This document shows positions 1-64,000 of a stretch of DNA of 64,000 bases, piece after piece; position 1 is the stretch's first letter, and each line of letters begins with the position of its first letter. The translations under genes were made by a program, and so were the position numbers. Under the pieces are notes generated by a model that saw only the letters and a program-made list of their open reading frames with translations, searched no databases and was not told where the DNA came from. Source of the stretch: Desulfatiglans anilini DSM 4660 (GTDB lineage Bacteria; Desulfobacterota; DSM-4660; Desulfatiglandales; Desulfatiglandaceae); assembly GCF_000422285.1 (NCBI RefSeq), contig NZ_AULM01000003.1:186001-250000 (forward strand), given 5' to 3'.

Positions 1-1208
1 TCGATCCGATCGCCGAAGCCGGACTCAAAAAGACCCCTGTCGGAGCGGCGGCTGGCGAAGACAGCCCCTTTGCCGCCAATCTGTTGACCCGTTTCAATGA
101 AGCCCTGTCGGCGGGCGGCCCTTCCCCTGTCGAACTCCTGATGGTTTTCGGGGCCAACCCGGCATTTACCATGCCCGACGGCGGTTCTATGCGCCGGGCG
201 CTCAAGGCCGTTCCTTTCATCGTGAGCTTCTCTCCATTCCGTGACGAGACAGCCTTCATGGCCGACCTCGTTCTGCCTGATCACATGGCCTTCGAAAAGT
301 GGAGCGAGATCATTCAGCCGCGAGGAGTGCAGTACCCTCTCTACGGCCTTGGTAAACCGGTGGTCAAACCCCTGTATCAGACACAGGACGCGGGTGAAAC
401 CATCCTGAAACTTGCCCGTAGACTGGACAAAGCGGCCCCAGAGGCCTTCCCTTGGAAAACCTTCGAAGACATCATGGCCTATCGTGCGGAAGGCCTCTTT
501 GAGGCCGGCGCGGGCCTTGTGCGATACAAACCCGCGCAACCTCCGTGGAGTTGGAAACCCTTTGCCGAGCCTGCGGCCGGTTTTAAATCCTCCAAGGACA
601 TGTGGCAGAAAATCAAGGCATCCGGGTTGTGGTACCAGCCGCTCGATCATCAGCGGGCCGCCATGACAACCTTCAAAACCCCATCCGGCCAGTTCGAATT
701 TTACTCCACCCGGCTGGAAATGAAGCTGAAAGATCTGAACAAGGCCCCATCCTCGGATCTCGTCTGCATGCCGCATTATGCACCGTCCTCGCCGCCGTCG
801 GATTCTTCGCGGTACCCGCTGGCAATGGTGCCTTACGACATGGTGAACCTCGTCAGCTCCTGGCTGCCCAACCCGCCGTTTTTGAACAAGACCCTGCTCC
901 CGGAACAGCTGCTGAAAGACGCATCCTACGCCGAGATCCATCCCGATACAGCCAAGGCGTACGGGTTGAAGCAAGACGACCTGGTTCAGGTGGAATCGGT
1001 GGCCGGAGAAGTCCGGGTGCGCGTGTGTCTTTTCGAAGGCGCCATGCCGGGTGTTGTCTATCTGCCCTTTGGATTGGGGCATACCGCTTACGACGAATTT
1101 TCACGCAACAAGGGCGTCAACCCCAATGACATCATCGCAGCCGGGGCCGATCCCCTGAGCGGTCTGCCGGTCTGGTGGAAGACCCCTGTCCAACTAAACA
1201 AAGTCTAG
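1..1208 (+). CDS. Molybdopterin oxidoreductase large subunit, C-terminal part (Qrc-like), 5' truncated by window edge
   Basis: The reading frame is open from base 3, so the true start lies upstream. The visible ~400 residues are the C-terminal half of a DMSO-reductase-family catalytic-type subunit. They include the segment reading LMVFGANPAF and a late molydop-binding beta-barrel (about 280-370 of the visible part, containing PDTAKAYGL and VVYLPFGLGH). The protein is predicted to act at the membrane in quinone-linked electron transfer with the FeS and NrfD subunits encoded directly downstream. The order Mo-protein / FeS / NrfD matches qrcBCD of sulfate reducers, where QrcB is reported to lack a functional molybdenum site. 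A polysulfide/thiosulfate-reductase-type assignment cannot be excluded because the N-terminal FeS and pterin regions are outside the window. Confidence 0.8.
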   Translation, partial: DPIAEAGLKKTPVGAAAGEDSPFAANLLTRFNEALSAGGPSPVELLMVFGANPAFTMPDGGSMRRALKAVPFIVSFSPFRDETAFMADLVLPDHMAFEKWSEIIQPRGVQYPLYGLGKPVVKPLYQTQDAGETILKLARRLDKAAPEAFPWKTFEDIMAYRAEGLFEAGAGLVRYKPAQPPWSWKPFAEPAAGFKSSKDMWQKIKASGLWYQPLDHQRAAMTTFKTPSGQFEFYSTRLEMKLKDLNKAPSSDLVCMPHYAPSSPPSDSSRYPLAMVPYDMVNLVSSWLPNPPFLNKTLLPEQLLKDASYAEIHPDTAKAYGLKQDDLVQVESVAGEVRVRVCLFEGAMPGVVYLPFGLGHTAYDEFSRNKGVNPNDIIAAGADPLSGLPVWWKTPVQLNKV

Positions 1209-1222
1209 CAGCGAGGTAGATC

Positions 1223-2011
1223 GTGAAAGAGAAACCTGCCAACGGCCACAGCTACGGCATGGTCATCGATCTGGACAAGTGCACGGGATGTGGCACTTGT
1301 ATGGTGGCATGCAGTGCCGAAAACAACGTGTCGGTCCGCCCCGATGAATCGGATCCTCAGCGTCGGCTCACGTGGATGCGCCTTTACAAGGTCACCAACG
1401 GCAAACCCTTCCCCGAGACCGAAGTCAGCTATTTTCCGCGGCCTTGTATGCAGTGCGACCACCATACCCCATGCGTATCCGTCTGCCCTGCCACAGCCAC
1501 AGAAATGGATTACGAAACCGGGATCGTGAGCCAGATCTACACCCGCTGCATCGGCTGCCGGTACTGTATGGCCGCCTGCCCGTACCATGCCCGCGTCTTC
1601 AACTGGTGGGACGGCTATTTTCCGAAGAGCAAAGGGATGACCCGCTACCTGTCACCCGAGGTCTCCCCCCGGATGCGGGGCGTCGTCGAAAAGTGCACCT
1701 TCTGTCATCATCGCCTGATGCGCGCCAGGACAAAGGCTTATGCCGAAGACCGGCGCGAGTTGGAAGAAGGCGAATACATCACCGCCTGCACCGAGGCTTG
1801 CCCCGCACAGGCGATCACGTTCGGGGATCTCAACAATCCCGATCACCAAGTGGCGAACTTGATCAAGAGCCCTTACGCCTTCCGCCTGCTGGAGAAGCTC
1901 GGCACCGAACCCAAAGTGTATTACCTCTCGAGCAAGGATTGGGTGCGGAAGCTCGGAGACAACTTTCTGCCCGGCCAGTTTGAACCCGTTACAAAGGTGA
2001 AAATGGGCTGA
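1223..2011 (+). CDS. Four-cluster ferredoxin-type FeS subunit (QrcC/PsrB/DmsB-like)
   Basis: 262 residues with four cysteine quartets typical of the electron-transfer subunit of molybdopterin oxidoreductases: CTGCGTCMVAC near residue 20, CMQCDHHTPCVSVCP near 75, CIGCRYCMAACPY near 110, and a split fourth set beginning CTFCHH and ending CTEACP. These ligate four [4Fe-4S]-type clusters that pass electrons between the large subunit and the NrfD membrane protein. GTG start at 1223 is preceded by GAGGT. It lies 14 bases after the large-subunit stop, so it is clearly the same operon. No twin-arginine signal is visible; such subunits are normally carried by the large subunit. Confidence 0.9.
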   Translation: MKEKPANGHSYGMVIDLDKCTGCGTCMVACSAENNVSVRPDESDPQRRLTWMRLYKVTNGKPFPETEVSYFPRPCMQCDHHTPCVSVCPATATEMDYETGIVSQIYTRCIGCRYCMAACPYHARVFNWWDGYFPKSKGMTRYLSPEVSPRMRGVVEKCTFCHHRLMRARTKAYAEDRRELEEGEYITACTEACPAQAITFGDLNNPDHQVANLIKSPYAFRLLEKLGTEPKVYYLSSKDWVRKLGDNFLPGQFEPVTKVKMG

Positions 2012-2052
2012 CCCGCCCATTTTGTCGTATACCTCAATAGGAGGATCGATTC

Positions 2053-3291
2053 ATGGATTCCGCATTGATTCCAGAAGGCGTCAAAAGATGTTCGCCCAAG
2101 GCATTCTTCTTTTGGACCCTGCCTTGGCTCGCACTGCTGCTCTGGGGAGGCGTTTCAGCCGCTCTTTGTCTCTTGAAGGGCCTCAACCAGACCAACATGT
2201 CCGACTACTTTGCCTTCGCCCTGTGGATCGTGTTCGACTTGGCGATTATCGCCCTCGGCGCCGGGGCCTTCTTCACCGGGTTTCTGACTTACATCATCGG
2301 ACGAAAGGAACTCAAGGACATCATCAACGCCGCCGTCATCATCGGATTCATCTGCTATTCCGGCGCCGTTGCAATGCTTGGGATCGACATCGGCCAACCG
2401 ATCCGCGGCTGGTTCATCTTCTGGCATGTCAATGTCCATTCCATGCTGGCCGAGGTGTCCTTCTGCATCACCTGTTATCTCGGCGTTCTGCTCATTGAAT
2501 ACATCCCCTTGATCCTTGAAAATCCGCAGATCGAAAAAGTGAAGCCCCTGCGCCTTTTCGGGCAGAACCTGCATGGGATCATGGCCATCTTCGCCGCCAC
2601 GGGCACGTTCCTTTCCTTCTTCCATCAAGGCTCCCTCGGCGGTCTTTACGGGGTGATGTATGCACGCCCCTTCGCCTTTCGTGAAGGATTCTATGTCTGG
2701 CCCTGGACCTTTTTCCTCTTCATTCTTTCCGCAATCGCGGCCGGGCCTTCTTTCACCATCCTTTGCACCAAACTGGCCCAGGCCATCACCCGCAAACGCC
2801 TGGTGCCCGACAAGGCCTTTCAAACCTTGGCAAAGATCTCGGGTTCTCTGCTGGGTGTATACATAATCCTCAAGATCGCCGACACCTTGGGCTGGATTTA
2901 CGGTATCACCCCCGCGGCCGGACTTGCCTTCATGGATTACTTCAAGGAAGGGCCTTACGGGGTCTGGCTGCTGGTTCTCGAAATCGGGGTCTTCGGCATC
3001 ATCCCGGCCATCATTCTCCTCACGCCAAGTGCGCGCAAGAGCGAAGGCTGGCTCATTACAGGCTGCCTGATGAACTGCACCGGCATTGTTTTGAACCGAT
3101 TCACTTTCACCATCGTAACCCTTGCCATACCCGTCATGCCGTTCGACGAATTCATGAGCTATCTGCCCACCTGGCAGGAGTGGGGTATTTCCCTCGCCGT
3201 GATTGGCTACGGTTTCTTGCTTTTCTCTCTTTCTTATCGCTATCTGCCTGTTTTCCCGAAAGAAAGAGAACTTAACCCGGTCGTCGAATAG
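2053..3291 (+). CDS. NrfD/PsrC-type integral membrane quinone-interacting subunit (QrcD-like)
   Basis: 412 residues, almost entirely hydrophobic, with about ten membrane segments. Family hallmarks include FWHVNVHSMLAEVSFC and the following conserved membrane segment. It matches the long (about 400-residue) NrfD subclass found in Qrc, Hmc and Dsr-type complexes rather than the ~310-residue NrfD. Inferred role: membrane anchor and quinone site that receives electrons from, or passes them to, the FeS subunit upstream. ATG at 2053 follows an AGGAGG-like site (ATAGGAGGATCG). Complex identity as Qrc rests on subunit order and inferred lineage, not on a unique motif. Confidence 0.85.
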   Translation: MDSALIPEGVKRCSPKAFFFWTLPWLALLLWGGVSAALCLLKGLNQTNMSDYFAFALWIVFDLAIIALGAGAFFTGFLTYIIGRKELKDIINAAVIIGFICYSGAVAMLGIDIGQPIRGWFIFWHVNVHSMLAEVSFCITCYLGVLLIEYIPLILENPQIEKVKPLRLFGQNLHGIMAIFAATGTFLSFFHQGSLGGLYGVMYARPFAFREGFYVWPWTFFLFILSAIAAGPSFTILCTKLAQAITRKRLVPDKAFQTLAKISGSLLGVYIILKIADTLGWIYGITPAAGLAFMDYFKEGPYGVWLLVLEIGVFGIIPAIILLTPSARKSEGWLITGCLMNCTGIVLNRFTFTIVTLAIPVMPFDEFMSYLPTWQEWGISLAVIGYGFLLFSLSYRYLPVFPKERELNPVVE

Positions 3292-3318
3292 GCGGGCCGT
3301 TCCTGAAGGGAGAAAGAT

Positions 3319-3483
3319 ATGTTTCCGTTTATTTTCGAATGGCAGTGGAATGCGGACCATTACATATTTCTGGGGCTGCTTTACCTTGTGCTGATCATTA
3401 TCGGCACGGGCCTCACGATTGCCGGCATCAAAACCGTCCTTCAGATGATGGGCTTCATGCGGGAGAGGCACTTTCACCACTGA
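3319..3483 (+). CDS. Small single-span membrane protein of the oxidoreductase operon, 54 aa
   Basis: ATG at 3319 with a good ribosome site (AAGGGAGA) 27 bases after the NrfD stop. The product starts MFPFIFEWQWNADHY, has one strongly hydrophobic segment (about residues 16-38) and ends in a basic/histidine tail, RERHFHH. I do not recognise a family. Its position as last gene of the operon, coupled to the membrane subunit, suggests an accessory subunit that stabilises the complex. It is too short for usual gene finders but has correct start context and ends just before a terminator-like hairpin. Confidence 0.7.
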   Translation: MFPFIFEWQWNADHYIFLGLLYLVLIIIGTGLTIAGIKTVLQMMGFMRERHFHH

Positions 3484-3517
3484 GCTTTGATCGCTGTACC
3501 GACTGAACACCCTTTCC

Positions 3518-3556
3518 AGCGAACCGGCGACTCCGTGAATGTGCCGGTTCGCTGTT
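3518..3556 (+). terminator. Terminator-like hairpin after the oxidoreductase operon
   Basis: Arms AGCGAACCGGC (3518-3528) and GCCGGTTCGCT (3543-3553) pair perfectly over 11 bp with a 14-base loop. The following T-run is weak (GTTGTCTT), so termination may be partial or Rho-assisted. Confidence 0.6.
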
Positions 3557-3733
3557 GTCTTCCGGGATTATTATTTCACTTTTCCGGGTCACCTTCAGCT
3601 GAATCTTCAAAACTGGGCGGTATCGATCTTCGCCGAATTGCCACGAGGTTTCCTGCGCCCCAGATAAGCGTTTTATTCGTCACAGGCACCCCTATCCAAG
3701 AAAGCGCTCTATGAAACAAGATGGGAAAGCGGC

Positions 3734-4390
3734 ATGACGCTGAAACCCGCCATCATCTTCGACTGCGACGGCGTGCTCTTCGACTCGCGTGAGGCGAATA
3801 TCGCCTACTACAATCACCTCCTGGCGCATTTCGAACTGCCTCCCCTGTCGCCCGAAGATGTTCCCTATGTGCACATGCACACCACTGAGCGGTCCATTCG
3901 GAGGATCTTTCGAAATTCGCCTTACCTCGAAGCCGCCCTGGCCTACCGGCGGGAAGTCGATTCCAGGCCGTTTATCGAAAAGATGGCGATGGAACGCGAT
4001 CTCAAGGAGATTCTCCAAACACTCCGGTTGAATTTCCGACTGGCCGTCGCTACCAACCGTACAGGGAGCATTCACGATGTGCTGGACGCATTCGATTTGC
4101 GTGAATTCTTCTCCCTCGTTGTTTCATCCCTCGATGTCATAAACCCCAAACCGCATCCCGAGCCCTTGCTGAAGATCCTGCAAGCCTTCGATCTGGAGCC
4201 GGGTATGGCAGCATATGTGGGCGATTCCACAGTGGATTCCGAAACGGCCGCAGCGGCCGGCGTGCCCTTCGTCGCTTACCGAAACCCTTCCATCACAACG
4301 CCCTGGCATGCTGAACGTCTACGGGTCCTCCCCTCGCTTATCCAGGACCTTTTGCCATTTTCCCGGACGAATCCCAAAAACGCTCCATAG
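3734..4390 (+). CDS. HAD-superfamily hydrolase (phosphoglycolate-phosphatase-like)
   Basis: 218 residues with all four HAD motifs: nucleophile motif FDCDGVLFDS at residues 9-18, motif II around ATNRTG, motif III lysine in NPKPHPEP, and motif IV GDSTVDSE. The helical cap between motifs I and II is of the Gph/PGMB type. It is predicted to hydrolyse a small phosphate ester; the substrate cannot be read from the sequence. It stands alone between the oxidoreductase operon and the convergent pilus operon. ATG at 3734 follows GGGAAAG. Confidence 0.85.
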   Translation: MTLKPAIIFDCDGVLFDSREANIAYYNHLLAHFELPPLSPEDVPYVHMHTTERSIRRIFRNSPYLEAALAYRREVDSRPFIEKMAMERDLKEILQTLRLNFRLAVATNRTGSIHDVLDAFDLREFFSLVVSSLDVINPKPHPEPLLKILQAFDLEPGMAAYVGDSTVDSETAAAAGVPFVAYRNPSITTPWHAERLRVLPSLIQDLLPFSRTNPKNAP

Positions 4391-4430
4391 CGGAATGCAT
4401 CCGGAAGCGGCTCATGGTGGAAGACCGCCG

Positions 4431-5975
4431 TCAATCCCAGATGCTCTCGACAATCGTCGGTCGAAGCAAGATCACCAGTTCGCGGGTGATATCCTGCTCT
4501 TTTCTCCACTTGAAGAGCCTGCCGAGGTAAGGAATGTCCCCCAAAAATGGGGTCTTTTTCTCTTTGGTGGATTTAAACCGGTCGATCAGGCCCCCAATGA
4601 GCAGTCCTTCGCCGTCTTTCACCTGAGCGAAGGTCGCCATTTCTTTCAGACGGACCCGCGGCAAACCTACTTCCGCCCCCTCACCCGATGAACCGAATTT
4701 CCTGTATTCGATCGGCTCCTGCAGCTCCGATGTTATCGGCACGATATAGAGGATAACCCCCTCATCGATGATGTTCGCCATCACGGCGAGCCCGACCCCG
4801 GAGAGGACCGATGCCGTCGTCACCGTATACGTGACGGTCATGGTCTCCGAATCGACAGTAGTCTCCACTTTGTCTATGTAGGTAATATTCTCCCCCACGG
4901 TGATGGTGGCCCCTCGACCGTTCAAAAGGCTGATCTTCGGGTTGGAGACGATCTGGGTCTCGCCGTATTGCTTCAACGCAGAAAGCACGAGGTCGAACTT
5001 GTAGGGCTCGAGGCTTATCTTGCTGATAAATTTGACCCCGTCGGCGGGATAAATTGCGCCACCTTCTCCAAATTCGATAGCCCCGGAAAGCGAATGGTTG
5101 AAAAGTCCATCCCAATCGATTCCCACCTCGGAGCCACGGTCGAGAATGACCTCCAGGATTTTGGCCTCGATGACCACCTGCCGGCAGACCTGCCGTTTCA
5201 AATTTTCGAGATAGGTCTTGATCCTCTTGTGCGTAGCCCGGGATGCCGTGACAGCCATGGTTCCCACGGGCCGGTCCGCTACGAAATAACCGCTTCCGCT
5301 CTCCTCAATCATTTTGGAGAGATTCTCCTCCAGCATCTTCCAGAAATCCATCGGTTCGCGCAGAGAATTGCTGACCAGCACCTCTCCTCTCATCTTCCCC
5401 TTGACCTCTCCTCCTCCCAGCAGATTCCCCCCGACAGACGTGTTGAATTCCTCGTTCAGGAACGGGATCGGCAGCCGATATTCCCTGGTTTCTTTATATC
5501 TTACGATAATGGTCCGTTCTTGGAGGGTATAGAAACAATCAACCTGGCATAAGAGATTGTCCAAAGCATCCCAGTAATTCTCCTCAGGCCGTATATCGAC
5601 GTCGACGAGCCGGTCTTGATCGACATCCTCCGCCCAGCATATGGAATACCCCTTGAGGCCCGCCACCTCCTTCAACACCTTGTGGAGAGGAACCTTGCCG
5701 CCACTGGAGAGGATCTGTGCACCAGTCGGCAGATACGAGGGGCCTTCATCGATTTGACAATCGGGAGGCGGCAGCCGATATCCGCCGTAGCCCGCCGACC
5801 GCGCCTGATTCAATCGTTCGCGGTTCTCGTCATCGGCCGGCAAATCGACAAGAGTTCCTTTGCAGCCCTCCTCGACGGGTCCTCTGGCCGCAAACCACGC
5901 TTCGGGTATCGCACAGCCGGGAATAAACGGCAGCAAAAACACGAGCCCGATGCAACAACGGGATAAGGCCCTCAT
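4431..5975 (-). CDS. Secretin lipoprotein (PilQ/MshL-type outer-membrane channel)
   Basis: About 514 residues from the ATG at 5975, which overlaps the upstream stop as ATGA; an upstream in-frame codon gives eight more residues but has no ribosome-site support. The N-terminus is a lipoprotein-like signal (hydrophobic segment ending FIPGC). An STN-like domain follows (about 90-165), then an N1-type domain, then the secretin beta-domain (about 270-510) with the signature stretch around IVSNPKISLLNG and the conserved end FLGDIPYLGRLFKW. It forms the gated outer-membrane pore for type IV pili. The family usually carries AMIN domains in the same chain; here those are in the preceding gene. Confidence 0.88.
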   Translation of the reverse strand: MRALSRCCIGLVFLLPFIPGCAIPEAWFAARGPVEEGCKGTLVDLPADDENRERLNQARSAGYGGYRLPPPDCQIDEGPSYLPTGAQILSSGGKVPLHKVLKEVAGLKGYSICWAEDVDQDRLVDVDIRPEENYWDALDNLLCQVDCFYTLQERTIIVRYKETREYRLPIPFLNEEFNTSVGGNLLGGGEVKGKMRGEVLVSNSLREPMDFWKMLEENLSKMIEESGSGYFVADRPVGTMAVTASRATHKRIKTYLENLKRQVCRQVVIEAKILEVILDRGSEVGIDWDGLFNHSLSGAIEFGEGGAIYPADGVKFISKISLEPYKFDLVLSALKQYGETQIVSNPKISLLNGRGATITVGENITYIDKVETTVDSETMTVTYTVTTASVLSGVGLAVMANIIDEGVILYIVPITSELQEPIEYRKFGSSGEGAEVGLPRVRLKEMATFAQVKDGEGLLIGGLIDRFKSTKEKKTPFLGDIPYLGRLFKWRKEQDITRELVILLRPTIVESIWD

Positions 5976-7384
5976 TTCAATCCCCTCTGGTGGCGGCACA
6001 AGGTCTCCAATTTACCCCGTACGAAGTCGGACTCGCGCTTGTCCGCCGGACCTTCGCCCTGGCTGATCTCCCTGTACTTTTGGCATGCTTCCGACACGTT
6101 TCCCAACGCCTCACACGACCGCGCAATGGCGAGGCTGCTTTCTGTCGAAGGACCGAAGAGATCTTCGTATTTCTGAAACCAGGCGAGCGCAGCGGTCAGT
6201 TTTCCTGCTTCCTCCAGAAACACGCCGTAATCGTAAAAGGCTTCCGGAACAAGAAGATGACCGTTCCCGGTTGCAATATCGAAAAACAATCGGGCCTCTT
6301 CGCTATTCCCAAGCTTCGCCGAAGCAACTGCCGCATAAAGGGCCATCCTGGCGTCTTCCGGATCCAGCTTCAGGGCTTCTGCCGCAAAATAACGCCCCTT
6401 CGCCGCGTTTCCGAGGGTAGAATAAAGATAGGCCATTCTCTTCAAAACATGGATGTTTTCCTTGAGGATGGTTGAATTCTCTTTCATCAGGAGGAACGCC
6501 CGCTGATAAGAGAGCAGCGCTTGATCGATTCTCTCGTTCCGCTCCGCATCGCGGGCCTCCACAACCAGGCTGACCACATCCCGGCGGCGATCCCTTTCCT
6601 TCTTCAAGCGATGGAATGCGTCTAACGATCCGTCCGCCACCCCGCGCACAACAAGGATTCCCTCACCGTCCTCTTTCTCTTCGGGTTTAGGGCGGATGAT
6701 AAAAATGCTTTCCATCTCCTCCTTTATGAGATCATTGGCCTCGAGGATGATCTCCATCGCCATATCCCAAGGAACCTCTTTCAAAGACAACGATAGTTCG
6801 CCTTTCACCCCTTCATCGACAATGATGTTTTTTCCACTGATCTCCGAAAAGAGTCTGAAAACGTTATGCAGATCCGTTTTGAAGAAATCGAGGGTCACTT
6901 TTTCTTTATTGCAGGAGTCCGCCCGGCCGGGGGCTAGATCCCGTTCAGGAGGCTGTCTAAGAGACGGTGTCCGCTTTGCCGACGCCGTTTCAGCCCCCAC
7001 GCCGCCGGATCCGGTGCAGACGACTTTCAACCGGCTTCTCTCCTCCATGATTTCGAACTTGAAAAGCCGGTCCGGGTGCGCAGAAAAGAGCAGCACACGC
7101 AAACCTTTTTCCACATGGGTGGCCTTGATGTTCGATACCGGACATTCGTCCAGAGAAATGGCTTCCGGCAGCGCCCTGCCCGCTCGAGCCGCTTCGAAAT
7201 CGATGACCAGACGCGCCGGCTCGGTGCTTCCGAACACCCGATACGAACGGCAATCCCCTTCGATCCCGATCACCGCCTTTTCGGCTGTTCTCTCCTCCAC
7301 CTGAATCCACGAGATCTCCCCGCCAAACACCGTGGTCTTCCAAAGCATCAAACAGAACAACATCGGCAACCATGCGCTGCGCAT
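5972..7384 (-). CDS. AMIN-STN-TPR pilus protein (detached N-terminal half of PilQ plus TPRs)
   Basis: 470 residues from ATG 7384, chosen because AAGGGGAG lies upstream; a longer frame to 7435 lacks this. Order: signal peptide (residues 1-22), AMIN domain (about 24-115, peptidoglycan-binding type), STN domain (about 155-225, segment VTLDFFKTDLHNVF), linker, then tetratricopeptide-like helices (about 270-460). AMIN+STN is the normal N-terminal layout of PilQ. The secretin barrel that should follow is encoded by the next gene, joined by an ATGA overlap. TPR repeats resemble the job of pilotins such as PilF/Tgl, so this protein may both anchor and assist secretin assembly (inference). Confidence 0.8.
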   Translation of the reverse strand: MRSAWLPMLFCLMLWKTTVFGGEISWIQVEERTAEKAVIGIEGDCRSYRVFGSTEPARLVIDFEAARAGRALPEAISLDECPVSNIKATHVEKGLRVLLFSAHPDRLFKFEIMEERSRLKVVCTGSGGVGAETASAKRTPSLRQPPERDLAPGRADSCNKEKVTLDFFKTDLHNVFRLFSEISGKNIIVDEGVKGELSLSLKEVPWDMAMEIILEANDLIKEEMESIFIIRPKPEEKEDGEGILVVRGVADGSLDAFHRLKKERDRRRDVVSLVVEARDAERNERIDQALLSYQRAFLLMKENSTILKENIHVLKRMAYLYSTLGNAAKGRYFAAEALKLDPEDARMALYAAVASAKLGNSEEARLFFDIATGNGHLLVPEAFYDYGVFLEEAGKLTAALAWFQKYEDLFGPSTESSLAIARSCEALGNVSEACQKYREISQGEGPADKRESDFVRGKLETLCRHQRGLK

Positions 7385-7480
7385 TAAATTCTCCCCTTCT
7401 TGCAGCCCCTCGAGGCCTTCCGGACCTTCCCTCACGCAAGGTTCATGTTGAGAGGAATGATCCCCCGCAGTGTCTCCCGC

Positions 7481-8098
7481 CTACCGGAGGGACACTGTCC
7501 ATCTCCCGGCGTCAGCGGATGGCAGACTCCATTCGATCGCCGTATTTTCAGCGCCATCCTCACGGATGGCATTTTCTTCCTCGACAACGACCTTTCGAAT
7601 CGATGTAACGCCCAGGGGGGTCTCACGGTCCTCGCTCACAATCTCTTTGACAAAACCGCCCCGAATGCCGGTGCCTTCGCGAACGATAAATCCGCGTCCG
7701 CCCGGGGATTGAACGAGGGCGATGATCCGTTCCCCCTTCTTGATGATCGCGCTCAACGTCAGCTCATAAACGGCCATAGACTGCAATTCACTTCCCCGGC
7801 CACCCTCCCCCCTAGAGACGCCCTCCCCTTCCAATGATCCGTCAGCCACCGGATCCCCCTTGTCTTGCTGTGTAGCGAGAAACGGCGAAAAAGGATCCAG
7901 GGTTGGCCCGAGATCGCCTGCTTCCATGGAAGCACTCCGAACCATAACGGACTGACTGCAGGGGGCGTCCCTTTCCAAGGCGGAGTCCTCGTCTGCAGCC
8001 GAAGCCAAGCTCTCTCCTAATGGGTACGCGGCGGCAAGCGCAACCAAAAGCAGGCGAACCATCCTGACGCCTCTGCACCTCCAATCTTTTCTATTCAC
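7481..8098 (-). CDS. pilP: Type IV pilus assembly protein PilP
   Basis: 205 residues with an N-terminal membrane/signal segment (about 13-35) and a C-terminal PilP domain (about 110-200). That domain contains the conserved core YELTLSAIIKKG, then AYVQSPGGRG-like sequence here read as IALVQSPGGRGFIVREG. PilP links the PilN-PilO inner-membrane pair to PilQ. GTG start at 8098 overlaps pilO by 8 bases and has GGGGGAGG just upstream; an internal ATG at 8062 (MVRLLLV) would give a shorter signal and remains possible. Gene order supports the call. Confidence 0.85.
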   Translation of the reverse strand: MNRKDWRCRGVRMVRLLLVALAAAYPLGESLASAADEDSALERDAPCSQSVMVRSASMEAGDLGPTLDPFSPFLATQQDKGDPVADGSLEGEGVSRGEGGRGSELQSMAVYELTLSAIIKKGERIIALVQSPGGRGFIVREGTGIRGGFVKEIVSEDRETPLGVTSIRKVVVEEENAIREDGAENTAIEWSLPSADAGRWTVSLR

Positions 8099-8669
8099 CG
8101 ACCTCCCCCTTGAACCGATAGGTCACCAGCGTGCATCGGGTAATCAACATGGATGAAAGCGGTTTTTCCGGTCTCATGGATACATTCAGGACATGGACTA
8201 TCCGCTCCATCGAACTGATCGTGGTGAGAAAAGCAACCACATTGCGATACCGCCCTCTGACCTCGATCGAGACAGGAATCTCGACGAAGAAATCCTTCTC
8301 GACTTCTTTCTGCGGACTGAACAACAAAAATTCCAAACACGACTCTTCACCCTTCGCCGTGATGTTCCTTAGAAGCGTGGGGATCTCCCTCGAATCGGGC
8401 AGAATGCTCAACGCCTGCTCCAGTTGCGCCTCCGCGGCCTTCCGCTCTTCCTGCAATCGCGCCAGGTTGCGGACGCGAATGCGAGACTGGGTGCTCCGCT
8501 CGGACAGCCCCGCGAGTTCCATCTCCAAATCCGCTATGCCCCGGATCGATGGCCGGTAGACAAAGCAAAGGAACAAAGCTCCCAGGAACATGACCGTACC
8601 GGCAAGCACGGCGTACCTCCGTCCCTGTCCCATCCCTCCTATCCACTCGAACATCCGTGGACCCCTCAT
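8091..8669 (-). CDS. pilO: Type IV pilus assembly protein PilO
   Basis: About 192 residues from ATG 8669 (MRGPRMFEW). One membrane span near residues 18-38 is followed by a coiled coil (about 40-85) and a ferredoxin-like PilO domain (about 90-190, with FFVEIPVSIEVRGRY). It dimerises with PilN in the periplasm as part of the alignment complex. The start is uncertain: a reading frame extends to 8738, and MFEW at 8654 is also possible. The ATGA overlap with a short upstream frame favours 8669. Confidence 0.82.
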   Translation of the reverse strand: MRGPRMFEWIGGMGQGRRYAVLAGTVMFLGALFLCFVYRPSIRGIADLEMELAGLSERSTQSRIRVRNLARLQEERKAAEAQLEQALSILPDSREIPTLLRNITAKGEESCLEFLLFSPQKEVEKDFFVEIPVSIEVRGRYRNVVAFLTTISSMERIVHVLNVSMRPEKPLSSMLITRCTLVTYRFKGEVGE

Positions 8670-8839
8670 CGCGCCGTCTGATGCCCACCCGCAATAACGA
8701 CCCTCAATGCGCCGGATTGCAGCCTGTTCGCTAGCCATGCCTGCCTTTCAGCGGGGAAATGGTCCGCAGGCCTGCTCAACAGAAGATCCGATATGTTTCG
8801 ATCCATTCCCCTTATCCATCCAAAAAGATCGTCCAGCAC
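8666..8839 (-). CDS. Possible small ORF between pilN and pilO, 57 aa
   Basis: GTG at 8839 with GGAGAAGG five bases upstream, ending in TGA at 8668-8666 that overlaps the pilO ATG. The product begins VLDDLFGWIRGMDRN and has no family I recognise and no membrane segment. Support is limited to start context and translational coupling. It may instead be a relic in the unusually long pilN-pilO gap. Confidence 0.3.
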   Translation of the reverse strand: MLDDLFGWIRGMDRNISDLLLSRPADHFPAERQAWLANRLQSGALRVVIAGGHQTAR

Positions 8840-9069
8840 AACCCCTTCTCCAATCCGGAAGGAATATCCCGCTTTACGCCCTGCGAGGGTTCAATCCCAC
8901 CTCTTTGCAGTGGGTCCCCGTTTCTTCAACCTTTTTGATGCAGGCCCTGTTTTGCCCACATCGAGGGAACCCAGCGCTTGCGCAGAGGCAGCCGGTAAGC
9001 CGCCGCACCAGCAAACATGCCGATTGACCCGACCTTGGCGATAAAAACCCTTTACCGACAGAAAACCCT

Positions 9070-9675
9070 TTACCTTGGCGAAATCGACGTCATTTTCGAG
9101 ACCTGTCCATGGGAAGAAATCTGCTTGAACGCCGATGTTCTACATCCAACCGTAAAATCCACGAGATCCGCCTGATAGAGCGAAAAATTCTTCAAGTGTG
9201 CACTTTCCAGATCCACAGAGACGATCGTATTCGTTTTTTCCAAATTGGTCATAAATGCAGCAACGCTTTCATGGTCCCTTGCGGTCCCCCTCAATGTCAA
9301 AAAACCACCGTTTTCCTGCAGTAGATCGAGCCACAATCGTTGTGCCGGCACGGATCTGGCAATATCGTTCAACCATTGGACCGGTTTCACCTGCTGCAAC
9401 TCAAGTTGCTCTATAACAGCCAAACGGTTCTTGACGATTTCAAGACTTCGCCTAAGTTCCTGGAGTCGTCTGTTCACCTCACTGGTTTTTTGGACTTCAG
9501 CAGTCTTACGGTTTTTTTCATCCTTTAACCGATCCAGGCGATTAACAAGATCGCAATAAATGCTGCCCATCAAAGAAATAACAAGCATGATCAAAAGCAC
9601 GAAGATGCTGATTTGCCGTCTGACATCTTCTCTTTTTCTGGCATCTCTGAACGGAAGCAGATTGATTCGAATCAT
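9070..9675 (-). CDS. pilN: Type IV pilus assembly protein PilN
   Basis: 201 residues. It starts with the family signature MIRINLLPFR, the cytoplasmic segment that binds PilM. A membrane span follows (about 23-45), then a coiled coil and a periplasmic ferredoxin-like domain. The ATG at 9675 overlaps the pilM stop (ATGA). The gap of roughly 230-400 bases before pilO is unusual because pilN and pilO normally abut. Confidence 0.9.
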   Translation of the reverse strand: MIRINLLPFRDARKREDVRRQISIFVLLIMLVISLMGSIYCDLVNRLDRLKDEKNRKTAEVQKTSEVNRRLQELRRSLEIVKNRLAVIEQLELQQVKPVQWLNDIARSVPAQRLWLDLLQENGGFLTLRGTARDHESVAAFMTNLEKTNTIVSVDLESAHLKNFSLYQADLVDFTVGCRTSAFKQISSHGQVSKMTSISPR

Positions 9676-10757
9676 TTATCTCCGATTGCTCTCAAGGCGA
9701 GGCCCACCGCGACGACCGCTTGCCGACCCACCGATGATAGATAAACAGGGTCGATTCTTTTTTCATCAAAGGCGAGGGACTTGAAAGGATCGATCTCCAC
9801 CACCTTTAGACCCGTTTTTTTCTCGAGGAATGGCTGAAAACCCGGTAGGCGGCAAGAACCCCCACAGACGTAGATTCCTTCGACGTCTACCCCGGGATGG
9901 GCATTTCCTGCAAAATCGAGGGCGCGGATAATTTCCCCCGTCCAGTTTTCGACCACGCCCTGCAGGATCCCATCCAGTTTCTCCTTATCCCGGAGCAGGC
10001 GGTGCCCCAATTTGATCCGCTCGCCCTCCCCCAGATCGACCCCGAAATGAAGCACGATCTCCCTGGTAACCTCCGAACCTGCAGATGAGGAATCGCTGTT
10101 GAAAATGGGTATCCCATCCTCGACAATGTTGATGCAGAGTTCCCGGGCGCCAAGATTCACCAGGGCGTAGCACCCGTTTTTTCGTCCCGATGAGATTTCG
10201 AAGGCATTCTGCATCGCGAAGGCATCGACGTCCAAGACCGCGGGATTGAGGCCGGCCTGTTCAAGGACCTGGACGCGGTCCTCGACAATCCTTTTCTTCG
10301 CCGCGACAAGCATCACATCCAGAAGCTCCGCCTCCGCCGCTCCGATCACGCCGGCGCCAATGGCCCTTCCGCTCCCCTCAAGGGTGTCGAAGTCGAGATT
10401 GACCTGATGCACATCAAACGGAATATATTGTTCGGCTTCTTCACCAATCAGTTCTTCCAGGGGAAGGCCTTCCGATTTCCTGACGGTGATCTTCTTGACC
10501 ATTACAGAATAGCCGGATAAAGACGTCGCAACATTGCGGTTCCGTATCTTCAGTTTAGCGAACAGGCCCCGCAGGAGTTCCACGACGGGGGAGGATTGCC
10601 GAATCACGCCTTCTTCGACGGCCCCGTCAGGCAAAACCGCCATGCCGATGCTCCTGAGAACCCGCCCTCGCCGCGTCTCCGCCAATTCCACAACCTTGAT
10701 CGCGTGCGAGCCGATGTCCACGCCAACAAGCTGATTTCGCGCGCCTCCCAACATCAT
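9672..10757 (-). CDS. pilM: Type IV pilus assembly ATPase-fold protein PilM
   Basis: 361 residues with an actin/FtsA-like fold: phosphate-1 motif VGVDIGSHAIKVVEL near residue 12, SHS2-like insertion, and adenosine motif VCGGSCRLPGF near 300. PilM is cytoplasmic, binds the PilN N-terminus and caps the alignment complex. First gene of the minus-strand pilus operon. Two adjacent ATGs (10757, 10754) follow a GAAGGGGG ribosome site. Confidence 0.93.
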   Translation of the reverse strand: MMLGGARNQLVGVDIGSHAIKVVELAETRRGRVLRSIGMAVLPDGAVEEGVIRQSSPVVELLRGLFAKLKIRNRNVATSLSGYSVMVKKITVRKSEGLPLEELIGEEAEQYIPFDVHQVNLDFDTLEGSGRAIGAGVIGAAEAELLDVMLVAAKKRIVEDRVQVLEQAGLNPAVLDVDAFAMQNAFEISSGRKNGCYALVNLGARELCINIVEDGIPIFNSDSSSAGSEVTREIVLHFGVDLGEGERIKLGHRLLRDKEKLDGILQGVVENWTGEIIRALDFAGNAHPGVDVEGIYVCGGSCRLPGFQPFLEKKTGLKVVEIDPFKSLAFDEKRIDPVYLSSVGRQAVVAVGLALRAIGDK

Positions 10758-11375
10758 CGCCCCCCTTCGGAGACGGCCGATGACCGTCTCGTATGCACCC
10801 GGAAGCGGGAACTCGGGGGGCAGAAGTTCCCCATCCGATTTCCTGTATCTTCACCGGTCAGCAGGTCCGTCAGTGTCGAAAACACCCGGATTTCAACGGA
10901 GAAACCATGAATTTCCTGGTCCTGAGGGGGCAACCCGCCGCTGTTTCCAGAACCTACGGACAGGCGGTGAATGGAGGTTCACGATGCGTTGCGTGCCAGT
11001 TTCGGGGGGATAAACAGAGGCAAACAAGGAAAGCTGTTTCTTGAAAAATCGGCCGGGAGCATCCTCCCGGGTAAGACGCCGGCAGCCGCGCCGGCCAGGC
11101 ACCGGCGATCTGAAACGGCCGGCTTTGCGCAGCCGCGTTCCAGCCGTTCGGCCCCTCGGAGGGGCCGATCAAGGGGGAAAATCTTCCAAAATTCCTTCTT
11201 TGTCAAGTAAAAAATACTTCTGAGGACTCATCACCCACACCGGCAAGAGTGCACACATCCGTTACGCCTTCGGGCAGCTGAAGGAGCCTCGATCCAACCG
11301 CTCAACAGCAAAAATCCCTTTACTTTCAAGACCCCGAAGGATTAGATTTTGCAATCACCCTACCGGAGGCAGCAT
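10758..11375. other. Intergenic region between pilM and lepB
   Basis: About 600 bases separating divergent genes. I find no convincing coding frame. It holds a perfect 9-bp hairpin (TCGGCCCCT / AGGGGCCGA, 11148-11168) without a T-run, and several GC-rich imperfect dyads around 11055-11120. No canonical promoter stands out for either gene. Confidence 0.5.
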
Positions 11376-11993
11376 TTGGATACCGATCAAAGAAAAAACA
11401 CACGGAAAAAAAAGGGCCTCATCCGCGAATATGCCGAAGCCGCCGTCATTGCCATCCTGCTGGCGCTCTTCATTCGGACCTTTATCGTGCAAGCCTTCAA
11501 AATCCCCTCAGGATCCATGGAGCCGACCCTGCTTGTCGGTGACCATATTCTGGTCAACAAGTTCATCTATGGGATCAAGATCCCTTTCATCAACAAGACC
11601 ATCATCCCCGTGGGCACCCCGGAGAGAAATGATGTGGTCGTTTTCATCTATCCACTCGACAAGAGTAAGGATTTCATCAAGAGGGTCATCGGTCTGCCCG
11701 GGGATACGATTGAAATCAAGGGACAGGAGATCTACATCGACGGCGAATTGTTCGAGGACCCCCACGGCTATTACGGCCGGGAAGGCGACGACGGGGTGCC
11801 GGACTTGGAAAGGGATCACGCCGGCCCCTTCAAGGTCCCGGACAACCACCTCTTCGTCATGGGGGACAACCGCGACCATAGTTACGACAGCCGGTTCTGG
11901 GGTTTTGTACCCGTCGACTCCCTGAGGGGCGAGGCGTTTATCATTTACTGGTCCTGGCCGAACTGGAAGCGGTTTCTCCACTTGATCGAGTGA
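11376..11993 (+). CDS. lepB: Signal peptidase I
   Basis: About 205 residues from the TTG at 11376, chosen because GGAGG ends six bases before it; an upstream TTG at 11349 has no ribosome site. One N-terminal membrane span (about 16-38) is followed by the S26 domain. Box B carries the catalytic Ser in IPSGSMEPTL and box D the lysine in FIKRVIGLPGDTIE; box E is GDNRDHSYDSR. It cleaves signal peptides on the outer face of the inner membrane. Short single-span form, as in many non-enteric bacteria. Confidence 0.95.
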   Translation: MDTDQRKNTRKKKGLIREYAEAAVIAILLALFIRTFIVQAFKIPSGSMEPTLLVGDHILVNKFIYGIKIPFINKTIIPVGTPERNDVVVFIYPLDKSKDFIKRVIGLPGDTIEIKGQEIYIDGELFEDPHGYYGREGDDGVPDLERDHAGPFKVPDNHLFVMGDNRDHSYDSRFWGFVPVDSLRGEAFIIYWSWPNWKRFLHLIE

Positions 11994-12135
11994 CGGTCAA
12001 GCCGGAGAAGGCAGTCGATGACCCGCGTGGCAGCCGTGAGGGTGGTTTTCTGCAACGAGGCGTGTTCAGATCAAGCCCTGACTATTTTATAGAAAGCATT
12101 TTCCAGGCGGAAGATTGGCACCACAGGGCATCGAC

Positions 12136-12621
12136 CTAGAAGAGCGGAGCCGGCGGAAGAGGTGCGCTACGGCCGTATTCCCGAAGTGTCACGGCCCGGG
12201 CGACTGCCTTCCCGAGGGGGCCGTCGAGTCCCATCGAGTCCCCGCAATCATACGCCCGGATGCGGCGAAGGGCATCGATGTCGGAGCCGGGTACAGGCAC
12301 CCCGCCCCGCACTTCGGCCCAGAAATCGACCAATACATAGTGATAAATGATCCTGCCGGCGTCATCGGGGAAGACCTTGTCAAACACACCGACCAGCCCG
12401 CCGATCTCGACCGTGATGGACAGCTCCTCCAATATCTCCCGCTTCAGAGCTCCAACAAGGGTTTCGCCCAGTTCCACCGCCCCGCCCGGCAAGCTCCACT
12501 CGCCTTTTCCCGGCGGTTTGCCACGCCGGACCAGAATGACCTCGTCGCGGTCAAAGAGCACGGCTGCAACCCCTACGATCGGGCGGGAAGGATAGGCCCG
12601 TTCGTCTCCCTTTTCCATCAT
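12136..12621 (-). CDS. Nudix hydrolase
   Basis: 161 residues. The full Nudix box reads G-A-V-E-L-G-E then seven residues then REILEELSI, with the catalytic glutamates in REILEEL (about residues 55-65), in a MutT-like alpha/beta fold. It hydrolyses a nucleoside-diphosphate-linked substrate; which one is not readable. Divergent from recN by about 160 bases. Confidence 0.9.
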   Translation of the reverse strand: MMEKGDERAYPSRPIVGVAAVLFDRDEVILVRRGKPPGKGEWSLPGGAVELGETLVGALKREILEELSITVEIGGLVGVFDKVFPDDAGRIIYHYVLVDFWAEVRGGVPVPGSDIDALRRIRAYDCGDSMGLDGPLGKAVARAVTLREYGRSAPLPPAPLF

Positions 12622-12784
12622 GAGCGTCTCTCTGTCTCTTCCGGATTTTCGATCTCGATTCGGCCTGCAGCCGCAGGGGAAAAATAGCTCTTCAAATTCA
12701 CGACTGAAGCTGCTATAGGTCCTTTCTGGGACCCTGGGGGCCTTGCAGGATCATGCTCCATCCATCAACCGGAGTCAACAACCC

Positions 12785-14479
12785 ATGCTGGTTCATCTCG
12801 GCATTTCCAATTTCGCCCTCATCGAACATGTGGAGATCACCCCCGGACAAGACCTGAGCATCTTCTCCGGGGAGACAGGCGCCGGGAAGTCGATCATCAT
12901 CAACGCCATCAATCTCATCCTGGGGGCGCGCGCCTCCACGGATTTGATCCGCACGGGAGCCGATGAGGCGACCGTGGAGGCCCTTTTCAGCCTGCCGGAA
13001 AGCGCTGCAGTCCAAGCATCGCTGGAAGACATGGGCTTTCCTTTTGACGGTGAACTCCTCATCCGCCGATCCATCTTCAGGGAGGGGCGCAACAAGATCT
13101 TCGTCAACGGCCTCATGGCCACTCTCGGTATGCTGGCGAAGCTCGGCCCCGTGCTGGTGAGCATTTCAGGCCAACACGAACACCAGCAACTGCTCAGGCC
13201 CGACAACCATCTCTATCTGCTGGACGATTTTGCCGGGCTCACACCCGAGAGAGAACGGTACAACGCAAACCTCCAGTCCTGCCGCAGCCTGCGAAGGCAG
13301 GCGGATGAGGCCCGCTCAGCGGTCCTCGAGATGGAGAAGCGGGACGAACTGAACCGTTATCAACTCGAAGAGATCGAAGCGGCCTCGCTCGCGGAGGTTG
13401 AGGAAGAAGAGCTGATTCGAGAGCGGAGGCGCTTGCAGCATGCCGGAGAACTCCTGAAGATTTCGGCTGAGGCCTACCATCGTCTCTACGAACATTCGGA
13501 GTCCATTCTTGCCCAATTGGCCCATTGCCGCAAACAACTGGAACGTGGCGCCGATCTGGATCCCACATTGGCCCCGCTCCTCGACACCCTGCTGGAGGTC
13601 GACGCGAAGCTGGAAGACGCCGCTTTCGCCCTGCGGGATTTTCAGAACACCATCCCCCTCGATCCCGTAAGGCTTTCGCAGGTAACTGACCGACTGGAAC
13701 AGATCCATCAGCTGAAACGCAAATACGGTTGTTCAATCAGGGATATCCTGCTTCTCAGGGACACGCTGGCGGAGGTTTCCGAAGATCTGGAGAGAAAGCG
13801 AAAGGAAGCCGCATTCCTCTCGGAGAAGGCCGACGCATGCATGGATGAGCTTTCTGTGGAGGCGGCCAGGCTGTCCGAACTGCGGCGGGAAAGCGCGCGG
13901 GAGATGGAGTCTCGGATGGAACAGGAACTCCGGATGCTTCACATGGAAGGCACTCGGTTCAAGGTGGCCTTTCAGGCCAAAACCCCAGGCGAGGCCATCC
14001 CTGGAAAGGGCGCCGCACTGAACCGTCATCTCCCTCTGGACGGGCCGGATCAGGTTGAATTTCTCCTCGCCCCCAATGCCGGGGAAGGGTTCAGGCCCCT
14101 GGCCAAAATCGCCTCGGGCGGAGAGCTCTCGCGCATCATGCTGGCCCTCAAGACCTTGCTCGCACAGAGCGCCTCTGTCGAAACAGTCATTTTTGACGAA
14201 GTGGATGCCGGCATCAGCGGAGCAACCGCCCAGATCGTGGGTGAAAAGATCAAGGCCCTCTCCCGGTATCACCAGATCATATGCATCACTCATCTGCCGC
14301 AGATCGCGAGCCAGGGGTCATCTCATTTTCTGGTCCGCAAGGATCTGATCGGGACCCGGACGCAGACCAGCATCCTGCCACTCGATCCGGAAAGCCGGGT
14401 AAAGGAGATCGCGAGGCTCCTGGCCGGCCGGGAGGTCACGCCCCACGCCCTGGCACAGGCCAGAGAGATGCTCCGATAA
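12785..14479 (+). CDS. recN: DNA repair ATPase RecN
   Basis: 564 residues, SMC-like layout: Walker A FSGETGAGKSIIINAI (about 27-42), long coiled-coil arms (about 150-350), then the ABC signature SGGELSRIMLALK and Walker B VIFDEVDAGISG (about 475-490). It holds double-strand break ends during recombinational repair. The start at 12785 (MLVHLGISNF) fits the family; a longer frame from 12743 adds 14 unsupported residues. A weak hairpin (GCCGGT / ACCGGC, 14503-14521) follows the stop. Confidence 0.96.
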   Translation: MLVHLGISNFALIEHVEITPGQDLSIFSGETGAGKSIIINAINLILGARASTDLIRTGADEATVEALFSLPESAAVQASLEDMGFPFDGELLIRRSIFREGRNKIFVNGLMATLGMLAKLGPVLVSISGQHEHQQLLRPDNHLYLLDDFAGLTPERERYNANLQSCRSLRRQADEARSAVLEMEKRDELNRYQLEEIEAASLAEVEEEELIRERRRLQHAGELLKISAEAYHRLYEHSESILAQLAHCRKQLERGADLDPTLAPLLDTLLEVDAKLEDAAFALRDFQNTIPLDPVRLSQVTDRLEQIHQLKRKYGCSIRDILLLRDTLAEVSEDLERKRKEAAFLSEKADACMDELSVEAARLSELRRESAREMESRMEQELRMLHMEGTRFKVAFQAKTPGEAIPGKGAALNRHLPLDGPDQVEFLLAPNAGEGFRPLAKIASGGELSRIMLALKTLLAQSASVETVIFDEVDAGISGATAQIVGEKIKALSRYHQIICITHLPQIASQGSSHFLVRKDLIGTRTQTSILPLDPESRVKEIARLLAGREVTPHALAQAREMLR

Positions 14480-14586
14480 ACTCTCCAGGAAAAGGGGCTT
14501 TTGCCGGTCTCTGCAACCGGCTCGTTCCTTCGAGCTGCAGGGAACCATTCCCTTTCGAATTGAACCCCCAACGCGGGCGTTTTCGA

Positions 14587-15501
14587 TCAGGAACGATGCT
14601 GAACGATCATCCCCGCCTCCAGATTCATCTGGGACAACGTTCTGAAGGTGGCCTGACGGTCTGTGACCCCCGTCACTTCGATCTTTCCGATCCGCCTCCC
14701 CACCAGATCATAGCGCTTCCCACCGGCAGCAGTCACCGGCTCGCCTCTAGTGAACACATCGAATCTATCCCCTACCTTGATACCCGTATCGTGCCCGGCG
14801 GGGATTACGAGGCCCTCCCCCTCGATAGACACAAGGGTGGCACGCCAGGGAGCCTCCTTCAACGACTCGATCGTGTTGTCAACCTGCCTCTTGAGGAGAT
14901 CGGGCAGATTCGCATCCCAGATCTCATTCACCAACTCTGACGCGATCGGGTCGTCTACACCCGCGGGTGCGGCCTCGTCTTCCGGAATGGAAAACTCCCG
15001 GCTCTCCGTATGGGTAGCGATAATAGCCCCTTGGGAAACATCGACCACATTCAAGATGACCGTCGTCGCATAGAACCGGCGTGTTTCCCGAAACGGCCAG
15101 ATGCCCTCCCTCCTCACATCGACGTCTATCGGCGCGAGGCTCCAGGTCACGACCGCATGCATCCGTTCCCTCTCAGCCGCGTCGATAATCTCTCGAGGTG
15201 CTCCGGGACCGAAAGGGGGTTTGTTGGCCAACGCAGCCTCCAGCGGATTCTCATAGGAAAAAACCAGCACATCGTTCGATTTGCCCAATCTCACCGTGAA
15301 ATCCTGCTTGACAGCCGCTATCCGCTGCGGACCCAGAGATGCCAGGTCAAGCGGCGTTGTCACCATGGCCCGTTTCTTGAGTTCCGACCCTCCCGGCATC
15401 ACCTTCCCCGCCAGCTTGCGGCTGACGCCGCATCCCGCTGAAAGGACCAGCCCAATAACCAGGATCAAAGACAGGCACGCTCTCCGATGCATCATCACCA
15501 T
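14587..15501 (-). CDS. Predicted lipoprotein of unknown function
   Basis: 304 residues. A signal sequence ends in a lipobox, LSAGC (Cys at about 24). The middle part (about 60-190) resembles a periplasmic alpha/beta domain. The C-terminal ~75 residues, with VGDRFDVFTRGEPV and IGKIEVTGV, resemble the beta-rich C-terminal domain seen in FlgT-like envelope proteins. I do not recognise a named family. It is last in a minus-strand run that begins with the nucleoside phosphorylase. Confidence 0.7.
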   Translation of the reverse strand: MVMMHRRACLSLILVIGLVLSAGCGVSRKLAGKVMPGGSELKKRAMVTTPLDLASLGPQRIAAVKQDFTVRLGKSNDVLVFSYENPLEAALANKPPFGPGAPREIIDAAERERMHAVVTWSLAPIDVDVRREGIWPFRETRRFYATTVILNVVDVSQGAIIATHTESREFSIPEDEAAPAGVDDPIASELVNEIWDANLPDLLKRQVDNTIESLKEAPWRATLVSIEGEGLVIPAGHDTGIKVGDRFDVFTRGEPVTAAGGKRYDLVGRRIGKIEVTGVTDRQATFRTLSQMNLEAGMIVQHRS

Positions 15502-15583
15502 AAGGGATTCCTTCCTCTCTGCTTGCCGCCTCTTCTTTCAGTCCGCCCCGACGGGCCTTGTCATCTCCACACCCTAAAGGGCT

Positions 15584-15865
15584 TCATCCGTAGCGGACGG
15601 CAAAAGTGCCCAAGTCTCCCCGCCACGGCTCATCGTCCCTGACAACCTTCGAAACCCGGGCCGCCGGAGGACCCTGACGGCACCAGGCCGCCAGCCTTTC
15701 GACCTTGTCGGCCGCACCCTCCGCCAAGACCTCGACACGGCCGTCCGGCAGGTTTCGGACCCAACCGTTCACTCCGAGTTCCACAGCCTGCCTTCGTGTC
15801 GAGTCCCTGAACCACACCCCCTGAACACGACCTTCCACAATGAGATGTACGCGCAGGTTCTGCAT
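15584..15865 (-). CDS. acyP: Acylphosphatase
   Basis: 93 residues from ATG 15865; the frame continues upstream but that part is not family-like. The signature VEGRVQGVWFRDSTRRQA contains the catalytic Arg (GVWFRD), and NGWVRNLPDGRVEVLAEG contains the catalytic Asn. It hydrolyses carboxyl-phosphate bonds such as acetyl or carbamoyl phosphate in the cytoplasm. Usual length for the family. Confidence 0.93.
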   Translation of the reverse strand: MQNLRVHLIVEGRVQGVWFRDSTRRQAVELGVNGWVRNLPDGRVEVLAEGAADKVERLAAWCRQGPPAARVSKVVRDDEPWRGDLGTFAVRYG

Positions 15866-15924
15866 CTCCACACGTCCTCCAACCCTTTCTCTCAGCCCGT
15901 CCCCGCTCAACGCGCACAAACCCG

Positions 15925-16719
15925 TCAAGCCGGACGGGCACTCCCCGGCTCGGGGCCGAGTGCATAGATCAACACCGGCCCCGTATCCCCGGATCCTTCC
16001 TCTTTCCATCCATCCGAAGCCACAACGTCCGGTTGAATGAGGACTCCCGTGATATCATAAGGCAGCTCAGAGCGCTTTTCACAGATCTCGGCGCACGCGC
16101 CCAGGACCTCTTCGATCGATCGGCACAGCCGCATGCATGGCCGATTGACGCGGAAACCCCACCCCTGCAGTTGCAGCAACCGGTCGTACAAGGATGACGG
16201 CAGGGAGGCGCCATCGTCAGGCACCCGGATCAAACTGAAAAAAACGTTGAAAGGAACCCGGGCGCTGTGCCTTGCCTCTCCGGCCAGAAACAGGTCTGCG
16301 CCGGCACTGCTCGCATCGGGATAAAGAGAATCTCCCCGCCGCTCCCTATCTGCATTGAGCACTCTCAAGGCCTTTCGTTCAAGATAGACTACCCCCCCCA
16401 CCACCATCTTCTCGGGTGCTTTACCGTAAAGGCTTTCTCTTTCGACCTTCAACGGCACAGTGAGGATGGTCTTCAGGGACCCCAGCACGTTCCGGCGCCC
16501 CAAACGGCTGGACAATGCCGAGGCCTCGGTCAAAACGCCATCCCGGTAGACCGCCTCGAATGGAACCCCTTCAATCGCAGGTTGCACACAGTAGACACCA
16601 GGACCCGAACTCCCCTCGGCTGCGAGCCGCCGGTGAAATAGGAGCACGTCAGATTCCTCCCACACGACCGCTGCATCGAAAACGCCTTGGACTAATCCCT
16701 TTCCATTTCCTTCATTCAC
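15925..16719 (-). CDS. Degenerate NAD+-dependent DNA ligase adenylation-domain protein (predicted pseudoenzyme)
   Basis: 264 residues from the GTG at 16719, coupled to the upstream stop; earlier in-frame starts exist at 16755 and 16803. The whole length parallels the nucleotidyltransferase domain of LigA. QPAIEGVPFEAVYRDGVL (46-63) matches the E-x-KxDG region, VVGGVVYLERKAL matches the RGEVFLP region, and LPYDITGVLIQPD (219-231) matches the DIDGVVIKV motif. The catalytic Lys is Ala48, the Asp of KxDG is Glu50, the RGE Glu is Val, and the motif V Lys is Gln229. The NPRNAAAGSLRQLD segment is also eroded. The NAD-binding Ia domain, OB, zinc, HhH and BRCT domains are absent. It cannot be a working ligase; the function is unknown. 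Confidence 0.75.
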   Translation of the reverse strand: MNEGNGKGLVQGVFDAAVVWEESDVLLFHRRLAAEGSSGPGVYCVQPAIEGVPFEAVYRDGVLTEASALSSRLGRRNVLGSLKTILTVPLKVERESLYGKAPEKMVVGGVVYLERKALRVLNADRERRGDSLYPDASSAGADLFLAGEARHSARVPFNVFFSLIRVPDDGASLPSSLYDRLLQLQGWGFRVNRPCMRLCRSIEEVLGACAEICEKRSELPYDITGVLIQPDVVASDGWKEEGSGDTGPVLIYALGPEPGSARPA

Positions 16720-17536
16720 AATCCACCGCCTCGCCTGATAAATGCTCCAGGCCATCACCGGGCCTTGACCCTCGAGGTCTCCGACCCTGGTCTTTCGCCA
16801 CACTGATCACAAAATCGAGGAGAGCCTCGGCGGCGGCCCGGGAGCGCTTTTTCAGCAGGGGATCCCTGAAGCCGGGCCTCCACCTGCACTCGAACAGTTC
16901 ATCCGACACCACGAACAGTGCGCACATCCGGACGCCACGAAAGAGCGAAACCGCCATGAGCGCCGAGGCCTCCATCTCCACCGCGAGCGCGCCCTGCTCC
17001 TGCCAATACCTCACCTTTACGGGTGTTTCCCGGTATGGCGCATCCGTCGTCCACACCGCGCCTCTCCGATAGGGCAAACCCGCGCTCTCCAGCCCCTTTT
17101 GGAGACCCGCCGTCAAACCGGCATCCGGGACCAGGTCCAACCCATCCAGGGGATAATGACGGCTCGTCCCTTCCTCAGGATAGGCCCGTGTCGGTATCAG
17201 CAGGTCACCGATCCTTGCAGCCGCACTCAACGACCCGCACCAGCCGAAGGCCCAGATCCTTTGAGCACCCAATGCAATCAGCTTTTCCAGCCCCATGACG
17301 GCATGGGGTGCGCCCAGAAACGGCCCTGACAAGGCACAAGCGCCGAGAGGCCCTTCTTTTGGAAGGTAGAGGCGAAAAAGGTCGCTGTCAGCAAAGGCCA
17401 CCGGCTCGGCAGAGATCCGGCGCGCCAGGTGCCGGAGTTCGAACGGCGGCATCACCATCAGCACATCCGCCGGGATTGAGGGTTCCCCCCGCCCACGATG
17501 AGGGCGTATGATGCCTTCCTGAAGGCTTTGCTCCAA
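16712..17536 (-). CDS. Nucleoside phosphorylase family protein (PNP/UDP type)
   Basis: About 274 residues from TTG 17536, preceded by CAGGAGCG; the frame runs on to 17668 but that extension is not family-like. Core features are PHRGRGEPSIPADVLMVM at the start, AFGWCGSLSAAARIGDLLIP (glycine-rich phosphate/base region), and AVEMEASALMAVSLF, the ribose-binding Met/Glu motif. It is predicted to split a purine or uridine nucleoside (or a related base-ribose compound) with phosphate. The 3' end overlaps the pseudo-ligase start by 8 bases, indicating co-translation. Confidence 0.8.
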   Translation of the reverse strand: MEQSLQEGIIRPHRGRGEPSIPADVLMVMPPFELRHLARRISAEPVAFADSDLFRLYLPKEGPLGACALSGPFLGAPHAVMGLEKLIALGAQRIWAFGWCGSLSAAARIGDLLIPTRAYPEEGTSRHYPLDGLDLVPDAGLTAGLQKGLESAGLPYRRGAVWTTDAPYRETPVKVRYWQEQGALAVEMEASALMAVSLFRGVRMCALFVVSDELFECRWRPGFRDPLLKKRSRAAAEALLDFVISVAKDQGRRPRGSRPGDGLEHLSGEAVDCE

Positions 17537-17816
17537 CTGGGTTCGCTCCTGTATGGGCTGACTGGAAACACACGAGAAAAATCCGGAGAGTTTTTTGATA
17601 TTAAAATTTCGCTCGGGACCTGGCAACCACAAAATCCTTTTCTTCTGCCTCCGACCCCGCCGTATCATCTTCCGGGATGCCGCTCATTTCGGGGAGGATC
17701 CAGCGATCCAGCCAAATAAAAATATGAGTGAAAGAGAAGGGCAAAAATGCTAAGGTTTGAATGCGCCCGGCCTTTTGGAAAGTACGATCGCTTCGAATCA
17801 TTTACCACCTTTTAAG

Positions 17817-17846
17817 TTGACAGGAATGAACTCTTGCCGATAGAAT
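17817..17846 (+). promoter_or_regulatory. Sigma-70-type promoter for ffh
   Basis: TTGACA at 17817-17822 and TAGAAT at 17841-17846 with an 18-base spacer, 33 bases before the ffh ATG. The rest of the 340-base gap (17537-17816) between the phosphorylase and ffh shows no coding frame or strong hairpin. Confidence 0.8.
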
Positions 17847-17879
17847 GACCGTTTATCAAAAGGCCCGCAGGAAGGGACG

Positions 17880-19205
17880 ATGTTCGAAAATCTGACCGAG
17901 AAGCTGAACCACGTCTTCAAGAAGGTGACCGGCCGCGGACGTCTGACCGAAAGCAACATCCAGGATGCCCTCAAAGAAGTGCGCCTGGCCTTGCTGGAGG
18001 CGGATGTCCATTACAAGGTGGTCAAAAACCTGATCGAAGATATCCGCAGGCGTGCCTTGGGGCAGGAGGTGCTTGAAAGCCTGACACCCGGTCAGCAGTT
18101 GGTCAAGATCGTCAACGAAGAATTGATCCGCCTGATGGACGGCGGCCGGCAGGACCTGAACCTGAGCGGCAAAACACCGCATGTTCTCATGCTCGTGGGA
18201 CTTCAGGGCTCCGGTAAGACCACCACGGCCGCGAAGCTGGCCGTGTACCTGAGGAAACAGGGGCGGCATCCCTATCTGGTCCCGGCCGACATTTACCGCC
18301 CTGCAGCGGTTGACCAGCTGAAAAAGCTCGCGGCGCAGATCAATGTCCCGGTCTATCCCACGGCAGAGGGTCAAGAGCCGGTGAGCATCTGCCGCGACGC
18401 CTTCGTCAAGTCGAGCGGCGCGGGCTCCGATCTGGTCATCTTCGACACGGCCGGCCGTCTGCATGTGGATGAAGGTTTGATGGATGAACTCGTCCGGATC
18501 AAGACCGCCGTCCCTCCGAACGAAATCCTGCTCGTTGCGGATGCAATGACCGGTCAGGATGCCGTCACGGTTGCCAAACGATTCGACGAAACCTTGGATC
18601 TGAGCGGAATCGTCCTTTCCAAAATGGAGGGCGATGCTCGCGGCGGGGCGGCCCTCTCGATCAAGGCCGTTACCGGGAAGCCCATCAAGTTTATCGGTAC
18701 AGGGGAAAAGCTGGACGCCCTCAGCGCTTTTCATCCGGACCGCGTCGCCTCGCAGATCCTCGGAAAGGGAGATGTCCTCTCCTTGATCGAAAAGGCCCAG
18801 TCCCAGTTCGATGAGAAGGAGGCCATCAGGCTCCAGAACAAACTGAAGAAAAACAAGTTCGATCTCGAGGACTTCCAGTCGCAGCTCAAACAGATGAAAA
18901 AGATTGGATCGCTCGAACAAATTCTCGGCATGCTCCCGGGGATGGGGCAGCTCAAGAAGCTCAAGCAGCTCAAACCCGACGAAAAGGAGCTTGCCAGAGT
19001 AGAAGCCATCATCAATTCCATGACGCGGGAAGAGCGGCGCAACTACAAGCTCATCAACGGCAGCCGCAAACGGCGGATCGCACGCGGCAGCGGGACTCAG
19101 GTGCAGGATGTGAACCGCCTGCTCAAAAACTTCTCCGACACCAAAAAAATGATGGAGAGGATCACCAAGAAGGGGTTTGCCGGCATGCCCTCTCTTTTCA
19201 GTTGA
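17880..19205 (+). CDS. ffh: Signal recognition particle protein Ffh (SRP54)
   Basis: 441 residues. N domain (1-90); G domain with P-loop GLQGSGKTTTAAKLA (about 107-121), DTAGRLHVD, and the TKMEGDARGG-type motif (SKMEGDARGG); M domain (about 300-441) with methionine-rich helices, LPGMGQLKKL and the RNA-binding SRKRRIARGSG loop. It binds 4.5S RNA and signal sequences and targets ribosomes to FtsY/SecYEG. AGGAAGGGA precedes the ATG. First gene of the translation block. Confidence 0.97.
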   Translation: MFENLTEKLNHVFKKVTGRGRLTESNIQDALKEVRLALLEADVHYKVVKNLIEDIRRRALGQEVLESLTPGQQLVKIVNEELIRLMDGGRQDLNLSGKTPHVLMLVGLQGSGKTTTAAKLAVYLRKQGRHPYLVPADIYRPAAVDQLKKLAAQINVPVYPTAEGQEPVSICRDAFVKSSGAGSDLVIFDTAGRLHVDEGLMDELVRIKTAVPPNEILLVADAMTGQDAVTVAKRFDETLDLSGIVLSKMEGDARGGAALSIKAVTGKPIKFIGTGEKLDALSAFHPDRVASQILGKGDVLSLIEKAQSQFDEKEAIRLQNKLKKNKFDLEDFQSQLKQMKKIGSLEQILGMLPGMGQLKKLKQLKPDEKELARVEAIINSMTREERRNYKLINGSRKRRIARGSGTQVQDVNRLLKNFSDTKKMMERITKKGFAGMPSLFS

Positions 19206-19427
19206 GGCGCGCCGGTTTAAAACCGCCCTGGAGCAGGGGCCAGCGTCAGGCCCAGCCCGCCGGGAAGCAGAGCGGGCTCGAGGCGGGAAGTTTTTTGAGG
19301 CAGTGGGAACACGTACAACAAAGCCGGCAGCGAGGCGCGGATCCTTTGAGATGTGCCGGGCCCATTGGCAGCTGCAGGCGTTTGATGGATAGCAGCAAAT
19401 TATCAATCTTTTAGGGAGCACGAAAAA

Positions 19428-19691
19428 ATGGCAGTCAAAATCAGGTTGGCTAGGCTGGGTGCGAAGAAAAAGCCTTTTTACCGCATCGTTGCGGCTGATT
19501 CAGAAGCACCTCGAGACGGCAGGTTCCTGGAGATCCTGGGTTATTACGACCCGATGAAGGAGCCGGCGGTCGTCAAACTCCACGAAGACAAAGTGAAAAC
19601 CTGGTTGGGCCGGGGGGCACGGATGTCTGAATCAGCCCGGGCCCTCTTGAAAAAAGAGGGGCTGTTGGGTGCGGACTCGTCTGCGAACTGA
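19428..19691 (+). CDS. rpsP: 30S ribosomal protein S16
   Basis: 87 residues, begins MAVKIRLARLGAKKKPFYRI, the invariant S16 N-terminus; includes DGRFLEILGYYDP. AGGGAGCACG precedes the ATG. The 222 bases after ffh contain GC-rich dyads but no clear terminator, so read-through from ffh is likely. Confidence 0.97.
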   Translation: MAVKIRLARLGAKKKPFYRIVAADSEAPRDGRFLEILGYYDPMKEPAVVKLHEDKVKTWLGRGARMSESARALLKKEGLLGADSSAN

Positions 19692-19735
19692 GGCTTGGCA
19701 GTGGAGGCGACTTCAAACGACGGAGGTGATTTGAG

Positions 19736-19966
19736 ATGAAGGACTTGATCACATTCATAGCTAGAGCGCTCGTGGACAAGCCGGAAGACGTTGTTGTCAC
19801 CGAAATCGAAGGCGAACAGACTTCAGTGATTGAGCTCAAAGTCGCGAAAGAGGATCTGGGAAAAGTCATCGGCAAGCAGGGCAGAACCGCGCGGGCGATG
19901 AGGACGATTCTCAGTGCAGCCTCCACAAAAATCAACAAACGTTCTGTTTTGGAGATTATTGAGTAA
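19736..19966 (+). CDS. khpA: KH-domain RNA-binding protein KhpA
   Basis: 76 residues, a single KH domain with the [15 protein letters not shown]-type GxxG loop (here [14 protein letters not shown], about 45-58). It is conserved between rpsP and rimM in many bacteria and partners with KhpB/Jag in RNA binding. Excellent ribosome site (ACGGAGGTGA). Confidence 0.95.
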
Positions 19967-19982
19967 ATCCAGACATATAAAC

Positions 19983-20504
19983 GTGAACGACCTGATCGCC
20001 ATCGGGAAAATCGTGCGACCTCATGGTGTCAGTGGGAGGTTGAAAGCCATTTCCTACTCGGGCAGAGGGGACGCATTCGCCGGGGCCGGAACCGTTTACA
20101 TCAGAGGCGCCTCTGGTGCAGTGCAAGCCTATGAACTCCTGGAATTCAGCCCGCACAAAAATTCCTTCCTGTTGCTTCTCGAGGGGATAACCTCTCTGGA
20201 GCAAAGCGAAGAAGTCAGAGACGCCGAGATCCTGATAAGAAAAGACGAACTCGTGCGGGCGCCCGACGAATTTTTCTGGTTCGAACTGATCGGCCTCGGT
20301 GTATACCTCGAAGGCGGGGTACGGCTGGGGTCGATCACGGAGATCATCCCAACGGGGAGCAACGATATCTACGTGGTCAGGCACGAAAACGGCGAGAAAA
20401 CCCTTGTGCCCGCTATCCACGATGTCGTCCGCGAAGTAGACCTCGAGGGCGGGAGGATGGTTGTAGCGCCCCTTGAAGGAATGATCGAGCCCGATGCGGT
20501 TTGA
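19983..20504 (+). CDS. rimM: Ribosome maturation factor RimM
   Basis: 173 residues from GTG 19983 ([18 protein letters not shown]), which gives the usual RimM length; a longer frame to 19914 overlaps khpA and is unlikely. N-terminal RimM barrel and C-terminal PRC barrel (about 95-170, with [14 protein letters not shown]). It binds S19 during 30S maturation. It overlaps trmD by 11 bases. Confidence 0.95.
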
Positions 20505-21258
20505 CGTACTCACCTTGTTTCCCGAGATGGTCCTTTCCGCCGTCCGCTATGGAATCATGGGAAGAGCTCTCGACAGGGGCATCGCAGACATAAGAGCGGT
20601 AAACATCCGGGATTTCGCGCGGGGGCCTCACAGGACCACAGATGACCGGCCATACGGCGGCGGCTACGGGATGGTCATGAAGCCGGGGCCCATCTTTCGG
20701 GCATTGGAAAGCGTCGAAAGGATCGGCAAAGGCCATCCGGTGATCTTGCTGAGCCCGCAGGGAGAGGTTTTCAACCAGCGCCTGGCCTGGGAACTGGCCG
20801 AGTTGGATCAGCTGATTTTCGTTTGCGGCCGATACGAGGGGGTGGATGAGCGGATCAGAGATCTGTGCATCGATCGGGAGATCTCCATCGGCGATTATGT
20901 GCTGAGCGGGGGAGAGTTGGGGGCCCTGGTGGTGATGGACGCCGTCACCCGCCTCCTGCCGGACGCCCTTGGCGGAGAGGGTTCCAGCACCGAGGACAGT
21001 TTTGCAGGCGGCCTCCTCGAATACCCGCATTACACAAGGCCGAGCGTCTTTCAGGGGCTTTCTGTGCCCGAGGTGTTGCTCTCCGGAAACCATGAAAAGA
21101 TCCGGATCTGGCGGAGAAAGGAATCCATCAGGCGGACGCGGGAAAGGCGCCCGGACCTTATGGAGACAGCTGAAATCGAGCCCGGTGAGAGGCCCTCTCC
21201 CGCGCCGGCAGGCCGCCCCAGAAAAGATGAAGAGTCCGGCAGCGGGCCCGGGCGATGA
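20494..21258 (+). CDS. trmD: tRNA (guanine-37-N1)-methyltransferase TrmD
   Basis: 254 residues, SPOUT trefoil-knot methyltransferase. Starts [12 protein letters not shown]; the SAM-binding knot includes [23 protein letters not shown] and [16 protein letters not shown]. It methylates G37 of tRNAs. The last ~30 residues form a charged, low-complexity tail ([14 protein letters not shown]) longer than usual. Confidence 0.97.
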
Positions 21259-21857
21259 GTGGCCGGCTGCGGAACCTCTACATCGGCCTCATTCATTATC
21301 CGGTGTATGACAAACGCCGGCGGCGGATCTGCTCCGCCGTGACCACGGTGGACCTGCACGATCTGGCACGATTGTGCGCCACTTACGGTCTTCAGGGCCT
21401 CTTCATCGTGACGCCCCTTCAAGACCAGAAGGCCCTCGTCGAAAGGGTGAAACGCCACTGGACCGAAGGATACGGCGCTGTATACAATCCGCACCGGAGG
21501 CTCGCGCTCGAGCACCTGCGGGTGGCATCGTCGCTCGAGGACGCCGCGGAGGACATCCGCACCTTTGAAGGGACTCCGCCGCTTCGCATGGCAACGGATG
21601 CATCGCAGCCGGCGGAAGGCTGCATCGGCTATCCGCAGGCAAGGAGGATATTGGCCACTCCGGGACGCCCCGTTTTTCTGCTCCTCGGTACGGCCTGGGG
21701 GCTGACCGAAGAGGTTTTCACCGTCAGCGACCATTTGCTGGAACCTATATACGGGCCGACAGGCTACAATCATCTTTCGGTGCGGACCGCCGCCGCTATC
21801 ATCCTGGATCGGTTGGCCGGACCTGACCCGGAGGAATCGTCATCGGCGCCGGCTTGA
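21255..21857 (+). CDS. SPOUT-type SAM-dependent RNA methyltransferase family protein
   Basis: 200 residues overlapping trmD by ATGA. Starts [20 protein letters not shown]. The C-terminal glycine-rich knot region ([15 protein letters not shown], then [20 protein letters not shown]) matches the small SPOUT family often encoded right after trmD in Desulfobacterota and Aquificae. RNA target unknown. Confidence 0.85.
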
Positions 21858-21901
21858 CCATAGCGGGCCAAGGAGGCCCGATTGTGATAAGGAGAGGACA
21901 C

Positions 21902-22246
21902 ATGAACATCATCGAGATGATCGAAAAGGAACAGATGCGCTTCGATATTCCGGCCTTCAAACCCGGAGATACCGTAAAGGTCCATGCGCGCATCAAAGAA
22001 GGCGAGAAGGAGCGGATCCAGGTCTTCCAGGGCGTCGTGATCCGCAAGCGCGGAAGCAAGCTGGGGGCGACCTTCACGGTCCGCAAGGTCTCCTACGGAA
22101 TCGGCGTGGAGCGCATCTTCCCGCTCCACGCTCCGTTTATCGACAAGGTGGAGATCCTGACAAGGGGACGTGTGAGAAGGAGCCGGCTCTACTACCTGCG
22201 CAGCTTGAGAGGCAAGGCGGCCCGCATCAAGGAAAAACGATTCTAG
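21902..22246 (+). CDS. rplS: 50S ribosomal protein L19
   Basis: 114 residues from ATG 21902 ([11 protein letters not shown]) with AAGGAGAGG upstream. Conserved core [22 protein letters not shown] and [11 protein letters not shown]. Sits at the 30S-50S interface. Usual length. Confidence 0.97.
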
Positions 22247-22265
22247 CCGCTGCAGGTCTCCCGGG

Positions 22266-22922
22266 TTGTCAAAGAGACAGCGAAATCTTAGGCTGTTCGA
22301 TATGCCGGGCACGGAAGAACCGGTGGAACCCCTCGGGTACGAAAACGAGGCGCGCAACAACGGATTTCATCATGTGGCCGGCGTGGACGAGGCCGGTCGA
22401 GGTTGTCTTGCCGGGCCCGTCGTCGCTGCTGCGGTGATCCTCCCGGAAGGGATCGATCTGCCGGGTGTGCGCGACTCCAAGTGTATGACCGCCGCGGCGC
22501 GTGAGAAGGCCTTTCAGATGATCCAGCTCCATGCCCTTGCAACGGCGATCGGGGTTGTATCACCGGCTGCCATAGACCGTATCAACATCCTCAGGGCTTC
22601 TCTGGAAGCGATGCGGAGGGCTGTTGCCGCTCTGGATCCCGTTGCCGATTTCCTGCTCGTGGACGGAATCCACCTTGTACCTGTCGCAACGCCCCAAAAA
22701 GCGCTGAAAAAAGGAGATCGGCTCTGCCGCAGCATCTCGGCCGCCTCGATCCTGGCCAAGGTCTACCGGGACCGGCTCATGGGCGCTTATCACCGGCAAT
22801 ACCCTGCCTACGCATTCGATTGCAACAAAGGCTACGGCACCCGGGACCATCTCTCCGTGCTGAGAAAAATCGGCTGGTGCCCTATCCATCGCACGACCTT
22901 CAAAGGGGTATGCCGGCCTTGA
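22266..22922 (+). CDS. rnhB: Ribonuclease HII
   Basis: 218 residues. Catalytic acidic residues in VAGVDEAGRGCLAGPV (D-E pair, about 40-41) and FLLVDG, plus the C-terminal GYGTRDHL. It removes RNA and single ribonucleotides from DNA hybrids. The start is taken as TTG 22266; an ATG at 22302 (MPGTEEP) is an alternative. The 3' end overlaps yraN. Confidence 0.95.
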   Translation: MSKRQRNLRLFDMPGTEEPVEPLGYENEARNNGFHHVAGVDEAGRGCLAGPVVAAAVILPEGIDLPGVRDSKCMTAAAREKAFQMIQLHALATAIGVVSPAAIDRINILRASLEAMRRAVAALDPVADFLLVDGIHLVPVATPQKALKKGDRLCRSISAASILAKVYRDRLMGAYHRQYPAYAFDCNKGYGTRDHLSVLRKIGWCPIHRTTFKGVCRP

Positions 22923-23287
22923 CACGGAAACGGATGCAGCTCGGCCAAAGAGGCGAACAATTGGCTTTGGAAGCCGTCAAACAAATCGGCTATCGGCCCG
23001 TTCACCTCAACTACCGCTGCCCCCTCGGGGAATTGGATCTGATCGCAAAAGACGGGGACACCCTGGTTTTCATCGAAATCAAAACGCGCTCAGCTGGCGA
23101 TACCGGCCCCGCAAAAGAGGCCGTCGACCGGCGGAAACAACGCCGCCTCTCGCGGTTGGCATTGAATTACCTGAAAACGCACGGGGGTCTTGACACGAGG
23201 TCGCGTTTCGACGTCGTAGCAGTCGGCCTCTCCGAAGACCAACCGAAGATAGAGATCGTCAAGAATGCCTTCGAACTGCTCTATTAA
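22910..23287 (+). CDS. yraN: UPF0102 family nuclease-fold protein (YraN)
   Basis: 125 residues from ATG 22910. Endonuclease-like core: GQRGEQLALEAV, then GELDLIAKDGDTLVFIEIKTR, which has the D-x(n)-E-x-K pattern. Function not settled in the literature; it commonly follows rnhB. Overlaps rnhB by 13 bases. Confidence 0.93.
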   Translation: MPALTRKRMQLGQRGEQLALEAVKQIGYRPVHLNYRCPLGELDLIAKDGDTLVFIEIKTRSAGDTGPAKEAVDRRKQRRLSRLALNYLKTHGGLDTRSRFDVVAVGLSEDQPKIEIVKNAFELLY

Positions 23288-23625
23288 ATTCCACCCGGCA
23301 AGGGGCTTTTTTGCCGATCTCTGCGTCAGCCGCACGTTTGCTTGCACGGCGGCCTACAGGTCGCCCCCGGGCAAACGCTTGATATCCTTAGTACCGGCAA
23401 AAGATTTTCTTTTCCGGATGAGAAACCGGGTTGTACCGGGAAGTCATTTCCGGATGGGTACTCTCGGCATCGCCAGGGAAAGGATGCCCCGGCAGCGCTC
23501 GGCCGCCTTTTCGATCGAATGCGTCGAAATTCTGTATTCAGGTCCTGGCAGGGAGAAAGGCCTCTTGCAGCGGACGGGTGCCTCCATTAATCCACGGCCG
23601 GACCGGCGCTCCGCCGGATCGACGA
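23288..23625. other. Intergenic region between yraN and rsmI
   Basis: 338 bases. A short dyad (CGGCAA / TTGCCG, near 23299-23319) follows yraN. GC-rich repeats of CCGG occur around 23390-23460. The rsmI frame stays open back to 23431, but that stretch is not RsmI-like. I see no convincing promoter, riboswitch or gene. Confidence 0.4.
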
Positions 23626-24573
23626 ATGGCTGATTCAAAGAAAAGCAGCGCAGTCTCTCCGATCGTCGACGATATTGAGCATGAAGGCACCCTTTATGTC
23701 GTCGGCACACCCATCGGCAATCTGGAAGATATCACCCTTCGGGCGTTGCGGGTGCTCAAAGCCGTCGATCTCATTGCCGCCGAAAGCGTCGAGAGGACCA
23801 AAGGGCTCTGCCGCCATTACGGAGTCGCGACTAAGGTTGTCCGTTACAACCAGCACAATTTCCGATTGAAAGGCCCGGAGTTCGTCAAGCGTCTGAAATG
23901 CGGCCACCATATCGCCCTCGTGACGGATGCCGGCACACCCGGCATATCCGACCCTGGAGGCAGGCTGGTTGCCCTCGCCCGCAATGAAGGGTTGCCAGTC
24001 ACGGCCATCCCTGGGCCGTCAGCCGTAACAGCCGCATTGTCGATCTGCGGTCTGCCTGCCGACCGGTTCCTTTTCCAAGGGTTTCTTCCGACCCGCGCCG
24101 GCAAGAAGCGCAGGGAACTGGAACAGCTGCAGGCCGAAAGCCGCACCATGATTTTCTTCGAGGCCCCCCACCGCATCCTGGAGACCCTGAGGGAGATGCT
24201 GCAGATCCTCGGCGACAGGGAAGTCGCCATCACCCGGGAGCTCACCAAGGTCTTCGAACAGGTCGAGACGGGGCGGTTGAGCGCTGTTCTGAAGCGGCTG
24301 GAAGAAAAACCGCCTCTCGGAGAATTCACGCTTATCGTCGAAGGAAGCGGCAACGGGCGGAGCGAGGCGCCGGCGGCCTCCCCTGAAGAGCTCGGAGTGG
24401 AAATCGATCGCCTTCTGAAAGAAATGAAAGGCGCCAAGGCGGTAGCCAAGGTTCTCTCGTCGAGATCAGATGTGCCTTATCGAAAGATATACAGGGAATG
24501 CCTTGCCAGGCTGCAGCATTTCCAAAAGGTCGGTCAAAATGGATGTGGTTCAGAATTTGAAGATCATGAATAA
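23626..24573 (+). CDS. rsmI: 16S rRNA (cytidine-1402-2'-O)-methyltransferase RsmI
   Basis: About 315 residues from ATG 23626; the frame is longer but family similarity starts at GTLYVVGTPIGNLEDITLRA. SAM-binding tetrapyrrole-methylase fold with VTDAGTPGISDPGG and PGPSAVTAAL. It methylates the ribose of C1402 in the decoding centre. It overlaps the HPr gene by 35 bases, so the two are coupled. Confidence 0.95.
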   Translation: MADSKKSSAVSPIVDDIEHEGTLYVVGTPIGNLEDITLRALRVLKAVDLIAAESVERTKGLCRHYGVATKVVRYNQHNFRLKGPEFVKRLKCGHHIALVTDAGTPGISDPGGRLVALARNEGLPVTAIPGPSAVTAALSICGLPADRFLFQGFLPTRAGKKRRELEQLQAESRTMIFFEAPHRILETLREMLQILGDREVAITRELTKVFEQVETGRLSAVLKRLEEKPPLGEFTLIVEGSGNGRSEAPAASPEELGVEIDRLLKEMKGAKAVAKVLSSRSDVPYRKIYRECLARLQHFQKVGQNGCGSEFEDHE

Positions 24574-24811
24574 ACTAGGGCTGCACGCAAGGGCTGCCGC
24601 CAAGATCGTCGAATTGGCCAACAGCCATCGTTCCAAGCTGTACCTGAAAAAAGACGGGCATGAGGTCGACGGAGACAGCATCCTGTCGATCCTCACGCTT
24701 GCCTGCCCGAAAGGGAGTGAAGTCCAGGCACGCATCGTCGGCGAAGATTCCGAACAGTTTATGCTGGCGTTACAAGACCTGTTCGAGAGGAGATTCGGGG
24801 AACATCAATGA
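24539..24811 (+). CDS. ptsH: HPr phosphocarrier protein
   Basis: 90 residues from ATG 24539. The phosphorylated His16 sits in the motif LGLHARAAAK. The regulatory-serine region is DGDSILSILTLA (Ser47), so HPr kinase control is possible. It accepts phosphate from Enzyme I encoded immediately downstream. No EII permease is visible in the window, so it may serve a regulatory or mannose-type PTS elsewhere. Confidence 0.93.
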   Translation: MDVVQNLKIMNKLGLHARAAAKIVELANSHRSKLYLKKDGHEVDGDSILSILTLACPKGSEVQARIVGEDSEQFMLALQDLFERRFGEHQ

Positions 24812-26592
24812 ATGTGCGTCACCCCTCAAAAAGGAAGCTTCTGAAGGGGATTGCGGTATCCCCCGGCATCATTATCGGGAAATCTCACCTGGTTGACCGT
24901 TCCAGCGTCAAGATCCTTTATCAATACCTGATCAACGACAAACAGCTGCACCGGGAGGTCGAGCGGTTCGAAGGCGCAGTCGAAAGGACGGAGCGGCAGC
25001 TCAATTCCCTGAAACACCAATTGCCGAATCACGTTCGTGAGCATGCTTACATCCTTGACAGCCACACCATGATCCTCAAGGACAGCATGCTGAAGGATTC
25101 GACCATCAAGCGCATCTTGAGTGAAAAGATCAACGCCGAATGGGCCCTCAAGAAATCGCTCGAGGAAATCCGCCGCGTCTTCGAAGAGATCCAGGATGTC
25201 TATATCCGTACACGGATAGACGACGTTGAAAACGTCTGCGAACGGATCCTCAGGAATCTGGCCGGAGGAAACCAGCCCAGCCTGGCCGACATCAACGGAC
25301 GGGTTATCATCGTCGCCCACGACCTGTCTCCTGCCGATACGACCGAACTGAACATCAGCCGGGTGATGGGATTCATCACGAATGTAGGGGGCCGCACGTC
25401 GCATACGGCCATTATGGCCCAAGCGCTGGAGATCCCCGCGGTCGTGGGGCTCGAATCCGTCACTGCTCAAGTCGAGGAAGGCGATCTCCTCGCGGTGGAC
25501 GGCAACACCGGCGAGGTGATCATCAACCCGGATGACAGTGACATCATCCTTTACCAGGAGCGGCAGCTCCAGTACGAGAAATACAAATCGAGCATCGCCA
25601 AAGCCGGCCTCCTGCCCGCTGAAACCCTCGACGGGCACCTCATCACCGTCAACGCCAACATCGAGTTTTTGGAAGAGGTAGCGGCTGTCCGGGATCACGG
25701 GGGCGAGGGCATTGGTCTGTATCGAACGGAATTCCTATACCTCCGCAGCAGGGGCCTGCCCACGGAGGAAGAACTCTTCGAGGACTACCGGGAAGTAGCC
25801 GAAATCATGTCCCCTGCACCGGTCACCATACGCACGCTCGACCTTGGCGGTGACAAGTTCGCGTCGGCCCTCGAAATATCGAAGGAAATGAACCCCGCCC
25901 TCGGCCTGCGTGCCATCCGTTTCTGCCTTAGAGAAAAGGAAATCTTCAAGACGCAGCTCCGGGCCATCTACCGAGCGAGTGCCTACGGGCATGTGCACCT
26001 GATGTTCCCTATGATCTCAGGCCTGCAGGAAGTCCTCGACGCCAAGCGCATTCTGGAGGAGGTGAAGGAAGATCTCGACCGGGAGAATATCCCCTACGAT
26101 CCCCAGATGCAGGTCGGAATCATGATCGAGGTCCCGTCCGCCGTCGCGCTGGCGGAGCTTCTGGCTCGGCATGTGGACTTTTTCAGCATCGGAACCAATG
26201 ACCTGATCCAATATGCCCTGGCCATAGACCGCGTCAATGAACACGTAGCAGGAATGTACCAGCCCTTTCACCCTGCCATCCTGCGGATGATCCAACAGGT
26301 GGTCGATGCCGCCGGGAAAACCGGGATCGGCGTTTCCCTGTGCGGTGAAATGGCCGGCGATCCCTTGTGCGTCCCCATCCTGCTCGGCCTCGGCATCACT
26401 GAACTCAGCATGAACTCCCGTTCGATCCCCGCCATCAAACGCGTTATCCGAGCGATTTCCATGGAGGAAGCGAAAAGGGATTTCCAAACTGCCAGCATGC
26501 TTTCCACAACGCAGGAAGTCAAAGACTTCATCTCAGGGCGGATGAGGGATCTTCTGCCTGATCTGGACATGCAGAAACACCTCGATGCCTGA
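24808..26592 (+). CDS. ptsI: PTS Enzyme I (phosphoenolpyruvate-protein phosphotransferase)
   Basis: 594 residues. N-terminal HPr-binding helical domain, phospho-His199 in GGRTSHTAIMAQ, and C-terminal PEP-binding TIM barrel with GIGLYRTEFLYL, FSIGTNDLIQY and the catalytic Cys in VSLCGEMAGDP. It takes phosphate from PEP and passes it to HPr. ATGA overlap with ptsH. Confidence 0.97.
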   Translation: MNVRHPSKRKLLKGIAVSPGIIIGKSHLVDRSSVKILYQYLINDKQLHREVERFEGAVERTERQLNSLKHQLPNHVREHAYILDSHTMILKDSMLKDSTIKRILSEKINAEWALKKSLEEIRRVFEEIQDVYIRTRIDDVENVCERILRNLAGGNQPSLADINGRVIIVAHDLSPADTTELNISRVMGFITNVGGRTSHTAIMAQALEIPAVVGLESVTAQVEEGDLLAVDGNTGEVIINPDDSDIILYQERQLQYEKYKSSIAKAGLLPAETLDGHLITVNANIEFLEEVAAVRDHGGEGIGLYRTEFLYLRSRGLPTEEELFEDYREVAEIMSPAPVTIRTLDLGGDKFASALEISKEMNPALGLRAIRFCLREKEIFKTQLRAIYRASAYGHVHLMFPMISGLQEVLDAKRILEEVKEDLDRENIPYDPQMQVGIMIEVPSAVALAELLARHVDFFSIGTNDLIQYALAIDRVNEHVAGMYQPFHPAILRMIQQVVDAAGKTGIGVSLCGEMAGDPLCVPILLGLGITELSMNSRSIPAIKRVIRAISMEEAKRDFQTASMLSTTQEVKDFISGRMRDLLPDLDMQKHLDA

Positions 26593-27073
26593 ACATGTCT
26601 CCGGCCTGGATGGAACATACGACATGAAGATCGTCTGTCAAAACCGAAAAGCCGCCCACGAGTACTTTTTCGACGAACTGATCGAAGCCGGTATGGTGCT
26701 TCTGGGCCCGGAGGTCAAATCCCTCCGGGAGGGCCGCGCCAGCCTCGTGGACAGTTACGGCAAGATCAAGGACAGCGAAATCTACCTTTACAACATGCAC
26801 ATTACGCCATACCCCTATGCGCATCACATGGACCTCGATCCTTTGCGCCCGCGGAAGCTCCTGCTCAAGAGGCGCGAGATCAAGCGCCTGATCGGGAAAA
26901 CGGAAGAAAAAGGGTACACCCTGGTCCCGACCAAGGTCTATTTCTCGAAGGGCCGCGCCAAGGTGGAACTGGCCCTCGCCCGCGGAAAACGCAAATACGA
27001 CAAACGCCAGGTTCTCAAAGAAAAGGAACTCCAGCGTGAAATCGAGCAGGCCAAGAAACGCGAGGGTTATTGA
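26585..27073 (+). CDS. smpB: SsrA-binding protein SmpB
   Basis: 162 residues from ATG 26585 (overlapping ptsI by 8); an internal ATG at 26624 (MKIVCQNRKA) would give the more usual length. Core NRKAAHEYFF, LGPEVKSLREG and GRAKVELALARGKRKYDKR. It delivers tmRNA to stalled ribosomes; its partner RNA is encoded directly downstream. Confidence 0.95.
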   Translation: MPEHVSGLDGTYDMKIVCQNRKAAHEYFFDELIEAGMVLLGPEVKSLREGRASLVDSYGKIKDSEIYLYNMHITPYPYAHHMDLDPLRPRKLLLKRREIKRLIGKTEEKGYTLVPTKVYFSKGRAKVELALARGKRKYDKRQVLKEKELQREIEQAKKREGY

Positions 27074-27098
27074 CATTTCATCTTCGCATTCTTAATAT
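27070..27098 (+). promoter_or_regulatory. Promoter of the tmRNA gene
   Basis: TTGACA at 27070-27075 and TAATAT at 27093-27098 with an exact 17-base spacer. The -35 box overlaps the smpB stop codon. The predicted start lies about 15-20 bases before the mature tmRNA 5' end. Confidence 0.88.
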
Positions 27099-27121
27099 GA
27101 TTACAACAACAAAATGAAAGG

Positions 27122-27472
27122 GGGGGCGAACCGGTTTCGACGGGGATAGTTGAAGCTTGGGTTGCATGCCGAGGTTCTGGCTGCTCGTTAAACGGCTGGA
27201 TAAACACAAACGCAGACGATTATTCGTATGCTCTAGCCGCTTAAGGCTAGCGTCCTACCGGTCTTTGCCTGCGTGATCGGATAGGGCGTCGACTAGCGGG
27301 CTAGCTGATCCGGTGCACCTGTGGGCCGGTGAGGCGAAATTTACACGGGTTAGTCTCGGAGTTAGCCTGCATGGTAGCGACCCCCGGGGCGAAATCTCTA
27401 TACCATGCTATGCATGTAGAAGCCTAAGTGGAATATTTTCGGACGGGGGTTCGACTCCCCCCGCCTCCACCA
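27122..27472 (+). ncRNA. ssrA: Transfer-messenger RNA (tmRNA, SsrA)
   Basis: Starts GGGGGCGAACCGGTTTCGAC and ends with GGTTCGACTCCCCCC then GCCTCCACCA, forming a tRNA-Ala-like end. Acceptor strands GGGGGCG (27122-27128) and CGCCTCC pair with G-U at position 3, the alanine identity element. The tag frame ends GCA GAC GAT TAT TCG TAT GCT CTA GCC GCT TAA (27212-27244), giving ADDYSYALAA; the resume codon may lie one or two codons upstream. The one-piece form contains internal pseudoknot segments (for example CTAGCCGCTTAAGGCTAG). Adjacent to smpB. Confidence 0.97.
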
Positions 27473-27485
27473 TTTGAAAAAAGAC

Positions 27486-27543
27486 AACCCGTCTCTCTGG
27501 GGTCATTCTCCGGGGTGACGGGTTTTCTTTTTCCCCTTGTTTC
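27486..27543 (+). terminator. Rho-independent terminator of tmRNA
   Basis: AACCCGTC (27486-27493) pairs with GACGGGTT (27527-27534), followed by TTCTTTTT. The loop is long but contains its own GGGG/CCCC-type pairing. Confidence 0.8.
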
Positions 27544-27834
27544 TAAAGGGTTTGCGCCCGTTTCACATCTTCCAAAGCACCTCTCCGCACCATCGATTCT
27601 CCCCATCTTCCAGCCTTTCTTTCTCTGTTTGGCCCCTGATTCTCTGTTTTCTCCGGACCAAGTCCGAAGCTCGTCCGGAAAGCTACATCCTTGATTGATA
27701 TGGGTTTGCGGCTGATTGCCATTTTGGGCGGTTGTCTTAGGTCATCGTTCGATGCCGCAACCGGACGTTTTTTTCGAAATCGCCCGCCTCGGCCATGAAA
27801 AGAAGCGCGGTCAACTCCGGCTTCCTGCCCCCTA
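27544..27834. other. Chromosome / mobile-element junction region
   Basis: About 290 bases with no convincing gene, between the tmRNA terminator and the first element gene. The left attachment site of the integrated phage should be here or in the tmRNA 3' end. It cannot be pinned down because the right junction lies outside the window. Confidence 0.45.
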
Positions 27835-27864
27835 AAGAAGAAAAGCCGACGCTGATGGTCGGCT
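27835..27864 (-). terminator. Terminator of the serine-recombinase operon
   Basis: Reading the minus strand, AGCCGAC (27864-27858) and GTCGGCT (27850-27844) pair around a seven-base loop and are followed by TTTCTTCTTT. It lies 27 bases after the stop of the last operon gene. Confidence 0.85.
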
Positions 27865-27890
27865 CTCTGGGGCGGTCTCCGGTCCGGTCG

Positions 27891-28313
27891 TCAGTCGGTG
27901 GCAAAGCCGAACTGGCGGCGCTGCTCGGCCCAGTCCTCCGGGAAGGTCTGGGTCAGTTTGGCCAGCGAGAGCCCGTTGGGTTCCTCGCCGTTGATCAGGG
28001 CTTCGACGATGTCGGGGGCCAGGGTCGTCAGCGTGAGAATGCGGGCCACATACGAGCCATCGACGTCGAGGGTACGGGCAAGCTCGCTGATGGACCTGAT
28101 CTGGCCGGATTCGAGGATGTAGGCCCAGGAAAAGGCCCTGCCCAGCGCCTGGAGGACGGCGGACTGCACCGGTTCCTGCGCTCCGGTGATTTCTCCATCC
28201 AGGGCCTGGGGAGCGATGACCGTCTTGCGGCCGCGCATGCGCCGGATCAGCATCGGGATGTGGATCTGCAGGTTGCCGTTGTCGGCAACGGTAATGGTCG
28301 GCTTCATTTTCAT
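27891..28313 (-). CDS. ParB/KorB-like helix-turn-helix protein of the recombinase operon
   Basis: 140 residues. The central part (about 75-110: SISELARTLDVDGSYVARIL) is a KorB/ParB-type helix-turn-helix with the typical S-x-x-ELA...Y/V start. No ParB nuclease box is visible. ATGA overlap with the recombinase, so it is co-translated. Small proteins of this type accompany large serine recombinases in proteobacterial prophages. The likely role is DNA binding, perhaps controlling recombination direction (inference). Confidence 0.75.
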   Translation of the reverse strand: MKMKPTITVADNGNLQIHIPMLIRRMRGRKTVIAPQALDGEITGAQEPVQSAVLQALGRAFSWAYILESGQIRSISELARTLDVDGSYVARILTLTTLAPDIVEALINGEEPNGLSLAKLTQTFPEDWAEQRRQFGFATD

Positions 28314-29896
28314 CGGCTTGTCCTCCGTTCAGTGACTTCGCATGCCAGACCGGCCAGCTCGGCGATGAGCGTTGTCAGTCCGTTGGTGCGCAGCTCCATG
28401 TCGATTCCGGTCTCGCGGATCTCGACCTTATCCACCAGGAGGCGGATGAGGCGATTCCGCTCCACCGGAAAAAGGTCTTCCCAGAAGCCCTCCACATTCT
28501 GGAAGGCCTCCGACACATCCTGTTCCGTGATGCTGTTCCCCTGGTAGGCTCTGCATCGCTCGCTCACATGTGTCAGTTGTTTCGAGAGCTCGACCGCGTG
28601 GCGGTTGACGGTCGTCAGCATCTCGGCCTTGCCCGGCTGATCGTTGCCGGGCCTCATCAGTTCAAGTGCCTGCTCTCGCGCCTGCGACAGCTCAATCTCG
28701 AGCTGGGCTTTCTGCTTGAACAGACGCTCCCTCTCTGCCTGCTCGATGTCCCGGGCGGCGAAGTAGGTCTTGGCCACCAGCGTCGGTGTGCGGAACACCG
28801 CGCTCAACTGCTCGACTACGGCCTGCTCGATGTCCCCGGCGGGAATACGTTTGAGCGGGCACCGGCTCACGGTCCGCTTGCTGTCCTTCTGGCAGATGTA
28901 ATAGGTGTAGTGGCGGCCGTTCTTGCGGGCGTAGGTCGGTCCCATCGAGCATCCGCAGTGGCCGCAGCGGATGACGCCTTTCAGCGGGGCGACCATTTTG
29001 GTTCTGGCCATGGATACCTTGACCGGTTTGTTGTCCTCCAGGATGGCTTGCACCTTGTCCCAGGTCGCCCGGTCGATGATCCCCTCGTGCTCGCCGGGGT
29101 AACTGCGGTCCTTGTGGGCGATCTCGCCGATATAGATCCGGTTGTTGAGCAGCCGGTAGATATGGGCGGTGTTCCATTCGGAGCCCTCACGGACTTTGCC
29201 TTTCTTGGTGGTCCAGGCCTTGGTGCGGTAACCCTGTTCGTTCAGCTCCTGGCCCAGTTTCTTGGCCGAGCCGATCTGGATAAAGCGGCGGAAGATGTAC
29301 TGCACCGTCTTGGCTTCATCAGGGTTGACCAGCAGCTTCTTGTTCTCCCGGTCGACGTCGTATCCGAGGATGGGCACGCCGCCGCAGTATTTCCCCCGGC
29401 GCTTGGCAGCCGCCACCTTGTCTCGGATACGCTCGGCGATGACCTCCCGCTCGTACTGGGCGAAGGTGATCAGGATGCCGAGAAACATTCGGCCGGTGGG
29501 GTCGGTGGTGCTGAAGTGCTGGGTAACCGAGACGAAGCTGACGCCCTTTTCGTTGAAGAGGTCGATCATCTTCATGAAGTCCAGCAGCGAGCGGGACAGT
29601 CGGTCGACCTTGTAGACCACGATCACATCAATCTTCCCGGCGTCGATGTCCGCCAGCAGTCGGCGCAGCCCCGGGCGCTCCATGTTCCCACCCGAGAAAC
29701 CACCATCGTCGTAGCGATCCGGCAGGGCCGTCCAGCCCCGCATCCGTTGGCTCTCGATATAGTGTTCCGCCGACTCCCGTTGGGCATCCAACGAGTTGAA
29801 CTCCTGTTCGAGCCCTTCCTCGTGGCTCTTGCGGGTGTAGATGGCACAGCGCAGGGTCTTGTTCTTGCCCGGCGCGACATTGCTGTTATCAAGCAT
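28310..29896 (-). CDS. Large serine recombinase (integrase)
   Basis: 528 residues from ATG 29896, chosen for AGGGAGG five bases upstream. Resolvase catalytic domain (about 15-160): nucleophile Ser in AIYTRKSHEEG, then VVYKVDRLSRSLLDF and YEREVIAERIRDK. A recombinase domain follows, then a zinc ribbon with CGHCGC and a second Cys pair, a coiled coil, and a C-terminal DNA-binding region. It catalyses site-specific integration/excision of the element. Its gene lies next to ssrA at the element's left end, where an integrase is expected. Confidence 0.95.
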   Translation of the reverse strand: MLDNSNVAPGKNKTLRCAIYTRKSHEEGLEQEFNSLDAQRESAEHYIESQRMRGWTALPDRYDDGGFSGGNMERPGLRRLLADIDAGKIDVIVVYKVDRLSRSLLDFMKMIDLFNEKGVSFVSVTQHFSTTDPTGRMFLGILITFAQYEREVIAERIRDKVAAAKRRGKYCGGVPILGYDVDRENKKLLVNPDEAKTVQYIFRRFIQIGSAKKLGQELNEQGYRTKAWTTKKGKVREGSEWNTAHIYRLLNNRIYIGEIAHKDRSYPGEHEGIIDRATWDKVQAILEDNKPVKVSMARTKMVAPLKGVIRCGHCGCSMGPTYARKNGRHYTYYICQKDSKRTVSRCPLKRIPAGDIEQAVVEQLSAVFRTPTLVAKTYFAARDIEQAERERLFKQKAQLEIELSQAREQALELMRPGNDQPGKAEMLTTVNRHAVELSKQLTHVSERCRAYQGNSITEQDVSEAFQNVEGFWEDLFPVERNRLIRLLVDKVEIRETGIDMELRTNGLTTLIAELAGLACEVTERRTSR

Positions 29897-30413
29897 CCGA
29901 ACCTCCCTCGGCTTTTCTGCCATAAACCTTCTTCAGCCCGAAAAAGACCTTGCCGTTCCAGCGCGTTCCGGTGATCTCCCTGGCCACCGCGCTGAGCGAC
30001 CGGAAGGTGCGGCCTTCGAATTCATAGCCATCGGCAAGGACGGTCACTTCATATCGTCGGTCGTTCCAGACCCGCACCAGTCTGGTTCCGGGCAGGATCG
30101 CCTCGTTCGATTTCCGTTCTTCTGGGATGCGTCGATTGACAGTGGCTACCGGGTCCTCCTTGGCGGCCTGCTGGAGATGGACCTTGGCCTGGTCGGACAG
30201 CCCGCCGTAGAAAAGCTCCTGGATGCGATAGGCCAGCCTCTTGATGAGGAATTGCTTCTTGTACTGGGGCGGCTCTTCGCCGTAGAGGTCGAGCCATTTT
30301 TCCCGGAGCTGCTCCAGGGACATGGATTGCAGCAGGGCCATCTGCCGAAGGACCGAGTTTCGGGTTCGGTCCTGGTTCTTGCCGCCGGTGGCGGCGTTCT
30401 GTAACTCATTCAT
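29889..30413 (-). CDS. DUF2924 family protein
   Basis: 174 residues from ATG 30413 with AAGGAG six bases upstream. Matches DUF2924: QYKKQFLIKRLAYRIQEL, LPGTRLVRVWNDRRYEVTV, and the C-terminal FRSLSAVAREITGTRWNG (a small DNA-binding-like module also found in Mu-type phages). Almost always found before serine recombinases in proteobacterial phages; role unknown, probably a recombination cofactor. Overlaps the recombinase start by 8 bases. Confidence 0.88.
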   Translation of the reverse strand: MNELQNAATGGKNQDRTRNSVLRQMALLQSMSLEQLREKWLDLYGEEPPQYKKQFLIKRLAYRIQELFYGGLSDQAKVHLQQAAKEDPVATVNRRIPEERKSNEAILPGTRLVRVWNDRRYEVTVLADGYEFEGRTFRSLSAVAREITGTRWNGKVFFGLKKVYGRKAEGGSDA

Positions 30414-30447
30414 TTTCAACTCCTTAGTTTGGTTTCCGGACGAGTTG

Positions 30448-30690
30448 TCATGAATGAATGCTCTGTTCCGGCAATGAATCAAGTCCTTCTCCGAGCACAG
30501 GGGAAGAATCTTTGAAAACATCTAACTCATTGCCCACACATGCTTTTTTGGCCTTTCGGCGCAGGACCGCCGTGGCCAGAATCGAGGCGGCTGACTGGAG
30601 CCTCGCCTCACCCGACAGGCGGCCGGGTTTGCCGTTTTCGCCAAGGTCATCCAACCCCGGTACATCATTCATTTCCTGTACATCCAACAT
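30448..30690 (-). CDS. Small protein, first gene of the recombinase operon, 80 aa
   Basis: ATG 30690 with a strong GGAGG six bases upstream. Acidic N-terminus (MLDVQEMNDVPGLDDLG), then a helical stretch with AASILATAVLRRKAKKA. No family recognised. It lies 34 bases before the DUF2924 gene and downstream of the minus-strand copy of the phage promoter motif, so it is probably the leader gene of this operon. Confidence 0.65.
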   Translation of the reverse strand: MLDVQEMNDVPGLDDLGENGKPGRLSGEARLQSAASILATAVLRRKAKKACVGNELDVFKDSSPVLGEGLDSLPEQSIHS

Positions 30691-30842
30691 CGAACACCTC
30701 CGGTGGGACCGGGGGACTGGATGGTGTGGATGCCAGAAAACGGTGGCGGTCGGGATGCGCGTTCGATGGCACCCACAACCACCTCAGCTCCGCCTCTGGT
30801 CGGTTATCTGGTTACATCCGGCTTGAACCGGACTTGCGTTCG

Positions 30843-30874
30843 TTACCTACCGGAGGGATGTGCAAGATGACGGA
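30843..30874 (-). promoter_or_regulatory. Phage bipartite promoter motif, copy 6 (minus strand)
   Basis: Reading the minus strand: TCCGTC (30874-30869), 17 bases, GGTAGGTAA (30851-30843). One mismatch in each half from the five plus-strand copies, same spacer. An inverted repeat (TCCGG / CCGGA, 30832-30817) follows downstream, as at the other copies. Positioned to drive the recombinase operon. Confidence 0.7.
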
Positions 30875-30901
30875 ATCAGACGAGAAGTCCTGTTTTTTTG
30901 A

Positions 30902-30930
30902 TTGACCTGATGTTCATCAGGTCGTATATT
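30902..30930 (+). promoter_or_regulatory. Promoter with embedded palindromic operator for the LexA-like/QueC-like cassette
   Basis: TTGACC (30902-30907), 17 bases, TATATT (30925-30930): a canonical sigma-70-type promoter. A perfect 18-base palindrome, ACCTGATG-TT-CATCAGGT (30905-30922), overlaps the -35 box and fills most of the spacer. This is the classic position for a repressor site, and the first gene of the cassette encodes a LexA-type DNA-binding domain, so autorepression is likely. Confidence 0.82.
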
Positions 30931-30986
30931 TTGTGGTCATAAATTGGGCTTAATCCGCTCAGTGGCTACGACACGGAGCAATCGCC

Positions 30987-31220
30987 ATGGGAAAGAAAAA
31001 GGTATCGGAAATAACCGACCCACAAGCAAACACGCTGAGGGTCATTTGCCAAATCATCGATGAAAAGGGGTTGCCGCCAACGGTGAAAGAATTGTCGGAA
31101 GTCCTTGGTATCAGCCACGCGAGCGCCCACGAGCAGATCGCTCAACTGGTACGGAAAGGCTATCTGAAGAAAGAAGCTCGTAAGGCCCGAAGCATCGTCG
31201 TCATCAGGAGGCCCGAATAA
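30987..31220 (+). CDS. Stand-alone LexA-type DNA-binding domain protein
   Basis: 77 residues. Closely follows the LexA N-terminal winged helix: DPQANTLRVICQIIDEKG, LPPTVKELSEVLGISHASAH and LVRKGYLKKE. The autoproteolytic S24 peptidase half is absent, so this repressor cannot be cleaved via RecA in the usual way. ATG 30987 lies about 50 bases downstream of the predicted transcription start, with CACGGAG upstream. Probable autoregulator of the cassette, binding the palindrome in its own promoter (inference). Confidence 0.85.
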   Translation: MGKKKVSEITDPQANTLRVICQIIDEKGLPPTVKELSEVLGISHASAHEQIAQLVRKGYLKKEARKARSIVVIRRPE

Positions 31221-31253
31221 CGATGCTGGGTCGCGAAAAATAAGGAGATCGAC

Positions 31254-32042
31254 ATGGGGCACGTCAGACTTGGAAGCCTTCCGAGGTCGAGGGCATGGAA
31301 AGAGGTGGTCGGCCTGATCACGGCCGGTGCCGACGTGTCCCAAATCGCAAACGCAACAATCCGGGCAGCCGATAAAGCATTCACCTTCGTGCTCAACGAT
31401 GAGGGGTTCACCGAGGCGGTCTGGTTGATGACGCAGCTCGCCATTGCCGCAAAAAAGGAGAACCTCGGCGAGCATCTCCAATCCCTCGGCGTCAACCTGC
31501 CGCAGGATACATCCCTTCCCGATCTTGCCGCCGCAGTCTCCGAGGCCCTGGATAACAAATTGGAGTCCAACGGTGGCCGATCCGACCTCGGTGAAATGTC
31601 TCAGCGTGCATTGGTCGGAGCCCTGGTAGAGCACATCTCACCGAAACTGCCGTCTCTCTTCGCCCCCGGGCCAGATGATGTTCGGGCCGCACTGGCAGCG
31701 CTCGGGAAAAAGCGGGAGTTCGGAGAGCTGTCGCGGACTTTCTTCGCCAAGCTGACCAACGAGAGCATGAACTACTTCCTCTCAAAAACGCTGGCTACCC
31801 ATCTGGGTGAGGGCCAGCGCTTTGCCACCATGAATGAAATGGGACAATTCGAGAAGGCTCTGAACACGCACTGTAAAGAGGCGTCCCTGATCGTCGAGCA
31901 GTTTTCAGCAGATTGGTTTTCGAAGCACAGGTACGAAGAAGGTGGTGACATCTCCAGGGAGTCTTCCAATGGCTTCGCCTCTTACGCGCTGAAAAAGATG
32001 AAGGACGAGCTAAAAGAAGGAGCGCGAGCCGATGCAAGATAA
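31254..32042 (+). CDS. Unknown protein of the QueC-like cassette, 262 aa
   Basis: ATG 31254 with AAGGAG six bases upstream. Begins MGHVRLGSLPRSRAWKEVV, so after Met removal the N-terminus is glycine. The rest is mostly helical: QLAIAAKKENLGEHLQSLG, DDVRAALAALGKK, an aromatic cluster in ESMNYFLSKTLATHLG, and a lysine-rich C-terminus. No catalytic motif or membrane span is visible. It overlaps the QueC-like gene by 11 bases, implying a stoichiometric partner. By size and position it recalls QatB in Qat defence systems, but I cannot establish homology. It may be the substrate of the QueC-like enzyme (inference). Confidence 0.8.
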   Translation: MGHVRLGSLPRSRAWKEVVGLITAGADVSQIANATIRAADKAFTFVLNDEGFTEAVWLMTQLAIAAKKENLGEHLQSLGVNLPQDTSLPDLAAAVSEALDNKLESNGGRSDLGEMSQRALVGALVEHISPKLPSLFAPGPDDVRAALAALGKKREFGELSRTFFAKLTNESMNYFLSKTLATHLGEGQRFATMNEMGQFEKALNTHCKEASLIVEQFSADWFSKHRYEEGGDISRESSNGFASYALKKMKDELKEGARADAR

Positions 32043-34134
32043 ACGATATATCATCTGTGGGAACGCACCGACTGATGGGATTGAAGAAAATCCTGACCGT
32101 GATCTGCGCCTGCGTCTTTGGGGTAAGGATGGGCCGGACAAGATCACCCTACGCATTGAAGACATCCACAAAAAGATGAGCAAGGACGTGCCTGATTCTT
32201 TCCAGGATCTGCTCGAAATCGCCACCTACGTTTACAGTGCCGATCAGGCCATCCCACGAGGGGCCGACGACGTCGATTCTTTTGGCCATGGCTGGCGCAG
32301 GGATCTGCACTTCATCATCCCGGTGCGGAAGCCAGATTTTTGGAACGGAGACGATATCCACCAGGCGCTGCGCTCCACGCTTGGTTTCTTGTCTGATGAC
32401 AACTATCACTTCGAGTTCGTCAAACTGAAAGAGGCTCAGGCATTCCAGGGATATCTGAAATTTGATGATGACGGACGGCTCTTCGGCTATCCGGAACAGG
32501 TAGTGATGTTTTCAGGTGGGCTGGACTCGCTGGCGGGAGCCATCGATGAAGTTCTGAATGAAAAACACAAGGTCGTCCTTGTTACCCACAAGTCGACACC
32601 GAAGCTCAACACGCGCCACCGGCGACTGGAAAAGATGATTGCCGACAAGGCTGGGGAAAACGCCCCGCTACACATCGGCGTCCGGGTCAACAAGAACAAG
32701 GGGCTGAACTACGAGTACACCCAGCGCAGCCGATCCTTCCTCTATGTGTCTATCGGGGCGACCATCGCAAAAATGCTCAATCTGAAAAGCGTCCGTTTTT
32801 ACGAAAACGGGGTCATCAGTTTGAATCTGCCGGTCTGCGCTCAGGTAGTCGGAGGCCGGGCAACACGCACCACCCACCCCAGGGTGATCCGAGGCTTTCA
32901 GGAAATCATCAGCCTGGTGGCTGGCGAACCGTTCACGATTGAGAATCCCTACATCTGGAAAACCAAGGCCGGTGTTATCGAGGTGATCACCAAGGCCGGA
33001 TGCCAGGACATGATCGCGGCATCGACCACCTGCACCCATACCTGGGAGATGACCAATCACCATACGCATTGCGGAACGTGTTCGCAGTGCATCGACAGGC
33101 GTTTTGCCATGATTGCGGCAAAAGCGGATCAGCATGACCCCGTGGAAGCCTATAAGGCCGATATCTTCACCCAAAGCAGAAGCAAGGACGAGGACAAGAT
33201 CATGGCTGCCGCGTACCTGGAGCGAGCCAACCAGGTCCGTGATCAGGATGACATCACCCAGTTTATCGCTCGATTCAGCGAGGTCAGTCGGGTCTTCCGC
33301 TACTTGAATGGGAACCCCGGAAGCGTGGCCCAGAAGGTCTATGACCTTTACAAACGCCACGCCAAGGAGGTCTGCGAAGCGATGGACACCATGGTCGCCC
33401 GCAACATCACGGCCATCCGTCAGCGCACCTTGCCGGGAGACTGCTTGCTTCGGACGGTCTATGAATCGGGATCGGTGATCTCTGTCCCAGCTATTCCGGT
33501 CGAGCAGAAGCAGCCGGACAACTACTTCAGGAAGCGCGGGGGTGTCTGGGCCGCACGCTTTAACGGCAATGCCGAGGTGCTCGTGACGGGTGTCGACAAA
33601 GGAGCCGAGTACATCAACTTCCTTCTGGCGAGGCCCAACAAGGAAACCTCGGTCTACGAGATCGTCTGCGGGTTCGCCATCAATACCTGCAACACGTTTC
33701 TGAACTCTGATGAAACCGAAGACGGTTTTCAGGTCACCCAGGGGGTTCCGTTGGGCGATACCGGCTTCGTCGCCGACCGCAAGGCTATCGAGCAGTACCG
33801 GGAGGCGGCTCACGATCTTCTTCGAGAAATTGAAGACGCACGAGCAGAAAACAACGATGCCGAGATTCAGCGGCTTGAAGAAGAAATGGCAAAGGTGACC
33901 ACAGCGATCAACGAGGCTGTTGGCTTGGGTGGCAAACTCCGGAAATCCAACGACAAGCGAAAGAACGTCCGTGACGCCTTCCGGAACGCCGTAAACCGGG
34001 CCATCAAGTATCTTGAGAAGTACGACAAGCCGCTGGCTGCCCACCTGAAGGAATCCATCAAGTGCGGCAACGAACCGGTCTACCGGACCGAAGAGGAGAT
34101 CGTTTGGGAGGTCCGTCCGATAGTCAACGAATGA
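32032..34134 (+). CDS. QueC-like PP-loop protein with large C-terminal extension (candidate defence enzyme)
   Basis: 700 residues, about three times the length of QueC. An N-terminal ~155-residue region is followed by a PP-loop ATPase: SGGLDS at 161-166, then VLVTHKSTPKLN. A QueC-style zinc site (about 333-352) carries Cys in TTCTHTWE and HCGTCSQC. The C-terminal part has a segment reading GGVWAARFNG and KGAEYINFLL (about 500-535), a domain type I associate with bacterial signalling/regulatory proteins, then a coiled coil (about 585-640). QueC makes preQ0 using ATP and ammonia; QueC-like proteins also occur in Qat and type IV CBASS defence. No other queuosine genes are nearby, so a defence or modification role is more likely than preQ0 supply. 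Confidence 0.8.
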   Translation: MQDKRYIICGNAPTDGIEENPDRDLRLRLWGKDGPDKITLRIEDIHKKMSKDVPDSFQDLLEIATYVYSADQAIPRGADDVDSFGHGWRRDLHFIIPVRKPDFWNGDDIHQALRSTLGFLSDDNYHFEFVKLKEAQAFQGYLKFDDDGRLFGYPEQVVMFSGGLDSLAGAIDEVLNEKHKVVLVTHKSTPKLNTRHRRLEKMIADKAGENAPLHIGVRVNKNKGLNYEYTQRSRSFLYVSIGATIAKMLNLKSVRFYENGVISLNLPVCAQVVGGRATRTTHPRVIRGFQEIISLVAGEPFTIENPYIWKTKAGVIEVITKAGCQDMIAASTTCTHTWEMTNHHTHCGTCSQCIDRRFAMIAAKADQHDPVEAYKADIFTQSRSKDEDKIMAAAYLERANQVRDQDDITQFIARFSEVSRVFRYLNGNPGSVAQKVYDLYKRHAKEVCEAMDTMVARNITAIRQRTLPGDCLLRTVYESGSVISVPAIPVEQKQPDNYFRKRGGVWAARFNGNAEVLVTGVDKGAEYINFLLARPNKETSVYEIVCGFAINTCNTFLNSDETEDGFQVTQGVPLGDTGFVADRKAIEQYREAAHDLLREIEDARAENNDAEIQRLEEEMAKVTTAINEAVGLGGKLRKSNDKRKNVRDAFRNAVNRAIKYLEKYDKPLAAHLKESIKCGNEPVYRTEEEIVWEVRPIVNE

Positions 34135-34198
34135 CCCGGGACCACCCAGGAAGAAAAAACTAAAAAAAATTTCCGCTACGCCAAATGTAGCCATTGCG

Positions 34199-34247
34199 AC
34201 GCCGGATGTAGCGCCTTCCCCAATGAAGGCGCGATCCGGCGTTTTTT
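34199..34247 (+). terminator. Strong Rho-independent terminator of the QueC-like cassette
   Basis: ACGCCGGAT (34199-34207) pairs with ATCCGGCGT (34234-34242); an inner stem GCGCCTT / AAGGCGC stacks inside, and TTTTTT follows. It closes the cassette as an independent transcription unit and sits between it and the next phage gene. Confidence 0.93.
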
Positions 34248-34307
34248 ATTGGTCAGCACAGGGTTGGCCACCGGGCGTGCCAGAACTTCCGAACAAGGAG
34301 ACTGGCA

Positions 34308-34634
34308 GTGGCACAAGTCAACAAAGCACATCTCACCCCACCGAAGCGGCGACTCATCGAGTTGATGCAGGACATCAACTTCGGCCGCATCTCCAACATT
34401 CCGGTCCGCGACGGCGAGCCGGAACTCACCCCTGACACGGTCATCGAGCGCGAGATCAAGCTGGGCGGACAGAGCGGTCCCCGGCCCGAGCGCGACCAGG
34501 ATGACTTCATCCTCAAGCAAGAGGTCGTGGCGCTGCTGGAGCACCTCGCGCAGATGGGCAGCGGAAAAGTCTGCCTGCTCGAGATCAAGCACGGTCTCCC
34601 GTTCCTGATGCGCATCGAGGAACGGGCAGCCTGA
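34308..34634 (+). CDS. Phage protein of unknown function, 108 aa
   Basis: GTG 34308 (AAGGAGAC upstream). Hydrophilic, with the segments LMQDINFGRISNIPVRDGEP and KVCLLEIKHGLPFLMRIEE. No family recognised. It lies after the cassette terminator and before the sigma-like gene. The roughly 195 bases after it hold no convincing gene. Confidence 0.65.
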   Translation: MAQVNKAHLTPPKRRLIELMQDINFGRISNIPVRDGEPELTPDTVIEREIKLGGQSGPRPERDQDDFILKQEVVALLEHLAQMGSGKVCLLEIKHGLPFLMRIEERAA

Positions 34635-34805
34635 ACACGTAACGACCTGAACCCTTAGACACTGGACAACAAGCTGGACGCATGGCGGAGGCTGTTGTGG
34701 GTGTCGCCGAGCCGAATACGGCAATTGGCGGCGTACCTGCGACCCCTTCGCCCACGCGACAGCTTTGTCCTGTGATCTGGCCCGTGCCGACACCCACGCG
34801 GACCT

Positions 34806-34824
34806 CCTCCTCGCTCCGAGGAGG
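34806..34824 (+). promoter_or_regulatory. Hairpin masking the ribosome-binding site of the phage sigma gene
   Basis: CCTCCTCG (34806-34813) pairs perfectly with CGAGGAGG (34817-34824) around a three-base loop. The 3' arm contains the Shine-Dalgarno AGGAGG, five bases before the ATG at 34830. If formed, translation of the sigma-like protein would be blocked until the stem opens. Confidence 0.7.
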
Positions 34825-34829
34825 CCCCG

Positions 34830-35414
34830 ATGGTTTCACAGAATTCTTACGACGGCATCGACAAGTATGCCGCCGACCTGATTCGGCACAAAGCACGTCA
34901 ACTCGTAGGCAAGGCCGGATTCACCGAGGACGACAGACCCGACCTCGAACAGGAACTGATGATCGATCTGCTGCAGCGGATGCGGCATTTCAATCCAGCC
35001 AAGGCCAAGAAGACCACCTTCATGGCCCGAATCGTCGAACGTCACATCTCCACCATCCTGGAGGCCCGTTTCGCCCAATGCCGGGACTGGCGGCTCTGCC
35101 AAACCTCACTCAACGAACCCCTCGACAACTGCGAAGGCGACACCACCGAACGGATCGACTTCCTGGACAGCGAGGGCTCCCTGGGAAGCGGCACCCGCGA
35201 GACAAGGGAGCGTCTCGCCCATGAGATCCGCATGGATCTCGACCGGGCCATCGCCTCGCTACCGGAGGAGCTCCGGGATCTGTGCGTGCGCCTACACGAC
35301 AGCACCATGGCCGAAATCGCCCGGGAAATGGGCATTCCCAGAACCACCCTCTACGACCGGCTGAGCAAGCTGCGGGAGGCGTTCATCGAGGCTGGCCTGA
35401 CGGACTACCTGTGA
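34830..35414 (+). CDS. Phage-encoded sigma-70-family factor
   Basis: 194 residues. Region 2-like segment at about 30-75 (DRPDLEQELMIDLLQRMRHF, then KTTFMARIVERHISTILEAR). Region 4 helix-turn-helix at about 145-185 (SLPEELRDLCVRL, then MAEIAREMGIPRTTLYDRLSKLR). No region 1.1 or 3 and no anti-sigma partner visible. It would redirect host RNA polymerase to phage promoters. A copy of the TCCGAC-N17-GGTAAGTAA motif begins three bases after its stop, and five more occur in the element; I infer that these are its targets. Ribosome site sequestered in a hairpin. Confidence 0.88.
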   Translation: MVSQNSYDGIDKYAADLIRHKARQLVGKAGFTEDDRPDLEQELMIDLLQRMRHFNPAKAKKTTFMARIVERHISTILEARFAQCRDWRLCQTSLNEPLDNCEGDTTERIDFLDSEGSLGSGTRETRERLAHEIRMDLDRAIASLPEELRDLCVRLHDSTMAEIAREMGIPRTTLYDRLSKLREAFIEAGLTDYL

Positions 35415-35416
35415 TC

Positions 35417-35448
35417 TCCGACGCATCGACTCCGGCTCCGGTAAGTAA
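35417..35448 (+). promoter_or_regulatory. Phage bipartite promoter motif, copy 1
   Basis: TCCGAC (35417-35422), 17 bases, GGTAAGTAA (35440-35448); followed by the hairpin GCCGCA-TGG-TGCGGC (35456-35470). Starts three bases after the sigma gene stop and 102 bases before the first gene of the replication operon. Confidence 0.78.
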
Positions 35449-35518
35449 GCACCGTGCCGCATGGTGCGGCTATCCGGGGCCTCGGAAATCAGAACCTGAA
35501 CAAAAGAGGAGTTCAACC

Positions 35519-35857
35519 ATGACTCACGACACCTACAAGTACCGTTTTGACGAGTCGGTCCCGGCCCAGGAACTGGAAGACACTTTCATGCTGGCGATGC
35601 TGGCTGTCGAAAGCCTGCATGGCCGTTCCCGTGTGCGGATGGAGAGCCGGTTCAATCTGGACAAGGCCCGACGCACCTGCGTGATCGACGCCTCCACCGA
35701 TGTCGGCAGCGACCTCGCCCGCATCTTCACCGGCTTCGCCACCAAGGAATACGGCGAACGCTCGGTCCTGATCGAACGTACCCAGCCGTCGGGTTGCGCC
35801 TGTGCCTCAAAGCATCGCGCAGCGCCCGCCGCTGCCGAAGCGGGGGTGGCGGTATGA
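35519..35857 (+). CDS. Phage protein of unknown function, 112 aa
   Basis: ATG 35519 with AAGAGGAG upstream; first gene of the replication operon. Contains MLAVESLHGRSRVRMESRF and CVIDASTDVGSDLARIF. The last ~20 residues are Cys/Ala-rich (SGCACASKHRAA). Overlaps the next gene by ATGA. No family recognised. Confidence 0.7.
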   Translation: MTHDTYKYRFDESVPAQELEDTFMLAMLAVESLHGRSRVRMESRFNLDKARRTCVIDASTDVGSDLARIFTGFATKEYGERSVLIERTQPSGCACASKHRAAPAAAEAGVAV

Positions 35858-36870
35858 GCGAGCTGATGACCACCACCTATTCCATGTGGCGGCTGTTCCG
35901 CAACTGCCGCATGGCCTGCAAGTGGCGCTATATCGACGAGCTGGTACCACTCGAGCGCGACCCCAATCTGGCCTTCGGCTCGGTCATTCACGACTGCCTG
36001 GAGTGCTGGCACGGCGAGCGGGATCTGGCCAAGGTCCTCGACCACATCGACCGGACATATCCGAACCGGGCGCAGGACGATCATCAACAGGCCGACTGGC
36101 ATCTCGCCCGAGCCATGATGAGCGCCTATGCGGAACACTACCCGGCCGAAGAATTCGAGGTCGTCGCGCTCGAAAAGACCTTCGAAGGTCCCATCGTCAA
36201 CCCGGCGACAGGCGCGACCTCGCGCAGTTTCATTCTCGCCGGAAAGGTGGACGGCATCGTCCGTCAAGATGGTCAGTATTTCCTGCTGGAACACAAAACC
36301 GCTTCACAGATCGACGCCAGCTACCTGGAGCGGCTGTGGACCGATTTCCAGATCATCCTCTACGCCTGGTACCTGGAGCAGACCCTCGGCATCACGGTCA
36401 GCGGCATCATCTACAACGTTCTGGTCAAGGCCAAGCTGCGCCAGGGCAAGGGTGAGACCGAGGCCGAATTCGAGGCCCGCCGGGCGGAGCTGATCGCCAA
36501 GTCGAAAACCGGCAAGAGCAGCGCCAAGCGCAAGCTGCCGGAGGACGACGACACCTTCCAGCAGCGGCTCCAGGAGAAGTACCTCGAGCCGGGCATGTTC
36601 CATCGCGAGGTGCTCTACATCTCCCGCGACCAGTTCGAGGAACTGCGGGCGGAGCTGTGGGAGCTCTCCAAGGCCATGCTCGACGCCCGTCGGCGCAACA
36701 TCTTCTACCGCAACACCAGCTACTGCTTCCAGTACGGAAGGCCCTGCGCCTACTTCCAGCTCTGCCGCTCGGGCGGCAACCCCAACGTCATTGAAAACCA
36801 TTTCCAACGGATCGCCCCGCACGAAGAGCTGCGGGACGGAGCCGGTGAAGACGCCGCTCCGGTGTTTTGA
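35854..36870 (+). CDS. PD-(D/E)XK nuclease with Cas4/AddB-like FeS cysteines
   Basis: 338 residues from ATG 35854. RecB-family nuclease core: early helix motif FGSVIHDCLE with its His, then ILAGKVDGIV (Asp) and FLLEHKTASQ (E-x-K). One cysteine group lies near the N-terminus (FRNCRMACKWRY) and three cysteines near the C-terminus (YCFQYGRPCAYFQLC). This one-plus-three arrangement is typical of [4Fe-4S]-stapled nucleases such as Cas4 and AddB. Predicted 5'-end processing exonuclease feeding the recombination module downstream. Confidence 0.85.
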   Translation: MSELMTTTYSMWRLFRNCRMACKWRYIDELVPLERDPNLAFGSVIHDCLECWHGERDLAKVLDHIDRTYPNRAQDDHQQADWHLARAMMSAYAEHYPAEEFEVVALEKTFEGPIVNPATGATSRSFILAGKVDGIVRQDGQYFLLEHKTASQIDASYLERLWTDFQIILYAWYLEQTLGITVSGIIYNVLVKAKLRQGKGETEAEFEARRAELIAKSKTGKSSAKRKLPEDDDTFQQRLQEKYLEPGMFHREVLYISRDQFEELRAELWELSKAMLDARRRNIFYRNTSYCFQYGRPCAYFQLCRSGGNPNVIENHFQRIAPHEELRDGAGEDAAPVF

Positions 36871-36896
36871 AATCCCAACCATAAGGAGACGAAGCC

Positions 36897-37667
36897 ATGC
36901 TTCCCAAGACCAAAAGCAAACCCAAACACACGCTCTCGGACCTCACCGCCCTGGTGTACGGCCCGAGCAAGATCGGCAAGAGCACCTGGTGCTCCAAGGC
37001 CGATGACGCACTGTTCCTGGCGACCGAGCCGGGCCTGAACGCCCTGGAGGTGTTCCAGACCCCGATCACCTGCTGGGACGACCTTCTGCAGGCCTGCGCG
37101 GAAATCGCCGAGGGCAAGCACGAGTTCAAGACCATCGTCGTCGACACGGTGGATAACGCCTACAAGATGTGCTCGGACTATGTCTGCAAGAAATTCAAGA
37201 TCGAGCACGAGTCCGACCTGGGCTACGGCAAAGGCTACGCGCTGATCAACAACGAGTTCCAGCGCGTCATCAACAAGCTCGCCTTCCTGCCCTATGGGCT
37301 GATCCTGATCTCCCACTCCCAGGAGCGGGACATCGAGACCCGGACCGGCAAACACACCCGCATCGTGCCGACGCTTCCGGAGAAGGCGCGGAAGCTGGTC
37401 ACCGGTCTGGTGGACCTGATCCTGTTCTGCGACCTGGACATGAAAACCGGCGAGGACGGCAAGCCGGTATGGCAGCGCGTGATGCGCACCAAGCCCAGTC
37501 CCAACTACGACGCCGGTGACCGCACCGGTCGCCTCCCCGAAGTCATCCCCCTCGATTTTTCGAGCTTCATGAAAGCCTTCAACAACACGGCAGCCGGAGC
37601 TGCGGCGAGTGCCGCCCGGCCGAAGCCGGAGCCGACCGCGAGTGCGGCGGCGAAACCTCAACAGTAA
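36897..37667 (+). CDS. Sak4-like RecA-fold ATPase (phage recombination annealing/loader)
   Basis: 256 residues. Walker A YGPSKIGKSTWCSKA (about 21-35), Walker B-like FKTIVVDTVDN, sensor region YGLILISHSQE. Matches the phage nucleotide-binding (Sak4) family, single-domain RecA homologues that work with a phage SSB. The C-terminal tail is Ala/Pro-rich. Next gene is a DUF669 protein, the usual partner. Confidence 0.88.
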   Translation: MLPKTKSKPKHTLSDLTALVYGPSKIGKSTWCSKADDALFLATEPGLNALEVFQTPITCWDDLLQACAEIAEGKHEFKTIVVDTVDNAYKMCSDYVCKKFKIEHESDLGYGKGYALINNEFQRVINKLAFLPYGLILISHSQERDIETRTGKHTRIVPTLPEKARKLVTGLVDLILFCDLDMKTGEDGKPVWQRVMRTKPSPNYDAGDRTGRLPEVIPLDFSSFMKAFNNTAAGAAASAARPKPEPTASAAAKPQQ

Positions 37668-37679
37668 GGAGATCCGACC

Positions 37680-38153
37680 ATGGAACACTACGAAAACCAG
37701 TCCAACAGCAACCTCGACCTGGCGCAGTTCGACGACGCCTTCGAAACCGCCGAAGTCGAGGAACGCGAGTTCGAGGCCGTCCCCGACGGCAAGTACCAGG
37801 TCAACGTCGACCGGGTCGAATTGACCCGCGCCCAGACCTCGGGAAACCCCATGCTCAAGTGGACCCTGCGCATTCTCGCGCCGACCCACAAGGGCCGTCT
37901 GCTTTGGCGCAACAACGTCATGGCCAGCAACGAGAACATCAAGTGGCTCAAGCAGGACCTCTACACCTGCGGGCTGCAGCTTCAGAAGCTCTCCGATCTG
38001 CCGGGCCACCTCGAGCAGCTTCTCAACATCAAGCTGGAGGTGACCAAGCGCACTCGCGGTGAAAACGAGAACATTTACTTCAACCGTCGCATTGTCATGG
38101 CCGACGATGCCGGGGCTCCCGGCGCGGCGATGGACGACATGATCCCGTTCTGA
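37680..38153 (+). CDS. DUF669 protein (phage ssDNA-binding-like)
   Basis: 157 residues. DUF669 core: FEAVPDGKYQVNVDRVEL, GNPMLKWTLRILAPTHKGR, and a C-terminal acidic tip typical of single-strand-binding proteins (ending DDMIPF). Commonly next to sak4 and ERCC4 genes. Predicted to coat ssDNA during phage recombination/replication. Ribosome site AAGGAGATC. Confidence 0.88.
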   Translation: MEHYENQSNSNLDLAQFDDAFETAEVEEREFEAVPDGKYQVNVDRVELTRAQTSGNPMLKWTLRILAPTHKGRLLWRNNVMASNENIKWLKQDLYTCGLQLQKLSDLPGHLEQLLNIKLEVTKRTRGENENIYFNRRIVMADDAGAPGAAMDDMIPF

Positions 38154-38635
38154 TGATGGACCGGATCACCGTTGTCGTCGACACCCGCGAACAGGAGCCC
38201 TACAGCTTCGATAGCGACAAGGTTTCGGCGGTTCGCAAGGCGCTGCCCGCCGGTGATTACTCGCTGGTCGGCCTCGAGGAACGGGTGGCGGTGGAGCGCA
38301 AATCCCTGACGGATTTCGTCTCCACCGTCATCCGGGGGCGAAAGCGGTTTCACCGCGAGCTGGAAAAGCTCTCAGCCTACGAGTCCGCCTGCGTGGTTGT
38401 CGAATGCAACTTTCGCGATCTGGTCGATGGCCGCTACCGCAGCGATGCCCACCCGCATGCGCTGATCGGAACGGTCGCCTCCATCGTCGTCGACTTCGGT
38501 GTCCCCGTCTACTTCTGCTCGGACCGGCAGGCCGCCTGCCGTTTTGTCGAGGAGTACCTGACACGTTTTCACCGGAGGATCGCGAGATGCCAAAAAGAAA
38601 TGAGAGTAACCCGGCGCGACTCCGGGGAAGAATAG
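38153..38635 (+). CDS. ERCC4-type structure-specific nuclease
   Basis: 160 residues. ERCC4 catalytic set: VVVDTREQEP (D-x-R-E), GDYSLVG, VAVERKSLTDFV (E-R-K-x3-D). Single domain without helicase or HhH, as in phage versions. Cuts branched DNA or flaps in replication/recombination. It overlaps the previous stop (TGATG) and runs past the start of the next gene. Confidence 0.9.
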   Translation: MMDRITVVVDTREQEPYSFDSDKVSAVRKALPAGDYSLVGLEERVAVERKSLTDFVSTVIRGRKRFHRELEKLSAYESACVVVECNFRDLVDGRYRSDAHPHALIGTVASIVVDFGVPVYFCSDRQAACRFVEEYLTRFHRRIARCQKEMRVTRRDSGEE

Positions 38636-40815
38636 AGCGCGTTTACTATGCCGGACCCAAGTTCTCCGCAGGCCGACTGCTCACCCCGACCGGTGAGGAA
38701 GTCCAGTTCGCGGGCAATTTGTTCGCCCGGGAAAATCAGCCTGTGGTCCTGCTCGGGTCGTGGGCCACCCATCCCAAATACGGCCGTCAGTTCAAGGTCG
38801 ACGGGATGGAGCACGACCTCGAACTCGATCCGGAGGGGCTGATCCACTATCTGGCCAACCATCCGGAGATCAAGGGCATTGGTCCGGCTAAGGCCAGATT
38901 GATCGTCGAGAGTTTCGGCGACGCCTTTGAAGAAACCCTTCTGAATGACCCCGAGCGCATCGCGCTCAAAGCCCGGCTGCCCTTGAATGCTGCCCGGCGG
39001 CTGCGTGACGAATGGTTGAAGAACCGCAGCGTCAACGCCGTCATGGCATGGTTGTCGGCATTCGGACTGACCCATCATCAGGTCACCACTCTGGTCGAAA
39101 GACTGGGCGGCAACTGCCTCGATATTCTGAAGGAAGACCCGTATATCCTCATTCGGGAGATCCGGGGATTCGGCTTCAAGAAGGTCGACAAGATCGCCCG
39201 CAAGCTTGGCACCCCCAAGGACCACACCCCTCGTATCCGGGCCGGGTTGAATTTCTGCGTCCGTGAAGCCCTGGACAATGGTCACTGCTGGATCGAATAC
39301 GAGGATCTGGTCGACCAGGCCAATCTGCTGCTGGTCATGGATGCCCTGGACAGCCGGGTCCGTATCGAGAGCGCCCTCGACGCGCTCATCGAAGAACAGG
39401 CGCTTTCCTGCGATTCCCACGGCGGACGTTTCGTGGTCGCTCTGCCGGAGATCGTCCGCATGGAGCGGGAGCTGGCCGCGCTGTTCGGCCAGGCCGAAAC
39501 ACCCAACCCGCATTTCCAGTCCGTCAAGAAACTCGATGCCCTGATTCGGCGCTGCGCATCAACGCTGAACGATAAGCAGCTCGAAGCGGTGCGCTCGGCC
39601 CTCCAGCACAGCATCAGCCTGATTTCGGGTGGAGCCGGTTCGGGCAAGAGCTACACCATTTCGGTCATCAACACCATCTGCGAGGAGAGCGATCTGGAGG
39701 TCGTGCTCGCCGCGCCGACCGGCAAGGCGGCCAAGCGCCTGGAGGAAGTCAGCGGTCGCAGCGGCACCACCATCCACCGTCTGCTCGGCTATGACGGCAA
39801 GGGTTTCTCGCGTAGCAAGGAGAACCCCATCGATGCCGATGTCCTGGTGGTCGACGAGTTTTCGATGGTCGATGTGCCGTTGGCTTGGCACCTGTTCGAG
39901 GCGGTCGATCTGTCGCGGACCACGGTGCTGCTGGTCGGGGACCACAACCAGCTTCCGCCGGTGGGACCAGGGAACATCCTGCGCGATCTGATCCAGACAC
40001 GCGCCATCCCCACGGTCATCCTCGACAAGGTCGTGCGCCAGGCTGGCGTCCTCAAGGAGAACTGCACCGCCGTTCTCAAGGGCGAGATGCGCAAGACCAG
40101 CGAGGCGTCGGTGGGCGGATGTCGGGATTGGTATCTGGTGGATCAGTTCACCGACCCGATGGCGGCACGCTCGTTCCTGCTGGAGTTGTTTCAGGAGCGG
40201 CTCGATGCCTTGGGTTTCGACATCATCAAGGACGTGCAGGTGCTGACGCCGACCCACAAGGGGCCGCTCGGCACCAAGGAATTGAACGAGGAACTGCAGA
40301 GGCTCATCCAGCGCAAGCTCTGGAACACCGAGGTGCCGCCGGTCGCCATGGGCCGCCGCGCTCCGTTTCTCAAGCACGACAAGGTCATCCAGACCAGGAA
40401 CAACTACGACCTGAACGTGATGAACGGTGCCATCGGCTATGTGGTCGATGTCCTCGCGAACGGCACTCTGGTCATCGACTTTGACGGCATGCCGGTGGAA
40501 CTGGAGAAAGGGTCGCCCGACCTGCAGGACCTGCAACTCGCCTATGCGCTCACCATCCACAAAACTCAGGGTTCCGAGTTCCCCTGCGCCGTGGTGGTGG
40601 TTCACAAGGCGCATTCCTTCATGCACCACCGCAATCTGCTCTACACCGGGGTGACCCGCGCCCGGCGCACCGCCATTGTTCTGGGTGATCACTGGGGCAT
40701 TCAAAACTGCGCCAAGCGATGCCAGGTGGACGACCGCCGGACCTTCCTGCCCCTGTTTCTGGACGCCGCCCAGCACGCGGATGCCGATTTCGCTCGTGTC
40801 GCGGAGGCCGAATGA
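38587..40815 (+). CDS. RecD2-like DNA helicase
   Basis: 742 residues from ATG 38587; the frame opens earlier at 38404, inside the ERCC4 gene, without support. N-terminal OB-like and helix-hairpin-helix region (about 1-230, with GIGPAKARLIVESFG), then SF1B helicase: Walker A ISGGAGSGKSYTISV (about 346-360), VDEFSMVD, QLPPVGPGN and C-terminal YTGVTRARRTAIVLGD. 5'-3' helicase for phage replication or end processing. Confidence 0.92.
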   Translation: MPKRNESNPARLRGRIERVYYAGPKFSAGRLLTPTGEEVQFAGNLFARENQPVVLLGSWATHPKYGRQFKVDGMEHDLELDPEGLIHYLANHPEIKGIGPAKARLIVESFGDAFEETLLNDPERIALKARLPLNAARRLRDEWLKNRSVNAVMAWLSAFGLTHHQVTTLVERLGGNCLDILKEDPYILIREIRGFGFKKVDKIARKLGTPKDHTPRIRAGLNFCVREALDNGHCWIEYEDLVDQANLLLVMDALDSRVRIESALDALIEEQALSCDSHGGRFVVALPEIVRMERELAALFGQAETPNPHFQSVKKLDALIRRCASTLNDKQLEAVRSALQHSISLISGGAGSGKSYTISVINTICEESDLEVVLAAPTGKAAKRLEEVSGRSGTTIHRLLGYDGKGFSRSKENPIDADVLVVDEFSMVDVPLAWHLFEAVDLSRTTVLLVGDHNQLPPVGPGNILRDLIQTRAIPTVILDKVVRQAGVLKENCTAVLKGEMRKTSEASVGGCRDWYLVDQFTDPMAARSFLLELFQERLDALGFDIIKDVQVLTPTHKGPLGTKELNEELQRLIQRKLWNTEVPPVAMGRRAPFLKHDKVIQTRNNYDLNVMNGAIGYVVDVLANGTLVIDFDGMPVELEKGSPDLQDLQLAYALTIHKTQGSEFPCAVVVVHKAHSFMHHRNLLYTGVTRARRTAIVLGDHWGIQNCAKRCQVDDRRTFLPLFLDAAQHADADFARVAEAE

Positions 40816-43800
40816 GCATGGGCGGAACGGATAACGTCAGGGAGTATTACCGGCTCGTCACCGAGATGGACATCGGTGACGTGGCCCGGGAACTCCTGCC
40901 GGGACGGATCACCCAGGAGACCGGCCAGCGCTTGATGTGCGACTGCCCCAACCATCAGAGCCAGTCGCGCCTGTCTCTGCACGTGATGCTCGACAAGCAG
41001 GGCTGGTACTGCTTCGGCTGCGGGGTCGGCGGCGACGTCCTGCAGCTCGTGGAGTTCATTCAGACGGGCTCGGTAACCACCGGACAATCCGGTCCGATGC
41101 CGGACAGCCACCGTCAAGCCCGGGACTATCTCGCCAAGAAGGCGGGCTTGCCGCCGCTGTCGCGCTATGGCCTCAGCCAGGAGCGTCTGGCCCAGACGGA
41201 AGCCGACCGCGCCTTTGAGCTGCGGGTCAAGGACGCGCTGACGGCGCTGGCCAAGCTTTACCACGCCAAGCTCAAGGATTCGCCGGAGGTCCTCGACTGG
41301 CTGAAATCCAAATATGCCCTGAGCGAGGAGACCATCGACGATCTCCTGATCGGCTACGCGGACAATGCGTCCGGCGCGGTCGCCCAACTGACCGGGGGTG
41401 AAGACGGCTTCTCCAAGCGAGAGCTCGCCGCCACCGGCGCTTTCAGGCCCACCAGCCAGGACGGCCTGACGCCATTCTTCGAGCGCCGGATCGTCTTTCC
41501 CTACTGGAGCCGTGGCCGGGTGGTATTCATGATCGGCCGCAAGACGCCGTGGACCCCGGACGTTGGCTGGGAGCAAGGGAAATACAAGAAACTGCCGGTT
41601 CACGACGAGCACCAGCGGCCCTACGTCGCCGACTTCATCAACAACGCGCTGCTGTTCAACGAGGACTGTCTGCTGGCCAGGCCCGGCAAGGTAATCATCA
41701 CCGAGGGGGTGACCGATTGCCTGGCGCTGATGCAACTGGGCCTGCCCACTGTATCTCCGGTCACCGTCCGCATCCGGTCCGCCGATTGGGAGCGCCTGAT
41801 CCCCAAGCTGCGCGGCGTCGAAACCGTCTACATCTGCCAGGACAACGAACTCTCCCAGGCCGGTCTCAAAGGGGCGCTGCAAACCGCCCGCACCCTGGCC
41901 GAACACAAAATCGACACGCGCCTGGTGACGCTGCCCTTGTCAGAGACACAGATCTCGGCCCGGCAGGAGCTGACCGAACGCTTCGGCCTGACGGCGAGCG
42001 TGGGGCCGAAGGAGCTGGCCAAGCTGCTGACAGGACGTCCCGCCGAGGAAGTCCGGGCGGCCGAGGCGCTTCTCGCCACCGCCAAGATCGACGTCAACGA
42101 TTACATTGCCGCTGGGCATACCCTGGAGGATTTCGAGCGCCTGCTCGCCGAGGCCAGCACGCCCATCGAGTTCGGTGTTCGCTCACTGCCCGAGGACGCT
42201 GAAGAGGAGGAACGCAACCGCCTGCTCGAACCGATCCTTGGGGAAATTTCCGAGCAGTCTCCGCTGGAACAGGCCCGTCTGCTGAAGCTGGTGCAGGAGC
42301 GCATCGGCGGTGGTGTTTCCATGGCCACCCTGAAGGAGCAGATCCGCGCCATCCAGAAGGATCGCAAGGTCGAGTTCCGTAACGAAAAGAAAAAGGCCAA
42401 GCGGATGTCCGGCGCGATGCCCGGATCATGTCGCGCCCGGGTCGACGAGGTGCTGATCGACACGGAACTGGAGAACGGCGCTCCCGACTACACCCTGGCC
42501 GCCGAGGCCGCTTACGACTGGTTCAACGCCAACGGTGCCCAGTTCTTTCACACACTGCAGGGCGAGCCATTCATGTATTTCGACAACGCCATCTACTGGA
42601 TGGATTCACCGGACCGGGGCCGCAAGCGCCATTACGCGGCCATGCTCTATAAGCACACGGGCATGGTGCCGACCACGGGCGGCGGACGGACATTTTTCGA
42701 GGTGCTGCCCAGCCTGGCCATGATCCGTGGCCAGGTGCGCGACCATTTCTCCTGGCTGCACACCGATGTGGCCTCCTACACCGTCTATTTCAATCTGAAC
42801 AATCCGGAGCACGAGATCGCCAAGATCACCCCGGACGAGATCCGGATCATGAAGAACGGCGGTAACGACGACGGCATCATCCTGGACGGCTCGCGCAAGA
42901 TGAAGCCGCTGAAATTTCTGCCCGACGCCGATCTCGAAGAGGCGGACCGGCTCCTGGTCGATCTGCTGGTGGGCAACATGACCTGCCCGCAGGGGGATCG
43001 CTTTCTCATCCTTTCCTGGCTCTCCTGTTTCCTGTTGATCGACTTCGCCGGGACGCGGCCCATGACCCGTTTCGAGGGCTCGGCCGGATCGGGCAAGACC
43101 ACCGCCAGCAAGATCACGTCGACGCTGCTTTACGGCGAGCCCCAGCATAAGAAGGCCACCGACGCGGCGAACTACACCGATGGCTCGCAGAACCCGCTCA
43201 TCGTCCTCGACAACATCGAGGTCAAGCAGATGACCGAGGATCTGACCACCTTCATGCTGACCAGCATCACCGGCATCGCCAAGGAAAAACGCAAGAGCGG
43301 CACCGACAGCGAGACCATCACCGAGCGGACCAAATGCCTGCTGAACACCACCGGCATCGAACCGCTGTGCGGGGAGCTTTCGGAGATCCTGTCGAGGTCC
43401 TTCGTCATCAACTTCGACCTCGCCAACCAGGCCAGCGACTGCTTTCTGGAATCGGAGGTCATCTCCGCCATCCAGCAGAACCGGGATCTGATCATCTCGG
43501 CCATCATGAAGCGGACCAGCCATGTGCTGGCGATGATCCGGGACGGAGCCCAGAAACAGGTCATGCGCCTGCTGCACCGAACCATGCCGACTCATGGCAA
43601 GCGCCGGTGCAACGACTATCTGAGCCTGATGTATCTGATGATGCTGGCCGGGTCCGAGGATCACGAAGTGACTACCGGGCTCGAGGATCTGAGCCCGCTG
43701 TTCATCGAGCAGATCCATTCCATCAACGACACCAGCCAGGAGATGGCGCGGGAGTCGAACCCCATAGCAACGGCGTTGGCGTCGCTCTTCCACGCCTACC

Positions 43801-44123
43801 GAAACGCGGTGGAACTGGACGAGAAGGCCCGCTACGGCGAGGACGACAGGGCAAACCACGTGGTGGGGTTCATCGAACGCTATCAGGTGAGGTTCGAGAA
43901 CGAGAACACCATGGAGCCGGTGTCGGCGGGACGGCTGCTCGCGGCGCTGCGCAGGGTCGGCCGGGAATTCAACCTCGAGTTCGAATACAAGAAGCCCGCC
44001 CAGCTCGGTCGGCGCATCAGCAACGACCTGGACGTCATCCGGGACGCAGGGTTCGACATCGACCGGCAGCGCAACGCCCACACCAAGAACTTCGAGTATC
44101 GAGTCAGCCGCAGAGGTATTTAA
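40812..44123 (+). CDS. Phage primase-helicase (CHC2 zinc, TOPRIM, ATPase)
   Basis: 1103 residues from ATG 40812 (ATGA overlap with the helicase gene). CHC2-type zinc finger (about 40-75: CDCPNH and WYCFGCGVGGD), primase TOPRIM with VIITEGVTDCLALMQLG (about 295), and a linker with coiled coil. A C-terminal AAA/SF3-like ATPase follows, with Walker A FEGSAGSGKTTASKI (about 755). It both primes and unwinds at the fork; no DNA polymerase is seen, so the host replicase is probably recruited. Confidence 0.88.
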   Translation: MSMGGTDNVREYYRLVTEMDIGDVARELLPGRITQETGQRLMCDCPNHQSQSRLSLHVMLDKQGWYCFGCGVGGDVLQLVEFIQTGSVTTGQSGPMPDSHRQARDYLAKKAGLPPLSRYGLSQERLAQTEADRAFELRVKDALTALAKLYHAKLKDSPEVLDWLKSKYALSEETIDDLLIGYADNASGAVAQLTGGEDGFSKRELAATGAFRPTSQDGLTPFFERRIVFPYWSRGRVVFMIGRKTPWTPDVGWEQGKYKKLPVHDEHQRPYVADFINNALLFNEDCLLARPGKVIITEGVTDCLALMQLGLPTVSPVTVRIRSADWERLIPKLRGVETVYICQDNELSQAGLKGALQTARTLAEHKIDTRLVTLPLSETQISARQELTERFGLTASVGPKELAKLLTGRPAEEVRAAEALLATAKIDVNDYIAAGHTLEDFERLLAEASTPIEFGVRSLPEDAEEEERNRLLEPILGEISEQSPLEQARLLKLVQERIGGGVSMATLKEQIRAIQKDRKVEFRNEKKKAKRMSGAMPGSCRARVDEVLIDTELENGAPDYTLAAEAAYDWFNANGAQFFHTLQGEPFMYFDNAIYWMDSPDRGRKRHYAAMLYKHTGMVPTTGGGRTFFEVLPSLAMIRGQVRDHFSWLHTDVASYTVYFNLNNPEHEIAKITPDEIRIMKNGGNDDGIILDGSRKMKPLKFLPDADLEEADRLLVDLLVGNMTCPQGDRFLILSWLSCFLLIDFAGTRPMTRFEGSAGSGKTTASKITSTLLYGEPQHKKATDAANYTDGSQNPLIVLDNIEVKQMTEDLTTFMLTSITGIAKEKRKSGTDSETITERTKCLLNTTGIEPLCGELSEILSRSFVINFDLANQASDCFLESEVISAIQQNRDLIISAIMKRTSHVLAMIRDGAQKQVMRLLHRTMPTHGKRRCNDYLSLMYLMMLAGSEDHEVTTGLEDLSPLFIEQIHSINDTSQEMARESNPIATALASLFHAYRNAVELDEKARYGEDDRANHVVGFIERYQVRFENENTMEPVSAGRLLAALRRVGREFNLEFEYKKPAQLGRRISNDLDVIRDAGFDIDRQRNAHTKNFEYRVSRRGI

Positions 44124-44147
44124 AGAACATTCTGGAAAAAATGTCTC

Positions 44148-44176
44148 TTGATTTGAGAGGTTACGGAGCGTATATT
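44148..44176 (+). promoter_or_regulatory. Sigma-70-type promoter of the methyltransferase cargo gene
   Basis: TTGATT (44148-44153), 17 bases, TATATT (44171-44176). The ~155-base leader that follows has a strong imperfect hairpin (about 44218-44247) and a perfect one, AGAGCC-AAA-GGCTCT (44312-44326), just before the ribosome site. Confidence 0.78.
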
Positions 44177-44337
44177 ATACCCGTTATGAAATAACCATCC
44201 CTCATTTTCATCCAGTCGAAGCCGCTTAATGGCGGGTTCGACACTCTTGTGTCGCAGAGGCCCGTCCGCGTGATGTTGACGTTTGCTCAAAATCAACACC
44301 TCACAAGTTTAAGAGCCAAAGGCTCTGAGGGATTGTT

Positions 44338-45171
44338 ATGTATAAAACATTGCACGAGTTCACCCAACGCCCCGCTCCGCATTCGCGGTTCACAGCTAAA
44401 GAACTCTGGACCCGACCTCACCTTGCCCGCCAGATGCTTCAGTTTCATTTGGATCAAAGCACAGAGCTCGCGTCGAGACCGCTAACGGCCATCGATTCGA
44501 TTATCGAATGGCTTGATCGCAAAATTTCACTTGAAGGCAAAAATCTATGCGATCTTGGCTGCGGTCCCGGGCTATACGCCACACGTTTTGCTGAGCGAGG
44601 AGCGAATGTAACCGGTGTCGATTTTTCATGCCATACATTGGATTACGCTGTCGCAGAGGCAACCCGTACCGGCAAGCTAATTCGTTACCTTCACGCAGAC
44701 TACCTTGCGGACAGTCTCCCCACCGGTTTTGATGTTGTCACTCTGATTTACTATGACTACTGTGCCCTTTCTTCAGACCACCGAAAGAGTCTATTAGCAA
44801 AAATACACGACATGCTGAAGCCGGGCGGGAAGGTTGTCCTCGATGTCGTAGGGATGGGAAGTTTTGCCGCTAAACACGAGGGGACGATTGTCGAAAGCAA
44901 TCTGATGGGAGGCTTCTGGGCCGAGGGAGACTACGTCGGGATACAGCGGACAATACTGTATCCCGATGAGGCATTGTCCTTGGACCGTATACTGATTATT
45001 GAACCAACTGAAAGTTGGCAAATATTCAACTGGTTTCAGTATTACACCCCGGAGCGTCTATCAGAGGAATTAGGCGAAGCAGGGTTCAAAATCGACACCT
45101 TAATGGGGTCATTGGCTGGAGTTCCTTTGACTGATGACAGTGAATTCATGGGAGTCATAGCAACCAAATAG
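44338..45171 (+). CDS. Class I SAM-dependent methyltransferase (phage cargo gene)
   Basis: 277 residues. SAM-binding motif I NLCDLGCGPGLYATRFAERG (about 63-82) and motif II GVDFSCHTLDYA. The acceptor is unknown; the FWAEGDY and QYYTPERLSEEL segments suggest a small-molecule or cofactor-type methylase rather than a DNA methylase (no DPPY or NPPY). Codon use looks less GC-rich than the flanking phage genes. It has its own promoter and terminator, the hallmark of a moron. Confidence 0.85.
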   Translation: MYKTLHEFTQRPAPHSRFTAKELWTRPHLARQMLQFHLDQSTELASRPLTAIDSIIEWLDRKISLEGKNLCDLGCGPGLYATRFAERGANVTGVDFSCHTLDYAVAEATRTGKLIRYLHADYLADSLPTGFDVVTLIYYDYCALSSDHRKSLLAKIHDMLKPGGKVVLDVVGMGSFAAKHEGTIVESNLMGGFWAEGDYVGIQRTILYPDEALSLDRILIIEPTESWQIFNWFQYYTPERLSEELGEAGFKIDTLMGSLAGVPLTDDSEFMGVIATK

Positions 45172-45270
45172 ACAGACAAAGAGTCCCCAGCCGTGTCCGT
45201 TGAGGCGCGGTGGGGTTTAATAGCAACTCTTTGAAATTGCTCTCGTCAGTTATTGACCCAACACCATCCA

Positions 45271-45297
45271 GGACGCTCTCGGGCGTCCTTTTCTTTT
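45271..45297 (+). terminator. Rho-independent terminator of the methyltransferase unit
   Basis: GGACGC (45271-45276), loop TCTCGG, GCGTCC (45283-45288), then TTTTCTTTT. 100 bases after the methyltransferase stop. Confidence 0.92.
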
Positions 45298-45593
45298 GCG
45301 GTGGTGCGGTGAACACCGCTGTCCCTTGCGGTGGATGCGGTGGTAAACCCAGAGGTCTCACCCCCTATGGGCTGAAATATTTTTTCTACCTACCAACCCG
45401 ACATTCCACGCCACGGAAATTCCGGCCCAGTGTGAGAGACATTTCCCAAATACCACCGCAACCACCGCACTCTATCTTCTCTTTCTTCATAACTATCTAA
45501 AAACAAATAACAAACAAAGAACCACCCCCTGCGGTGGGACGAGAAAACCTTCCACCTTACGACCACCGCAGCCACCGCACGTATCCACCGCAG
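45297..45593. repeat. Clustered TGCGGTGG / CCACCGCA repeats flanking an AT-rich stretch (origin-like)
   Basis: The gap between the methyltransferase and the next gene holds TGCGGTGGTGCGGTG (45297-45311), TGCGGTGGATGCGGTGG (45327-45343), the inverse form CCACCGCAACCACCGCA (45453-45469), TGCGGTGG (45530), CCACCGCAGCCACCGCA (45563-45579) and CCACCGCAG (45585-45593). A further inverse copy lies inside the next gene at 45753-45769. Between them, 45488-45522 is AT-rich. Repeats beside an AT-rich block resemble a replication origin, but this is inference. Confidence 0.6.
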
Positions 45594-45602
45594 CAGATGG
45601 TC

Positions 45603-45634
45603 TCCGACGGTTTCAGGGCAGCTCCGGTAAGTAA
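45603..45634 (+). promoter_or_regulatory. Phage bipartite promoter motif, copy 2
   Basis: TCCGAC (45603-45608), 17 bases, GGTAAGTAA (45626-45634); followed by the dyad ACGGG / CCCGT (45634-45655). It precedes the gene at 45675 by 40 bases. Confidence 0.78.
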
Positions 45635-45674
45635 CGGGAAAAGCGATTAACCCGTATTTCTGGAGCGTGAAGCC

Positions 45675-46445
45675 ATGAGCCTTCTGAAAACCATGATCAA
45701 GCACACCGCCGGAGGGCAGGAAGCCTCGGCCGGAGGTGAAACCCCATCATTACCACCGCAACCACCGCAGCCCGCCATCTATGTCTCCACCGGGCTCATC
45801 GTTCACGAGATCGAGGACGCCCGCGACTGGCCTGAAGACCGGGAGATCGACGGCACGCTGTGTCGCCGTCTGTCGCCTGAATACTTTGCCTGGCTACGCT
45901 CCCGCATGGTCACCGCCCAAGCCGCGCACAAGGCCGGAAAGCTCCCCGAGGATACCTGGAACACGCTACGGCAGCGATTCAACGCCCTGCAGGAGCTGGC
46001 CATCCGGGAGTTCGGCAAGGATAGCCTGCAGGAGGTCCTGCACTCCTTTTCCCCAAAGAACTACCGGCCACCCGCGCTTCGTTCCGAGCCCCAGGATAAA
46101 CCCGTCGACGTTCCCAGAAAGGACTGGATTTATCCCGGGAACCAAGCTTGGAAATGTAAGCAGCCGGTGACTTCCCAGGCTGTCGCCAAGGTCGACACCA
46201 TCCGTGAGGAGGCCATGGCCAAGGGCTGGTCCGAGGCACGCCTCTATCAGAACCAGGGTCGGTTTAGGTTTCCCTGCGGCGAGGACTACGGCCTGGTCTG
46301 TTTCGTCGATGGCGAACAGGAGATTGGCGAGGTCACCGAGCGTTTTATCGAAATTGTCCACGGGCCGAAGTCCGGGCGTCCCAGCACGCTACGGTTCTAC
46401 AACCCGGACGTGCCGCAGCCGTGGATGAAGAAAGTGGAGGATTGA
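45675..46445 (+). CDS. Phage protein of unknown function, 256 aa
   Basis: ATG 45675 with TGGAGCG upstream. Begins MSLLKTMIKHTAGG; a Pro/Gln stretch (PPQPPQP) is encoded by one of the CCACCGCA repeats. The middle part (LSPEYFAWLRSRM, LRQRFNALQELAIREFG) is helical; the C-terminal half has FPCGEDYGLVCFVDGEQEIG. No family recognised. Four bases separate its stop from the next gene, so the two are an operon. Confidence 0.7.
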   Translation: MSLLKTMIKHTAGGQEASAGGETPSLPPQPPQPAIYVSTGLIVHEIEDARDWPEDREIDGTLCRRLSPEYFAWLRSRMVTAQAAHKAGKLPEDTWNTLRQRFNALQELAIREFGKDSLQEVLHSFSPKNYRPPALRSEPQDKPVDVPRKDWIYPGNQAWKCKQPVTSQAVAKVDTIREEAMAKGWSEARLYQNQGRFRFPCGEDYGLVCFVDGEQEIGEVTERFIEIVHGPKSGRPSTLRFYNPDVPQPWMKKVED

Positions 46446-46448
46446 GCC

Positions 46449-46688
46449 GTGAAGAAAAAGAAACGCTACGCCAACGCCAAGGATGTCCTGCCCGAGGAAC
46501 TCTTCGCGCAGATCCAGAAGCACTACACCGGAATTCTCTGGGTCCCGGCACCGAGCCGCTTCTACCAGGAGCGCCGCGACCTGGTGCTTGCCCTTCATCT
46601 GCAGGGGATCAGCAGCCAGGAGATCTCCAACCTCGCTGGAGTGACCACCCGCCGGGTCAACCAGATCATCGCCGCCGAACGAAAATAG
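46449..46688 (+). CDS. CD3324/Mor-like helix-turn-helix protein
   Basis: 79 residues, GTG start. Matches the small CD3324-type family: RYANAKDVLPEELFAQIQKH, LWVPAPSRFYQERRDLVL, then a C-terminal helix-turn-helix GISSQEISNLAGVTTRRVNQ. Related to the DNA-binding end of Mor/C activators of Mu. Likely a transcriptional regulator of the phage, placed right before the packaging genes. Confidence 0.78.
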   Translation: MKKKKRYANAKDVLPEELFAQIQKHYTGILWVPAPSRFYQERRDLVLALHLQGISSQEISNLAGVTTRRVNQIIAAERK

Positions 46689-46695
46689 GACCGGG

Positions 46696-46727
46696 ACCGA
46701 CAGTTGGCCGCCGCTTCCGGTAAGTAA
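46696..46727 (+). promoter_or_regulatory. Phage bipartite promoter motif, copy 3
   Basis: ACCGAC (46696-46701, one mismatch), 17 bases, GGTAAGTAA (46719-46727); followed by GGCGGGAG / CTCCCGCC (46738-46745 and 46768-46775). It precedes the putative small terminase gene. Confidence 0.75.
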
Positions 46728-46818
46728 CCCCTGAACCGGCGGGAGCGCGTTTGGAGGCTAAATCGGCCTCCCGCCCCGCATCCCGGCTTGGGAAAACAAT
46801 ATTCGGCAGGATTTCCAC

Positions 46819-47319
46819 GTGGCACTGAACAAACCGGACAAAGAGACGCTGGACCGCTGGCACCGCAACGAGGGCAAGACCGAACCGCCCCGGCGCGGGC
46901 CTGGTGCGCCCGAGGGCAACCAGAACCGGCTGCGTCACGGCATCTTCGCCGACCGCTGTCTGACGCCGGAAGAAAAGGTCATGTTCGACGCGATCATCGA
47001 CCGCCTCAACCAGGACTTCGAGTTCAACAAATCCAGCGACTTCCTGCAAGTGGAGCTGGTGGGCGTCTACTCGGTCAAGCTGGTCCGCGCCCAGATCGAG
47101 GGGAACACCGACGCCGCCGAAAAGCTCGACCGGATGATCCGCTGCCACATGAAGGATCTCAAGACCACCAAGATTGCTCGCGAGGGTGAGGAGCCGAAAG
47201 GCCCGCAGACCTCTCCGGCGGAATGGGCGGCGGCACTGCTTGAGAAGGTGGCCGAGGCTGCCAACACCCCGGGCGCGAAACCCTCCGGCCGCAAGAAACA
47301 CGGAAAGAATTGCGGATAA
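46819..47319 (+). CDS. Putative small terminase / packaging protein
   Basis: 166 residues from GTG 46819. The N-terminal motif GAPEGNQNRLRHGIF is characteristic of a family of phage small terminase-like proteins (G-P/A-x-GN-x-N-x-x-x-HG). Mid region helical, C-terminus basic (GRKKHGKNCG). Expected to bind phage DNA for packaging. It is separated from the large terminase by the tyrosine-recombinase operon. Confidence 0.6.
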   Translation: MALNKPDKETLDRWHRNEGKTEPPRRGPGAPEGNQNRLRHGIFADRCLTPEEKVMFDAIIDRLNQDFEFNKSSDFLQVELVGVYSVKLVRAQIEGNTDAAEKLDRMIRCHMKDLKTTKIAREGEEPKGPQTSPAEWAAALLEKVAEAANTPGAKPSGRKKHGKNCG

Positions 47320-47832
47320 CACCATGGAGGGCTTTTCCGATGACCCCGGCACACGGCGACTTGCGGCAGACAGCTTCACCAGGAATTGCGGATAAGACGT
47401 GTTCCTTGCACTTTCGGAATCGGCATTCTCCGGCCGCCGATCATCATTTTCACTCCTCGATTTCCTCCTGCAGTTCTCGATATCCACTTGGCATGTGTGC
47501 GCATAAACCGAGCCGCATAAGCCAAGCAGATATTGGCATGTTCACGCCGGAGCTCTCTCACATAACCCAAGTAGATATTGCCATGTGTGTTCTGCGACTG
47601 GAGCGCATAAGCCAAGCAGATATTGCCATGTGCGGCCGACAGACAGAGAAGGAGAAATTCCGATCAATCGATATTTCCCGCTCCACCCAGGCGGCTGAGA
47701 ACCATCGTCATAATCATTCATCATCGGCGGATGTGTTCTTCTGCGGGCACTGTCATTCACTGTCTTCGACACTGTCTAAGCCAACGAAAACAGGAGCAGC
47801 CGAGGCCGCTCCCATCGTCGGGTCAGGAAGGA
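47320..47832. other. Intergenic region with direct repeats between small terminase and tyrosine recombinase
   Basis: 513 bases. A 13-base direct repeat GAATTGCGGATAA occurs at 47307-47319 (covering the preceding stop codon) and 47383-47395; the second copy ends a 23-codon frame (ATG 47324) whose last residues, NCG, equal those of the preceding protein. The 45-bp-period array (47470-47631) follows. Longer frames here are products of the repeats and I do not call a gene. Confidence 0.55.
47470..47631. repeat. Tandem array of 27-bp repeats at exact 45-bp spacing
   Basis: Three good copies start at 47515, 47560 and 47605. The shared 27-base core begins RCATAASCCAAGYAG and ends ATATTGSCATGT, and is separated by 18-base unrelated spacers. 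A fourth, degenerate copy (47470) keeps only the end TTGGCATGT. Resembles iterons or regulator-binding arrays; located 200 bases past the 3' end of the tyrosine recombinase. Confidence 0.8.
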
Positions 47833-48747
47833 TCAGAGGCGTTCGAGGGCTTCCTCGAGCTGGCCGTCCACGAGGTGGGTGTAGATCTGGGTGGTGGACA
47901 CGTCGCGATGCCCCAATGCCCGCTGCACCACGAGCAGGTCGTTGGTCGCGCCGTAGAGGTGGGTGGCGAATGTATGCCGCAGCCCGTGCGGCGTCAGTTC
48001 CTTTTCGATCCCGGCCTTCCGCAGCCAGTGGGCGAGCCGGTTGGCTATCTGCCGCTGGCAGAGTCTGCCGTCCCGGTTCGACAGGAACAGGGCTTCCATT
48101 TCTGGGCGGCCGTGTCGACGACGCTCGGCCAGGTAACGGCGCAGCAATGTGCGGAGGTCGGTCTTGATGAACTTGACCTGCGGCACATTCCCCTTGGCCC
48201 GCACCCGCAGATGCTTGGCGTCGAGGTCGATGTCATCCATGTCGAGCGCGGCCAGCTCGCCAAGCCTGATCCCGGTGCCCAGCAGCACCTCGATCATGGC
48301 GCGGTCGCGCAGCGCGGAGAACTCGGTCCGCCCCTTGAGCTCCTTGAGCAGACGTTTCTTTTCGGCGGCGGTCAGGAAAACCGGCAGCTTTCTCGGCAAC
48401 CGATGCATGCGGATGGACCGGGCCGGATTGTCATCGACCACGCCAGCCTCGACAGCCCAGGCGAAAAAGGCCCGCACCGCCGCCTTCATCCGATGGAGCG
48501 AGGCCGCCGAGCGTGGGCCTCGCTCACTCTCGGTGACCGCATCAGCGGAGAACACCTGGTCGAGGAGCCCGGCCGTGACTTCCCGGCAGACGATGCCCGG
48601 GGCCAACTCCCCGGCCACGCGGGCCACCAGGGCGAGATCCCGGCGGTATGCGGCTATGGTCGCCGGGGAGCGTCCTTCGGCCGACAGGCGGGCACAGAAC
48701 GCCTCCGTTGCGCCCGTCAGGTCGAGGTCAGCCGTTCGGTTGCTCAT
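47833..48747 (-). CDS. Tyrosine recombinase (XerD-like)
   Basis: 304 residues. SAM-like core-binding domain (about 10-100) and catalytic domain with Arg in GTGIRLGELAALD, Lys in RAKGN, His-x-x-Arg in HGLRHTFATHLY, His in LGHRDVSTTQIYTH and the nucleophile Tyr in that same segment. A second recombinase in the element besides the serine integrase; it may resolve multimers or act on the repeats beside it. Overlaps the upstream core-binding-only gene by 20 bases. Confidence 0.93.
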   Translation of the reverse strand: MSNRTADLDLTGATEAFCARLSAEGRSPATIAAYRRDLALVARVAGELAPGIVCREVTAGLLDQVFSADAVTESERGPRSAASLHRMKAAVRAFFAWAVEAGVVDDNPARSIRMHRLPRKLPVFLTAAEKKRLLKELKGRTEFSALRDRAMIEVLLGTGIRLGELAALDMDDIDLDAKHLRVRAKGNVPQVKFIKTDLRTLLRRYLAERRRHGRPEMEALFLSNRDGRLCQRQIANRLAHWLRKAGIEKELTPHGLRHTFATHLYGATNDLLVVQRALGHRDVSTTQIYTHLVDGQLEEALERL

Positions 48748-49102
48748 CGCTGGACTCCTTCACCCGGCTGTGGCCCATGGGCGTGCTCTTGGGCAGCGGC
48801 AGTTCCTCGATGCGCCCCGATTCTCTGGCCCAGACCATCATCATGCGGAACACCCGAACGGTCTTGGCGACGGTGCGCTCGGCCCGCTCCTTGCTGTCGG
48901 GGAGTTTGAGCAGCAGATCGGATTTGTAGAACTTGCCGACCTGGGGAAGCCGGATCTCGGCGAGCTGGCGATCCGCGCCGAAGAAGGCCTCAACCACGTC
49001 GAGGTCCTTCCGGTAGGTGTAGAGGGTCCGCTCTTTCTTTCCGGATTCCCGCAGGTAGCCGATGAAAGCCTCGGCGGCTTGATGCACGGTGCATTCGGTC
49101 AT
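48728..49102 (-). CDS. Stand-alone core-binding (SAM-like) domain of a tyrosine recombinase
   Basis: 124 residues. Resembles only the N-terminal core-binding domain of phage integrases: AAEAFIGYLRESGKKERTLYTYRKDL, with RTVAKTVRVFRMMMVWARESG. No catalytic residues. It overlaps the complete recombinase gene by 20 bases, so the two are made together. It may modulate the recombinase by competing for or bridging sites, or be a duplicated fragment (inference). Confidence 0.78.
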   Translation of the reverse strand: MTECTVHQAAEAFIGYLRESGKKERTLYTYRKDLDVVEAFFGADRQLAEIRLPQVGKFYKSDLLLKLPDSKERAERTVAKTVRVFRMMMVWARESGRIEELPLPKSTPMGHSRVKESSDEQPNG

Positions 49103-49135
49103 GTCGATGTCTCCTTTGTCGGTGGCCCGGTGTGT

Positions 49136-49330
49136 TCAGGACAGGAACTCGTCCAGCTCCCGCAGCAGTTCCTCGACGTGGCCGAGGGAGCCGACGCTCG
49201 CCCAGGTGATGTCCGGCTGCTTCGCGTCCGCTTCGAGCTTGCCGCGAATGCCCTCGATCAGCCGGGCGATGTTCTCCTGCTTTTCTCGGTACGCCTTGAG
49301 TGCCTGCTGGCGGTTTCTGTCGTAGGTCAT
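49136..49330 (-). CDS. Small protein, first gene of the tyrosine-recombinase operon, 64 aa
   Basis: ATG 49330 with GGAGGCAGGCC upstream. Strongly helical and charged: RQQALKAYREKQENIARLIE then VEELLRELDEFLS. No family recognised. About 33 bases before the core-binding-domain gene. Confidence 0.65.
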   Translation of the reverse strand: MTYDRNRQQALKAYREKQENIARLIEGIRGKLEADAKQPDITWASVGSLGHVEELLRELDEFLS

Positions 49331-49470
49331 GGCCTGCCTCCGGTTCCGGTTTTCTTTGATGCGGGACCATCCCGCGTCACATCCAATGACGCTTCTATCT
49401 CGTTGGAAATCAAGTGTTTGCAGAGATCTTTCTGCATGTACCCCAAACCCATAAACCAAAGGAGATCAAC

Positions 49471-49743
49471 ATGTTGAAGAAGACACTCGAATGGACCATC
49501 CCGCTGGTCCTGGCCGGGATCATGACCGGCTGCGCCACCTACCGGCCTCCGGCCCAGATCCAGTCGGCAGTGGCCACCGTCAACCGCCACACACCCGAGT
49601 ATGTGACCGAGGCCAACAAGGCGCTACGCGAGGTCGGCCACCCGGACGCCGAGCGCCTGACCGGTGTCGGCCTGCGCCTGCAGACCGCCGTGGACGCCCT
49701 TGACCAGTGGGCCAACGGCACGAACCAGGAGGCAGGCCAATGA
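49471..49743 (+). CDS. Small phage lipoprotein
   Basis: 90 residues from ATG 49471 (AAAGGAGATC upstream). Signal LEWTIPLVLAGIMTGC ends in a lipobox-like Cys. The mature part is helical (VATVNRHTPEYVTEANKAL). A spanin-like or superinfection-exclusion role is possible; nothing is diagnostic. Overlaps the next gene by ATGA. Confidence 0.7.
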   Translation: MLKKTLEWTIPLVLAGIMTGCATYRPPAQIQSAVATVNRHTPEYVTEANKALREVGHPDAERLTGVGLRLQTAVDALDQWANGTNQEAGQ

Positions 49744-50018
49744 AAGAGATTCTTCAGGAGAACAGCGATGCCGTTCGCCAGGCCGGTGAGGCCCTGGTCG
49801 AAATCGGCACCGAGCTGGCGGCGGGACGGATCGAGAACGCCCTCGGCCGTCTGGAAGCGGCCCAGCAGCAGTACCGGGCCTGGACGGAGTTGGACCAGGC
49901 CATCATCGACATTCAGGAAGCTGTCCACGACCGGAAGAACACCCTGGCCGTGCAGCAAATCCTGACGGAACTGGTGGGCACCATCCTCGGCAACGCCTTG
50001 AGGACGGGAATGCACTGA
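49740..50018 (+). CDS. Phage protein of unknown function before terminase, 92 aa
   Basis: ATG 49740. Helical, with a heptad-like pattern (QAGEALVEIGTELAAGRI, LGRLEAAQQQYRAW). The C-terminal part is mildly hydrophobic (ILTELVGTILGNAL). Its stop overlaps the terminase ATG by one base. No family recognised. Confidence 0.7.
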   Translation: MKEILQENSDAVRQAGEALVEIGTELAAGRIENALGRLEAAQQQYRAWTELDQAIIDIQEAVHDRKNTLAVQQILTELVGTILGNALRTGMH

Positions 50019-51541
50019 TGGCGGTAACCGACAAGGAGCGCAAACTCGCGGCGACCCTGAGCGATCCCGTGTTGTGGGGGCAAGCCTACCTCTACAACCG
50101 GGATGGCTCAGGCCGCGACTACTGGCCGCACCAGGTGGAGGACCTGCGCTGCCCGGCCAAGAACATTATCCACCTCGACGGCCGGGACGTGGGCAAGTCC
50201 ATCGTGCTCTCGACCGACGCGCTCCATTACGCCTTCACCACCCGAGGCGGCCAGGGCCTCATCGCGGCTCCGCACCAGGGGCACCTCGACACCATCATCG
50301 AGGAGATCGAGTTCCAGCTCGACAGCAACCCGGATCTGATGAACAGCATCGCCCTGACCAAGTACGGCAAGCCCAAGATCCACCGCAAACCCTATTTCCG
50401 ACTGGAGTTCACCAACGGTTCGGTGCTCTATTTCCGCCCGGCCGGGGCCTATGGCGACGCCTTTCGTTCGTTGCATGTCGGCCGCGTCTGGGTCGATGAA
50501 GGAGCCTGGCTGACCGAACGGGCCTGGAAGGCGCTGCGTCAGTGCCTCAAGGCCGGGGGGACGCTACGCATCTACTCCACGCCCAACGGCCTGCGCGACA
50601 CCACCTATTACCGGCTCACCTCATCGGAGCAGTTCCATGTATTCCGATGGCCGTCCTGGCTCAACCCCCTGTGGACCGAGGATCGCGAAGCCGAACTGCT
50701 GGAGTTCTACGGCGGCCGCGACAGCTCCGGCTGGCAACACGAGGTGGCCGGTGAACACGGCAAGCCTTCCTATGGGGCCTTCAATGTCGAGCAGTTCAAC
50801 CTCTGTCGGCAGGATCTGCTGGAGTACCAGAAGATCGTCATCACCGATTCCGAGCTGCGCGATTGCGACACCGAGGAAGCGGCCCACGACCGGCTGGAGA
50901 TGCTGCTCAACCTCACGCCCCGCAGCGGTCAGTTCTGGGTCGGCGGTGACCTGGGCTACACCAACGATCCCACCGAGATCGTCGTATTCCAGGAGATGGA
51001 GATCGGAGAGCGGACGCTGCTGAAGATGATCCTGCGCGTTCATCTCGAACACGTTTCCTATCCGCACATCGCCCAGATCATCGCGCTACTGGAGCGTTAC
51101 TACACCCCGGCGGGCATCGGCGTGGACAACGGCGGCAACGGCTTGGCCGTGGTCCAGGAGCTGCTCACCCTGGACAAGTACAAGGGGCTGGAGCTGGAAG
51201 GCAGGCTCAAGGGATACGACTTCGGCGGCATGACCCGGCTGGCGGTCCGCGACGGCAAAGAAGTCAAGAAGCGCACCAAGGAGCTGATGACCAGCCTCAT
51301 CAACGGAGCCCTACAGCGTAAGCAGGTCATTTTCCCCTCGGACGACCTGGAGGTGGAAGACCAATTCACCACCCACACCTACACCCTGCGGGACGGCAAG
51401 ATCATCTATTCCAAGGGCAACGACCACATCATCGACGCAGTGCGCTGCGCCATGCTGATCCGGGAGGAAGGCAACCTCGACCCGGTCGGCGAAGAGGTGG
51501 TCTCGCTCAAGCCCGTGCTCACCAATCCGATCTTCATCTGA
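50018..51541 (+). CDS. Terminase large subunit
   Basis: 507 residues. ATPase: Walker A-type DGRDVGKSIVLSTDALH (about 52-68) and Walker B RVWVDEGAWL (about 155-164). RNase H-fold nuclease: GGDLGYTNDPTEIVVF (first Asp, about 310), IGVDNGGNGLAVVQEL, and the final acidic motif DHIIDAVRCAML. It pumps and cuts DNA during packaging. Full length, no frameshift. Confidence 0.93.
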   Translation: MAVTDKERKLAATLSDPVLWGQAYLYNRDGSGRDYWPHQVEDLRCPAKNIIHLDGRDVGKSIVLSTDALHYAFTTRGGQGLIAAPHQGHLDTIIEEIEFQLDSNPDLMNSIALTKYGKPKIHRKPYFRLEFTNGSVLYFRPAGAYGDAFRSLHVGRVWVDEGAWLTERAWKALRQCLKAGGTLRIYSTPNGLRDTTYYRLTSSEQFHVFRWPSWLNPLWTEDREAELLEFYGGRDSSGWQHEVAGEHGKPSYGAFNVEQFNLCRQDLLEYQKIVITDSELRDCDTEEAAHDRLEMLLNLTPRSGQFWVGGDLGYTNDPTEIVVFQEMEIGERTLLKMILRVHLEHVSYPHIAQIIALLERYYTPAGIGVDNGGNGLAVVQELLTLDKYKGLELEGRLKGYDFGGMTRLAVRDGKEVKKRTKELMTSLINGALQRKQVIFPSDDLEVEDQFTTHTYTLRDGKIIYSKGNDHIIDAVRCAMLIREEGNLDPVGEEVVSLKPVLTNPIFI

Positions 51542-51549
51542 TCGCATCC

Positions 51550-51581
51550 TCCGACGCTTTCCACCCCGCTCCGGTAAGTAA
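51550..51581 (+). promoter_or_regulatory. Phage bipartite promoter motif, copy 4
   Basis: TCCGAC (51550-51555), 17 bases, GGTAAGTAA (51573-51581); followed by CCGGC-ATCGA-GCCGG (51582-51596). In the 114-base gap between terminase and portal. Confidence 0.78.
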
Positions 51582-51655
51582 CCGGCATCGAGCCGGGTTC
51601 GGTCCACACGGGCCGGATGTGCGGCTGTCATGGCCGAAACTACCGAGAGGATCAC

Positions 51656-53164
51656 GTGGAAAGCACCGCCAATCAGGACGAACAACCCGAAAGCCTGGAC
51701 ACCACCGGCTTTGTCATCGCGCCGCTGGCCGCAGCGGCCGCGCTCGACTCGGCCGCTTTCAGCAAGGTCAACGCCACCGAAGCGATTCCGGCCACCTGGG
51801 AAGAACGCGCCCGCAAGGCCTGGGAATACTACGTCGAGGAGCCGCTGGTGAAGAACTGCGTCAACTCCTGGCGCACCTTCGCTGTGGGCGACGAGATCAA
51901 GATCACCAGCGACGACGAGACCCTCAAGGAGCAGGCTCTGGAGGCCGCCTGGCGGCTGAACGTCTCGCAGTTCATCAAGGACATGGTTCTTCAGCTCCTG
52001 GTGAAAGGTGACGCCATCGGATTCAAGCGCTTCACCAAGTCCGGCCAGGACATCGAGGAGCTGGTCTGCGTCAACCCGGTTTCGGTCAAGGTCAAATACG
52101 CCCAGGGAGAACTGATCGAGGCCCGGCAATTTCCCGAGGACACCCCCGGCGGCGGGGAATCCATCCCGCTGCCCGTCGAGCAGGTGGTCCACCTCAAATG
52201 GGATGCTCCGGCCTTTTCGCCCCGGGGCAACTCCCTCGTGCTTCCAGCCTTTCAAGCCATCGAACTGCTGCGCGACTACCGCCGGGCCGAACAGGCCATC
52301 GCCAAGCGCTGGGCCACGCCGTTCCGCCTGCTCAAGGTGGGTGGCGCGTTCGGCCAGAAGATGGTGATGCCGGACCAGCGGATGCTCGAACAGGTCCGCG
52401 ACATGGTCAACAAGATGGACATGAAAAGCGGCCTGGTGGTCCCGTTCTACGTCAACGTCGAAACCCACGGCACCGACGGCCAGGTCCTCAACGTCGAGGA
52501 CAAGGTCAAGGAGGTGAAGGAAGACATCGTGGTGGCCCTGGGTCTGTCACGCTCGCTGGTGACCGGCGACGGTCCGAACTTCGCCACCGCCTCGGTGAGC
52601 ATGCAGAAGATGATGGTCATGATCCGCGAGATCAAACAGGCCGCTCGCAAGCTCCTCGACTGGGTGTTCGACGACTGGATGGAACTTAACGGCCACGGCG
52701 ACAAGAGCATCCAGTTCATCTTCAACGACCTCGACCCCAGCGACGCGGTCGATTTCAAGAAGCTCCTCATCGAACTCTACGACCGCAAACTCATCAGTCG
52801 CTCCAGCCTCCAGCTCAAGATGGACCTGGACCCGGATATCGAGGCCGCCAACCGCGAGACCGAACGCAAACAGATCGACCTGATGGACGAGAAACAGGTG
52901 AAGCCGGTGGTGGATATGGTCGTCTCCGGCATCCTCAGCGTGCCTCGTGCTCGGAAGATGCTCGGGATTCCGGCCGAGGACGATGAACCCACGGCGGAGG
53001 CGGCATTAGTCTGGTCGGGCGACCTGGAGTCCACCGGCATTGCTGCCGTGTGCGACGAGTGCAGCCACTTCATTGCTGACACCAACCACTGCCGGGTCCA
53101 CAACAGCGAGCGCACCTTCGACGCCCCGGCCTGTCGTTTCATCGACCGCCGGGAGCCCCGCTGA
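51656..53164 (+). CDS. Phage portal protein with C-terminal Cys-rich module
   Basis: 502 residues from GTG 51656 (GAGAGGATCAC upstream). Portal features include WEYYVEEPLVKNCVNSW, LLVKGDAIGFKRF, the long wing/stem region, and DPSDAVDFKKLLIELYDRKL near the clip. The last ~45 residues form a putative metal-binding tail, CDECSHFIADTNHC then the C-terminal ACRF, not normally part of portals. It forms the dodecameric DNA gate of the capsid. Confidence 0.88.
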   Translation: MESTANQDEQPESLDTTGFVIAPLAAAAALDSAAFSKVNATEAIPATWEERARKAWEYYVEEPLVKNCVNSWRTFAVGDEIKITSDDETLKEQALEAAWRLNVSQFIKDMVLQLLVKGDAIGFKRFTKSGQDIEELVCVNPVSVKVKYAQGELIEARQFPEDTPGGGESIPLPVEQVVHLKWDAPAFSPRGNSLVLPAFQAIELLRDYRRAEQAIAKRWATPFRLLKVGGAFGQKMVMPDQRMLEQVRDMVNKMDMKSGLVVPFYVNVETHGTDGQVLNVEDKVKEVKEDIVVALGLSRSLVTGDGPNFATASVSMQKMMVMIREIKQAARKLLDWVFDDWMELNGHGDKSIQFIFNDLDPSDAVDFKKLLIELYDRKLISRSSLQLKMDLDPDIEAANRETERKQIDLMDEKQVKPVVDMVVSGILSVPRARKMLGIPAEDDEPTAEAALVWSGDLESTGIAAVCDECSHFIADTNHCRVHNSERTFDAPACRFIDRREPR

Positions 53165-56100
53165 TGCCGTCGGACCTCAAGCAGCGCATCCAAGCGGCCA
53201 CACTGAAGAGTCTGACGGCCCGCAACCGCTACAACGACCAGGTCACGGCCCAGCTCACCCAGGCGCTCAAACAGGCCGAAGACGAGGTCGCCCGCGCCAT
53301 CCTCCAGTACCGCTCCCTCGGCTCCCTGCCGGACAACAAGCTCGCCGCCCTCAAAGGGCTGGAAAAGCTCCAGCTCGAACTCGACGACACCATGAAACGG
53401 CTCAAGCGGGAGCAGACCCTGGTCTTTCGCAAGACAACCAAGGACTCCTTCAAGCTCGGCATCCAGCAGGGAATCGGCGAACTCGCCGACGCGGCGCTGC
53501 CGTTCTACGCCGACCTCAAACCCGAAGGCATCGACAAGCTGGCCACTAAGGTGTTCACCATCGTCGACACCAATGCCCTCGACTTCATGGCGCAGTACAA
53601 CCTCACACTCGCCGGTGACGTTCACCGCGAACTCGCAGACGGCATCAAGCGCACCATCCTGAACGGCGTCGCCACGGGCAAGGGAGCCGACGACATCGTC
53701 CGGGATATGGGCAAGGTGATCATCGACAAGGACTCCTTTCGCCAGGCCGGAAGCCGGGTGTTCAGCAAGGCTCAGTACCGCATGGAGATGATCGCCCGCA
53801 CCGAGGTCCTCCGCGCCCACAACATGGGCAGGCTCAAATTCCACGAGCGGGTCGGCATCCAGAAACTGGAATGGCTGGCCATGGAGGATGAGCGCATGTG
53901 CCCGGTCTGCGGCGGCCTGGACGGCAAGACCTTTCCCATCGACAAGTTCCCCCAGCAACCCGCGCATCCGCACTGCCGCTGTACCAACATCGTGGCCTGG
54001 CCGATGACCGTCTGCGGTAGCGAGATGGCAACCAAGGCCGCCGCCCAGGCATCGCAGGGGGACGCCTGCATTCTACCGCCCCATGTGCTGGAAGGCATGG
54101 CCGACGCCCAGGCCAAGGAGAACGCCAAGCTCAAGAGCGCCTTTGAAACCGGCGACATCGCCGACCTCGGTTCGCTGACGGTCAAACAGCTCCAGACCCT
54201 GGCGAAACAGAACGGCGTGGCCATTGCCCGGACCAAGGCCGATTTCATCAAGCTGCTCGATCTGGCCGAACCGGGGATCGATCACGGTGACCTGGCCGGA
54301 GCGGCGCTCAGCGCCAAGCTCAAGGAACACAAGATCGGTCTGCTGCGGACCAAGGAAGAACTGGTCGAGCTGCTGGGACTGAAGCAGGCGGAACTCAAAC
54401 AGGCCAAGCTGCTCGCCGCCCAGATGGCGAAGATCCCGCCCGCCGAGGGGCTGGAAGGCATGACCGCCCAGCAGCTCAAGGAGATGGCGAAGGAGAACGG
54501 CATCTCCCTCAACATGACCAAACAGGAGACCATCGAGCTACTGGACAAGCTGGAACCCGGCGTGGACCACAGCGGCCTGATGGGCAAGGAACTCGCGGCG
54601 GCCAAACAGAAGCACGGCATTGGCATCCTCAAGAACAAGCAGCAGCTCGTCGAGGCGCTGCAGAAGAAGGCCGGTGCCGACATGGCCGAGTCGGTCAAGA
54701 AAAAGGCGGTCGACGAGGCCAAGCAGAAGCTGATCCTGAAACAGAAAACGGCCCTCGAAGACGCCGCCAAGGCCGTCGTCGTTCCCGACACACCGACCGG
54801 CTACAAGGATTTTCTCGACGCGATTGCCAAGGCGGAACAGGCGGTTTCCGGCGGCACCGATCTGCCCCAGGAACTGCTTGTGGCCCACAGCAAGGAAATC
54901 GCCCTCAAAAAACAGCTCTTCCAAGATCAGGTCGGCAAACTGAAATCGGCGGAGCTCAAGACGCTCGCCAAGGAGACCAAGGTCCAGTATTGGCAGTGGG
55001 CCAACAAAGACGAGCTAACCACGCTCTTCACCGAGACCGATCCCGCGAAAATCAAAGCGGTTCAGGCCAGCATCGACACCAAGCACGCAGCCTGGGCCGA
55101 AAAACATGGCGGCAAGAAGAAAACCGCACCGGCCAAGCCCGCCACGCCGAAGAAAGAGCCACCGAAACCGGCTCCACAACCGAGCCCGGTCAAGCCACCC
55201 GAGCCCAAGATCGGCAAGAAAGGCGCGGAGTTCGCCACCGTCGATACCGCGTGGAAGCAGAAGGGTCTGCCTTCGAAGTTCAAAAAAACCGGCAAGGCCG
55301 CTGTCGGCGGCGCGCACGAAAAGGAGTTCTGGACCGATGAAAACGGTGACAAATGGCTGTTCAAGCCCATTGGCCGCAAGGACGATGAGTTCATCGCCTT
55401 CGGAGAGGAAGCCGCCTACAAGATCGGTCGTCTGATCGACCCCCATTCCATCGAGGTGCGCACCATCCAATTGAACGGCCGCACCGGCTCCATCCAGAAA
55501 TGGCGCACCGATCTGCGGGACGACTTCGATTTTCGCAACATCCTGCCCCAGGATCTGACCACCATCGAACTGGAGCAGATCCAGCGCGAGCATGTGGTCG
55601 ACTGGCTGATCGCCAATCACGACGGACATTCCAAGCAGTTCATCCGTGCCCGGGACGGTCGCGTCTACGGCATCGACAAAGGCCAGGCATTCAAGTTTCT
55701 GGGCCAGGACAAGCTCTCGCTCGATTATCACCCCAACGGCGTCTGCGGCGAGGAAGAGCCGTTTTACAACAAGGTCTTCCGGGCGGCCAAGGAAGGGAAG
55801 GTGCGGGTCGATCCGAACGCGACCCTTCGCTACATCCAGGAGGTCGAAAAGATCGCCGACGAGGATTACCTCGATCTGTTGCGACCCTACGCCGAGGGAC
55901 GGTTCGCCAAGGACCCGGCCAGGCTGCGGCATTTCTACGATCAGGCCCTGGAGCGGAAACACAATCTCCGGCGGGACTTCGAGGGTTATTACGCCGATGT
56001 GCTGGGGGATCGGGGCTTCCGTTTTGACAAGCTGAGTACCGCCACCGGCAAGAAAAAGCTGCTCTCCTCAACAGAGGAAGCCCTGGTCGAGGAGGCCCGC

Positions 56101-57753
56101 AAGCTCGGCTGGCAGGGCAAGACGCTGCCCTTCGACAGCGGCGACGTGGAAGACCAGAACGCGCTGATCTTCACCGAGAGCTTCAAGGGGAAGAAGCGCA
56201 CCGTGGTCAAGATGAAGATCCGGCCGGACACCGACCGCCGCATCGACGAGGTGCTGCGCAGGTATGTGCAGACGGCGGCCGGGGAAAAGGGACAACCGCT
56301 GGTCGAAGACAGCTTCTTTCCGACGATTCTGGACGCCGTCAAAAACGTCAACTTCCACGTGGGCGACGGCAAGTACAACCGGACCAAGATCGACAAGGCC
56401 CTGCGCCTGCGCAAGAAACTGGAGACCCTGCAAAAGAGCGCCGACCCCAAGGTCAAGGAGATGGCGGACCACTATCTGAAATGGGTCAAGGAGATCGAAG
56501 AGTCCGTCGACTGGGACCGGGCCACCAACGGCGTTTTCGAGCAGTATCTGCCCAAGCTCGACGCGCAGAAACCCAAGGAAAAACCGCCGTTCAAGGTGGA
56601 ACGTGGCAAGGTGACCCACACCAAGCGCAGGATCGGTTCCGGCACCATCACTGTAGAGGCCGACGACATCGACAATCGGGCGCTGTTCAATCACAACTCC
56701 CGCATGCAGGACGGACACCAGTACACCGTCACCTTCGAGGACGGCACCCGGGTCCGCTATCGCCCCTGGTCGGACACCAACCTCTATGCCCAGCGCGGCG
56801 AGCTGGAAATGATCCTGGATGGCGACGCCACTCCCGGACGGGTCGAGGCGATGCTGGAAAAGCTCGAACAGCTTGGGATCGACACCCGGGTGGCCACGGC
56901 GGAAAACGCGGAGCAGATGTACCTCGAAAAGCTTGCCTACATCCGCAAGACCGACAAGAGCGCCGATTACAAACGGCTGCAGAAATCCCTCGATGACCGC
57001 AACGCCACCACCACCGAGCGGGTCCAGGCCCTGCGCGGCTATTGGCAAAAGGAACTGGGTGTCCAGGACATCACCCAGCTTTCCGGATACAACCCGCTGG
57101 GCGAATACCAGGCGGGCTTTCTGGACCGCGACGCCAAGGGCGGATACCGGCACCAGTTCCGGTTCGACATCACCGAGGAGGACCTGGAAAAACAGATGAA
57201 GGGCTATTCGCTGGTCCACGATCTGACCAACGGTGAGAGCATGTCCGGCTTCATCGACTTGATCATGGAGAACAACGGAGCCATGGTCAGCACGGTCGAG
57301 AAGATGCGCATGGGCGTGGCTCCGGGCGGAATGTCCCCGGTGGCCGACATGCAGACCGGCGGCGCGAGCTATTTCTTCACCCGAATCAAGAAGCAACCGG
57401 CCAGCGACGCCTCACCGGCCCTTTACTTCAAGAAACAGATGCTGCGGCGCATGGACGCCATCAGCTATGACCATGACGCCTACGGCAAGGTGATCGACGA
57501 CTACGTGCAGCGCAACCGGGGAGCCAGCATCGATGATTGGAAGCGGTTCTCGCAGCGCCATGGCAACGAGACCATCTTCAAATACTCGGTGACGCTGCTG
57601 GACAACATCGAATTCATCGTCGCCAGAAGCGACAACGAACGCCGGGAGATCATCCAGAGTTTCACCCGGCGCGGCATCAAGAAACTGCCCGACGGGCGCA
57701 AGGTGGAGGACATCGTCCATACCCCGCAAAGATGGAGCAAACGCAAACAATGA
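53164..57753 (+). CDS. Giant MuF/SPP1-gp7-type head morphogenesis protein with SAP-like repeats and kinase-like domain
   Basis: 1529 residues. (1) About 1-290: MuF/gp7 minor head domain, with MIARTEVLRAHN and the CPVCGGLDG...HPHCRC metal-binding end. (2) About 335-640: three SAP/HeH-like helical repeats (LTVKQLQTLAKQNGV, MTAQQLKEMAKENGI, KSAELKTLAKETKV). (3) Pro/Lys linker (about 650-690). (4) About 710-940: a PI3/4-kinase/HipA-like fold, with Lys734 in WLFKPIG, catalytic-loop-like NHDGHSKQ (820-825), and YGIDKGQAF (Asp838) in place of the metal-binding motif. (5) C-terminal ~580 residues not recognised. Probably packaged with the DNA and injected (inference). Confidence 0.85.
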   Translation: MPSDLKQRIQAATLKSLTARNRYNDQVTAQLTQALKQAEDEVARAILQYRSLGSLPDNKLAALKGLEKLQLELDDTMKRLKREQTLVFRKTTKDSFKLGIQQGIGELADAALPFYADLKPEGIDKLATKVFTIVDTNALDFMAQYNLTLAGDVHRELADGIKRTILNGVATGKGADDIVRDMGKVIIDKDSFRQAGSRVFSKAQYRMEMIARTEVLRAHNMGRLKFHERVGIQKLEWLAMEDERMCPVCGGLDGKTFPIDKFPQQPAHPHCRCTNIVAWPMTVCGSEMATKAAAQASQGDACILPPHVLEGMADAQAKENAKLKSAFETGDIADLGSLTVKQLQTLAKQNGVAIARTKADFIKLLDLAEPGIDHGDLAGAALSAKLKEHKIGLLRTKEELVELLGLKQAELKQAKLLAAQMAKIPPAEGLEGMTAQQLKEMAKENGISLNMTKQETIELLDKLEPGVDHSGLMGKELAAAKQKHGIGILKNKQQLVEALQKKAGADMAESVKKKAVDEAKQKLILKQKTALEDAAKAVVVPDTPTGYKDFLDAIAKAEQAVSGGTDLPQELLVAHSKEIALKKQLFQDQVGKLKSAELKTLAKETKVQYWQWANKDELTTLFTETDPAKIKAVQASIDTKHAAWAEKHGGKKKTAPAKPATPKKEPPKPAPQPSPVKPPEPKIGKKGAEFATVDTAWKQKGLPSKFKKTGKAAVGGAHEKEFWTDENGDKWLFKPIGRKDDEFIAFGEEAAYKIGRLIDPHSIEVRTIQLNGRTGSIQKWRTDLRDDFDFRNILPQDLTTIELEQIQREHVVDWLIANHDGHSKQFIRARDGRVYGIDKGQAFKFLGQDKLSLDYHPNGVCGEEEPFYNKVFRAAKEGKVRVDPNATLRYIQEVEKIADEDYLDLLRPYAEGRFAKDPARLRHFYDQALERKHNLRRDFEGYYADVLGDRGFRFDKLSTATGKKKLLSSTEEALVEEARKLGWQGKTLPFDSGDVEDQNALIFTESFKGKKRTVVKMKIRPDTDRRIDEVLRRYVQTAAGEKGQPLVEDSFFPTILDAVKNVNFHVGDGKYNRTKIDKALRLRKKLETLQKSADPKVKEMADHYLKWVKEIEESVDWDRATNGVFEQYLPKLDAQKPKEKPPFKVERGKVTHTKRRIGSGTITVEADDIDNRALFNHNSRMQDGHQYTVTFEDGTRVRYRPWSDTNLYAQRGELEMILDGDATPGRVEAMLEKLEQLGIDTRVATAENAEQMYLEKLAYIRKTDKSADYKRLQKSLDDRNATTTERVQALRGYWQKELGVQDITQLSGYNPLGEYQAGFLDRDAKGGYRHQFRFDITEEDLEKQMKGYSLVHDLTNGESMSGFIDLIMENNGAMVSTVEKMRMGVAPGGMSPVADMQTGGASYFFTRIKKQPASDASPALYFKKQMLRRMDAISYDHDAYGKVIDDYVQRNRGASIDDWKRFSQRHGNETIFKYSVTLLDNIEFIVARSDNERREIIQSFTRRGIKKLPDGRKVEDIVHTPQRWSKRKQ

Positions 57754-58262
57754 CCATGAAGGACTTTATCGAACAGGAAAAACGGCGGCTGCAGGAATCG
57801 CTGCACTGGTTCAACAGCCGGGGCAGCCGCATGACCGTCAGAGAATCCGGGGATCTCTTTCTGGATACCCTGGTGGACAGCTTCACCGTCACCCGGATCG
57901 CACCCCATTTCGACGCTGCTGGCAACCATCTGCGCACCGATTTCTGGCTGTTGTGGAAGGCGCTCGGTTACGACGAGGGCTTCCAGCACGCCCACACCAT
58001 CAAGGTGGTGGATGTCCGGGTCGAAGACACCCTGACAGCCGAACATGACGGTAAGAAGGCCGAAGGGTGGCTGATTGTCGATCTGACCGACGACCTGGGC
58101 CGCATTCACCATGTCGAAATGATCGAGCCGGTCTCGGAGCCCGAACTCGCGGCGGACTGGCAACGCTGGATCTCCTACAGGAAGAAAAACGCCGAGAGAT
58201 TCCGCCGGATCGACGACCAGCTTCTGGCAGAGCATCTCCGGATCGCGGAGGACTGGTCATGA
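57750..58262 (+). CDS. Phage protein of unknown function, 170 aa
   Basis: ATG 57750 overlaps the giant gene stop (ATGA); ATG 57756 is an alternative. Sequence features: FIEQEKRRLQESLHWFNSRG, DFWLLWKALGYDEGF, LIVDLTDDLGRIHHVEMIE. No catalytic motif. Third gene of the portal operon. Confidence 0.68.
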   Translation: MTMKDFIEQEKRRLQESLHWFNSRGSRMTVRESGDLFLDTLVDSFTVTRIAPHFDAAGNHLRTDFWLLWKALGYDEGFQHAHTIKVVDVRVEDTLTAEHDGKKAEGWLIVDLTDDLGRIHHVEMIEPVSEPELAADWQRWISYRKKNAERFRRIDDQLLAEHLRIAEDWS

Positions 58263-58612
58263 AACTGCGCTATATGATCGACTCGATACTCGCCGACCGG
58301 CAAGCCACCGTCCCGGAATACGTGCCCGTGGGCGTCTGGGTTCAGGGGCCGGGACCCGGCCTGGATGTGGAGATGTATTACCTCGACCGGGGGCCGAACG
58401 GGCTTGCCGACCGCAAGGACGAAGCCGCCTGGGTCGTCAACCGTCTGGTCGAGGCCGGGGCCACCTCGCTTCCGGCAGATTTTCTCGAATACCACCGGCT
58501 GTCCCGATCCCCCTATGACGGGGTCTTTTCCGAGATCACCGAGACCGACGAATACCCCTCCATCGACGCCTGCGGCAAGGCCGTTCTGGCCCGGCTGAAC
58601 CCCGACAGCTGA
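58259..58612 (+). CDS. Phage protein of unknown function, 117 aa
   Basis: ATG 58259 overlaps the previous stop. Includes VGVWVQGPGPGLDVEMYYLD and ADFLEYHRLSRSPYDGVFSE. Last gene before copy 5 of the promoter motif. No family recognised. Confidence 0.65.
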   Translation: MKLRYMIDSILADRQATVPEYVPVGVWVQGPGPGLDVEMYYLDRGPNGLADRKDEAAWVVNRLVEAGATSLPADFLEYHRLSRSPYDGVFSEITETDEYPSIDACGKAVLARLNPDS

Positions 58613-58626
58613 AATTCGCCTCACCT

Positions 58627-58658
58627 TCCGACACATCGCCGACGCTTCCGGTAAGTAA
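58627..58658 (+). promoter_or_regulatory. Phage bipartite promoter motif, copy 5
   Basis: TCCGAC (58627-58632), 17 bases, GGTAAGTAA (58650-58658); followed by the nine-bp stem GCTCCCCGC / GCGGAGAGC (58668-58690, one mismatch). It precedes the capsid operon by 57 bases. Confidence 0.78.
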
Positions 58659-58714
58659 CCGCTGAACGCTCCCCGCAGGTCGCGGAGAGCACAGCAAACT
58701 GACCGGAGACGTTG

Positions 58715-61111
58715 ATGGAACTGTTCGCCACAGACCTGGAAAGGCTGGCGTTTCTACTGGAGGCCGATGCGGCGCTGACTCTCGATCCCGACACGCTCGG
58801 GTCCGAGGCCGCCGAACAGTCCGCTCCTGAAGAGCTCCCTCCCGAGAAACGCCCCAAGTACATCACCAACTACATCGGCAGTAAGCAGAAGCTCGTCGAC
58901 TGGATCTGGAAGCATACTCCGGAAGGCGTTGGCACCGTGCTGGATGCCTTTTCGGGGTCTGCGGTCGTGGCCTACATGTACAAGACCAAGGGCCTCCAGG
59001 TCATCGCCAACGACCGGCTCCGCTACTGCCACCACGCCGCCAAGGCGATCATCGAGAACAACTCGGTTCGCCTGAGCGAGGACGAGATCGAAGCGCTTCT
59101 GGCCGACACCGCCAAAGCGGGCAGCTTCGTTCAGGACAACTTCAAGGGCATCTTCTTCGCCAAGGGTGTCCATGCACTGATCGACACTATCCGCGCCAAC
59201 TGCGACAAGCTCTCCGGCTTCAAGAAAGACATCGCCCTGTTCGGCCTCGGCAAGACCTGCATGAGCGGCAAGGGTGGCTTCGGCCACTTCTCGTCGTCCA
59301 CCGATTATGGCCGCCGCCAGGATACCCCCGACGAGTTCAAGGATCGTCTGCGCAAGAACCTGCAGCGCATCAACGCCCTGGTCTTCGACAACGACAAGGA
59401 GAACAAGGCGTACCGGCAGGACATCAACGACCTGCTGCCGAAAGCCAAGGCGGATCTGGCCTACTTCGATCCGCCCTACGCCACCGAGTTCTCGACCACC
59501 AACTACGAGCGGGCCTACCACTTCGTGGAGGGGCTCATGACCTATTGGGAAGGGCTCGAAATCAAGGCCGACACCAAGGTCAAGTATTACGAGACCGACC
59601 ACAAGACCGTCACCAAGGCCAACGCCAGCGAGTTCTTCCAGACCTTTCTCGGCAACGCCAAGCACATTCCGCACTGGCTGATCTCCTACCGCGATCACGC
59701 CTATCCCAACGAGCAGGAGATGAAGCGGATCATCGGCTCCTTCGGCAAACAGAGCCGGATGAAGTCCAAGGATCACCACTACGCCATCACCTCCAAGCAC
59801 GGCGAGGCTTCCAACGCCAAGGAGCGTCTGTTCGTCTGCGCTCCCGGGGCCAAGGCCAGCGCCGAGCGGGAGGAGAAACCCGTTCCGATGGCCGCCGCCG
59901 CGAACTTCCACACAAGCATCCCCGTGGACATCCGACTGGGCGATGGTGAACGCCTCGCGACCGAGGCCATGGATGTCGGCTCGGCGGGCGACCCCCAGTT
60001 CAGTTTCGTGCTCTGCCGCACCGGCACCAACAAGAACGGCGACCACTTCACCGCCGAGGAGTTGTCCGGTCGGCACATGACGGCCGTGAACAAGAAGGTC
60101 GATCTGCAGCATTCGCAGGAGTTCAACGACATCGTGGGCGGCATCGTCGCCGCCGACTACCTGGAGGACGACAACGGCGGCCGCGTGGAATGCGTCGGCG
60201 AGCTGTACGTCCACGACACCCCGGCCGCCCGGCTGGCCTACAAACTGATGAAGCGCGGGATCATCTCCCAGGTCTCCATGGAGTGCGACTACCAGGAGGG
60301 CGAATGCTCGGTCTGCCACAAGCGCTTCCAGAACAAGGCCGACTACTGCACCCACCTGCGCAAATTCAAAGGCCGTGATTTCAACGGCCAACCCGTTTTC
60401 GAGATTCTGCACGGCGTCACTTTCACCGGACTGGGACTGCTCGACCGCAAAGGCGCGGACGAGAACGCCAGGATTCTGCAGGTGGCGTCCCTTCAGAGCC
60501 AGCCCGACCAATCCCAACCCGAAGGAGATTCCACGATGGAAGACAAAACCAAACCCACCGATGACCAGGCCGTCGAAGCGGCCAAGAAGAAACCGGCCCA
60601 GCAGGAAGGCGATCCTGCCCGCGTTACCGACCTGGAAAAGGAAAACCGGCAGCTCAAGGCCCAGGTCGCCGAGCTGCAGAAACGCGTCCAGGAACTGGAA
60701 GCCGAACAAAAGGCGGCCGCCTGCCGCTCCCGGGCCAAGAAGCTGCTCACCCGGCTGGAGAAGCAGGGACTCTCCTTCGCGTCCGAGGAGGACCGGGAAG
60801 CCGAACTGAAACGCCTGGCCGAACTGTCCGACGAAGCCTTCGCCGCCACCGAGGCTGCTTACGAGCGCCTGCCCAAATCGGCAAAAGCGGACAAGGACAA
60901 GGAAGAGAAACCCGCCGACAGCGACCAGGGCGGCAAGCCCGCCGCCAAGGCATCGACGGAAACCCCGCTGCGCAGCGACGCCGGTGTCCGGCCCCACGAT
61001 GTGGACGACCGCAAGGTGTCGCTCGAGGACCGTCTGCGCGACGGGTTCATGGCCGCTTACCGCAACCGTGTCGGCGAGGACTCTCCCGAACACTCGCAAA
61101 TCAACGCATAA
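58715..61111 (+). CDS. DNA adenine methyltransferase fused to prohead protease and scaffold
   Basis: 798 residues from ATG 58715. Part 1 (about 45-385): D12-class N6-adenine methyltransferase, with YITNYIGSKQKLVDWI, motif I FSGSAVVAYM (79-88) and catalytic DPPY (252-255). Part 2 (about 400-600): prohead-protease-like domain with QHSQEFNDIVGGIVAADY, ISQVSMECDY and a zinc-finger-like CSVCHKRF...YCTHL. Part 3 (about 608-798): coiled-coil scaffold (ENRQLKAQVAELQKRVQEL). Proteases fused to scaffold are normal; the methylase is not. It may mark phage DNA during packaging or protect the injected genome (inference). Confidence 0.85.
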   Translation: MELFATDLERLAFLLEADAALTLDPDTLGSEAAEQSAPEELPPEKRPKYITNYIGSKQKLVDWIWKHTPEGVGTVLDAFSGSAVVAYMYKTKGLQVIANDRLRYCHHAAKAIIENNSVRLSEDEIEALLADTAKAGSFVQDNFKGIFFAKGVHALIDTIRANCDKLSGFKKDIALFGLGKTCMSGKGGFGHFSSSTDYGRRQDTPDEFKDRLRKNLQRINALVFDNDKENKAYRQDINDLLPKAKADLAYFDPPYATEFSTTNYERAYHFVEGLMTYWEGLEIKADTKVKYYETDHKTVTKANASEFFQTFLGNAKHIPHWLISYRDHAYPNEQEMKRIIGSFGKQSRMKSKDHHYAITSKHGEASNAKERLFVCAPGAKASAEREEKPVPMAAAANFHTSIPVDIRLGDGERLATEAMDVGSAGDPQFSFVLCRTGTNKNGDHFTAEELSGRHMTAVNKKVDLQHSQEFNDIVGGIVAADYLEDDNGGRVECVGELYVHDTPAARLAYKLMKRGIISQVSMECDYQEGECSVCHKRFQNKADYCTHLRKFKGRDFNGQPVFEILHGVTFTGLGLLDRKGADENARILQVASLQSQPDQSQPEGDSTMEDKTKPTDDQAVEAAKKKPAQQEGDPARVTDLEKENRQLKAQVAELQKRVQELEAEQKAAACRSRAKKLLTRLEKQGLSFASEEDREAELKRLAELSDEAFAATEAAYERLPKSAKADKDKEEKPADSDQGGKPAAKASTETPLRSDAGVRPHDVDDRKVSLEDRLRDGFMAAYRNRVGEDSPEHSQINA
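60536..61111 (+). CDS. Nested scaffold protein from an internal in-frame start
   Basis: In-frame ATG at 60536 inside the fusion gene, with GAAGGAGA (60521-60528) at good distance. It would yield a 191-residue coiled-coil scaffold beginning MEDKTKPTDD, exactly where the scaffold part begins. The same trick is known from lambda, where Nu3 lies within gene C. This would supply many scaffolds per protease. Confidence 0.6.
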   Translation: MEDKTKPTDDQAVEAAKKKPAQQEGDPARVTDLEKENRQLKAQVAELQKRVQELEAEQKAAACRSRAKKLLTRLEKQGLSFASEEDREAELKRLAELSDEAFAATEAAYERLPKSAKADKDKEEKPADSDQGGKPAAKASTETPLRSDAGVRPHDVDDRKVSLEDRLRDGFMAAYRNRVGEDSPEHSQINA

Positions 61112-61123
61112 GGAGGAAACACC

Positions 61124-61486
61124 ATGTCATTCATCAATCCGTGTCACCGCAGCCTCGCCTATGGCGACGGCCACATCCAGGGCGACGGCCAGCTCGGCCA
61201 GGTGGTCCGCGTGGTCGGCGACGACCTGTTCGCCGTCAACACCGATCCCACCAAACGCTCCTTCGGCATCCTGATCAAGGACTACGCCGGTGGCGAAATG
61301 CCCGGCATCTACTGCGACGGCGGCGTCTACGAGACCGACGCCTTCGAAGGGACCGTCGTCGCCGGAGACGACCTGAAAGTTTCGGCGAGCGGTCGCCTGA
61401 CCAACGGTGTCGCGGCCGGAGAGCATGTGGTCGCCCACGCCATTTCCGTACAGAGCGGCGTTCTCAAATTTCGCCTGCTCGTCTAA
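61124..61486 (+). CDS. Capsid decoration/cement-like protein (DUF2190-like)
   Basis: 120 residues. Gly-rich beta protein: HRSLAYGDGHIQGDGQLGQV, FGILIKDYAGGEMPGIYCDG, and the end AISVQSGVLKFRLLV. Position between protease/scaffold and major capsid, size and composition fit small head-decoration proteins. Ribosome site AAGGAGG. Confidence 0.65.
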   Translation: MSFINPCHRSLAYGDGHIQGDGQLGQVVRVVGDDLFAVNTDPTKRSFGILIKDYAGGEMPGIYCDGGVYETDAFEGTVVAGDDLKVSASGRLTNGVAAGEHVVAHAISVQSGVLKFRLLV

Positions 61487-61504
61487 CCCAAGGAGCCAAC
61501 GCAC

Positions 61505-62368
61505 ATGAAAACCAATCAGTTGAAGATCCACTCCCAGGAGTACATGGAAACCATGGCGCGGCTCATGAGCGAGGCTCTCGAGTCGCCCGAAGGCATGCGG
61601 GCGCTTGCCGCCGCCATCGCCGCGCCCATCGAACAGGAGATCAAGCGCAAGGAGATCTCCTCGCTGCTGCTCACCAAGCACACGTTGCCCAAGGGCGAAC
61701 GTCCGGTCTACCAGAAGAAACCGACCGTCAAAGCCCACTGGATCAGCAAGGACGGCGACGCCCAGGAGCAGGAGGTGGGCAAGGACGAGGTCGAGTTCCC
61801 CACCAACCGCATCCACTCCAACCCGATGGTGGACGTTTCCGTCCTAAAAAACGGCAACATCGGCACGCTGATGGACATTCAGACCAGCGCCGCCGACGCC
61901 ATCCGCAAGGAGATGGACCGCCGCACCATCTCGGTGCTCTCCTCGGCCATCCCGGCGGCCAACACCATCGAGGTCACCGGCGACCTGCTCACCGAGGATG
62001 CACTGAACGAGGCCATCTCGATCATCGAGGATCTGGAGCTGTCGGTGAAGTACATCGTCATGCGCGGCCGCCGTTTCAACGACATGCGCGGCTGGAACCT
62101 CGATCCCCAGACCAAGCTCGAGCTGCGCCAGAAAGGTGTCATCAAAAACTACGGCACCGGCGGCATTCTGCTGACCGCCTCCATGCCGCTGGACGAGATC
62201 ATCATCGTCCCGGATGAAGAGGTCGGGAAGATGCCGGTGCGCGAAAACCTGAAGACGGAGTCCATCGACCAGAAGACCCGGTTCAAAACCGGCTGGCTGG
62301 TGTGGTCCGAGATCGGTCAGGGCATTACCCGCCCCGACATCATGGCCAAGGTCAAACTGGTTCCGTAA
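61505..62368 (+). CDS. Major capsid protein
   Basis: 287 residues. Follows scaffold and decoration genes. HK97-type cues: an N-terminal helical part, MDIQTSAADAIRKEMDRRTI (spine-helix-like), VKYIVMRGRRFNDMRGWNL, and the C-terminal TGWLVWSEIGQGITRPD. Shell protein of the head. Identification rests on context and fold-like pattern rather than a strict motif. Confidence 0.78.
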   Translation: MKTNQLKIHSQEYMETMARLMSEALESPEGMRALAAAIAAPIEQEIKRKEISSLLLTKHTLPKGERPVYQKKPTVKAHWISKDGDAQEQEVGKDEVEFPTNRIHSNPMVDVSVLKNGNIGTLMDIQTSAADAIRKEMDRRTISVLSSAIPAANTIEVTGDLLTEDALNEAISIIEDLELSVKYIVMRGRRFNDMRGWNLDPQTKLELRQKGVIKNYGTGGILLTASMPLDEIIIVPDEEVGKMPVRENLKTESIDQKTRFKTGWLVWSEIGQGITRPDIMAKVKLVP

Positions 62369-62386
62369 TCCGGGAGGTGACGTGAG

Positions 62387-62746
62387 ATGAATCGAATCAA
62401 GAACATCCGTCCCGGCGTTCTGGTGATCCCCGACGCCGGGCTGAAACTCAAGCCCGGCCAAGTAGTCGAGGTGGAACGCCTCACCAAGCAGATCCAGGCG
62501 GCGCTCAAGAACGGCCGCCTGGCCATGGCCGACAAACCGAAGCAGGAACCGCTCGCCCCTCCAGAGCCAGACCAGGACGCGGAACCGGTGGACCTGAGCA
62601 AGCTCTCCGCCACCGACGCGATTTCCAAGGTCAACGAGGAGGCCAATCCGGAGACCCTCAAGGGCTACATGGAAACCGAAAAACGCCGCACGGTGATCGA
62701 CGCGCTCAAGAGCCGTCTGGAGGGCCTGCAAGGTGCTGCTGAGTGA
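62387..62746 (+). CDS. Phage head-region protein of unknown function, 119 aa
   Basis: ATG 62387 with GGGAGGTGAC upstream. N-terminal beta region (GVLVIPDAGLKLKPGQVVEV), acidic/Pro linker, helical C-terminus with LKGYMETEKRRTVIDALKSR. Possibly a head-tail joining factor by position. It overlaps the next gene by 14 bases. Confidence 0.65.
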   Translation: MNRIKNIRPGVLVIPDAGLKLKPGQVVEVERLTKQIQAALKNGRLAMADKPKQEPLAPPEPDQDAEPVDLSKLSATDAISKVNEEANPETLKGYMETEKRRTVIDALKSRLEGLQGAAE

Positions 62747-63197
62747 CCTGATCGCCGACCTGCGGCTCGACCTGTCCGATCCGGGCGCATCTCTCTTCGA
62801 GGACCAGACTCTGGAGAGATGCGTCCGGAAAGCCGTTTTCCGGGTCGGCCGTGACCTCGACCAATCGCTGACGATCACGGTCGGAGAGATCACCCCCGAT
62901 CCCACCGGCGAGGTCCGCGAGCTCCTGGTGATCATGGCGCAGATCCACGCCTGCCAGGTCATGCGTTCGGCCACCGCCAACGCCTTCTCCTTTTCCAGCG
63001 GCGACAAGAGAGTGGACAAAACTGGACAGCCCGGCCACTGGGCCAAGCTCGAGGCCGATCTGCTCGCCGACTACCGGCAGCGGCTCACCGAGCTGCGTCC
63101 GGCCACCCAGCTCGATCAGGAAGCCTACATCCTGACCCCGAGCGGCCTTACGCCGGTCATCTACGAACAAGGGATCGATCTCGATGTTGTTGAATGA
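62733..63197 (+). CDS. Head-tail connector-like protein, 154 aa
   Basis: GTG 62733. Starts LLSDLIADLRLDLSD, with SLFEDQTLERCVRKAVFRVG; the helical layout and position match gp6/gp15-type adaptor proteins that sit under the portal. Overlaps the neighbours on both sides, which suggests tight coupling. Confidence 0.65.
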   Translation: MLLSDLIADLRLDLSDPGASLFEDQTLERCVRKAVFRVGRDLDQSLTITVGEITPDPTGEVRELLVIMAQIHACQVMRSATANAFSFSSGDKRVDKTGQPGHWAKLEADLLADYRQRLTELRPATQLDQEAYILTPSGLTPVIYEQGIDLDVVE

Positions 63198-63543
63198 CCG
63201 GGAACGCGCCGAAGCCGTGGCCGATGTCGCCCGGCTGATCCTCTCCTCGGGCCAGACCGCACGCATCCTGCGCGTGGTTCCCGGCGAGCGGCTCTACGGC
63301 ACCGACGATGCCGAATACACGGAAATCTCCGTCATCCCCCTCGAACTGAACGAAACCCCGCCGGAGGAGCTGAGCGGCAAGATCGACGCGCTCGCCTGTG
63401 TCCTTCCGGATGCCGATGTCCGGGGTGAAGACCGCCTGGCCTCAGACAGGGAAACCTATCGCATACAGAGTGTGGAAGAAGAACACTTCTTCGGCACCGT
63501 CACTCACAAGAACCTGCAACTGGTGAAGCTCAATGGGCGTTAG
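63184..63543 (+). CDS. Head-closure/stopper-like protein, 119 aa
   Basis: ATG 63184. Contains LILSSGQTARILRVVPGERL and the C-terminal YRIQSVEEEHFFGTVTHKNL, typical of small beta-barrel head-completion proteins (gp16/FII-like) that end in an 'affects other quantities, x-L-x-L' strand. Position between adaptor and tail genes supports this. Confidence 0.65.
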   Translation: MLLNDRERAEAVADVARLILSSGQTARILRVVPGERLYGTDDAEYTEISVIPLELNETPPEELSGKIDALACVLPDADVRGEDRLASDRETYRIQSVEEEHFFGTVTHKNLQLVKLNGR

Positions 63544-64000
63544 GCGGACCGGTGACTGGGACAAGGCCCGCGCCAAGCTGACCACCGGCATGGGGCCGCG
63601 CCTGGCCACGGCCCTGCGTCAGGCCACGATCCGCAACGCCCTTTTTCTGGTGCGCGAGATCCAGCGGGGGATTCGCTCCCAGGCCCCGGGCGGACAGGCC
63701 TTCGTGAAACTCGCCGAGAGCACCATCGAGCGCAAAGGCTCAAGCAAGGCGCTCATCGACACCGGCTTTCTCGTCAACTCCATCACCCAAAAAATCATGG
63801 CCGACAAGGCGTTCGTCGGCCTGCTGCGCGGCACCGTCAACAAGGACGGGGAAGACATGGTGAACATCGGTGCCGTCATGGAGTACGGGGCCACCATCAA
63901 ACATCCGAACGGCGCGACCATCATCATCCCCGCCAGACCCTTTCTGCATCCGGTGATGGATAAGTACCGCGAGCAGATCCTCCAGAACTATCGCGAGGCG
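63533..64000 (+). CDS. HK97 gp10-like / virion morphogenesis tail-completion protein, 3' truncated by window edge
   Basis: ATG 63533, overlapping the previous gene by 11 bases; open to the end of the window (156 codons seen). Contains LIDTGFLVNSITQKI, VMEYGATIKHPNGATIIIPA and RPFLHPVMDKY, the conserved end of gp10-type neck/tail completion proteins. The phage continues beyond the window. Confidence 0.78.
   Translation, partial: MGVRRTGDWDKARAKLTTGMGPRLATALRQATIRNALFLVREIQRGIRSQAPGGQAFVKLAESTIERKGSSKALIDTGFLVNSITQKIMADKAFVGLLRGTVNKDGEDMVNIGAVMEYGATIKHPNGATIIIPARPFLHPVMDKYREQILQNYREA

What the first reader, a model, noticed from the sequence alone, without database searches (positions are those of the whole stretch)
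31254..31310. Partner protein has an N-terminal Met-Gly, fitting a deazaguanylation-type substrate
The 262-residue protein begins MGHVRLG, so Met removal would expose glycine. From memory (not verifiable here), the QueC-like Cap9 of type IV CBASS attaches a deazaguanine to an N-terminal glycine of its partner. The co-translated pair here could work in the same way. The HTH protein also starts MG.
Basis: inference. Interest (0 to 1): 0.62.

Follow-up and report, generated by a model that had tools for sequence, protein, structure and literature searches.

The report
Phage-borne QatBC-like pair, invariant glycine
A prophage carries two overlapping genes that resemble the core pair of a known bacterial anti-phage system, and the exposed glycine at the start of the smaller protein is unchanged in every relative found, which fits it being the spot its enzyme partner chemically tags.

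Summary
ORF 31254-32042 starts MGHVRLGSLPRSRAW behind a good ribosome-binding site and overlaps the 700-aa QueC-like gene by 11 nt. One MG is weak evidence, but Gly2 is kept in all 90 relatives read (65 distinct; 28/28 below 80% identity; the farthest at 21-25% identity), using all four glycine codons. Gly2 of the HTH protein is not conserved.

The enzyme is QatC-like, not Cap9-like: SGGLDS, the Thr278/Thr280 pair that replaces Cap9's Tyr/Asp, and the zinc cysteines. The 262-aa protein matches no known family by sequence, but its predicted fold matches QatB of the solved QatB-QatC complex (Z 12.5, 210 of 215 residues; first unrelated entry 4.8). QatB Gly2 is essential for defence in published work.

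So this is a QatBC-like pair without qatA or qatD, in a clade of its own. Its enzyme carries an extra C-terminal module: winged-helix-like here, a DpnII/MboI-type nuclease in Leptospira and Prevotellaceae relatives. Several chromosomal relatives sit beside restriction-modification or DrmD-like genes.

N-terminal glycine modification is the likeliest role of Gly2 (about 0.65). That the group is a deazaguanine is unproven, even for canonical QatC. New variant of a known kind.

The parts
31254..32042 (+). QatB-like protein, 262 aa, the putative substrate
   Evidence: ORF; predicted fold matches QatB 9y01_A, Z 12.5, 210/215 aligned; always paired with a QatC-like gene
31254..31298 (+). N-terminal motif M-G-H-x-R-x-G-x-L-P-x-x-x-x-W (residues 1-15); Gly2 is the putative acceptor
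   Evidence: G2, H3, W15 in 28/28 representatives below 80% identity; alignments A3 and A6
31242..31247 (+). ribosome-binding site AAGGAG, six bases before the ATG
   Evidence: sequence; kept in close relatives
32032..34134 (+). QatC-like enzyme, 700 aa, overlapping the QatB-like gene by 11 nt
   Evidence: PADLOC QatC 1.9e-53; solved QatC chains 4.1e-30 and 7.5e-21
32512..32529 (+). SGGLDS pyrophosphate-binding loop (residues 161-166)
   Evidence: S161, G162, G163, D165 and S166 invariant with six canonical QatC
32863..32871 (+). Thr278-Arg-Thr280, the QatC-type pair in place of Cap9/QueC Tyr/Asp
   Evidence: Thr280 invariant, position 278 Thr or Ser (PMC13279940)
33031..33090 (+). zinc-site cysteines C334, C347, C350, C353
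   Evidence: invariant with canonical QatC
33514..34095 (+). extra C-terminal module (residues 495-688), probably an OmpR/PhoB-type winged helix with a coiled-coil insert
   Evidence: model of moderate confidence; about 90 residues align with many response-regulator DNA-binding domains at Z 6-8; no sequence-profile support
30987..31220 (+). LexA-type HTH protein, 77 aa, upstream neighbour; Gly2 not conserved
   Evidence: Pfam LexA_DNA_bind 5.3e-13; MS in 49 and MG in 21 relatives
29889..30521 (-). DUF2924 protein of the integration module (neighbour)
   Evidence: Pfam PF11149 1.2e-52
28310..29923 (-). large serine integrase of the element (neighbour)
   Evidence: Pfam Resolvase/Recombinase, PHROG integrase 6e-129
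27122..27472 (+). tmRNA gene; its 3' end is the probable insertion site of the element
   Evidence: ARAGORN; near-identical elements elsewhere begin at 27409-27442

Best explanation
The two genes are a QatBC-like anti-phage pair carried by a prophage. The QatC-like enzyme uses ATP to activate a small carboxylate and joins it to the N-terminal glycine of the QatB-like protein after methionine removal. The short N-terminal segment MGHxRxGxLPxxxxW enters the enzyme's active site while the helical body docks on the enzyme. The modified complex then acts against incoming phage. The module fused to the enzyme's C-terminus (winged-helix-like here, a nuclease in some relatives) supplies the DNA-directed or effector step, in place of separate qatA and qatD genes. 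Shown here: the pair and its coupling, the QatC active-site residues, the QatB-like fold (predicted), the invariance of Gly2, the absence of qatA/qatD in the sequence held, the swapped C-terminal modules, and defence genes beside several relatives. Inferred: complex formation, glycine modification, the anti-phage role, and the role of the C-terminal module. Unknown: the chemical group; a deazaguanine is possible, but the base-reading residues differ from Cap9.
For: QatC identity: PADLOC 1.9e-53, solved QatC chains 4e-30, shared SGGxDS, Thr280, HP, Lys312 and zinc cysteines with six canonical QatC. QatB identity: AlphaFold2 model pLDDT 85, pTM 0.86, VIA-align Z 12.5 over 210 of 215 residues of P. 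aeruginosa QatB, first unrelated entry Z 4.8; same N-terminal layout as short-tailed QatB such as MGTSKGYLPPTGYLW. Gly2 invariant down to 21-25% identity with all four codons. Coupled gene pair in all intact relatives. Published work: QatBC alone protects, QatB G2D abolishes defence, the N-terminus is modelled into the QatC active site (PMC13279940). Defence setting: relatives beside type I RM, type III RM, DrmD-like and ResIII genes; a DpnII-MboI nuclease domain fused to QatC in L036 and L077.
Against: No sequence similarity to the QatB core by profile comparison; the Foldseek E-value of the match is only 1.2, and helical folds can match by chance. Position 3 is His, not the Thr-Ser of QatB MGTS. 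The ordered body starts about 50 residues earlier than in P. aeruginosa QatB, and whether so short a tail reaches the active site was not modelled. QatC activity has never been reconstituted, so the modification is unproven even in the reference system. The winged-helix reading lacks sequence support.
Confidence: 0.65

Rival explanations
1. True deazaguanylation as in type IV CBASS: the enzyme joins 7-carboxy-7-deazaguanine to Gly2 exactly as Cap9 does. This is a narrower form of the best explanation.
For: Same enzyme family and same kind of N-terminal glycine acceptor; the host genome has a true QueC (246.6 bits) and a QueE-like protein (72 bits, below that model's cut-off), so the precursor may be present.
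Against: The Tyr/Asp that read the deazaguanine base in Cap9 and QueC are Thr/Thr here; in QatC, putting Tyr/Asp back abolished defence (PMC13279940). CDG was added to QatBC crystals but not seen.
Confidence: 0.3
2. Docking without modification: Gly2 and the first 15 residues are conserved because they plug into the enzyme's active site or pack in the complex, for example as an inhibitory plug, and no group is attached.
For: The whole N-terminal block (G2, H3, G7, L9, W15) is conserved, not Gly2 alone, as an interface would be; QatC modification has not been shown experimentally.
Against: The ATP-site residues of the enzyme are also invariant, and in QatC the SGGxDS serines are needed for defence, which points to catalysis.
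Confidence: 0.2
3. A phage-internal function: the pair controls lysogeny, integration or gene expression of the phage through the DNA-binding C-terminal module, and is not a defence system.
For: It lies beside the integrase, DUF2924 and a LexA-type HTH gene, and serine recombinase and DUF2924-like neighbours recur beside relatives of 33-38% identity; the C-terminal module resembles transcription-factor DNA-binding domains.
Against: Relatives in Bacteroidota and on a Leptospira plasmid lack that setting and several sit beside restriction-modification, DrmD-like or ResIII genes; two relatives carry a restriction-type nuclease instead of the winged helix.
Confidence: 0.12
4. Metal binding: the mature N-terminus Gly-His (Gly-His-Lys in some relatives) binds copper or another metal, and Gly2/His3 are conserved for that reason.
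For: His3 is as invariant as Gly2, unlike QatB (Thr) and the CD-NTase MGGS motif. Gly-His-Lys is a known copper-binding peptide (own knowledge).
Against: Does not explain the constant partnership with a QatC-like enzyme or the conserved Gly7, Leu9 and Trp15.
Confidence: 0.04

Closest known systems
QatB-QatC core of the qatABCD anti-phage system (PMC13279940; PDB 9y01, 9y02, 9vlk, 9zee)
   Same: QatC active-site loop, Thr280 (Thr278 or Ser), zinc cysteines and N-terminal extension; partner with the QatB fold directly upstream; N-terminal Met-Gly with a Pro and Trp a few residues on; translational coupling.
   Different: No qatA or qatD; N-terminal motif MGHxRxG instead of MGTS; extra C-terminal module of roughly 120-230 residues on the enzyme; separate clade with support 100/100; below NCBIfam's QatC cut-off; mostly phage-borne.
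QueC family Cluster 2 (PF06508) of PMC13329287
   Same: The Cluster 2 motifs are present: D71(x)4R76 with W88xR90, D123xYxxxF129, R232xR234xxxY238, E258NG260, H282-P283, P306(x)4TK312.
   Different: The spacing between R76 and W88 is longer (11 instead of 7). The text read does not describe this clade or its C-terminal modules; it reports qatA and qatD beside about a third of Cluster 2 members.
Cap9 with its CD-NTase, type IV CBASS (PMC11996544)
   Same: A QueC-family enzyme beside a partner with an exposed N-terminal glycine.
   Different: Partner has the QatB fold, not that of a CD-NTase; Thr/Thr instead of the Tyr/Asp base-reading pair; enzyme 700 aa instead of about 185.

Membership tests
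QatC | QueC-type ATP-site loop SGGxDS | tested here: met
   SGGLDS at residues 161-166; the motif positions are invariant with six canonical QatC
QatC | Thr278/Thr280 in place of the Cap9/QueC Tyr/Asp | tested here: met
   Thr278 and Thr280 present; Thr280 invariant, 278 is Thr or Ser in relatives
QatC | zinc-binding cysteines | tested here: met
   C334, C347, C350, C353 invariant
QatC | score above NCBIfam's curated QatC cut-off (NF041925, equivalog) | tested here: not met
   206 bits against a cut-off of 280; hence called QatC-like
QatB | QatB alpha-helical fold | tested here: met
   predicted model against 9y01_A: Z 12.5, rmsd 3.7, 210/215 aligned, first unrelated entry Z 4.8; Foldseek E-value alone is not significant
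QatB | sequence similarity to the QatB core | tested here: not met
   hhalign probability 2.7; no PADLOC or NCBIfam hit; hence called QatB-like
QatB | N-terminal MGTS motif | tested here: not met
   Met-Gly kept, but followed by His-x instead of Thr-Ser in every relative
qatABCD system | qatA (KAP ATPase) and qatD (TatD nuclease) in the operon | tested here: not met
   tblastn of five QatA and five QatD finds none in the window or family loci held at that point, only in the canonical controls
Cap9 / type IV CBASS | CD-NTase partner | tested here: not met
   partner has no CD-NTase match in Pfam or PADLOC and has the QatB fold
Cap9 / type IV CBASS | Tyr/Asp base-reading pair in the QueC domain | tested here: not met
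   Thr/Thr instead
Cap9 / type IV CBASS | Cap10 (tRNA transglycosylase-like) in the operon | not tested
   no dedicated search was made
N-terminally deazaguanylated protein | N-terminal glycine exposed after Met removal | tested here: met
   Gly2 in 90/90 relatives; Met removal before Gly is general knowledge, not measured
N-terminally deazaguanylated protein | 7-deazaguanine attached to the N-terminal glycine | not testable with these tools
   needs mass spectrometry

The most novel reading that the evidence does not exclude
A widespread, often phage-borne two-gene branch of Qat-type immunity in which the QatC enzyme has its effector built in as an exchangeable C-terminal module (winged helix, other HTH-like ends, or a restriction-type nuclease), and in which the partner's Gly-His N-terminus receives a group that differs from the CBASS deazaguanine.
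Probability: 0.35. Interest if true: 0.75.

Novelty: new variant of a known kind. Interest (0 to 1): 0.55.

Why it matters
What canonical QatC attaches to QatB, and how that stops phage, is an open question in the current literature (PMC13279940). This clade offers a natural two-gene version with a very short substrate tail and a fused C-terminal module whose identity changes between relatives. A nuclease fused to the QatC-like enzyme in some members would tie the modification chemistry to DNA cleavage and make the downstream step directly testable. It also shows temperate phages carrying such a pair, probably against competing phages.

Tried and rejected
Profile-profile comparison of the 262-aa family with six QatB proteins found no core similarity, so the homology claim rests on fold and gene order. 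A PDB profile search with the family gave a stray best hit, EFCAB6 at 4.7e-5, judged a chance helical match because no such chain stands out in the fold search. The HTH protein as a second substrate was rejected. A winged helix in the C-terminal module was not confirmed by sequence profiles; it rests on weak Pfam hits and fold. Membership in Cap9/CBASS was rejected on two tested features. A DNA pattern for the MGHER-type start found nothing in viral contigs. No record of the annotated phage collection encodes the 262-aa protein. A complex of the two proteins was not predicted. Paper searches for a described QatBC-only or C-terminally fused QatC system found none, but most subscription papers and preprints are not in that library.

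Full report
What is there. The ORF at 31254-32042 (+) begins MGHVRLGSLPRSRAWKEVV and has 262 residues; AAGGAG lies six bases upstream of its ATG. The 700-residue QueC-like ORF starts at 32032, so the two genes overlap by 11 nt. They lie in a prophage: large serine integrase (28310-29923, -), DUF2924 protein, LexA-type HTH protein, and further along a primase, terminase, portal and major head protein. Near-identical copies (about 96% DNA identity) in other genomes begin at window positions 27409-27442, inside the 3' end of the tmRNA gene (27122-27472), which marks the probable insertion site.

Is Gly2 more than chance? One MG start is weak evidence. All 90 relatives read have Gly2 (65 distinct proteins). 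After clustering, 28 of 28 representatives below 80% identity and 19 of 19 below 60% have Gly2, His3 and Trp15, and Gly2 is written with all four glycine codons. The most distant members, in Prevotellaceae (23%), on a Leptospira noguchii plasmid (21-23%) and in genomes sampled from the phylum of the Prevotellaceae member, still start MGH. In a 31-sequence alignment the invariant positions are concentrated in the first 15 residues (p = 6e-4). The first two large scans used patterns that do not contain Gly2 and the genome searches were by profile; the scan did use an MGH pattern and its extra loci are partly selected. The HTH protein fails the same test: 49 relatives start MS and 21 MG.

What the enzyme is. 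PADLOC calls it QatC (1.9e-53); NCBIfam's QatC model matches at 206 bits, below its cut-off of 280; solved QatC chains match at 4.1e-30 and 7.5e-21. In an alignment with six QatC proteins from qatABCD operons, the SGGxDS loop, ENG, Thr280, HP, Lys312 and the four zinc cysteines are shared by all. Position 278 is Thr, or Ser in the Prevotellaceae/Leptospira branch. According to PMC13279940 these two Thr take the place of the Tyr and Asp with which Cap9 and QueC read the deazaguanine base, and replacing them by Tyr/Asp abolishes defence. The enzyme is therefore QatC-like, not Cap9-like. A tree of the core puts the ten members tested in one clade apart from six qatABCD QatC proteins, support 100/100; branches are long and the root is unknown.

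What the partner is. It has no significant match in Pfam, PADLOC, NCBIfam or PDB sequences, and profile comparison with QatB fails. The AlphaFold2 model is confident (pLDDT 85, pTM 0.86): a short low-confidence start, then twelve helices. VIA-align 2 matches it to P. aeruginosa QatB from the solved QatB-QatC complex at Z 12.5 (rmsd 3.7, 210 of 215 residues, model 8-257 on chain 64-287); the second entry, the same complex with ATP, scores 12.3 and the third, unrelated, 4.8. Foldseek gives TM 0.53/0.62 and probability 0.85 but E 1.2. Short-tailed QatB proteins of qatABCD operons have the same N-terminal layout, for example MGTSKGYLPPTGYLW in Planococcus. Together with the gene order this makes a QatB-like identity likely.

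What it probably does. In published work QatBC alone protects E. coli against some phages, QatB G2D abolishes defence, and models place the QatB N-terminus in the QatC active site, but the reaction could not be reconstituted and is called unresolved. By analogy, the enzyme here probably joins a group to Gly2. The nature of the group is open; the host has QueC and a QueE-like protein, so a deazaguanine precursor may exist.

What differs. No QatA or QatD relative is found in the window or in the family loci held (L001-L077 and L086-L098), and none was recognised among the ORFs of L108-L115 (read by eye). The enzyme has an extra C-terminal module. Here it is probably an OmpR/PhoB-type winged helix with a coiled-coil insert: about 90 residues each align with SaeR, NsrR, PhoB, CovR, KdpE and others at Z 6-8, on a model of moderate confidence, without sequence-profile support. 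Several distant relatives end in LRQQVxRLR...GYRINP, which resembles the same fold (inference). In the Prevotellaceae and Leptospira relatives the C-terminus is instead a DpnII-MboI restriction-nuclease domain above Pfam's cut-off.

Role. Most copies are in viral contigs or beside integrase genes. Relatives outside recognised phage settings lie next to a type I RM pair (L108), a type III methyltransferase (L109), a DrmD-like helicase (L111) and a ResIII protein (L036). This supports defence over a purely phage-internal function. Frequency is low: 2 of 297, 6 of 395 and 3 of 398 genomes in three phylum samples, each sample including the genome it was centred on.

Verdict. Observation confirmed. 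The idea of an N-terminal glycine substrate is supported; the Cap9 parallel is replaced by QatBC; the deazaguanine is unproven. A new variant of a known kind.

Noticed in passing
window 27409-38042; loci L010, L034, L001, L009, L008: The element's left part is about 96% identical in DNA in genomes assigned to Desulfosarcina, Desulfobulbaceae, a Syntrophus MAG and an Oxalobacter MAG (the last may be a binning error), and begins inside the tmRNA 3' end: a recent, wide spread.
   Followed up: partly
L036:3908-5770, L077:6780-8642: QatC-like enzymes fused to a DpnII-MboI-type restriction nuclease domain in a Prevotellaceae MAG and on a Leptospira noguchii plasmid.
   Followed up: partly
L112:4967-6934: The C-terminus of this QatC-like protein holds a stretch (IPVELKNK) that looks like a PD-(D/E)XK nuclease motif; Pfam does not name it.
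   Followed up: no
L091, L092, L093, L095, L113: Serine recombinase genes, with DUF2924-like or small regulator-like ORFs, recur beside distant relatives of the pair, suggesting an old association with one integration module.
   Followed up: partly
window 47833-48747 (-): A tyrosine integrase (PHROG 4e-49) lies inside the phage region in addition to the serine integrase at 28310-29923.
   Followed up: no
window 58712-61111 (+): A 799-aa ORF whose N-terminal part looks by eye like a D12-class adenine methyltransferase, joined to other sequence, within the phage head genes.
   Followed up: no
window 53164-57753 (+): A 1529-aa ORF just after the portal gene, long for a phage head-assembly protein.
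   Followed up: no
L035:6001-6264: In Comamonas granuli the 262-aa frame is cut to 87 residues while the downstream QatC-like ORF stays open (712 aa).
   Followed up: no
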